The translations under genes and the position numbers were made by a program. This document shows, piece by piece, positions 1 through 32,832 of a stretch of 32,832 nucleotides of DNA. The stretch covers positions 1-32,832 of the forward strand of contig JAFRFY010000167.1 in NCBI GenBank assembly GCA_017434085.1. The letters are read 5' to 3'. Position 1 is the first letter of the stretch. Each line of letters starts with the position of its first letter. Origin of the DNA: Clostridia bacterium. Its GTDB lineage: Bacteria > Bacillota > Clostridia > Christensenellales > Aristaeellaceae. Under the pieces are notes generated by a model. It was not told the origin of the DNA. It saw only the letters and a program-made list of their open reading frames with translations, and searched no databases.

Positions 1-3
1 ACA

Positions 4-129
4 GCTCCCCTGGACAGCAGTCGCGCCACTGCCTACGGCAGGCGCGACCAGCCCGCGCGCATCCTTCGGATGCCAGCGCGGCGCTGCCGGCGGCCCGCTT
101 GCGCGGACGCCGGTGCGTGGGAGGGGAGC
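4..129. repeat. Cluster of GC-rich palindromes at the left edge
   Basis: This stretch has no convincing gene. An outer inverted repeat (GCTCCCCT at 4-11, AGGGGAGC at 122-129) encloses two compact hairpins. The first pairs GTCGCGCC (20-27) with GGCGCGAC (41-48), with an inner TGCC/GGCA stem. The second is GCATCC-TTC-GGATGC at 59-73. The arrangement looks like a folded intergenic repeat or a structured RNA end, but I recognise no named RNA family. It lies downstream of the minus-strand operon that ends at 384 and could help stop its transcription. Confidence 0.45.
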
Positions 130-161
130 CAAGGCTACCGCCTGTGAACGTAACCCCCTTG

Positions 162-294
162 CCTCCCCTTTCAGGCAACTTCGAAAAACCCTGTTTTCGC
201 AAACAATACTTCGCAAAGAACCCTTGTTTTACAGGGTTTTCCGAAGTAAGGTTTGCGGCAAAGTGAGGTTTTTCGAGGTCCCTTTCAGGGGAGG
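162..294. mobile_element. Palindromic repeat interrupted by a 104-bp MITE-like hairpin insertion
   Basis: The host repeat is a small palindrome, CCTCCCC (162-168) and GGGGAGG (288-294), that would close around TTTCA if the insert were removed. The sequence CCCTTTCAGG occurs at 166-175 and again at 280-289, exactly flanking the 104 bases 176-279, as a target-site duplication would. The insert is itself a long imperfect hairpin. ACTTCGAAAAACC (178-190) matches the reverse complement of 267-279 with one mismatch, and an inner arm pair is at 208-224 and 233-247. It encodes no protein. A non-autonomous palindromic element mobilised in trans is the simplest reading. Confidence 0.6.
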
Positions 295-383
295 TGCCGA
301 GCGAAGCGAGGCGAAGAGTTCGTTCTCCTTTTTCTGGAGCGACAGAGAAGAGCATCCCACAGCCATCCGTGAAGCCCCCTTTT

Positions 384-1409
384 TTACCCTTCAACCCCCG
401 GATTGATATACCGCGCGGCGGCGGCGCAGATGGCCTGCACGCGGCGGTCGTCGATATCGTTGGGGATGGAGCAATCCGCGCCCAGGATGAAGCCGCGATA
501 GCCGTTTTCATCGATCAGCCGCTTCACGTAGGCGTCCAGCGCCTCCGGGGTGCCGGTGTCGATCAGCGTGCCGGGGTTGTTGTCGAAACCGCCCAGCACG
601 CACTTGCCGGGGAAGTACCGCCGCCCCTCGGCCAGCGGGAGGCGCTCGGTGTGCTGCGCCCAGTTGTAGCAGCCCGCCTCGTAATCCCGGTACCAGGAGA
701 CCACGTTGGTGTGCCGGGCATAGCCGCAGATGTGCAGTATGTTGTAGGGGCTGTATTTGTTGGCCTCGTTGAGCACGTCGATCTCGGTGGGCGTGATCAG
801 CCTGCGGTAGCGCTCCCGGGGGTACAGCGGGCTCTGTATGTTCTGCACGCAGTAGTAGATGCCGTCCAGCTTCGTCTCGTCGAACAGCTGCCGCACCAGC
901 GCCACGAAATCCTTCTGGATTTCCATGCCCGCCGCGGCGAAGGCGTCCGGGAAGCACTCGGCCAGCTTCACGAACTTATCGTAGCGCAGGTCGAGGAAGT
1001 CGAACTTGATGCGAATGGCCTGAAGCGGCGCGAACACGTTGTAGAACGTCATGACCTCGCCATTAAACTGGTCGATGATGCGCTGCACGTGCCTGACCTG
1101 CTCCCGAATCCAGGGGTGATCGGGCCCGACGGCGCGAATCCTCATCAGGTCCGCCTCGGTCTCCAGCGGGTTGTCCATGATCGGCGGATAGCCCATGAAG
1201 CCCTCGTTCATCATCTTCATCATGTCCGGGTCGACCAGCTCGTAGTATTTGCGGTGCCCCTCGACGATGCGGTCGCGGATGGCGGCGTCCTTATCCACGC
1301 GGAACTGGTCCGGCCCCAGCACAAAGTGGTGCCAGAAACCCGTGGGGACCTTGAAGGTCTCCTTGCAGGCGAAGGCGTCCTTCAAAAGCTGTATCTTATC
1401 GTACTTCAT
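384..1409 (-). CDS. URO-D superfamily protein, MtaA/CmuA-like methyltransferase (paralogue 1)
   Basis: This 341-residue protein belongs to the uroporphyrinogen decarboxylase superfamily but is unlikely to be HemE. The N-terminus has VPTGFWHHF, not the arginine-rich substrate loop of HemE. It carries H226-x-C228 (LHICGY) and, 85 residues later, C313 (LGADCS). This matches the His-x-Cys...Cys zinc site of MtaA/MtbA-type methylcobamide:thiol methyltransferases, so a methyl-transfer role is more likely than decarboxylation. The ATG overlaps the stop of the upstream paralogue as ATGA (1406-1409), with GGAGG about ten bases before it. It is the last gene of the liv-dha operon. No corrinoid-binding protein is encoded nearby, so donor and acceptor are unknown. 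Confidence 0.8.
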   Translation of the reverse strand: MKYDKIQLLKDAFACKETFKVPTGFWHHFVLGPDQFRVDKDAAIRDRIVEGHRKYYELVDPDMMKMMNEGFMGYPPIMDNPLETEADLMRIRAVGPDHPWIREQVRHVQRIIDQFNGEVMTFYNVFAPLQAIRIKFDFLDLRYDKFVKLAECFPDAFAAAGMEIQKDFVALVRQLFDETKLDGIYYCVQNIQSPLYPRERYRRLITPTEIDVLNEANKYSPYNILHICGYARHTNVVSWYRDYEAGCYNWAQHTERLPLAEGRRYFPGKCVLGGFDNNPGTLIDTGTPEALDAYVKRLIDENGYRGFILGADCSIPNDIDDRRVQAICAAAARYINPGVEG

Positions 1410-2410
1410 CGGCGGTAATCCTCCGCGATCTTGCGGATCAGCTCCAGCCGCGCCACGGGCACGCCGTCGCCGATGGTGCAGTCCGCGCCGAGACCCACGC
1501 CGGTCGTGCCCGCCTCGTCCAGTATGCGGCAGACCTCGCGGCGGATGTCCTCGTCGCTGCCGGTGTACAAAAGCGTGTTCGGCCGGTTGTCAAAGCCGCC
1601 CAGCACGGGCTTGCCGTCGAATATCTTCTTGCCCTCAGCCAGGGAGATGTGCTCACTGTACACCGCCCAGTTGAACGCCTGCACGGGATAGTCCACGTAC
1701 CAGCTCAAATCGTTGGTGTAGCCGAAGTACCCGCAGATGTGGATCATGTTCCGCTTCGCGTGGGCGTCGATGTTGTCAAGCACCGCCAGGTCCAGCGGCC
1801 GCACCACCTTGTCGTGCCGGTCGCGGTTGAAGGTGAACTTGTCCTGCACCGACTGCACGCTGTAGTAGATGCCGTCCACGCTCGTCTCCTCGAACAGCCG
1901 GTCCACCAGACAGTTGACGTCCCTGGCGATCTCCCGCGCGGCGTGGACCATGATGTCCGTGTTCTGCCGGAACAGCGCGGTGAACTTCTTGAAGTCCTCG
2001 TCGAACTCCTCAAAGCGCAGCCGGATGTACTGCAGGGGCGAAAAGACGTTGTACAGCTTGTACATGCCGTCCCCGGCGTAATCGCAGATGTCCTTCACGT
2101 ATTCGACCTGCCGGGTGATCCACGGGTGATCCGGGCCCACGGCCTTGATCTCGGCCAGGTCCTCCGCCGTGCGGACGGTCTTTTTGCACACCGACGGATG
2201 GCCGAAGAAGCCGTCCGACATGATCTTCAAAAAGTCCGGGTCCACCTCGTCGATGAATTTCTTCTGGCCGGTCACCACGGCGTTGTAGACCGCGGGGTCC
2301 TCGTAGCCGTAGTGGTCGTGGAAGGACACGAAGTGATGCCAGAAGCCCACCGGCACGCGGTCGGGCTTTTCATTGGCAAAAAAGGCATCCATCAGCTGCT
2401 TTTTATCCAT
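1406..2410 (-). CDS. URO-D superfamily protein, MtaA/CmuA-like methyltransferase (paralogue 2)
   Basis: This 334-residue protein is clearly related to its downstream neighbour along its whole length; both have GFWHHF, the string AVGPDHPWI and LGGFDN. It keeps the same presumed zinc site, H224-x-C226 (IHICGY) and C311 (LGADCT), with identical spacing. An upstream ATG at 2440 is possible. I chose ATG 2410 because AGGAG lies seven bases before it and this avoids overlap with dhaL. The tandem pair probably arose by duplication and may act as a heterodimer or on two related substrates. It is cotranscribed with dhaK and dhaL. The biochemical role is inferred from the motif only. Confidence 0.8.
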   Translation of the reverse strand: MDKKQLMDAFFANEKPDRVPVGFWHHFVSFHDHYGYEDPAVYNAVVTGQKKFIDEVDPDFLKIMSDGFFGHPSVCKKTVRTAEDLAEIKAVGPDHPWITRQVEYVKDICDYAGDGMYKLYNVFSPLQYIRLRFEEFDEDFKKFTALFRQNTDIMVHAAREIARDVNCLVDRLFEETSVDGIYYSVQSVQDKFTFNRDRHDKVVRPLDLAVLDNIDAHAKRNMIHICGYFGYTNDLSWYVDYPVQAFNWAVYSEHISLAEGKKIFDGKPVLGGFDNRPNTLLYTGSDEDIRREVCRILDEAGTTGVGLGADCTIGDGVPVARLELIRKIAEDYRR

Positions 2411-2429
2411 GTGCATTCTCCTCGTATAA

Positions 2430-3080
2430 TCATTTTCCAATCTTTTCGATCAGCAGGTCGCACAGCCCCTCGAGCTGCCAGCTCATGGTCACCGCGCCGG
2501 GGTCCAGGTGCCCCACGCCCCGGTTGGTCTGGTAGCTGGCGCGGCCCTTGACGGCCGCCATGTCGCGGGTGGCCTCCGCGCCGTCCAGCGCGGCGCGCTT
2601 CACGGCGGCAAGCATAGCCCTTTCGTCCTCGCCGTCCTGAAGCCCCTGCCGGAAGCGCTGCACGGCGGGGTAGAGCGCGTCGATCATGGTCTTCATGCCG
2701 GGCTCGGCCTGTCCGCGATTCATCATATCCTTCACCATGGCCTCCAGCGCGTCGCACAGCCCGGCGGCGTCGAGCGCCGCCCTGCCCGCGCAGGCCTTCG
2801 ACGCGGCCATGTAGCCCCCGCCGTACAGTATGCCGGAGGAGCCGCCGATCTTGCTCATCATCAGCATGCCGATCTTGCGGAAGGCGGCGTCTATGGGCAT
2901 GGCGCGCAACTCGTCGCCCGCGGCCACGAGGTTTTCAAAGCCGAGGTTCATGTTGGCCCAGTGGTCCCCGTCGCCGGTGGCGGCGTCCAGGCCGCTGATG
3001 TAGTCGCCGTTTTCGGCGATGCGCCGCGCCGTCCGCTCGAGGTACGCCACGTAATCGCCGCTGGTCAGTATAAAGCCCAT
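2430..3080 (-). CDS. Dihydroxyacetone kinase, ADP/ATP-binding subunit DhaL-like
   Basis: This 216-residue protein is the nucleotide-binding DAK2 subunit that transfers phosphate to the ketose held on DhaK. The Mg-ADP aspartates are in place as D32-x4-D37-x-D39 (LDAATGDGDHW), followed by NMNLGF and the GSSG-containing loop. The usual glycine after GDGDH is replaced by W41. The annotated frame could open at 3086, but there the ATG touches the ribosome binding site. The ATG at 3080 sits six bases after AAAGGAGA and is preferred. It follows dhaK with a gap of about a dozen bases. No DhaM phosphotransferase is present in the window, so the phosphoryl donor (PEP via a distant DhaM, or ATP directly) is open. 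Confidence 0.88.
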   Translation of the reverse strand: MGFILTSGDYVAYLERTARRIAENGDYISGLDAATGDGDHWANMNLGFENLVAAGDELRAMPIDAAFRKIGMLMMSKIGGSSGILYGGGYMAASKACAGRAALDAAGLCDALEAMVKDMMNRGQAEPGMKTMIDALYPAVQRFRQGLQDGEDERAMLAAVKRAALDGAEATRDMAAVKGRASYQTNRGVGHLDPGAVTMSWQLEGLCDLLIEKIGK

Positions 3081-3092
3081 CGCCATTCTCCT

Positions 3093-4082
3093 TTACACGC
3101 GGAAGGCCGGGGCCTCGCTGGGATAGTCGAGGTACGCCTTCAGTTCGTCGTCCAGCTTGAGCAGCGTGATACTCACGCCCGCCATCTCCAGGCTGGTCAT
3201 GTAGTTGCCCACGAAGGCTTTGTATATTTTGATGCCCTTCTCCCGGAGGATGTTCTCCACCTCGTCGTAGAGTATGTACTGCTCCATCAGCGGGGTGCCG
3301 CCCAGGCCGTTGACCATCACAGCGACCTCACTGCCCGCGTAGTCGCAGTCCTCGAATATCTTTTGGAGCAGCTTCGCCGCCAGTTCCCTGGCGCTGCTCA
3401 TCTTTTCGCGGTTGATGCCGGGCTCGCCGTGGATGCCCATGCCGATCTCGCACTCGTCCTCGCCGAGCGTGAAGCCGGGCTTGCCCACCGCGGGCAGTAT
3501 GCAGGGCGTCATGGCCATGCCCATGGTGCGCACGTTGGCGATGGCCTTTTCCGCGGCGGCCTTGACCTCGGGCAGGCTCTTGCCCATCTCGGCGGCGGCG
3601 CCGGCCACCTTGTGCACGAACAGCGTGCCCGCGATGCCGCGGCGGCCGGTGGTCCAGGTGCTGTCCTCCACGGCCACGTCGTCCTTCACCACGGCGATGT
3701 CGGTCTTTATGCCGTCGAACTCCACCATCTCCCGGGCCATCTGGAAGTTCATGATGTCGCCGGAGTAGTTCATGATGACCATCAGCACGCCCGCGCCGCC
3801 GTCCGCGGCCTTGACGCCCTCTATGATGCGGTCCGGCGACGGCGAGGAGAACACGTTGCCCGCCACCGCCGCATCCAGCATGCCCTTGCCCACGTAGCCG
3901 CCGAAGGACGGCTCATGGCCGCTGCCGCCGCCGGTGATCAGGCCCACCTTGCCGGGGGTCTTTTCCGCGCGGGCGATCACCTCCACGCCCTCGCCCAGAT
4001 AGCGGATCTTCGGGTTGGCCTTGGCCATGCCCCGGAGCATATCGCTGACGACTTCATTGGGATTGTTGATGATTTTCTTCAT
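3093..4082 (-). CDS. Dihydroxyacetone kinase, substrate-binding subunit DhaK-like
   Basis: This 329-residue protein is of normal DhaK length. It contains the substrate loop GGGSGHEPSFGGYVG, the catalytic aspartate in MNYSGDIMNF and the histidine H218 (GMGIHGEPG) that forms the covalent hemiaminal with the ketose in DhaK of other bacteria. The residues after GHEP are SF, where typical DhaK proteins have a second histidine, so the substrate may be a different short ketose such as erythrulose. AAAGGAGA precedes the ATG by nine bases. The gene starts 37 bases after livF and is probably in the same transcript. This places a small-ketose kinase directly behind a solute importer. Confidence 0.9.
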   Translation of the reverse strand: MKKIINNPNEVVSDMLRGMAKANPKIRYLGEGVEVIARAEKTPGKVGLITGGGSGHEPSFGGYVGKGMLDAAVAGNVFSSPSPDRIIEGVKAADGGAGVLMVIMNYSGDIMNFQMAREMVEFDGIKTDIAVVKDDVAVEDSTWTTGRRGIAGTLFVHKVAGAAAEMGKSLPEVKAAAEKAIANVRTMGMAMTPCILPAVGKPGFTLGEDECEIGMGIHGEPGINREKMSSARELAAKLLQKIFEDCDYAGSEVAVMVNGLGGTPLMEQYILYDEVENILREKGIKIYKAFVGNYMTSLEMAGVSITLLKLDDELKAYLDYPSEAPAFRV

Positions 4083-4119
4083 AGCGTTGCGTCTCCTTTG
4101 TCGTTATTGTTTCTGCCCC

Positions 4120-4848
4120 TCAGCCTCTCCTGCTCTGAGCCCCCTTGCCGCCCAGGTAGGCGCTGCGCACGCGGTCGTCCTGCAAGAGCGTCCGGGCGTC
4201 GCCGCTGAAGGCGATCTTGCCGGTCTCCAGCACGAAGGCGCGGTCGGCGACGGACAGCGCCATGTTGGCGTTCTGCTCGATCAGCAGTATGGTGGTGCCC
4301 TGCTTATTGATGGATTCTATGAGCTCAAATATCATCAGCACCAGGTTCGGCGCGAGGCCCATGGAGGGCTCGTCCAGCAAGAGCAGCCTCGGCGCGCTCA
4401 TCAGCGCCCGCCCGATGGCCAGCATCTGCTGCTCGCCGCCAGAGAGGGTGCCCGCGATCTGCCCCATGCGCTCCTTCAAGCGGGGGAAGAGGTCGTACAC
4501 CCGGTCGTAGGCCTGCTCGATGCCCGCCTTGTCCTTGCGGGTGTAGGCCCCCAGCCGCAGGTTCTCGTGCACCGTCAGCGCCGGGAACACCTCGCGCCCC
4601 TCGGGGGAGATGCTGATGCCCCGGGAGATGATCCTGTGCGGCGCGGCGTGGGTGATGTCCTCGCCCAGAAAGCGGATGCTGCCGGACTGCGCCCGCACCA
4701 GCCCCGTGATGGCGGACAGCGTGGTGGATTTGCCCGCGCCGTTGGAGCCGATCAGCGTGACGATCTCGCCCTGCTTGACCTCCAGGGAGATGCCCTTGAG
4801 CGCGTTGATCGGGCCGTAAGAGACCACCAGGTTGTCAATTTTCAGCAT
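4120..4848 (-). CDS. Branched-chain amino acid/amide-type ABC transporter ATPase LivF
   Basis: This 242-residue cytoplasmic ATPase of the LivF type has Walker A GSNGAGKST, signature LSGGEQQ and Walker B LLLLDEPSMGLAP. It would pair with LivG to power the LivH-LivM channel. The start overlaps the end of livG by 14 bases, which implies translational coupling. Transporters of this HAAT class take branched-chain amino acids but also urea, amides, and aromatic or other small acids, so the gene name does not prove a leucine substrate. The linked dhaKL and URO-D genes argue for a non-standard solute. Confidence 0.93.
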   Translation of the reverse strand: MLKIDNLVVSYGPINALKGISLEVKQGEIVTLIGSNGAGKSTTLSAITGLVRAQSGSIRFLGEDITHAAPHRIISRGISISPEGREVFPALTVHENLRLGAYTRKDKAGIEQAYDRVYDLFPRLKERMGQIAGTLSGGEQQMLAIGRALMSAPRLLLLDEPSMGLAPNLVLMIFELIESINKQGTTILLIEQNANMALSVADRAFVLETGKIAFSGDARTLLQDDRVRSAYLGGKGAQSRRG

Positions 4849-5614
4849 GCTTCTCGCGCTCCCCTCCCAGATAGGCGTCGATGACCGCCTGGTTGCTGGC
4901 GATCTCCTCGGGCAGGCCCTCGGCGATCAGCTTGCCGTGGTCCAGCACGTAGATGCGGTCGGACACGTTCATGACCACGTTCATGTCGTGCTCGATCAGC
5001 AGCACCGTGTAGCCGATGTTCTTAAGATGCCGTATGAACTGCAACAGCGCCTCGCTCTCGGCGGGGTTCATGCCCGCGGCGGGCTCGTCCAGCAGCAGCA
5101 GCTTGGCGTCGGTGGCCATGGCGCGGGCGATCTCCACCTTGCGCTGGTCGCCGTAGGGCAGGCTGCCGGCGTAGTCGTTGATGTGCGCGCCCATGCCGAT
5201 GCTCTCGAGGATCTCGATGGCGCGGGCGATGTTCTCCGCCTCCTGCCTGCGGTAGGCGGGGGTGTGGAACAGCCCCTGGAAGAAGTTGTAGTGGGTGTGG
5301 ATGTGCATGCCCACCAGCACGTTCTCGATGACCCGCAGTTTCGGGAACAGCCGGAGGTTCTGGAAGGTGCGGGAGATGCCCAGCTTCACGATCTCCTGGG
5401 GCGTCTTGTCCATCAGCTTCTGACCCATGAATTCCATGTCGCCCTCGGTGATGCGGTAGACGCCGGTGAGCATGTTGAACACGGTGGTCTTGCCCGCGCC
5501 GTTGGGGCCCACCAGGCTGACGATCTCGCCCTGGTCCACCCGGAGGGAGACGTTGTCCACGGCGGTCAGGCCGCCGAAGCGTATGGTGATGTTGTCGATT
5601 TTGAGAAACGCCAT
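4835..5614 (-). CDS. Branched-chain amino acid/amide-type ABC transporter ATPase LivG
   Basis: This 259-residue partner ATPase shows Walker A GPNGAGKTT, signature LPYGDQRKVEIARAM and Walker B LLLLDEPAAGMNP. The extended region between Walker A and the signature, and the C-terminal tail ending YLGGEREK, are typical of LivG rather than LivF. GGAGG lies seven bases before the ATG, and the gene begins three bases after the livM stop. The overlap with livF and tight spacing with livM show a single translational unit. Confidence 0.93.
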   Translation of the reverse strand: MAFLKIDNITIRFGGLTAVDNVSLRVDQGEIVSLVGPNGAGKTTVFNMLTGVYRITEGDMEFMGQKLMDKTPQEIVKLGISRTFQNLRLFPKLRVIENVLVGMHIHTHYNFFQGLFHTPAYRRQEAENIARAIEILESIGMGAHINDYAGSLPYGDQRKVEIARAMATDAKLLLLDEPAAGMNPAESEALLQFIRHLKNIGYTVLLIEHDMNVVMNVSDRIYVLDHGKLIAEGLPEEIASNQAVIDAYLGGEREKHAEN

Positions 5615-5617
5615 CGC

Positions 5618-6691
5618 CTACGCCTCCTTTCCGCGCCCGGGGATGTAGGCCTCCAGCCCGCGCGCCGCGAGCAGCCTGCGGGTCTGTCGGCTCAGCCGGT
5701 AGGGCAGCGTGGACTGCCAGCCCAGCGCGCCCTGGGGCCTGAACTGCATCATCAAAACCAGCAGCACGCCGTAGATCACGAACCGCCACTCGTTCAAAAA
5801 GCGGAACACCTGCGGGAACAGCCACAACAGCGCCGCGCCGAACACCATGCCGCGCACCGTGCCCAGCCCGCCCACGATGACCACCGAGAGGATCAGTATC
5901 GACGTGTTGAACACGAAGCTCGTGGGCTCGATGTAGCTGTTGGCGATCACGCAGTACAGCCCGCCGCCCAGCCCCGTGATGAAGGCCGATATGACGAACG
6001 CCAGTATCTTGTAGCGCGCGGTGCGTATGCCCATCATGGTGGCGGCGAGCTCGTCGTCCCGTATGGCCATGAAGGCGCGGCCCGCCTTGGAATTGCGTAT
6101 CGCCAGGCAGGCGATGCCCGTCAGCACGCACAGCGCCAGCGTCAGGTAGAACACCCCGCCGTTCTTCATGTCCAGCTTCATGCCGAACAGCACGGGCTTG
6201 GGGATGTTGCGTATGCCGTAGTTGCCGTTGGTGACGGATTCCCACTGTTTTAAGATCATCTGCACGATCTCGCAGAAGCCCAGCGTGACGATGGACAGGT
6301 AGGTGCCCGAGAGCCGAAGCGTCGGAAGGCCCAGCAAAAGCCCGATCAGCGCCGCGAACACCCCCGCCGCCAGCAGCGCGGGCCAGAAGGACCAGCCCAG
6401 CTTGGTCATGGACAGCGCGCACACGTAGGCGCCGATGCCGTAGAAGCCCGCGTGCCCCAGCGACACCTGCCCGGTGTAGCCGATCAGCACGTTGAGGCCC
6501 ATGCCCAGCATGGCGTAGAGTATGATCATGATCACGATGCGCATGTTCGCCGGGGTCATGAATTTGAAGTTGGGCGTGTAGAGCAGCACCGCGCCGATGA
6601 TGACGATAAACACCCACTTCCAGGCATCCACGAAGTGTTCAAACACGTACAACAGACCGTTTTCCTTGACGGAACCAAATCTCTTTTCCAT
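5618..6691 (-). CDS. Branched-chain amino acid/amide-type ABC transporter permease LivM
   Basis: This 357-residue polytopic membrane protein has about ten hydrophobic segments. It contains the family motif GYTGQVSLGHAGFYGIGAY near residues 70-90 and the cytoplasmic coupling region with AIRDDELAATMMGI. It forms the heterodimeric channel with LivH. The ATG at 6691 follows the livH stop by three bases, and the livH tail AAGGTGTGAG serves as its ribosome binding site, so livH and livM are tightly coupled. The C-terminal basic tail (RLSRQTRRLLAARG) is cytoplasmic. Confidence 0.92.
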   Translation of the reverse strand: MEKRFGSVKENGLLYVFEHFVDAWKWVFIVIIGAVLLYTPNFKFMTPANMRIVIMIILYAMLGMGLNVLIGYTGQVSLGHAGFYGIGAYVCALSMTKLGWSFWPALLAAGVFAALIGLLLGLPTLRLSGTYLSIVTLGFCEIVQMILKQWESVTNGNYGIRNIPKPVLFGMKLDMKNGGVFYLTLALCVLTGIACLAIRNSKAGRAFMAIRDDELAATMMGIRTARYKILAFVISAFITGLGGGLYCVIANSYIEPTSFVFNTSILILSVVIVGGLGTVRGMVFGAALLWLFPQVFRFLNEWRFVIYGVLLVLMMQFRPQGALGWQSTLPYRLSRQTRRLLAARGLEAYIPGRGKEA

Positions 6692-6694
6692 ATC

Positions 6695-7582
6695 TCACAC
6701 CTTCGTTATGCCTTTCTTGCCGAAGAAGCCGGTGGGCTTGATGATGAGTATCAGTATCAGTATCACAAAGGCCATGGGGTCGCGGACGTTGCTGCCCAGG
6801 TACTGGGCCGCGAGGCACTCCGCCACGCCCACCACCAGGCCGCCGACCACCGCGCCGTGCAGCATGCCGATGCCGCCCACCACCGCCGCCGAGAAGGCCT
6901 TCAGGCCGATGGTGGAGCCCATGGACGGGGATATGATGCCGTAGTACCCGGCGATCAGCGCCCCGGCGATGGCCGCGCACGCGCCGCCGATGAAGAATGT
7001 GAAGGATATGACGAAGTTGACGTTCACGCCCACCATGTGGGCCGCCTTGGTATTCTGCTGCACGGCGCGCATGGCCAGGCCGATCTTGGTCTTCTGCACC
7101 ACGAACGTCAGTATGAGCAAGAGCACCACCGCCACCACCAGCATGATGATCTGGCTGGACTGTATGGTGATGTTGCCGATCACGATGGGGGCAAACAGGT
7201 TCAGCGACGGGAACCCGTGCTTCTCCGAGCCGAATATGTAGTCTATGGACAATGTGTTCTGTATGATAAACGACATACCGATGGTCGTGATCAGCGTGGC
7301 GATCGGTATGGATTTTTTCCTTCTCAAGGGCTCCAGCGCCACCTTGTCGATGGTTAGCGCCAGCAGGCCGGACAGCACGATGGCGATCAGTATGGCCGGG
7401 AACAGCCCGACCTTCAAGGACACGAAGAAATACACCATGTACGCGCCGAAGGCGTACACGGAGCCGTGGGAAAAGTTGATCAGCCGAAGCACGCCGAATA
7501 CCATGGAGTAGCCGACGGCGATCAGCGCGTATGCCATCCCCAGCGCGAGGCCGTTGATGATGGCTCCAAGCAATGTCTGCAT
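6695..7582 (-). CDS. Branched-chain amino acid/amide-type ABC transporter permease LivH
   Basis: This 295-residue membrane protein has the LivH hallmarks INGLALGMAYALIAVGYSMVFGVLRLINFSHG at the N-terminus and a coupling motif with AVQQNTKAAHMVGVN. The reading frame is open to a TTG at 7603. The ATG at 7582 is preferred because GGGTGAAG is six bases before it and the family normally begins with MQxxxxxxxNGL. It is separated from livK by a short gap holding a strong hairpin, which probably keeps permease expression below that of the binding protein. Confidence 0.92.
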   Translation of the reverse strand: MQTLLGAIINGLALGMAYALIAVGYSMVFGVLRLINFSHGSVYAFGAYMVYFFVSLKVGLFPAILIAIVLSGLLALTIDKVALEPLRRKKSIPIATLITTIGMSFIIQNTLSIDYIFGSEKHGFPSLNLFAPIVIGNITIQSSQIIMLVVAVVLLLILTFVVQKTKIGLAMRAVQQNTKAAHMVGVNVNFVISFTFFIGGACAAIAGALIAGYYGIISPSMGSTIGLKAFSAAVVGGIGMLHGAVVGGLVVGVAECLAAQYLGSNVRDPMAFVILILILIIKPTGFFGKKGITKV

Positions 7583-7609
7583 AGCGATCTTCACCCTATA
7601 CAAAGGGCC

Positions 7610-7629
7610 CGGAGGGGGCTTCCCCTCCG
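7610..7629 (-). terminator. Intercistronic hairpin between livK and livH
   Basis: A perfect eight-base stem (7610-7617 with 7622-7629) with loop GCTT lies just after the livK stop. No strong T-run follows on the minus strand, so it is better read as a 3'-end stabiliser or partial attenuator than as a full terminator. It would explain excess binding protein over permease. Confidence 0.55.
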
Positions 7630-7647
7630 AACCCGTCAGTCGTCAAA

Positions 7648-8766
7648 TCAGAACTCGGCCACCTGGAAGGCGCCGTCCTTGACCATGATCTTGGTGAACA
7701 CCTTCTGGGCGTCGCCGATCTCGTCAAAGGTGGTGTAGCCGGACATGCCCTCGTACTCGGTGTTGTACATCTCGTTCTTGATGGCCTCGCGGTCCAGCTT
7801 GCCGGCGCGCTCGATGGCCTCCAGCAGGATGCCCACGGAGTCATAGGCCTGGGTGGTCAGCGCGGAGGGGGCGGTGCCGTAGCGGTCGGTGTAGGCCTTC
7901 ACGTACTCCTGGATCTTCTCGTCGGGGTTGCCGGCGAAGAAGGAGACCGGCGCGCAGATGCCCTCGGCGGCGTCACCGGCGATGGAGATCAGGTTGTCGG
8001 TGTAGGCGTTGGAGCAGCCCACCAGGCGCACGTCGTAGTCGCTGTTCTTGCAGGCCACGGCGAAGGGCGCGAGGGTGCCGTACATGCCGGCGACCATGAT
8101 CACGTCCACGTCGGCGGCCTTGAAGTTGGCGATCTCGGTGGCGAAGTCCACGGCGTCGGTGGAGACCTCCTGGCGCAGCACGAAGTTGCCGCCCACGGCC
8201 GCGATGTTGTCCTCCATGGCCTTGCCGGCGGACTGGCCCCACTCGGTGTCGATGGACAGCACGCCGATGTTCTTGCCGCCCAGGTCGTTCACGGCGATCT
8301 CGGCGCCGGTGCGGGTCTCGACCACGATGACGGTGTTGTTGCGGAAGATGTAGTCGCCGATGCCGGAGTAATCGGCATGGGAGGAGGTGGGGCTGATGTT
8401 GACGTACTCGTACTCCTGGTAGGTCGGCGCGGCTACCATGCAGATGCCGGAGGCGAAGTGGCCGATGACGCCCCAGATGTCGGGATCGGACACGATGGTG
8501 TCGGCGATGATCTGGGCCTCGTCGGAGTCGGACTTGTCGTCGAAGTCGACGATCTCAATCTGGTAAGCCTCGTCGCCGACCTTCACGCCGCCCTTGGCGT
8601 TCCACTCGTCGGCCATCAGCTTGGCCGCGTTGGAGAAGCCAATGCCGTACTCGGCGTTGTCGCCCGTCATCGGGGCGGCGACGGCGATCTTGATGGTGCC
8701 CTCCGCGAAGGCGGCGCTCGACAGAATCAGGCAGAGAGTCAGCAGAATGGCAAACAGTTTCTTCAT
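7648..8766 (-). CDS. Branched-chain amino acid/amide-type ABC transporter substrate-binding protein LivK
   Basis: This 372-residue secreted solute-binding protein of the Peripla_BP_6 family has a signal peptide MKKLFAILLTLCLIL...AAFA, with likely signal peptidase I cleavage before EGT. It has no lipobox cysteine at the cleavage point, which is unusual for a single-membrane cell. The mature part starts IKIAVAAPMTGDNAEYG, the usual first strand and ligand loop, and contains NISPTSSHADYS in the hinge region. The frame is open to 8835, but ATG 8766 is chosen because GGAAAGGAAG precedes it and it gives a clean signal peptide. It is the first gene of the nine-gene operon, and the solute cannot be deduced from sequence alone. 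Confidence 0.92.
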   Translation of the reverse strand: MKKLFAILLTLCLILSSAAFAEGTIKIAVAAPMTGDNAEYGIGFSNAAKLMADEWNAKGGVKVGDEAYQIEIVDFDDKSDSDEAQIIADTIVSDPDIWGVIGHFASGICMVAAPTYQEYEYVNISPTSSHADYSGIGDYIFRNNTVIVVETRTGAEIAVNDLGGKNIGVLSIDTEWGQSAGKAMEDNIAAVGGNFVLRQEVSTDAVDFATEIANFKAADVDVIMVAGMYGTLAPFAVACKNSDYDVRLVGCSNAYTDNLISIAGDAAEGICAPVSFFAGNPDEKIQEYVKAYTDRYGTAPSALTTQAYDSVGILLEAIERAGKLDREAIKNEMYNTEYEGMSGYTTFDEIGDAQKVFTKIMVKDGAFQVAEF

Positions 8767-8833
8767 GACAGTTACTTCCTTTCCATGTACTATTTCAAGG
8801 GCTGTACACCCGTTGAAATCCATTTTGATCAGC

Positions 8834-8941
8834 AACGGTTCAGTCCGGCGGGCGATCAGGGGATCGCCCCTACGGTTTCCCGCTATTGTAGGGGCGATGC
8901 CCTCATCGCCCGTTTGAAACGAACACCCGGACTGAACCGTT
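8834..8941. repeat. 108-bp two-tier palindromic repeat in the livK 5' leader
   Basis: The outer arms are 8834-8848 and 8927-8941, a perfect 15-base inverted repeat. Inner arms 8849-8873 and 8888-8911 match 22 of 24 bases and contain the string TAGGGGCGAT. A short loop around GGTTTCCCGC separates them. By sequence it resembles widely dispersed TAGGGGCGAT...ATCGCCC intergenic repeats. It lies between the livK promoter and the livK start and would therefore be transcribed as one long hairpin. Confidence 0.7.
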
Positions 8942-8969
8942 CCTTTGATTATGCGTTACGAACACGGGT

Positions 8970-8999
8970 ATTATAGCATACGTCCAATCGCAGTGTCAA
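8970..8999 (-). promoter_or_regulatory. livK operon promoter
   Basis: On the minus strand TTGACA (8994-8999) and TATAAT (8970-8975) are separated by 18 bases; both boxes are perfect matches to the housekeeping consensus. Transcription would start near 8963, giving a leader of about 195 bases that contains the 8834-8941 palindrome. Confidence 0.85.
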
Positions 9000-9008
9000 T
9001 ACTTGACA
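8994..9008. promoter_or_regulatory. Shared -35 inverted repeat between livK and cyuA-like promoters
   Basis: TGTCAA-TAC-TTGACA is a perfect inverted repeat made of the two back-to-back -35 boxes. RNA polymerase could hardly occupy both at once, so the promoters should compete. The symmetry could also be an operator for a dimeric regulator, but this is inference since -35 boxes facing apart are symmetric by nature. Confidence 0.4.
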
Positions 9009-9031
9009 GATGTGTGGAAATACCATATTAT
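9003..9031 (+). promoter_or_regulatory. Promoter of the cyuA-like gene
   Basis: TTGACA (9003-9008) and TATTAT (9026-9031) are separated by 17 bases. A start near 9038 gives a leader of about 54 bases before ATG 9092. Confidence 0.82.
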
Positions 9032-9091
9032 ATATAAGTAAGCTATTATCGGCAATACGAGGACCGTCATGCCATGAAGGGGGCGTGTGCC

Positions 9092-10363
9092 ATGGACAGG
9101 AGGATCTACGAGGGCTATATCGCCATACTGGAGCACGAGCTGGTGCCCGCGCTGGGCTGCACCGAGCCCATCGCCATCGCGTTTGCCTCGGCGAAGGCCC
9201 GCGACGTGCTGGGCCGCTTCCCGGAGCACATCGTCGCGCACCTGAGCGGCAATATGATCAAGAACGTCAAGAGCGTCATCGTGCCCAATTCCGACAACGA
9301 GCGGGGCATCGAGACCGCCGTGGCGCTGGGCTGTACCGGCGGCGACGCAGATCTGCAATACGAGGTGCTCAAGCCCGTCACCGAGGCGGACATCCAGCGC
9401 GCCCGGCAGCTGGTGCGGGAGGGCTTCTGCGAGACCCGCTACGTCGAGGGCAAGGACAACCTCTACATCCGCATCGAGGCCACCTGCGGGGACGAAAAAT
9501 GCGAGGTCACCGTGGAGCACGAGCACACCAACATCACCCGCATCGCCAAAAACGGCGAGACGCTGTACGCCCGGGAGGACGACGCCCCCGCCATGAGCGG
9601 CGACGTGGACAAGCGCCTTCTGAACGTGAGGGACATCTACGCCTTCGCCAGCGAGGTCGATCTCGACGACGTGCGGGACGTGCTGGAGCGCCAGATCGCC
9701 ATGAACGTGGCCGTGTCCGACGAGGGCCTCAAGGGCTACTACGGCGCGGCGGTGGGCTGGCTTTTGATGCAGGTGGACGGCGACCACGTGGAGGGCCGCG
9801 CCGCCGCCCGCGCCGCCGCCGGGTCCGACGCCCGCATGAACGGCTGCAGCATGCCGGTGGTGATCAACTCCGGCAGCGGCAACCAGGGCATCACCATCAC
9901 GCTGCCCATCTGCGAATACGCCCAGACCTGGAACCTCAGCCACGACAAGCTGCTGCGGGCGCTGGCGATGGCGAATCTGATCTCCGTGCACATCAAGCGG
10001 CACATCGGCAATCTCTCCGCCTTCTGCGGCGCGGTCAGCGCCGGGTGCGCGGCGGCGTGCGGCATCGCCTGGATGGACGGCTGCAGCTACGAGCAGATCT
10101 GCATGTGCATCACCAACACGCTGTGCAACGTGGGCGGCATCGTGTGCGACGGCGCCAAGAGCAGCTGCGCCGCCAAGATCGCCGCCGCCGTCAACGCCGG
10201 GACGTTCAGCTACCGCATGGCGAAGAAGGGCCTCACCTTCCACGGCGGCGACGGCCTGGCCGGCGGGGACATCGAGACCACCATCGAAAATATCGGCCGC
10301 ATGGGGCGCGACGGCATGCACGGCACCGACGTCGAGATCCTCAACATCATGGTCGGGAAATAG
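9092..10363 (+). CDS. L-cysteine desulfidase / L-serine dehydratase alpha-like Fe-S protein (UPF0597)
   Basis: This 423-residue cytoplasmic protein of the YhaM/CyuA family releases sulfide, ammonia and pyruvate from cysteine, or acts on related amino acids, using an oxygen-sensitive Fe-S cluster. The N-terminal hallmark ALGCTEPIAIAFA supplies one presumed cluster cysteine. Further conserved-looking cysteines occur in NLSAFCGAVSAGCAAACGIAW and NTLCNVGGIVCDGAKSSCAAK. ATG 9074 is in frame, but AAGGGGG lies eight bases before ATG 9092, so that start is used. It is divergent from livK with abutting promoters, which hints that the imported solute and this enzyme are balanced against each other. No cyuP or serine transporter is adjacent, so the substrate remains open. 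Confidence 0.85.
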   Translation: MDRRIYEGYIAILEHELVPALGCTEPIAIAFASAKARDVLGRFPEHIVAHLSGNMIKNVKSVIVPNSDNERGIETAVALGCTGGDADLQYEVLKPVTEADIQRARQLVREGFCETRYVEGKDNLYIRIEATCGDEKCEVTVEHEHTNITRIAKNGETLYAREDDAPAMSGDVDKRLLNVRDIYAFASEVDLDDVRDVLERQIAMNVAVSDEGLKGYYGAAVGWLLMQVDGDHVEGRAAARAAAGSDARMNGCSMPVVINSGSGNQGITITLPICEYAQTWNLSHDKLLRALAMANLISVHIKRHIGNLSAFCGAVSAGCAAACGIAWMDGCSYEQICMCITNTLCNVGGIVCDGAKSSCAAKIAAAVNAGTFSYRMAKKGLTFHGGDGLAGGDIETTIENIGRMGRDGMHGTDVEILNIMVGK

Positions 10364-10374
10364 ATTCATACATG

Positions 10375-10406
10375 ATAAAACAGCGGCCGCGCGGCCGCTG
10401 TTTTAT
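10375..10406. terminator. Bidirectional terminator between cyuA-like and degV-like genes
   Basis: A perfect 32-base palindrome, ATAAAACAGCGGCCGC and its reverse complement, lies between two convergent genes. The core is ten or more G:C-rich pairs flanked by A-runs on one side and T-runs on the other, so it works as an intrinsic terminator in both directions. Confidence 0.88.
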
Positions 10407-10412
10407 TGTTTT

Positions 10413-11249
10413 TCAAAACCCCACGATCAGCCCGTGGCGCTCGGCGTAGAAGCTGTCCAGCCCGCGGGTGGGAAGGATATCCACCCTCAGATCGCGGTAC
10501 ATTTCGCACAGCCTTTCCTTGAGCTTCAACGCCCCGGCCTCGTTCTGGCAGTGGGAGATGACGATCTCCTTCCCGCTTAGCCCGATCTTCTGGATCTCAT
10601 CGGCCATGAAGCGTATCATGTTCTTCTCGCCGCGGGCCTTGCCGCGCATGGCGATCTTGCCGTTCTCGTCCCCGATGCCGATGCCCCACAGGTGCAGGTG
10701 TCCGGCGAGCAGTCCCACCAGCCGGTTGACGCGCCCGGCCCTTATCAGGTTGTGGTAGGAGGCCAGCGAGAACAGTATGTGCGTGCGCGCGGCGGTCTCC
10801 ACAAGCTCCCGCTCGATGTGCTTGAAGGGCAGCCCCTGCTGGATGAGACGGCACGCCCTGCGGATGATGAGCACGGTCTCCGGCCCGGTGGCGCGGGTGT
10901 CGATCACGGCGATGGGCTTTTCGGGCATGTCCTCCCGGACCATCTCCCTGGCGGTGCAGGCGCTGTTGTAGCTGCCGGACAGCGCGCTGGAGATAGTGAA
11001 CGCCAGCACCGCCCCGGGCGCGGAGAAGCGCTCCACCCATTCGTGCGGCGCGGGGCAGGCGGTCTGCGCCGGCACGCCGTGGACCTCGTTGGCGGTCAGC
11101 ATCGCCTCCACCGGCATGTTTTCGTCGTCGATGTACTCCTTTTCGCCGATGCGAATCGAGAAGGGAACGGTGGAGAAATCCGCGTTCGGCGGACATTCCG
11201 CCAGCGCAAGCAAATCGCAGCTCGAGTCCGCGACGATGTGCCAATTCAT
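10413..11249 (-). CDS. DegV family fatty-acid-binding protein
   Basis: This 278-residue protein is of normal DegV length. The N-terminal strand reads IVADSSCDLL, followed by VPFSIRIGEKEYIDD and the family signature around FTISSALSGSYNSA, where the second serine contacts the lipid carboxylate. DegV proteins bind single fatty acids and, as FakB, present them to the FakA kinase for phospholipid synthesis. Whether this copy is a FakB is not shown here, and no fakA is nearby. AGGAGGT lies eight bases before the ATG, with a good promoter about 30 bases further upstream. It is a single-gene transcript ended by the 10375-10406 palindrome. Confidence 0.88.
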   Translation of the reverse strand: MNWHIVADSSCDLLALAECPPNADFSTVPFSIRIGEKEYIDDENMPVEAMLTANEVHGVPAQTACPAPHEWVERFSAPGAVLAFTISSALSGSYNSACTAREMVREDMPEKPIAVIDTRATGPETVLIIRRACRLIQQGLPFKHIERELVETAARTHILFSLASYHNLIRAGRVNRLVGLLAGHLHLWGIGIGDENGKIAMRGKARGEKNMIRFMADEIQKIGLSGKEIVISHCQNEAGALKLKERLCEMYRDLRVDILPTRGLDSFYAERHGLIVGF

Positions 11250-11281
11250 ACAAGCACCTCCTGACAGCCGGTTTCACCCCC

Positions 11282-11310
11282 ATTATATTATAGATCATGT
11301 AAGGTTTCAA
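11282..11310 (-). promoter_or_regulatory. Promoter of the degV-like gene
   Basis: On the minus strand TTGAAA (11305-11310) and TATAAT (11282-11287) are 17 bases apart. The predicted start is about 25 bases before the degV-like ATG. Confidence 0.78.
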
Positions 11311-11350
11311 GGCGGAACGGGTTGTTTTTATCGTCAATCAGGCATAATTC

Positions 11351-11463
11351 AACCCCCGGCGATGCGCGAATCGGCGTCGCCGCGCAGCTGAACACGGCAA
11401 CATGATGCGCATGGTCGGGGGTTTTCGCTTCCCGCCGCCGTTGTACCAGAACCGTCGGCGGGA
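11351..11463 (-). terminator. Structured region downstream of the giant surface protein gene
   Basis: Two hairpins lie between the giant gene and degV. The one nearer the giant gene pairs TCCCGCCG (11430-11437) with CGGCGGGA (11456-11463). The second pairs AACCCCCG (11351-11358) with CGGGGGTT (11416-11423), with an inner ATGCGC/GCGCAT match. Neither has a long T-run on the minus strand, so termination strength is uncertain. I see no gene in 11311-11510. Confidence 0.45.
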
Positions 11464-11510
11464 GGTGTTTATCTTGATTCCCGATTCCGCGAGGAGCCGG
11501 GAGAACAAGG

Positions 11511-14500
11511 TCAGTCGGCGCGGCGTTTGGTGATCAGGAGAGCAAGCGCCAGCAGGGTGAGCAGCCCGCCCGCGAGGTAGACCACGCCGGTACCCATGCC
11601 GCCGGTGGCGGGGAGGGAGACGCCGGGTTCGTTCTGTACGGTAAACATGGTACCATCGCCAACCGCGACCATGTTGTTGTAGGCCTCTCCATCCGCGGTA
11701 GCGCCGTTTTCCTTCCTCAGGGAGATGTTGCCATTTTGGATGTTGAAGTAGATTTCCTGGTTCAGGATGATATATCCGGCGGGCGCCTGTACCTCCGTCA
11801 GCTTATAGCGACCGTCGAACAGATTCGGCACCGAGGCCGTAGCGTCCGTACCTTCCTCGGGCACCGCGACAGTGATATTGTCCTTGATGGTGACCCACGA
11901 GCCGTTTTTATTCATGCTCAGCCTGAACACGGCCCCGGGCAGAGGTTGGCTGTTCTTGTCCGTCTTCTTGATCGTGATGGTGGTGGCGGGCACCTGGTTG
12001 GTTGCCGTCAGGGGTGGATCGTCCTCCATGCCGTCAGAGGTCAGCACCTCGCCATTTTCCGCCTTGCCGACCACCAGGAGGGTTCCTTCCTTGTTGCACT
12101 CCTCGCGCAGTATGAAGTAGCGGTACTGGTTTCCGTTCTCATCATAGGGATCGAGGTTTTCCACGCTTCCAGTCCAGGTGTTGGCCGACGGCAGCTTCAC
12201 CGGGCCGAATTCCAGAGGCTTATCGTTGGCATCCTTCTCGATGGTATACACCATGTCCGGATTCTCATAGGGCGAATCGGGAACATCGCCATCATCGATG
12301 GAGGCAATGACATCGTTGCCCCGCTTCACGGTGATCTTGCCGGCGACGCCACCCCACTCGTCGTCCAGTGCGATGATCAACTTGCCGTCGGACGGGATGG
12401 TCACTATGATGGTATCGTATACCCAATCGCTTGGCTTGTTGTCATCGTCATAGACAGGGAATGGCTGTTCCGAAACACCATTAATGCTATACCTGACCAC
12501 CTCGTGGTACTGGTGTCCAAAGGTGATATCCAGCGTATCGCCCGGGCGGAGGTCGCGGTTATTCTCAAACCAAACGGCGTTCTTCGGGTTGTAGTTCGTC
12601 TGGTAGATCATGACGCGGGCCTTGGTCTCGTTGTCCGCGGAGGTGTAATCCGCCTTCGGCGTCAGCTTGTAGCGGCCAAGGTAGATATCAGCCGTCGTAC
12701 CCGCTTCGGGCGAATAGGGCTCTCCATTCTGCTCCCAAGCCTTGTGGACTACGACGGAGGTCTTTGCGGGTCTGTAAACGTTGTAGACGTAGAAGTCAAG
12801 GCTGTCGCTGTTGTTCGGGTTGCTGGTATCATTGTTCTCGTCTTTATAATAGTAACCAGCAACCTCGGGTACGCTGTTGTATTCGTTCTTCTCTGTCATC
12901 TTGCGGGTAAAGTGATACCTGTCTGTGGTATCATTTGCCTCGCGCTTGATGTATTCTGTCTTGATGACCGTATATTGATACTCCCATGTCTTTCCATTTT
13001 CGTCAGTGATAGTGTCCTGTATGCTGTCAGCTCTCTCCTTTATATATATCATGCCCGGTGTCACGCTGTAGTCATAGTCAGAACCCGTTCCACTTTTCGC
13101 TACATCAACCTGCACACTATGGGTATTCGTATAGCCTCCATAAATGTCGTTGCGTTCCTCTGGTTTTGTCGTGTCTACAAGTGTATTGTCATCCATCTGT
13201 TGGTTGAATGTTCCTACATTAACATTTCTAACTACGTTTGTATAGTCGTTGCGTATTGTATCAGGGGACGCACTTTGGTTGATATTCTTTTGATAGATGT
13301 CAAACGTACTTTCAGTAGGTTGTAACAGCTTGATCTGATTACCAGCTTCGTCATAGATGTACTTGGTAATCTGAATCCCCGGCTTATTGAGCTTCCCGCT
13401 GCCATCTGAACCAATGGTAAAGTCCATTCCACTGGTTCCGGTGTAAAGAATATTCCTTTCCTTCCAATCCGTAATAAAATCATTATCGGCATTCCATCCT
13501 TCGTGAAGTACAGGACAAGCGTTGTTCGGGTCCCAATAGTCAAAGCTTCCCGTCAGCTCAACAATAGAGTCAATGTACAATGCGTTGCCACGGGCATCAC
13601 ACAGTTGAATCGTTTGTCCAGAGACAGGGTCATCATACGTGAGATAAAATCTCACTTCCTTTTTCGTCGAAAGGTCATAGAAAACCCTGTTATTATATCT
13701 CTGTTCCCTATGATACGACGAATCAACTCCCCCATCCGTGCTGTAGATATTATTTTTTTGATCGCTGGAATTCTCCTTGGCATTAAAGTAAGTAGAGACC
13801 AGGAATCTTCCCTCAACACGCACCTGTGAATCCGTAATGCCCATGGGCGCATTGCCTGAATAGCCGGTGATGGTATAAGCATCATCCAGAGGATTCTTAA
13901 CTCCGTTATCATTTTTGGTATACGCTTCGATACTTGCATTTTTCAAGTCTTGAGGTGTTACCAAAACCTTTTCCTGAAGGTGTAAAATCCTGTCACCGTC
14001 GATGTTGATTTCTTTGTGACTTGCGTCATACACTTTGGTATTTCCCAGAGGAACAGTCAGTCGAGCGGTGGCATTAATCTCGATATCAATGTGATTCACA
14101 AGATTGTATTTTCTTATAGTATCATTTGCATGCTCAACTCTGAACTGATCCATCGTGAGAAAATACACCTTCGCCGCTTCTCCGACAGAGGATACCGCGG
14201 TCATGTTCTTTCCATTGCCATCTACGCTCAAATACTGGTTGTTATACATACTCTTGATGGTCTTGTTGCTTGCATCATACTGAACCGCACTGTTGGCTTT
14301 TAATGCAGCGTTTGCTGCATCCGTAGCCTGATTTGGCTGTCCTACTTTCTCAACCTTATCGGTATTGATGCCGATCGTTCCATCGGTATTGCCGCTGGGC
14401 GTCAGGTACCTGTAATACCATGTATCGGCAACGGAAGCCCAGTCAGTGGTCCTGGCAAACGCCTGGTGAGTAATATAAACATCATTATAGTTGTTTCCGG

Positions 14501-17500
14501 AGCTTTCATATTTCCACATCATGGGGCGAGAGACTTCGACCTTTTGTTGTCCATTCTCCTCATACCACCGAAGAACCTCTTCTAGTGTACCATCGTTCAG
14601 GACCACATAGTATTTCTCATTCTTTTCCAGAACGATCATGTATTCCCGTCCATAGAGCAAAGGCTGGCTATTGAAGTTCAACTTCATTCTATCATAATTA
14701 TTTGATCTCTCATGCCAACCCGCAAATCCATTTCCACCGGAACCACCGAATTCATTCAGATAGTATTCGGCTTTTTGATCCCCGAATTCGTAATATCCAC
14801 ATAGCGCATAAGTTCCATCTCCAGTGTCACTAACACCAAACATCTGAGGTACATCACTCAACAGGGCATGAGCATTATCATTACTGTTTCTGTCAAAATA
14901 CAAATACTTCTTTGACCCATTGACAATTGTCGAGATATAATACCTGTTTTCTAAATATGTCCCCTCAAATTGCCAAACAGCAGCATCATTTGAGTTGGTG
15001 CTCTTGCCAAGTTTTTTTACCGTGTCTTGTACAGAAGTTGAAGTCACATAATTATTCCCGTGCTGCATGGTAAAGCGCCTACCCGCCAAATCACTGATTC
15101 CCGTCGGAGAATTGGAGGGAACGGCAACCACACCATAAATCGAGAAGGATTCAGTTTCAAACTTGATGCTTGCATTGTCCTCCTCCCAGGAATTCATCAC
15201 AACCGGGCCATCTTCTTCATAATGGATGACCTTCGTCAAATTGTCTGCCTGTTCGGTCTCGCTTTCCAGGGCAATACTGACGGAGACGATTCCTTCCGGT
15301 TCGATCTTCTCGCCGTTGGACAGAATCTCGATGTCGAAGAAGCGGGCGTCGTTGATGGGATTAAACAGATCGGTATAGAGCACCTCTCCAGCCTTCATCA
15401 TATACCACGTATACAGCCCGGGCTTTTCGCTCTCCAGTATCTCCTCGGCTTTCAACTCCGCGTCCAGCGGGATCTCCGCCTCCGGGCCGAAGGTGAGGGT
15501 GATCTTATAGGTCTGTCCGTCGGCGGCCAGCACCCGCGTGGTGATCTGCGCGTCGGTAACGGCGATGGCGAAGGTGTCGCCGTTGTCCATGTTGATGGTG
15601 AGGGTCTCCGGCGTGGAGAAGGGCTTGAGGCTGAACAGCGCCCAGTCCCCGGCGGCCAGTTCGCGCGCGTCGATCTCTGCGCGCTGCTCGTCGGTCAGCG
15701 CGGCGGAGTACTCCGATTCCACCTCAAGCGCCGCCCTGAGCGCGCCCACGGTGGTGTCTTCTTCTATTTTATGGACCAGCACCAGCCCGGGATCGCTGAA
15801 CGTCACACTCTCGATGGCGGCCATGAAGTCGTCAAGCTCGTTGGCCTCGGTCTCCGGGTCGTCCGCGACCATGTTCAGCAAGCCCAGCAGGTCGCGCAGG
15901 GAGGCGCAATCGCCGCCGGGAATGCTGTAATCGAAGGTCTCGCCGTTGACGGTCCAGTGGAAGTCCACGGTGTACACCACGCCCCACACGGAGAAGCTGG
16001 CGGCGCGGAACACCACGGTCTCGCCGGTCTCGGCGGCCTCCACCACGTCGGGCTGCTCGACGGTATCGTCGGCAAAGTGCACCGCGCAGGGCACGGCGTC
16101 GGCGTTCTCGGCCTCGTCCCGGGCGTCGTTCGCCAGCACGGCCTGCACCGTCACCGGCACGGCGGGCTGAACCTCCGTCTCGCCGTCCATGATCTTGATG
16201 TCGAAGAACCGGGCGCGGGTGACGACCTGGGCCTTATCCAGCGTCTCCTCGGTGCGCTCCAGGTAGCCCTGCGCCGCGTCGCCCTCGATCTCGGACACGC
16301 TCAGCGTCGCCCCCATGGGAATCTGCGCCTCGGGGCCGTAGCTGACGGTGATGTTGTAGGTCTCGCCCTCCGCGGTGATGACCTTCGTCTCGATCTTCTG
16401 GGTGACCACCATGGCATAGATGGAGAAGGCGTCCGCCATGAAGGCCACGCGCTCCTCGGACGCTTCCTCGATGACGGCCTCCGCCGCCACGGGCGCGATC
16501 TCCCCGCCCTCAGCCTCCGCGGCGGCGGGCGCGTCATCCTGCGCCGCGTCGGCGGCGGGAGCTTCGGCCTGCGCTTCGTCAGCGGGGGCTTCGGGCTGCA
16601 CGTCGGCGGCGGGCACTTCGGTCTCCTCGACCACCGCGGCGTTGCCCTCGTCGTCCACGTGGACCACCACGGTCTGCTGATCCTGCTCGATCTCCCTGAC
16701 GCTCATGACCACGGAGATGGGGATCAGCGGCTCGATCTCGTTGCCCTCCGCGTCGCGGAAGGTGATGTCCACGGCGTGCACGCGCTTGACCTCAACGAAA
16801 TCCTCGGTCACGGCGGCGTCGCCGATGTCGCTCAAAACGTTCTCGTCCTCGATGTCGGCAAGCTGCATGGTCGTCCCCTCGGGGAACGCGCCCTCGCCCG
16901 CCTCCACCTTCACGGTGATGTAGTCGGTCGCGCCCTCGAAGGTCTGGGCCGGCATGGCGACCGGGGCCTCGACGGTGAAGTTGATGAACGCGATGGTGTA
17001 CACGCCGCCCACCGTAAGCTCGGTCCGCTCGAAGGCGGCGACGGGCGTGATCAGCCAGTCCTCGCCGGTCTCCTCGACGCTGAGCAGCGTTTCATCATAT
17101 TCTATGGAGAGCGCCAGCGCCGCCTCGGGATCGATCACGGGCTCGGGCGCAGCGACCACCGGCTCCGGCGCGGCCATGGTGACCTCGACCTCCGCCGCGG
17201 CCGCCTCCACCGCTTCGCTCTGGACGTATTCCTCGACGGCGGCCTCGATGTCGGACACCTCGACCGCTTCCCCGGCCTCCGGTTCGGCCATATCCTCGGA
17301 ACCGACCAGGGTCTCTTCCTGTACCGCCTCGACCACGGCGTCCTCAACGGTACCGACTTCGGTCGCTTCTGTGTCCGCCTGAGGCTCGACCGCCTCGGCC
17401 TCGGCTTCCACCGGCTCCGCAGGGGCCGCCTCTTCCTCCGCCTGGGGCGCATCCGCCTCCGCCTCAGCGTCAGCGTCGGCCTGGGGCGCATCCGCCTCCG

Positions 17501-19337
17501 CCGCAGCCTCCGCGTCGGCCTGGGGCTGCTCGGCCACCGGCGCGGTCTGGAATATCGACATCAGCCCGCGCAGGGACAGGGGATAGGTCTGTTCCTCCGA
17601 CAGGTCCACGGTCAGCGTGTGGTCGTCCGCCACGGGGGACGCAGCCTGCCCGTCGGCACCCTCGGCACCCTCGGCCTCGTCCGACCCGGGCGCGCTGCTC
17701 TCGCCGTCGGTGTCGCCGCCAGCTTCGCCGTCGGTGCTTTCGTCCTCGGTGTCCGCGGCATCCTCGGCGTCCTCGCCGTCCTCGGCGTCCTCGGCGTCCT
17801 CGCCCTCGGCGTCCTCGCCGTCCTCGGCGTCCTCGTCAGCCTTTTCCTCGTCGGCCTTTTCTTCGTCGGACTTCTCCTCGTCGGCCTTTTCCTCGTCGGC
17901 CTTATCCTCGTCAGACTTCTCTTCGTCTACCTTTTCTTCGTCAGATTCTTCCTCGTCAGACTTTTCTTCGTCGGCCTTGTCACCCTCGGCCTCGCCGTCC
18001 TCGTCGGCTTCGTCGATCTTGTCACCCTCGGCCTCGCCGTCAGCCTTCGCCGCGACGGCCTCATCCCCGGCTTCTTCACCGGCATCGGTGACCGCCGCGT
18101 CCTCGTCGGCGGGAACATTCTCGTCAGCCGCGTCCTCGTCGGCGGGAACATTCTCGTCAGCCGCGCCCTCATCGGCGGGGGCATTCTCGTCGGCGGGGGC
18201 ATTCTCGTCGGCGGGGGCATTCTCGTCGGCGGGAACATTCTCGTCAGCCGCGTCCTCGTCAGCGGAGACATCCTCGTCGGCGTCCCCGGCCATATCCTCG
18301 GCGTCGTCGCCGATCTCTACATCATTATCCTCCTCGACGGTGCCATCCTCGCTCCCGGCGGCAACCTGCGCGTCGTCCGCCTGCGCGTCGTCGATGTCCT
18401 CGGCGTCGTCCGCGGTATCCTCCTCCGAATCGGTGAGGTCGACCTCGTCTGAAGACCCTTCCGCCGTCCGGTCGCTCTCCGGGGCGGTGAGCGGCACGCC
18501 GTCGGTCAGCACGGCCACCTCGATGCCCTCGTCGAGTATGAACGCCACCTCGGCCTCGTCAAACTCCCGCGCGGCGTAGATCAGCCAGTCCCCGTCCAGC
18601 GCCTCGACGCCGATGCCGCTCACGGTGCCGTCCTCGTTTTCGACGGCGGCGACGTCCTGCACGCGGGCCAGGTCCAGGCCCATCGCGCCGGCGAGCTCGC
18701 TGGCGAGTACAAATTCACGGTTCCTGATGCTGTAGGTCGGGGTGCCGGGCGCTTCCTCCCCGGCGTCCTCCGCGATTTCACCGTCCACGGCGGTATCGTC
18801 GCCCTCGGTAATATCGCCGCCCTCGGCGGTATCGCCGCCCTCCGCGGCATCGCCATCCTCGGCGGTATCGCCATCCTCCGCGGCATCGTCCAGCGTCAGG
18901 CCGTCGAGCTCATCCACCGCCGCGTCCACGGCGCCGGACTGTATCGCGTCGCCCGCGTCTTCCGCGGAGCCTTCCTCCGGGGTCGCGCCGTCTTCCGTCA
19001 AGCCGCTGTCAAGCTCCTGATCGTCCGCCTCGCAAACCTCCGTATCCACGGCCTCCGCGGCCACGGTCCCCTTCGGGCGCTCCTGATAGCAGGCGTCCGT
19101 GTGGGCGTGCGCCTCCAGGCCGCAGACGAGGTTCCCCGCCTCGTCGAAGCACTCCGCGCCGTGCTCGTGCTCCGCAATGCCGCAGCTGGGTATGCGCTCC
19201 AGCGTGTCCGCGTTCATTTTCAGGGTGTTGATCGTGAGCAGCAGCACGAACACCGAAAACAGGGAAATGAACCTCCGAAGCGCGCGCTTCTGCCTGAATT
19301 TCCGGAACACCTCGTTTAGACGATCATTTCTCTTCAT
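11511..19337 (-). CDS. Giant acidic LPXTG-anchored surface protein with Cys-His motifs and Cna-B/SpaA domains
   Basis: This 2608-residue cell-wall protein has an N-terminal basic stretch and a hydrophobic export segment (FISLFSVFVLLLTI, about 23-36). Two copies of C-x4-H-x-H-x3-C (C52-C63 and C72-C83) follow. A highly acidic low-complexity region runs from about 90 to 730, interrupted by a small ordered segment near 205-300; it has ADENAPADEN and DEEKSDEEK repeats. Three related beta-rich repeats start near 805, 995 and 1277, each with an ARFFDI-like core and ending in a SFSIYGVV-like strand. A long unique region spans about 1400-2190. A Cna-B-like segment near 2190 and a SpaA-type domain near 2450 (TITIKKTDKN ... 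LTEVQAPAGY, with isopeptide Lys and Glu) precede LPATG at 2575, a membrane segment and the tail KRRAD. GTG 19346 is in frame but overlaps the ribosome binding site, so ATG 19337 is chosen. The sortase and binding partner are not in the window. Confidence 0.9.
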   Translation of the reverse strand: MKRNDRLNEVFRKFRQKRALRRFISLFSVFVLLLTINTLKMNADTLERIPSCGIAEHEHGAECFDEAGNLVCGLEAHAHTDACYQERPKGTVAAEAVDTEVCEADDQELDSGLTEDGATPEEGSAEDAGDAIQSGAVDAAVDELDGLTLDDAAEDGDTAEDGDAAEGGDTAEGGDITEGDDTAVDGEIAEDAGEEAPGTPTYSIRNREFVLASELAGAMGLDLARVQDVAAVENEDGTVSGIGVEALDGDWLIYAAREFDEAEVAFILDEGIEVAVLTDGVPLTAPESDRTAEGSSDEVDLTDSEEDTADDAEDIDDAQADDAQVAAGSEDGTVEEDNDVEIGDDAEDMAGDADEDVSADEDAADENVPADENAPADENAPADENAPADEGAADENVPADEDAADENVPADEDAAVTDAGEEAGDEAVAAKADGEAEGDKIDEADEDGEAEGDKADEEKSDEEESDEEKVDEEKSDEDKADEEKADEEKSDEEKADEEKADEDAEDGEDAEGEDAEDAEDGEDAEDAADTEDESTDGEAGGDTDGESSAPGSDEAEGAEGADGQAASPVADDHTLTVDLSEEQTYPLSLRGLMSIFQTAPVAEQPQADAEAAAEADAPQADADAEAEADAPQAEEEAAPAEPVEAEAEAVEPQADTEATEVGTVEDAVVEAVQEETLVGSEDMAEPEAGEAVEVSDIEAAVEEYVQSEAVEAAAAEVEVTMAAPEPVVAAPEPVIDPEAALALSIEYDETLLSVEETGEDWLITPVAAFERTELTVGGVYTIAFINFTVEAPVAMPAQTFEGATDYITVKVEAGEGAFPEGTTMQLADIEDENVLSDIGDAAVTEDFVEVKRVHAVDITFRDAEGNEIEPLIPISVVMSVREIEQDQQTVVVHVDDEGNAAVVEETEVPAADVQPEAPADEAQAEAPAADAAQDDAPAAAEAEGGEIAPVAAEAVIEEASEERVAFMADAFSIYAMVVTQKIETKVITAEGETYNITVSYGPEAQIPMGATLSVSEIEGDAAQGYLERTEETLDKAQVVTRARFFDIKIMDGETEVQPAVPVTVQAVLANDARDEAENADAVPCAVHFADDTVEQPDVVEAAETGETVVFRAASFSVWGVVYTVDFHWTVNGETFDYSIPGGDCASLRDLLGLLNMVADDPETEANELDDFMAAIESVTFSDPGLVLVHKIEEDTTVGALRAALEVESEYSAALTDEQRAEIDARELAAGDWALFSLKPFSTPETLTINMDNGDTFAIAVTDAQITTRVLAADGQTYKITLTFGPEAEIPLDAELKAEEILESEKPGLYTWYMMKAGEVLYTDLFNPINDARFFDIEILSNGEKIEPEGIVSVSIALESETEQADNLTKVIHYEEDGPVVMNSWEEDNASIKFETESFSIYGVVAVPSNSPTGISDLAGRRFTMQHGNNYVTSTSVQDTVKKLGKSTNSNDAAVWQFEGTYLENRYYISTIVNGSKKYLYFDRNSNDNAHALLSDVPQMFGVSDTGDGTYALCGYYEFGDQKAEYYLNEFGGSGGNGFAGWHERSNNYDRMKLNFNSQPLLYGREYMIVLEKNEKYYVVLNDGTLEEVLRWYEENGQQKVEVSRPMMWKYESSGNNYNDVYITHQAFARTTDWASVADTWYYRYLTPSGNTDGTIGINTDKVEKVGQPNQATDAANAALKANSAVQYDASNKTIKSMYNNQYLSVDGNGKNMTAVSSVGEAAKVYFLTMDQFRVEHANDTIRKYNLVNHIDIEINATARLTVPLGNTKVYDASHKEINIDGDRILHLQEKVLVTPQDLKNASIEAYTKNDNGVKNPLDDAYTITGYSGNAPMGITDSQVRVEGRFLVSTYFNAKENSSDQKNNIYSTDGGVDSSYHREQRYNNRVFYDLSTKKEVRFYLTYDDPVSGQTIQLCDARGNALYIDSIVELTGSFDYWDPNNACPVLHEGWNADNDFITDWKERNILYTGTSGMDFTIGSDGSGKLNKPGIQITKYIYDEAGNQIKLLQPTESTFDIYQKNINQSASPDTIRNDYTNVVRNVNVGTFNQQMDDNTLVDTTKPEERNDIYGGYTNTHSVQVDVAKSGTGSDYDYSVTPGMIYIKERADSIQDTITDENGKTWEYQYTVIKTEYIKREANDTTDRYHFTRKMTEKNEYNSVPEVAGYYYKDENNDTSNPNNSDSLDFYVYNVYRPAKTSVVVHKAWEQNGEPYSPEAGTTADIYLGRYKLTPKADYTSADNETKARVMIYQTNYNPKNAVWFENNRDLRPGDTLDITFGHQYHEVVRYSINGVSEQPFPVYDDDNKPSDWVYDTIIVTIPSDGKLIIALDDEWGGVAGKITVKRGNDVIASIDDGDVPDSPYENPDMVYTIEKDANDKPLEFGPVKLPSANTWTGSVENLDPYDENGNQYRYFILREECNKEGTLLVVGKAENGEVLTSDGMEDDPPLTATNQVPATTITIKKTDKNSQPLPGAVFRLSMNKNGSWVTIKDNITVAVPEEGTDATASVPNLFDGRYKLTEVQAPAGYIILNQEIYFNIQNGNISLRKENGATADGEAYNNMVAVGDGTMFTVQNEPGVSLPATGGMGTGVVYLAGGLLTLLALALLITKRRAD
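17840..18260 (-). repeat. In-frame tandem DNA repeats in the acidic region of the surface protein
   Basis: The unit GCATTCTCGTCGGCGGGG (18 bases) occurs at 18181, 18199 and, with one change at its end, 18217. It is flanked by longer blocks that alternate CGTCAGCCGCGTCCTCGTC with CGGCGGGAACATTCT. A second set, 15 bases long (variants of TCCTCGTCGGCCTTT), fills about 17840-17970. Both periods are multiples of three, so copy-number change would lengthen or shorten the protein without frameshift. Confidence 0.85.
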
Positions 19338-19538
19338 CGCAATCACCTTTCAACCACCGGTCGGGTACAGTGGAAATATATGACAAATTCCCCGAGTCAA
19401 GCCACAACCCGAGGGTTTTTACCTATTGCAACGTGCGGGGCGTCGATCCGCCCGCGCTTACCGATTCAATGAGATTTGTGTGTGTCCAGCGTTTCGAATA
19501 CGTTTTCGTAAGGTCAGATACCTATATCTCTACATATC
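19338..19538 (-). promoter_or_regulatory. Long untranslated leader of the giant surface protein gene
   Basis: About 195 bases separate the predicted transcription start near 19532 from the ATG. AAAGGTG is seven bases before the start codon. CCCGAG occurs twice as a direct repeat at 19391 and 19408. I looked for a c-di-GMP riboswitch (GEMM) core and did not find a convincing one. The length alone suggests post-transcriptional control. Confidence 0.4.
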
Positions 19539-19567
19539 ATTCTATGCGTTTTGCTCGATTATTTCAA
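19539..19567 (-). promoter_or_regulatory. Candidate promoter of the giant surface protein gene
   Basis: On the minus strand TTGAAA (19562-19567) and TAGAAT (19539-19544) are 17 bases apart in an AT-rich stretch. It lies downstream of the terminator that follows the GGDEF gene, so the surface protein appears to be transcribed separately from the signalling cluster. Confidence 0.6.
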
Positions 19568-19783
19568 TGGTCAATATTCTCGATATGGTGTAAAAATCAT
19601 TACCACATCACGGGTTGTCGCAGGGACCGATCGCTCCCCGATCTGCTCGGGAGAAAATGATGACATGGTTTTTATCATAGTTTATATTAGCGTTAAGGTG
19701 TTACACAGACGGTTACGCACCCGATCCTTCCCATATCTTTATCAGATTTTACATACTGTCGTTACGATTCCCGCGCGCGGGGC

Positions 19784-19809
19784 AAAAAAAGCCACCGCCG
19801 CCCGGCGAT
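19784..19809 (-). terminator. Intrinsic terminator after the GGDEF gene
   Basis: On the minus strand the stem ATCGCC/GGCGGT (19804-19809 and 19794-19799) with loop GGGC is followed within three bases by seven T residues. It sits about 30 bases after the stop of the diguanylate cyclase gene. The remaining intergenic stretch to 19568 shows no gene; a small CTCCC/GGGAG hairpin is present at 19633-19652. Confidence 0.55.
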
Positions 19810-19840
19810 TCCGCAAAAGCGACGATGGTCTGTTTTACCC

Positions 19841-21397
19841 TCACGCGGTCTCCTGGTGATTCCGACGTCGGTCGGTTCCGGGGGCGCTGTAATAGCGGCT
19901 CTTGGCGCGGTACATCATCTGGTCCGCCCGGATCTCCAGGCCGTGGATATCGGCGTCGGGATGGTCCCTGCGGGCGGCGTAGCCGACGGATAACGACAGC
20001 GCCTCCCCATACGCCCCGCGCCAGGCGGCGGACCGGCTCCTGATTTCCTCCAGCACCGCCGACGGGGCGTCGGTCATCGCGGTGGCCAGGAACTCGTCCC
20101 CGCCGGTGCGGTAGACCTTTCCGATGGGCCCGATGACCGTCGTGAGGCATTCTGCCGTGGCCATGAGCAGCTCGTCCCCGGCCACGTGGCCCCGGGTGTC
20201 GTTGGCCTCCTTCAAGCCGTTGACGTCCACGGAGAAGAGCACGAAGTCCTCCCCCATGCCCTCTTTCCGAAGCGCCGCCATGTCCGTGTCATAGCCGCGC
20301 CGGTTGGCGAGGCCCGTGAGCTCGTCGGTCATGGAGATGCGGATCAGCTGTTCCTCCCTGCGCTTCTGCCGGTCGATGTTCTGTATGGTATAGATGATGC
20401 GCGCGGGGGCGCCGTCCGGCCGCCGCTCGACCACGATATACTGCGCCCGGAACCAGCCCGTCTCGGCGCTTAAAAACTCCCTGTCCATGCTCTGTACGTC
20501 GTGCATCCGTGTGAGCGCGCCGGACAGGTCGGCGAAATCCGCGAAGGCCTGCCGGCTCTCCGCGGCGATCGAGGGCATCAGCTTCGCGTTCATGCGGGAC
20601 TGGCCGCCGCTGATCGTCCCGGAGGCGTGCCGGTCCGCCGCCCGGGTGTCGCGTATGGCGGTCTCCGTCATGGCGTCGAGGTCGATCAGGCTGGCGTACT
20701 CGTAGATCTCCGACATGGATTCCAGTATGGCCATCTGCGCGTTCATCTGGCGCTTGTTGTCGCTGAGTATGCGGTACTTCTCGATCAGCTCCCGGTAGTA
20801 GGAGGTGGACAGTCGGCACAGGCAGTACCCCGCCACCACCATGATCGCAGTCTCGATGGTAAAGCCGCCCATCCGCCCCGCGAAGTACTGAAACGGCCGG
20901 TCGAAATCCACCCGCAGGCTCGCGTAGTAGGGCGACACGAGCCACACCGACAAGGTCATCATGGCGTAGTTGATCGCCACGGCGATGGCGTAGACCTTGA
21001 AGTCGCAAAACAGCAGGCTGATGAGGGGCACCACGAACCAGGTGATGTAGATGCCGATGTGGGCGCTGTTCATCAGTACCAGCAGCGTGTCGATGGCCAG
21101 AAACGCGATGACCGCCGCGCGCACGGTGTTGCCCTCCCGCATGGTCAGCACGTAGTGGATGCACGAGAGCGACAGCACCAGCAGGGACACGATGACGCAC
21201 GACGCATAGGTGACGCTGTGGAATATGCCGAAGCGTATGGCCAGCATCAGAAGCGGGCCGATCAGTATGGAGAACCTGAGGAACTTGTTGAGCATCAGGT
21301 TGATCTTCTTCTGGTTCTCCTTCAGAAAGGCTTCGTAATCCGTGATCCCGGACTGGAATATCGTCTTTTCATCCCGGCGCTTGACGGCTCTGCTCAC
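19841..21397 (-). CDS. Membrane-bound GGDEF diguanylate cyclase
   Basis: This 518-residue protein has about six N-terminal membrane segments (residues about 35-210), a linker with a divergent PAS-like sensor (about 270-345) and a C-terminal GGDEF domain. The active-site loop is intact, TGGDEF at 431-436, and the metal and substrate motifs FSVDVNGLKEANDTRGH and AGDELL are present, so it should make c-di-GMP from GTP. The RxxD inhibitory site expected just before the loop is absent (GPIGKVYR). The start is GTG 21397, with GGGGGGAG about ten bases upstream; no better ATG is in frame. It follows the permease-kinase gene by 45 bases and is probably cotranscribed with it. Confidence 0.9.
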   Translation of the reverse strand: MSRAVKRRDEKTIFQSGITDYEAFLKENQKKINLMLNKFLRFSILIGPLLMLAIRFGIFHSVTYASCVIVSLLVLSLSCIHYVLTMREGNTVRAAVIAFLAIDTLLVLMNSAHIGIYITWFVVPLISLLFCDFKVYAIAVAINYAMMTLSVWLVSPYYASLRVDFDRPFQYFAGRMGGFTIETAIMVVAGYCLCRLSTSYYRELIEKYRILSDNKRQMNAQMAILESMSEIYEYASLIDLDAMTETAIRDTRAADRHASGTISGGQSRMNAKLMPSIAAESRQAFADFADLSGALTRMHDVQSMDREFLSAETGWFRAQYIVVERRPDGAPARIIYTIQNIDRQKRREEQLIRISMTDELTGLANRRGYDTDMAALRKEGMGEDFVLFSVDVNGLKEANDTRGHVAGDELLMATAECLTTVIGPIGKVYRTGGDEFLATAMTDAPSAVLEEIRSRSAAWRGAYGEALSLSVGYAARRDHPDADIHGLEIRADQMMYRAKSRYYSAPGTDRRRNHQETA

Positions 21398-21442
21398 GGC
21401 TGCATTTCTCCCCCCTGCTTCTTCCCCCCGGCAGTTACCCCT

Positions 21443-24400
21443 TTAACCGGCGTTCTCCGCCGCGTAGATCAGCTCTCCCAGCGCCTTGTAGAGGTTGTTG
21501 GGCTCGATGGGCTTGGTGAGGTGGGCGTTCATGCCCGCCTGGAGCGACCGCTGCACGTCCTCGTCGAAGGCGTTGGCGGTCAGGGCGATGATCGGTATGC
21601 GCCTGGCGTCCGGCCGGTCGAGGGCGCGGATGGCGGCGGCGGCCTCCAGGCCGTCCATCTCCGGCATGCGCACGTCCATCAGTATCGCCGCGTAGGTCCC
21701 GACGGCGCTGTTCTCAAACATCTCCACGGCGATCTTGCCGTTCTCGGCGTGGTCGGCCTCGATGCCCTCCATCTCGAGGATGTCCAGCATGATCTCAGCG
21801 TTGATCTCCATGTCCTCCGCCAGCAGTATGCGCCGCCCGGTCAGGTCCGCCCGCTGCTTTTCCTTGAGCAGGCTCATGTTGTTGCGCCGGGCGATGCGCT
21901 CGAACTCCTCGATGACGTTCGCGGCGAACAGCGGCTTGGTGAGGAAGCTGTCCACGCCCACGCGGTGCGCCTCCTCCTGGATGTCATCCCAGTTGTAGGC
22001 CGTCAGCACCACCACGGTGGTCTCGCTGTCGTACTGCTTGCGGATCTCGGCGGAGGCCTCCAGGCCGTTCATGCCCGGCATGTTCCAGTCCATCAGCACC
22101 AGGTTGTAGGGCCTGTGCTTGGTGTGCTGCACCTCCATCATGCGCAGCGCCTCCTCGCCGCTGGAGGCGACGTCGGCGCGTATGCCCACCTCGTCCAGTA
22201 CCATGCGGGCGTGCTCGGCGGCGATGGTGTCGTCGTCCACCACCAGCACGTACAGGGCCTGGGGGTCGATGGCGCTCTCCTTCTGCGCGCCCTTCTGGTC
22301 GCAGTTTCTCAGGGTGACCGTCACGGCGAACTCGGTGCCCGCGCCCTTCTCGGACTCCACGGCGATGGAGCCGTTCATCATCTCCACGATGCGCTTGGTG
22401 ATGGCCATGCCCAGGCCGGTACTACCGTACTTGGTCTTGTGGCTTCCGTCCTCCTGGGAGAAGGCGTCGAATATCTTCGGTATGAAGGCCCTGTCCATGC
22501 CGATGCCGGTGTCCCTGATGCGGAAGCACAGCGTGGACTGGTCCTCAAAGGCCACCGTGCGCTCCACCGTCAGCGTGACGCTGCCCGGCGCCTCAGTGAA
22601 CTTGACGGCGTTGGACAGTATGTTGATGAGCACTTCCTTGAGCTTCATGTCGTCGCCGATGTAGCTGTCATCGACGTGGTTGATCATGCGGCAGTCGTAG
22701 GTCAGCCCCTTGTCGCGGCACTGGGCCAGCACCATGGTGTTGATCTGCTCCAGCATGCCGCTCAGCGAGAACACCTCCCGGCGCAGCACCAGGCGGCCGG
22801 ATTCAATGCGGCTCATGTCCAGTATGTCGTTGATGAGCTCCAGCAGGTGCCGCGCGCTGCCGCCGATCATCTGCAGGTAGTCCTGGGTGCGTTCGTTGAG
22901 GCTCTCATCCCGCAGGGCGAGGGTGCCCAGCCCGATGATGGCGTTCAAGGGCGTGCGGATCTCGTGGCTCATGCTGGAGAGGAAGGAGGTCTTGGCCTTG
23001 TTGGCCTCCTCGGCGGAGGTCAGCGCCTCGGCCAGGGCCTCGCTCTTGGCCATAGCCTCGCGCATCTCGGCGTCCACGTTGGTGACGCCCACGATGATGA
23101 AGTGCTCGTCGTCCTCCATGCGGGAGACCTTCATACTGACGTAGGTGGGGCCGTTTTCCCCCGTCTGCCGGTAGGTCATCATGAAGGTGTCCTTGCGGTC
23201 CAGGGCATTCATCAGCGTGCGGCGCTCCATGGCGTTTAAGAAGGCCTCCCGGTCGTCGGGCCAGACGCCCTGGGATAGCTCCGCCTTGCAGTCGCTGAAG
23301 AAGTGCCAGCCGCGCCGCATCTCGGACAGGGCGCTGCTCGCGTCGCCCCGGCGGTACTCTATGAACTCCTCCGTGTCGAGGTTGACGTAGAACATGTCGG
23401 TGTAATCCCGGGCCAGCGTCTGGGCGATGTGGGTGTACATGATGCCGGAGCTTCGGGCGTTCTCATACGCCTCCTTGGTCATGGCGTTTTCGTGCTGTAT
23501 GCGCACCATGTCCGTCACGTCCTGGCACATGCCCAGCAGGCACACGCGCCCGGTGGAATCGATGAATTTCAGCTTCGTCGTCTGGAACTGCCGCTGGTTG
23601 CCCGCGGCGTCCGGCACGTCCTCAAAGAATATGTAGGGCTCGTCCATGGACAGGGCGATACGGTCGTCCTGCACGAAGTGGGCGGCGGTCTCGGCGTCGA
23701 AGATCTGGGCGTCGGTGAGCCCGGCCACGCCCTCCGGGGTATCCTTGTGGCAGTAGTTGGCGAAGGCCTGGTTGCACGCCAGGTACACGCCGGTCCGGGC
23801 GTTCTTGGTAAAGGTCAGGCCGGGGATGTTGTCCAGCAGCGCGCTGATGGATTCCTTCAGCTCCGCGATCTTCTTCGCGGCGATGGCCTCGTTCTCCGCC
23901 TCGGTCAGCCGCTCCCCCAGCTTCTGCGTATCCCGGTAGTTGTTCACCAGCATGGTGACGACCAGCAAAAACAGCCCCAGCGACACGGCGGTGTAGAGCG
24001 TGTTGGTGCTGCTGATGGCCTTCGCCTGCTCGTGCAGGTAGCTCACGCGCTCCTCCCCGCCCCCGGCGTCCACATCGTGGTCCGGATGGCTCTGGTGATA
24101 CTGGTAGATGCGCTCCACGGCGTCGTTCGCCGCGTTCTCCGTCTCCCGGGAGACCCACATCATGGAAGCGAACAGCACCAGCACCAGCAGCAGTATCCAC
24201 ACGATCACGCTCTGCCCGTAGCCCAGGTGGTTCTCCGTGCGCATCAGTATCCGGTAGTACACCAGCCCCAGCACCGCCCAGGCGATGAACAGTATGTAGG
24301 ATTCCGTCTCCATGGCGTGGAAGGGCAGAAGCCCCGGGATCAGCAGAAGCAGCATGAAGCACACCATCAGAATCAGGCCGAGTACGCCGGTCACCTGCTC

Positions 24401-25663
24401 CGCCCGGGCGTTTTCACTCCGGGCGTGCCGGTACACCGCGTGGGAGATCAGCCCGTAGATGATGGTCGCGCCCAGGGTGGTGGCGTCCACGATCCAGCCG
24501 ATGGCCGTCCTGCCCAGGAAGGGTATGCACATCGACACCGCCACCACGGTGATCACCGCGGCCCCCGGCACGCCGCGCCGGTTGAGGCCCGCCAGCCCCC
24601 GGGGGGCCTCGCCCTCGCGGCCCGCCGCGTACAGCAGGCGGGAGAGCGCCAGCATGTTGCCGATGAGGCTGGTCAGTATCACGCCGAACAGCGACAGCAT
24701 CAGCACCGTCACGCCCGCCTGCCCCAGGTAGTGATGGGCGGCGTAGAACGCCGGCACCGCCTTGATGCCCTCCAGGTTGCCCATGTCGCGGATGTACATA
24801 AGCCAGCTTTCATACTCCGGCGGATAGGCGGACACGGACAGCAGCGACACGAACAGGTATAAAAGCGTGGTGACCAGCACGGAGGCGATCAGTATGCCCC
24901 GCACCTTCTTCACCGGGAAGCTGTATTCCTCCGAGAAGTGGGAGATGTTCTCAAAGCCTATGAACGCCCAGGGGGAGATGGCGGCGATGCGCACGATCTG
25001 CGCGAACGCGCCGGAGCCCTCGGTGTACAGCGGAGCGTAGCTGAACGCGCCGTCGTGCCTTAAAAGGGCGACCACGGCGCACACCGTGAAGCCCGCCGCG
25101 AAGGTCAGCGCCGCGACGATCATGATGCGGTTGGGCAGGCGGGCGCTGTTTAAACACAGTATGCCGATGAGCACCGCCGCGCCCATGGACAGCAGCGCCT
25201 CGCCCAGCCACACCTCATAGCCGAATATGCGGTAACGGAAGCCGAATCGGAAGGCGTTTCCGAGGAAGAACCGCGCGAACAGCGGCAGCGAGGTCATGTT
25301 GGCCCACAGTATGGCCAGATAGGTCAAAAGCACGAACCAGAAGGCCAAAAAGCCCAGGTCCTTGCCGCCGACCTTCTTTTCAAAGGTGTAGATGCCGCCC
25401 GCGCCGGGCGCTTTTTGGATCATGTATTGCAGGTTCCAGGTGATCACGAGTATGACCGCCATGCCCAGCAGCATGCCGAACACCGTGCCGAGCACGCCGG
25501 ATTTCTGCAAATAGGTGTTGCAGGTGACGATGAACGACCCCCAGCCGATGCTCGTGCCGATGGAGAACGCCCACATGCCCAGCGGCGTGAAGCCGGACCG
25601 CAGTCCGCCGGCCCGGCGCCCGCCTGTCGCCCCTGTGGAAATGCCGTTATTGCTGTGTTCCAT
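21443..25663 (-). CDS. APC amino-acid permease fused to a PAS hybrid histidine kinase with two receiver domains
   Basis: This 1406-residue protein combines a transporter and a sensor kinase. Residues about 20-460 form an APC-superfamily permease with some 12 membrane segments and the TM1 loop IGTSIGWGSF. A further membrane pair encloses a short extracytoplasmic loop (about 485-580). A PAS-like domain (607-725) and a second sensor module (about 740-870) follow. HisKA carries H900 (SHEIRTPLN). HATPase_c has N1018 (NILSNAVKF) and DTGIGM at 1051-1056. REC1 has D1192 (LVLMDW) and REC2 has D1330 (AILMDV). All phosphorelay residues are intact. ATG 25663 is used because GGAAAGG lies just before it; the longer frame to 25759 runs through an intergenic repeat. 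It may sense its own substrate, as the SSS-type permease-kinase CbrA does, and pass the signal to the flanking cyclases; this is inference. Confidence 0.93.
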   Translation of the reverse strand: MEHSNNGISTGATGGRRAGGLRSGFTPLGMWAFSIGTSIGWGSFIVTCNTYLQKSGVLGTVFGMLLGMAVILVITWNLQYMIQKAPGAGGIYTFEKKVGGKDLGFLAFWFVLLTYLAILWANMTSLPLFARFFLGNAFRFGFRYRIFGYEVWLGEALLSMGAAVLIGILCLNSARLPNRIMIVAALTFAAGFTVCAVVALLRHDGAFSYAPLYTEGSGAFAQIVRIAAISPWAFIGFENISHFSEEYSFPVKKVRGILIASVLVTTLLYLFVSLLSVSAYPPEYESWLMYIRDMGNLEGIKAVPAFYAAHHYLGQAGVTVLMLSLFGVILTSLIGNMLALSRLLYAAGREGEAPRGLAGLNRRGVPGAAVITVVAVSMCIPFLGRTAIGWIVDATTLGATIIYGLISHAVYRHARSENARAEQVTGVLGLILMVCFMLLLLIPGLLPFHAMETESYILFIAWAVLGLVYYRILMRTENHLGYGQSVIVWILLLVLVLFASMMWVSRETENAANDAVERIYQYHQSHPDHDVDAGGGEERVSYLHEQAKAISSTNTLYTAVSLGLFLLVVTMLVNNYRDTQKLGERLTEAENEAIAAKKIAELKESISALLDNIPGLTFTKNARTGVYLACNQAFANYCHKDTPEGVAGLTDAQIFDAETAAHFVQDDRIALSMDEPYIFFEDVPDAAGNQRQFQTTKLKFIDSTGRVCLLGMCQDVTDMVRIQHENAMTKEAYENARSSGIMYTHIAQTLARDYTDMFYVNLDTEEFIEYRRGDASSALSEMRRGWHFFSDCKAELSQGVWPDDREAFLNAMERRTLMNALDRKDTFMMTYRQTGENGPTYVSMKVSRMEDDEHFIIVGVTNVDAEMREAMAKSEALAEALTSAEEANKAKTSFLSSMSHEIRTPLNAIIGLGTLALRDESLNERTQDYLQMIGGSARHLLELINDILDMSRIESGRLVLRREVFSLSGMLEQINTMVLAQCRDKGLTYDCRMINHVDDSYIGDDMKLKEVLINILSNAVKFTEAPGSVTLTVERTVAFEDQSTLCFRIRDTGIGMDRAFIPKIFDAFSQEDGSHKTKYGSTGLGMAITKRIVEMMNGSIAVESEKGAGTEFAVTVTLRNCDQKGAQKESAIDPQALYVLVVDDDTIAAEHARMVLDEVGIRADVASSGEEALRMMEVQHTKHRPYNLVLMDWNMPGMNGLEASAEIRKQYDSETTVVVLTAYNWDDIQEEAHRVGVDSFLTKPLFAANVIEEFERIARRNNMSLLKEKQRADLTGRRILLAEDMEINAEIMLDILEMEGIEADHAENGKIAVEMFENSAVGTYAAILMDVRMPEMDGLEAAAAIRALDRPDARRIPIIALTANAFDEDVQRSLQAGMNAHLTKPIEPNNLYKALGELIYAAENAG

Positions 25664-25776
25664 GCGCTGCCTTTCCTTCCTGCCTGATATCAACCTCTCG
25701 CCTTGAGAGGGTGGAGGGTGGAGTTTTGATGCGCGACTAACGACATCTCCACTCTTCACTCTCCACTCTTCACTCT
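25664..25776. repeat. Intergenic repeat with a perfect 14-bp tandem duplication
   Basis: CCACTCTTCACTCT occurs twice in a row at 25749-25776, covering the stop codon of the upstream GGDEF gene. About 40 bases further on, GAGAGGGTGGAGGGTGGAG (25705-25723) is partly complementary to it, so the transcript can fold back on itself. A small CTCTC/GAGAG stem flanks it. Translated, the segment gives HPPPSQGER, a string I associate with spurious frames in dispersed clostridial repeats. It separates the two signalling genes and may attenuate transcription. Confidence 0.5.
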
Positions 25777-27797
25777 CGTCCCGTCTTGAGCCTGTTCTTG
25801 TCCTCGTACATATTCTGATCCGCCCGCTCGAACACCGCGGCGACGCTCGGGTCGTCCGCGCGCTTCGCCATGCCGCAGGCGATGACGATGCCCCCGCCCC
25901 GCTGGGCCTCGGCGTTATACGCGCGCACCCGGTCGATCAGCGCGTCGATGCACGCATAGTCGTTGCCCTGGGCGATGACCGCGAACTCGTCGCCGCCCAC
26001 GCGGAACACGGGGCTGCGCTTGAAGGTCTCGCAGATGATCCTGCAGGCGTCGCGGATGTACTGGTCCCCGGCCTTGTGCCCCTCGGTATCGTTGACCTTC
26101 TTTAGGTCGTTGACGTCCAGTATCACGACGGCGAACTCCGGCGCGCGCTGCGCTTCGATCTGGGCGTTCAGCCGCGCCTCGGCCTCCTGGAAGGCGAGCT
26201 TGTTCTTCACGCCGGTCAGCGCGTCCACCTTGGCCTCGATGCGCGCCTTGGCCAGGCGCTCGACATACGCCTCCTCCTGCCGGACCTGGGCGTCGATGTC
26301 GTTGATGCCGACGATCAGCCGCGCGCCCTCCTTCTCCTCCACCATGGCCGCCTTGAGCTGCACGTAGCGGGGCTCGCCGTCCATCATCAGGCGATAGCTC
26401 ACCGTGAAGATGCCGTAGCGCGCGATCTCCGCCATGACTTTCTCCCGGGTGAACGCCGAGAGGAAGCGGTTCAGGTCGTCCGGGTGGTTATAGGCGCGGG
26501 CGGCCTCCCGCACCTTTTCAAAGAAGTCCTGCCCCTCCTTGGCCTGGGCGAAGGACTGGTAGCTCTGGGTCGCGCTGAACTCCCGGTAGCGGCCCGTCTC
26601 CGGGGCCACCACGTAGATGCAGAGGAAGTCGCCGGTGAGCGCGCTCAGCCGGGCGTAGGCGATCTGCTCCTCCTTCATCCGCTCGGTCGCGCGGCGCTGC
26701 TTCATCAGCTCGTCCACGTCCGACACGCCCAGCACGATGTAGCGCTCGTCGTCCTGCATGCGGCAGATGCGCGAGCTCACGTAGACCGGCCCGTCCTCCG
26801 AGATCAGCCGGTAGGTCATCACGAAGGTCCTGTTGCGGTCCAGCGCCGCCACGAGGGTCTTGCGGTCCAGCGCCGATATCACCATCGCCCGGTCGTCGGG
26901 ATGCACGACCTGCTCGGCCTCCAGGCGGCACGTCTCGAAGAAGTGCCAGCCGCGCCGGGCCTCGGTCAGCGTGCCGGTGTCGTCGTCGGTGCGGTATTCC
27001 GTGTATTCCTCGGTGTCCAGGTTGATGTAATACAGTTCCGAATACCCCCGGGCCAGCGCCTGGGCGATGTGGGTGTAGATGATGCCCGCGCCGCGCTCCT
27101 TCGCGTAGGCCTCCTTCGACGTCGCGCTCTCCCGGCGGATGCGCACCAGGTCCGTCACGTCCTGGCTCATGCCCAGCACGCACAGCCGGCCGGCGAAGTT
27201 GTGGTATTTCAGCTTGGTGGTCTGGAACTGCCGCCGGTTGCCGACGGTGTCGTGCACGTCCTCAAAGAATATGTAGGGCTCGTCCATGGACAGGGCCATC
27301 CTGTCGTCCTCCACCACCCGCGCCGCCGTCTCCTGGTCGAAGATCTGCGCGTCGGTGAGCCCCGCCACCTCCGCCGGGCGCGCCTTTTGGGCGTAATTCG
27401 CAAAGGCCTGGTTGCACGCCAGGTACGCGCCCGTCTCGGCGTCCTTGGTGTAGGTCATGGCGGGCATGTTGTCCAGAAGGGAGACGATGGTGTCCTTCAG
27501 CGCGGAGATCCGGGCGGCCTCCTCCAGCCCGCGGCGGTACTCCTCCTTTTCGTCGATGACCACGAAGGTGTGCATCACGCACGTCCCCAGCAGGTACGCG
27601 ACGCTGTAGAGCGGCAGGTACGGCCACCACAGCTGTATGAACAGGAAAAGCGCCATGATCAGACCGTACAACGCCAGCGCCAGGTACTTGTTGCCCTTGC
27701 CCTTCGCGCCCAGCTGCCGCGTAAACGACATAAACGCGAACACCGACAAAAGCAGGAGCATCAGTATCGCCAGCAGGCCTATCGCGGAGTAATACAT
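25770..27797 (-). CDS. Membrane PAS-GGDEF diguanylate cyclase, paralogous sensor region to the permease-kinase
   Basis: This 675-residue protein has three N-terminal membrane segments (about 5-80), two sensor modules (about 110-230 and 245-375) that closely match the PAS region of the neighbouring permease-kinase, a third PAS-like module (about 390-500) and a GGDEF domain (about 515-675). The catalytic loop RVGGDEF (601-605 for GGDEF) and VILDVNDLKKVNDTEGH are intact, so c-di-GMP synthesis is expected. The RxxD inhibitory site is missing (FKRSPVFR). The upstream sequence GGAAAGAG serves as ribosome binding site for ATG 27797. It is the first gene of the three-gene signalling cluster and is divergent from the ABC operon at 28049. 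Confidence 0.92.
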   Translation of the reverse strand: MYYSAIGLLAILMLLLLSVFAFMSFTRQLGAKGKGNKYLALALYGLIMALFLFIQLWWPYLPLYSVAYLLGTCVMHTFVVIDEKEEYRRGLEEAARISALKDTIVSLLDNMPAMTYTKDAETGAYLACNQAFANYAQKARPAEVAGLTDAQIFDQETAARVVEDDRMALSMDEPYIFFEDVHDTVGNRRQFQTTKLKYHNFAGRLCVLGMSQDVTDLVRIRRESATSKEAYAKERGAGIIYTHIAQALARGYSELYYINLDTEEYTEYRTDDDTGTLTEARRGWHFFETCRLEAEQVVHPDDRAMVISALDRKTLVAALDRNRTFVMTYRLISEDGPVYVSSRICRMQDDERYIVLGVSDVDELMKQRRATERMKEEQIAYARLSALTGDFLCIYVVAPETGRYREFSATQSYQSFAQAKEGQDFFEKVREAARAYNHPDDLNRFLSAFTREKVMAEIARYGIFTVSYRLMMDGEPRYVQLKAAMVEEKEGARLIVGINDIDAQVRQEEAYVERLAKARIEAKVDALTGVKNKLAFQEAEARLNAQIEAQRAPEFAVVILDVNDLKKVNDTEGHKAGDQYIRDACRIICETFKRSPVFRVGGDEFAVIAQGNDYACIDALIDRVRAYNAEAQRGGGIVIACGMAKRADDPSVAAVFERADQNMYEDKNRLKTGRE

Positions 27798-27883
27798 GCG
27801 CTGTTTCTCTCTTTCCGTTTGTGAGCCGACGCGGTCCGGCGCGGAATCGTGATACGAGCCCCAGTTTACCTATTCTGTTCCAT

Positions 27884-27892
27884 ATTATCACA
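27884..27892 (-). promoter_or_regulatory. Weak candidate promoter for the signalling cluster
   Basis: On the minus strand TGTGATAAT forms an extended -10 box about 90 bases before ATG 27797. I see no matching -35 box at the proper distance, so the call is tentative. The 27798-27978 region otherwise holds no gene. Confidence 0.3.
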
Positions 27893-27978
27893 ATTCGGCG
27901 CGCAATGCTACACCGTAAGTGAAAAAAGGTTCTTCACCGGCGCGTTGATCGCGGGAGGTGATTATTTGTGCCGGTCCC

Positions 27979-28007
27979 TTGACAAGCCGCCATGTAAATA
28001 TTATAAT
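27979..28007 (+). promoter_or_regulatory. Promoter of the second ABC transporter operon
   Basis: TTGACA (27979-27984) and TATAAT (28002-28007) are separated by 17 bases, a full consensus match. A start near 28014 gives a 35-base leader with AGGAGGT at 28034-28040. Confidence 0.9.
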
Positions 28008-28048
28008 AATAAACGGTAAATTCCAATATCGACAGGAGGTCATTATCC

Positions 28049-29122
28049 ATGAAGAAGCTGCTTGCACTGCTGCTGGCCGCGCTGATGCTGCTGGCTTGCG
28101 CGTCCGCCCTGGCGGAGGTCGACCCCGAGCTGGTGGAGGCCGCCCAGGACGAGGGCGAGCTGGTGGTCTACGGTTCCTGTGAGGAGCCCTATCTGATCGC
28201 CGCGTGCCAGAAATTTGAAGAGCTTTACGACATCAAGGTGGACTATCAGCGCCTGTCCACCGGCGAGGTGCAGACCAAGATCACCGAGGAGAAGGGCAAT
28301 CCCTCCGCCGACGTGTGGTTCGGCGGCACCAACGATCCCTACAACGAGGCCGCCAAGGAGGGCCTGCTGATGGCCTACGAGCCGACCAACGCCGTGCACC
28401 TCCTGAAGCCCGCCTACCGCGATCCGGACGGCTACTGGTTCGGCATCTATCAGGGCATACTGGGCTTCATGGTCAACCAGGAGGAGCTCGACCGCCTGGG
28501 CGTCGAGGCCCCCAAGACCTGGGACGACCTGTTAAAGCCCGAGTACCAGGGCCTCATTTGGCTTTCCAACCCCAACACCGCCGGCACCGCCAAGCTGGTC
28601 ATCAACACCATGGTGCAGATGAAGGGCCACGACGAGGGCATACAGTACCTTGTGGACCTGGACAAGAACATCGCCCAGTACACCAAGTCCGGCTCCGGCC
28701 CCTCCAAGAACGTGGGCACCGGCGAGTGCATCATCGGCATCGGCTTCCTGCATGACGGCGTGTACCAGATCCTGCAGGGCTACGACAACATCGGCCTGAT
28801 CATCCCCGAGGACGGCACCAGCTACGAGATCGGCTCCACCGCCATCTTCGAGGGCTGCGAGCATCCCAACGCCGCCAAGCTGTGGATCGAGTTCGCGCTG
28901 TCCCCCGACTGCGTGGAGCTTGCAGACGACGCGGGCTCCTACCAGTTCCTGGTGATCGACGACGCCGAACAGCCCGCCGCGCTGCAGGCCTTCCCGGAGC
29001 TCGATCCCTCCAAGACCATCGACTATGACTTCGCCGACGCCAAGGAGAACACCTCCAAGTACGTCGCCGATTACTTCGACGCCCTGGGCGCCGCGGCCGA
29101 CGACCGCTTCAAGACCGAATAA
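28049..29122 (+). CDS. ABC transporter substrate-binding protein, AfuA/FbpA-like (COG1840)
   Basis: This 357-residue exported protein has signal peptide MKKLLALLLAALMLLACASALA. Cleavage could be at ALA-E by signal peptidase I, or at LLA-C as a lipoprotein; the lipobox is imperfect. The mature chain begins LVEAAQDEGELVVYGS and contains FEELYDIKVDYQRLSTGE and PSADVWFGG, typical of the iron(III)/phosphonate class of binding proteins. The paired tyrosines used by FbpA to bind iron are not apparent; that region reads SGSGPSKNVGTGE. The substrate may therefore be an organic or phosphorylated anion and not ferric iron. It leads a three-gene operon under a consensus promoter. Confidence 0.85.
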   Translation: MKKLLALLLAALMLLACASALAEVDPELVEAAQDEGELVVYGSCEEPYLIAACQKFEELYDIKVDYQRLSTGEVQTKITEEKGNPSADVWFGGTNDPYNEAAKEGLLMAYEPTNAVHLLKPAYRDPDGYWFGIYQGILGFMVNQEELDRLGVEAPKTWDDLLKPEYQGLIWLSNPNTAGTAKLVINTMVQMKGHDEGIQYLVDLDKNIAQYTKSGSGPSKNVGTGECIIGIGFLHDGVYQILQGYDNIGLIIPEDGTSYEIGSTAIFEGCEHPNAAKLWIEFALSPDCVELADDAGSYQFLVIDDAEQPAALQAFPELDPSKTIDYDFADAKENTSKYVADYFDALGAAADDRFKTE

Positions 29123-29143
29123 GCGGGCTGCGTCATTCTGATG

Positions 29144-29167
29144 GGGAGACGGGTTTTCCTGTCTCCC
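29144..29167 (+). terminator. Intercistronic hairpin between binding protein and permease genes
   Basis: GGGAGAC (29144-29150) pairs with GTCTCCC (29161-29167) around a GGG/CCT inner stem and a TTTT loop, followed by TTCGTTTGGTT. The T-tract is interrupted, so partial termination or mRNA stabilisation is likely, favouring the binding protein. Confidence 0.6.
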
Positions 29168-29196
29168 TTCGTTTGGTTCTATGGAGGTGATCACTT

Positions 29197-31281
29197 GTGG
29201 CTGCCCGCCAGAGCGCAAGATTAGAGAGAAAGAAATTCTTCGGCGACCCGGTGATGGTCGTCACCATCGCGGTGCTGATCGCGCTGCTTCTGCTGTTCAT
29301 CGTGTATCCTCTGGCGATACTGCTGGTGGACAGCGTGCTGGTGCGCCAGACGGAGCTGTGTTCGGCGGAGGCGCTGGCCTCGGGCGAGCCGGCCTTCTGC
29401 ACGCGGGATGGCGGCGCGCCCGCCGAGCGCGACGACATCTACGTCAGGCTGCCCCTGGTGTCGGAGGAGGGCGGCGAAAAGCTGGCGCCGCTGTACTCCC
29501 GCATCAGCCTGTTCCCCCGGCAGGCCAAGCTGGAGGACGCCGACGGCCCGCTGTACTTAAAGGTGGTCAACACCACCGACCGCACGGCCTGGCTGGACAT
29601 CCGCAAGCTCATGGAGGTCGCGGAGACCCCCATGACCTACAAGCCCAACGGCCGCCTGATCAAGAAGGCGGAGGGGCTTAAGCCCGCGGACGTCTGCGTG
29701 CAGCTTCGCAAAAACAACTGGTCGCTCGACGCTTTCCCCCGCATCTTTAAGGACTACACCTTCAACCGCGCCCTGCGCAACACGCTGCTGCTGGGCCTGC
29801 TGACCGGCTTCGGCTCGCTGGTGATCGGCCTGCTGTTCGCCTACGTGGACGTGTACGTGCACATCCGCAGCCGCTTCATCAAGAAGCTGTTCGACGTGGT
29901 GTCCATGCTGCCCGTGGTGTCGCCGCCGTTCGTGCTGTCGCTGTCGATGGTGCTGCTGTTCGGCAAGTCCGGCCTCATCACCCGGAAGATTTTAGGCATC
30001 TACGACGCCAACGTCTACGGCATGTGGGGCATCGTGATCGTGCAGACGCTGACCTTCTTCCCGGTGGTCTACCTGATGCTCAAGGGCCTTTTGAAGAACA
30101 TCGACCCCTCCATGGAGGAGGCCGCCCGGGACATGGGCGCGACGCGCCTCAAGGTGTTCACCACGGTCACGCTGCCGCTGATGCTGCCGGGCCTGGGCAA
30201 CGCCTTCCTGGTGACGTTCATAGAGTCCGTGGCGGACTTCGCCAACCCGATGATCATCGGTGGCTCCTTCGACACGCTGGCCACCACCATCTACCTGCGC
30301 ATCACCGGCGGCACGTATGACATCACCGGCGCGGCGGCCATGGCTGTGGTGCTTTTGTGCATCACGCTCATACTGTTCATGGTGCAGAAGTACGTGCTGG
30401 AGGCCAAGACCGCCGCCACGCTGACCGGCAAGGCCAGCCGCGTGCGCATGCTGATCGAGGACAACAGCGTGCGCTACCCGCTGTCGGCGCTGTGCATGCT
30501 GATGAGCGTGTTCGTGGTGCTGATGTACATCGCGGTGCCCTTCGGCGCGCTGTTCAAGCTGTGGGGCCGCGACTACTCCCTGACCTTCAAGTGGTTTGCG
30601 AAGATGTTCTCCGAGGGCGGCTGGAAGGCCTTCAAGGACAGCTTCATACTCTCCATCATCGCCTCGCCCATCACGGCGCTTCTGTCCATGATCATCTCCT
30701 ACCTGGTGGTCAAGCGCAAGTTCCGTGGCAAGGGCTTCATCGAGTTTACCTCCATGCTGGCCATGGCGGTGCCCGGCACGGTGCTGGGCGTGGGCTTCAT
30801 ACGCGGCTTCGCGGGCGGCGTGTTCCGCACGGGCTTTTTGCAGGGCATCTACGGCACGGGGCTGATACTGATCATCGTGTTCGTGGTGCGCTCGCTGCCG
30901 GTGGGCACGCGAAGCGGCATCTCGGCGCTAAGGCAGATCGACAAGTCCATCGAGGAATCCGCCTACGACCTGGGCGCGGGCTCGGGCAAGGTGTTCACCT
31001 CGGTGACGCTGCCGCTTATCAAGGACAGCTTCTTCTCCGGCCTGGTGACCACCTTCGTTCGGTCCATCACGGCCATCTCCGCGGTGATTTTGCTGGTGAC
31101 GCCCCGCTACCTGCTCATCACCTGCCGCATCAACGAATACGCCGAGAAGGGCGAATTCGGCGTGGCCTGCGCCTACGCCACCATACTGATCATGATCACC
31201 TACGCGGCCATCATGATCATGAACCTGGTCATCGACCGCTTCGGCACCAGCCGGAAGATCAACGGAAAGGAGGGCGCCTGA
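29197..31281 (+). CDS. ABC transporter double permease, FbpB/AfuB-like, with extracytoplasmic insertion
   Basis: This 694-residue membrane protein joins two permease halves. Each half has an EAA coupling loop: EEAARDMGATRLKVFTTVTLPL and EESAYDLGAGSGKVFTSVTLPL. Relatives are usually around 500-560 residues. The excess here is a hydrophilic region of about 140 residues (46-188) between the first membrane segment and the first permease domain, containing C55 and C68 and predicted to lie outside the membrane. It could help capture solute or contact the binding protein. Translation begins at GTG 29197, with GGAGGTGAT seven bases upstream. The ATPase gene follows after one base. Confidence 0.88.
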   Translation: MAARQSARLERKKFFGDPVMVVTIAVLIALLLLFIVYPLAILLVDSVLVRQTELCSAEALASGEPAFCTRDGGAPAERDDIYVRLPLVSEEGGEKLAPLYSRISLFPRQAKLEDADGPLYLKVVNTTDRTAWLDIRKLMEVAETPMTYKPNGRLIKKAEGLKPADVCVQLRKNNWSLDAFPRIFKDYTFNRALRNTLLLGLLTGFGSLVIGLLFAYVDVYVHIRSRFIKKLFDVVSMLPVVSPPFVLSLSMVLLFGKSGLITRKILGIYDANVYGMWGIVIVQTLTFFPVVYLMLKGLLKNIDPSMEEAARDMGATRLKVFTTVTLPLMLPGLGNAFLVTFIESVADFANPMIIGGSFDTLATTIYLRITGGTYDITGAAAMAVVLLCITLILFMVQKYVLEAKTAATLTGKASRVRMLIEDNSVRYPLSALCMLMSVFVVLMYIAVPFGALFKLWGRDYSLTFKWFAKMFSEGGWKAFKDSFILSIIASPITALLSMIISYLVVKRKFRGKGFIEFTSMLAMAVPGTVLGVGFIRGFAGGVFRTGFLQGIYGTGLILIIVFVVRSLPVGTRSGISALRQIDKSIEESAYDLGAGSGKVFTSVTLPLIKDSFFSGLVTTFVRSITAISAVILLVTPRYLLITCRINEYAEKGEFGVACAYATILIMITYAAIMIMNLVIDRFGTSRKINGKEGA

Positions 31282-31282
31282 T

Positions 31283-32377
31283 ATGGCAAACCTGATCGAA
31301 AAGCAGCCGAAGGGCGTCGAGCTTCGAGGCATATCCAAGATTTACAAGGACCCCAAGACCGGCAAGGACTTCTACGCCGTGCACGACGTGTCGCTGGACA
31401 TCGCGCCGGGCAGCTTCGTGACGCTGCTGGGCCCCTCCGGGTGCGGCAAGACCACCACGCTGCGCATGATCGCGGGCTTTGAGTCCCCCGACGAGGGCGA
31501 GATCTACCTGGGCGGCCAGCCCATCAACGAGCTGACCCCCAACAAGCGCGACACCGCCATGGTGTTCCAGAGCTACGCGCTGTTTCCCCACTACAACGTG
31601 TACGACAACGTGGCCTACGGCCTGCGGCTTCGGAAGGTTCCGAAGGAAGAGATCCATCGCCGCGTGATCGACATCCTCGCGCTGGTAGAGCTTTCCGGCA
31701 TGGAGGCCCGCATGACCAACCAGCTCTCCGGCGGCCAGCAGCAGCGCGTGGCGCTGGCCCGGGCGCTGGTGGTGGAGCCGGGCGTGCTGCTGTTCGACGA
31801 GCCCCTCTCCAACCTGGACGCCAAGCTGAGGGTGCAGATGCGCACCGAGATCCGCCGCATCCAGCAGAAGCTGGGCATCACCGCCATCTACGTCACCCAC
31901 GACCAGTCCGAGGCCATGTCCATCTCCGACAACATCATACTGATGCGCGGCGGCGTCATCGCCCAGATGGGCACGCCCATGGAGATCTACTACCGGCCCA
32001 ACAGCGAGTTCGTGGCGGACTTCATCGGCGAGTGCAACTTCTTAAAGGGCAGGGTGCGCGAGGTCAGCGCCGACGAGACGGTGATCGACGTCGACGGCCA
32101 TCCCGTCGCCGTGGCCACCGAGGGCGCGCGGCAGGAATCCGCCGGCAGCGAGGCCGAGATCGTGCTGCGGCCCGAGGCCATCGTCATCGGCGATGAGGGC
32201 ATGCTGCCCTGCAAGGTGGAGCTAAGCTGCTTCATGGGCTCCTACCAGAACTACCACGTGCGCGTGGGCGAGACCCTGGTCAAGATCACCGACAACTGCC
32301 CCGTCAATAAGAAGATATTCGACGTCGGCGATTCGGCCTATATCTCCTTCGATAAGCACTGCGCGCATTTGCTGTAA
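31283..32377 (+). CDS. ABC transporter ATPase, FbpC/PotA-like
   Basis: This 364-residue ATPase has Walker A GPSGCGKTT, Q-loop VFQSYALFPH, signature LSGGQQQRVALARAL and Walker B LLFDEPLSNLDAKL. A C-terminal TOBE-type regulatory domain (about 240-364) has IVLRPEAIVIG. It energises the double permease just upstream. AAAGGAGGG in the end of the permease gene acts as its ribosome binding site. The family serves iron, polyamine, phosphonate, thiamine and similar importers, so it does not settle the substrate. Confidence 0.92.
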   Translation: MANLIEKQPKGVELRGISKIYKDPKTGKDFYAVHDVSLDIAPGSFVTLLGPSGCGKTTTLRMIAGFESPDEGEIYLGGQPINELTPNKRDTAMVFQSYALFPHYNVYDNVAYGLRLRKVPKEEIHRRVIDILALVELSGMEARMTNQLSGGQQQRVALARALVVEPGVLLFDEPLSNLDAKLRVQMRTEIRRIQQKLGITAIYVTHDQSEAMSISDNIILMRGGVIAQMGTPMEIYYRPNSEFVADFIGECNFLKGRVREVSADETVIDVDGHPVAVATEGARQESAGSEAEIVLRPEAIVIGDEGMLPCKVELSCFMGSYQNYHVRVGETLVKITDNCPVNKKIFDVGDSAYISFDKHCAHLL

Positions 32378-32396
32378 CTCTATCATAATACAGAAC

Positions 32397-32433
32397 CGGA
32401 GCCCGTCCCCATACGCTGTGGGAACGGGCTCCG
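32397..32433. terminator. Bidirectional terminator between the ABC operon and ppdK
   Basis: CGGAGCCCGT (32397-32406) and ACGGGCTCCG (32424-32433) form a perfect ten-base stem with additional CCC/GGG pairing inside. It lies between convergent genes. The plus-strand T-run is short (GTTCAATT), so efficiency is uncertain. Confidence 0.7.
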
Positions 32434-32456
32434 TTCAATTATACCTCGGTTTACGA

Positions 32457-32832
<376 letters not shown>

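Follow-up and report, generated by a model that had tools for sequence, protein, structure and literature searches.

The locus at 21443..25663 on the minus strand of the window (the whole 32,832-nucleotide stretch of Clostridia bacterium DNA analysed here) raises the question of what an amino-acid permease does when it is joined, in a single reading frame, to a hybrid histidine kinase. The encoded protein, P0001 (hereafter the APC-kinase), has the order APC-PAS-PAS-HisKA-HATPase_c-REC-REC by ORF and Pfam analyses and consists of 1406 aa if translated from the ATG at 25663, which is preceded by aggaaagg and is more likely to be the start than the GTG that extends the open frame to 21443-25759 (1438 aa). 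In the numbering of the 1438-aa frame, the Pfam matches above cut-off are AA_permease_2 (PF13520) at 62-479 (E 3e-20; 72.8 bits against a cut-off of 27, covering model positions 6-407 of 427), PAS_4 at 642-751, HisKA at 922-988, HATPase_c at 1035-1150 and two Response_reg stretches (158 bits); residue names such as H900 and D1192 follow the 1406-aa numbering. All on the minus strand, the domains are the permease core (24230..25591, aa 25-478; delimited by Pfam, alignment with GkApcT and conserved columns), the first PAS module (PAS_4; 23507..23836, aa 610-719; Pfam), a second PAS-like module (23054..23476, aa 730-870) that has no Pfam match of its own and is recognized by homology to relatives that share it, and, by Pfam and alignment, HisKA (22796..22996, phospho-acceptor H900 at 22964-22966), HATPase_c (22310..22657, with N1018, D1051 and G1083 present) and two receivers (21869..22252 with D1192 at 22088-22090, and 21479..21829 with D1330 at 21674-21676). 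The hybrid-kinase signature, i.e., the HisKA His, the N and G boxes and the acidic residues, Asp and Lys of the receivers, is present, and the APC-kinase shares ten phosphorelay residues without exception with 23 aligned relatives. Because the same domain order is found in 22 further distinct ORFs of the fetched loci (among which L113 has its permease divided between two frames, while a few ORFs reach a contig end), an assembly join of two genes, which the preliminary description had named as what would refute its proposed fusion, is ruled out; its one-frame fusion, boundaries and intact phosphorelay with H900, D1192 and D1330 all stand.

Hydropathy analysis of the APC-kinase gives 16 segments, or 14 once overlaps are merged. 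Twelve of these belong to the permease, in agreement with the initial estimate of about 12, and two lie beyond the core: TM13 (aa 486-504) and TM14 (aa 555-573), which together with the loop between them make up an added hairpin (23930..24229, minus strand). The stretch from TM14 to the first PAS module (23852..23929, minus strand) is, judging from its sequence, a connector that is probably helical. In each of the 85 distinct fused ORFs whose permease core is nearly complete, at least two hydrophobic segments follow it.

Transporter-like N-termini joined to PAS and histidine kinase domains in one protein for nutrient control are known from CbrA, CrbS and RpuS, which are described, in the portions of the reports consulted, as SLC5 (SSS)-STAC histidine kinases (PMC13022988, PMC7918813, PMC9100948, PMC5715377). 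While the CbrA type combines an SSS-family transporter with a STAC linker, the APC-kinase combines an APC-family permease with two extra TM segments before the output. SSF is absent from the six Pfam families, which include AA_permease_2 instead, and this bears out the contrast with SSS-type fusions drawn at the outset; STAC has no match in Pfam or among the best 25 of the 159 NCBIfam matches, a negative that presupposes a STAC model in these collections. Unlike the CbrA, CrbS and RpuS kinases, the APC clade also bears cyclase or phosphodiesterase outputs; SSS proteins with other signaling domains are mentioned in a review as well (PMC7918813). Ks-Amt5 is similarly an uptake transporter turned sensor that is attached directly to a kinase, but it has the Amt fold and a DHp-CA kinase and is called a prototype (PMC5764959), whereas the APC clade has the APC fold and several outputs. 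The 5TMR or S-component-fold receptors also combine one transporter-related membrane fold variously with HK, REC, PAS, GGDEF and EAL domains, but they have 5 TM segments and the fold of an ECF S-component, a link established by comparing structures (PMC11109136), whereas the APC clade has a full transporter that is recognizable by sequence. Yeast Ssy1 is a receptor of the APC type that descends from an amino-acid transporter; unlike the fused APC-kinase, it is eukaryotic and signals via the separate proteins Ptr3 and Ssy5 (PMC12958826). These SSS, Amt, S-component and yeast cases are what the literature search returned, each as given in the part of the source consulted. Transporter-kinase fusions (CbrA, Ks-Amt5) are already known, and no APC-kinase or APC-GGDEF fusion was found in the open-licence literature searched, subscription journals, bioRxiv and InterPro architectures being outside its scope. 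The APC-kinase, initially called unusual, is so with respect to that literature but not within its own lineage: of 250 genomes searched in its taxonomic family, 43 (its own among them) have a match to its permease within an open frame of 700 aa or more, a count defined by permease match and frame length irrespective of the output domains.

At least six architectures occur within one permease clade, with Pfam run on ten representatives. The 113 distinct permease ORFs comprise PAS-PAS-HK-REC-REC (22), GGDEF-REC-EAL with or without a trailing PAS-like match (19), HK-REC-REC (17), HK-REC (15), PAS-PAS-PAS-GGDEF (8) and GGDEF (8), and a remaining 24, of which 16 are permease alone and 8 are fragments or odd cases. 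These counts are not frequencies, because the loci were chosen by similarity to the APC-kinase, and ORF lengths include codons before the start, because ORFs were taken from stop to stop. One of the APC-HK-REC proteins comes from the sequenced isolate Lachnospiraceae bacterium AC2029 (L128). One APC-HD_5 fusion is additional to the six main architectures, while the APC-Usp proteins L199 and L200 were dropped as clade members for their weak matches and different motif. Phylogenetic analysis (quick IQ-TREE with SH-aLRT only, GkApcT as the distant root) places 48 fused and 3 unfused 14-TM rows in one clade with SH-aLRT of 100, and 21 ordinary 12-TM relatives outside it. Because the same permease-like part is joined to several different signaling enzymes, these results suggest that a transporter fold has been reused as a nutrient sensor.

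The closest solved structures found by single-sequence search are 6f34 (E 7e-7) and 5oqt (E 1.6e-6), which are of the GkApcT and SLC7/CAT type. Profile search also matched CAT1 and CAT4, and all 28 profile matches of the permease core are to named transporters; the unfused protein L037 had no matches in the PDB. In the alignment to GkApcT, which omits permease matches shorter than 380 residues, repeats and L113 4276-5550, the core contains GWG in TM1 (aa 40-42) and PWAFIGFE in TM6 (aa 231-238), both lining the substrate site, and N336 and R342 in TM8. Of the key permease residues, whose loss would by the preliminary description point to a mere membrane anchor, the core APC motifs (GWG, GFE of TM6 and Arg of TM8) are kept. 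Among 39 representatives, ten GkApcT ligand-site columns have a mean entropy of 0.54, compared with 1.53 for TM columns, which is matched by 1 of 10000 random column sets, and these columns are nearly invariant across fused proteins with unrelated outputs. The same columns in the 21 ordinary relatives give 0.99 versus 1.76 (19 of 10000 random sets), and the low entropy is partly a general APC trait. The pocket itself varies between the 39 representatives and 26 ordinary rows (24 distinct): Gk237 is E in 38/39 of the former versus D in 23/26 of the latter, Gk321 is N in 30/39 versus F in 26/26, and Gk231 is W in 39/39 versus 9/26. Rows at least 75% identical to a kept row are omitted from the entropy, tree and pocket comparisons. 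Relative to GkApcT, the APC-kinase core has Trp for Thr43, Glu for Asp237 and Asn for Met321, and is without K191 and E115. In the fused groups shown, K191 (TM5) is replaced by F, L or I and E115 (TM3) mostly by T or S; because ordinary relatives are also without both, their absence is uninformative on transport loss and was dropped as its mark. The Trp of GWG was dropped as a receptor-specific residue, being present in 21 of the 26 ordinary rows.

The possible sensor role of the transporter suggested in the preliminary description thus finds support at the level of sequence, in a ligand site that is kept and altered and in one core placed on many outputs. We propose, with a probability of roughly two in three, that the permease half derives from a transporter and serves as a membrane receptor for a ligand resembling an amino acid, passing its signal to a phosphorelay and probably to c-di-GMP. 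In this model, the unwound stretches of TM1 and TM6 would flank the APC pocket, and binding there of an amino acid or a similar solute would switch the state of the permease bundle; this change would pass through TM13-TM14 and the connector, and in the PAS-HK subtype also through the two PAS modules, to the kinase, where it would set autophosphorylation of H900. Phosphate would then move to the receivers, an HPt and response regulators, with c-di-GMP turnover as the likeliest end point in the lineage of the APC-kinase. Here we infer what kind of compound the ligand is, that its binding drives the kinase and what role the hairpin has, as well as the c-di-GMP end point for the APC-kinase itself, which has no adjoining HPt. 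At somewhat less than even odds, a single event may have made a GWG-type APC amino-acid transporter a 14-TM receptor without net transport, later swapped onto kinases, diguanylate cyclases, GGDEF-REC-EAL and HD-GYP-type domains; in gut Bacillota this module would then be a general nutrient input to phosphorelay and c-di-GMP, the APC-fold equivalent of Ssy1, but fused to its own output.

The permease may also be a true transceptor that still transports, with the kinase responding to transport or to the occupied state, a mechanism that has been put forward for CbrA; the preliminary description likewise raised the possibility that transport and signaling are inseparable. Because this is a sub-case of the sensor reading, the confidences in the two overlap, and we consider it possible but not probable. 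The retained APC motifs of TM1, TM6 and TM8 are consistent with it, as are the histidine transport and phosphotransfer of CbrA in the reports as consulted (PMC7918813, PMC13022988). The pocket residues, however, are unlike those of ordinary relatives, including the TM6 acid, for which Asp to Glu is a mild change, and replacement of that acid by Ala abolished GkApcT function according to the published account as consulted. Transport is also described as lost or undetectable in the repurposed Ks-Amt5 (PMC5764959) and Ssy1 (PMC12958826).

It is less likely that sensing itself is done by the PAS modules, with the permease merely supplying their solute locally, as has been suggested for CbrA without its SSS domain, a form described as still functioning as a kinase (PMC7918813). 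Although the same PAS modules are found without the permease, the HK-REC-REC, HK-REC, GGDEF and GGDEF-REC-EAL members have the same permease and no PAS match between hairpin and output. Of the 43 gene pairs fetched (partner genes running to the contig end at the 5' side being omitted from the count), 24 have a PAS-HK body with another N-terminus in place of the permease, mostly of ~245 aa, which is hydrophobic where read; visual inspection was the basis for calling the long N-termini of the PAS-HK genes and the short GGDEF genes membrane regions. Such replacement counts against the receptor reading as well, and fits a permease that has lost ligand binding and only tethers the PAS-kinase, but this anchor role is improbable given the near-invariant ligand-site columns on unrelated outputs and a purifying selection on the permease that is similar to that on the kinase (dN/dS against 7 orthologues of 0.08-0.28 and 0.05-0.32, respectively). 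That the kinase and receivers instead control uptake by the permease, which the presence of both in one polypeptide permits, is very improbable, as cyclase and phosphodiesterase domains are also attached to this core and 34 of the 35 distinct GGDEF fusions retain an intact GGDEF motif.

The APC transporter fold is well studied, with known ligand and gate positions, and ordinary 12-TM proteins and 14-TM modules on several outputs sit in neighboring branches of one tree. Two questions are thereby opened to direct testing: by what means the cycle of a LeuT fold can drive a kinase or cyclase, and what differences in the pocket divide carrier from receptor. The family could also show how these gut bacteria tie amino-acid supply to c-di-GMP.

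Other genes on the minus strand next to the APC-kinase gene encode an upstream partner of 675 aa with a short membrane N-terminus, PAS and GGDEF (25770..27797; Pfam, with the same pair in relatives) and a downstream membrane GGDEF protein of 518 aa (19841..21397; Pfam). The three genes may form one operon, because a terminator-like match (19809-19794) stands beyond the downstream gene, such matches being equally common in shuffled sequence. The window contains no Rfam matches and no tRNAs, and the spacer before the ATG has no notable fold (z -1.4; 18 of 200 shuffles equally good). Some observations weigh against the receptor and phosphorelay model. The genome of the APC-kinase (76% complete) has no PilZ matches and three HPt matches, all within large frames away from the APC-kinase. 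No HPt was found beside the PAS-HK type in 34 fetched loci (25 distinct ORFs) by phmmer with the HPt of the C65 locus as query, which a divergent HPt could escape. In favor of the model, APC-HK-REC-REC has an HPt gene directly upstream in 15 of its 17 loci; in the remaining two, the start of the fusion is within 140 bases of the edge of the fetched DNA. A REC-EAL gene often accompanies these sister APC-HK-REC-REC genes, and the partner cyclase contains SBP_bac_3 in all six long forms tested.

The frame at 21443-25759 (reverse strand) is open from end to end; translation from the ATG at 25663, which has a plausible ribosome site, yields a protein of 1406 aa. In it Pfam recognises AA_permease_2, PAS_4, HisKA, HATPase_c and two receivers, all above cut-off. 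The phosphorelay residues H900, D1192 and D1330 had been placed correctly in the preliminary description, and ten phosphorelay residues are the same in this protein and 23 relatives with the same architecture. Hydropathy places two membrane segments (aa 486-504 and 555-573), hereafter the hairpin, on top of the usual twelve. The host genome is a draft (2.6 Mb, 188 contigs, 76% complete); that the fusion is an artefact is rejected, because 22 distinct ORFs share the full domain order, among 113 distinct permease-bearing ORFs, fragments included, in the fetched loci. The best 80 named loci belong mainly to uncultured Clostridiales, Lachnospiraceae and similar bacteria, many of them from ruminant-gut series (RUG in the titles, which we take to denote rumen genomes). 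The spacer 5' of the kinase start (25664-25770, reverse strand) contains a repeated gagtgaagagtgga stretch; self-folding of the spacer is possible and not significant (z -1.4).

The permease core forms a family with several outputs, not a single fusion. In the fetched loci the same core is carried on histidine kinase (HK)-REC-REC (17 distinct ORFs), HK-REC (15), GGDEF-REC-EAL (19), PAS-PAS-PAS-GGDEF (8) and GGDEF (8), and in one protein on HD_5, a domain of the HD-GYP phosphodiesterase type; 16 of the 113 ORFs, several being fragments, have the permease alone. Pfam searches of ten representatives agree with these architectures, bar one with the permease only (L087) and one with HisKA without HATPase_c (L071). 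The host genome encodes a second fusion, APC-HK-REC-REC, and an unfused relative with 14 membrane segments. In a quick-search tree of 48 fused proteins, 3 unfused 14-segment proteins, 21 ordinary relatives (12-segment permeases without an output domain) and the solved transporter GkApcT, all fused and 14-segment proteins are in one clade (SH-aLRT 100), and an earlier tree of 113 rows has 19 label changes over 10 groups, the minimum possible being 9. Of the fused ORFs, 85 distinct ones have a near-complete core, and in all of them at least two hydrophobic segments follow it; among seven unfused ORFs, four have two and three have fewer. The profile match of ordinary relatives ends at model position 400-466 of 575, short of the hairpin. 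These sequence comparisons point to one permease clade that carries many outputs.

Permease matches are found in 33 of 100 relatives. In the taxonomic family, 54 of 250 genomes match the permease profile at E 1e-40, and in 43 of these, including the host genome, the matching frame is open for 700 aa or more. Besides the host genome, four of the 291 genomes searched in the class have subfamily members whose long frames include an output domain, and three of 398 in the phylum match at E 1e-40. Two of these three, from another family, have tandem APC-HATPase_c genes (L226:393-6601 and L227:3504-9519) with a weak or absent HisKA match, adjoining a CheB-methylesterase gene.

The simplest account is that the protein may be a transporter-derived receptor. 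By comparison with the ligand site of GkApcT, as described in PMC5803215, fused proteins retain the TM1 G-x-G, the TM6 GF-acid motif and the TM8 Arg. Eleven ligand columns were chosen and one, being gapped, was dropped; those remaining are far more constrained than other membrane columns, with an entropy of 0.54 bits against 1.53, a value reached by 1 of 10000 random sets. As the 21 ordinary relatives lean the same way (0.99 versus 1.76; 19 of 10000), the constraint marks a site that has been retained, not an exceptional one. The special trait of the fused pocket is instead its difference from ordinary relatives (26 rows, 24 distinct): Glu replaces Asp at 237, Trp is found at 231 and Ala at 232, and position 321 is mostly Asn rather than Phe. 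K191 and E115 of GkApcT are absent from both fused proteins and ordinary relatives and therefore cannot be used as an argument for lost transport. Purifying selection on the permease is like that on the kinase (7 orthologues).

On this account the protein would work like CbrA, Ks-Amt5 and Ssy1, but it is set apart from them by the lack of the SSF domain (CbrA), by the lack of the Amt fold (Ks-Amt5) and by fusion to its own output, which Ssy1 is not. Full-text searches of open-licence papers did not turn up any account of an APC permease fused to a kinase or a cyclase, and the main new point is the breadth of the family.

The kinase gene has a PAS-GGDEF gene on one side and a membrane GGDEF gene on the other, all on the same strand. 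In some relatives the PAS-GGDEF partner has a long N-terminus, with SBP_bac_3, a family of binding proteins known chiefly for amino acids, in 6/6 long forms tested. Of 43 partner genes, 19 adjoin APC-PAS-HK (6 long, 13 short) and 24 adjoin a permease-less PAS-HK (23 long, 1 short); thus, the sensor parts of one partner vary independently of those of the other. An HPt gene is directly upstream of APC-HK-REC-REC in 15 of 17 loci, and 12 of the 17 include a REC-EAL gene, which is REC-GGDEF-EAL in the single one put through Pfam. These components would suit a phosphorelay with c-di-GMP turnover as its end point. A search with the same HPt query detected none across 34 PAS-HK-type loci (25 distinct ORFs).

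In the partner GGDEF protein of the window (25770-27797, reverse strand), the first PAS is at aa 108. Short-form relatives have it at 242-292 (measured stop to stop), and their N-termini look hydrophobic over a longer stretch; by comparison, the membrane N-terminus of the window's partner protein seems to have become shorter. Three APC proteins within the fused clade (L037, L066 and L067) have the hairpin and no output domain; they may act with fused proteins or descend from them. In Eubacterium ruminantium ATCC 17233, all that is present of the APC core is 155 aa of its N-terminal part (L149:2791-3258), directly upstream of a gene that encodes SBP_bac_3, PAS and GGDEF domains; this piece looks like a remnant.

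Elsewhere in the window, 384-11249 (reverse strand) encodes a branched-chain-amino-acid-type ABC importer, Dak1 and Dak2 domains, two URO-D matches and a DegV protein; 8996-10369 had no match in the Pfam search. The frame at 11511-19346 (reverse strand) is open for 2611 aa and has a single SpaA-type (prealbumin-like) match close to the C-terminal end; it perhaps encodes a large surface protein. Divergent from the signalling genes, 28049-32377 (forward strand) encodes an ABC importer (binding protein, permease and ATPase) that resembles 2-aminoethylphosphonate systems, with scores below NCBIfam cut-offs, and is accompanied by a 12/12 promoter-like match at 27979-28007.
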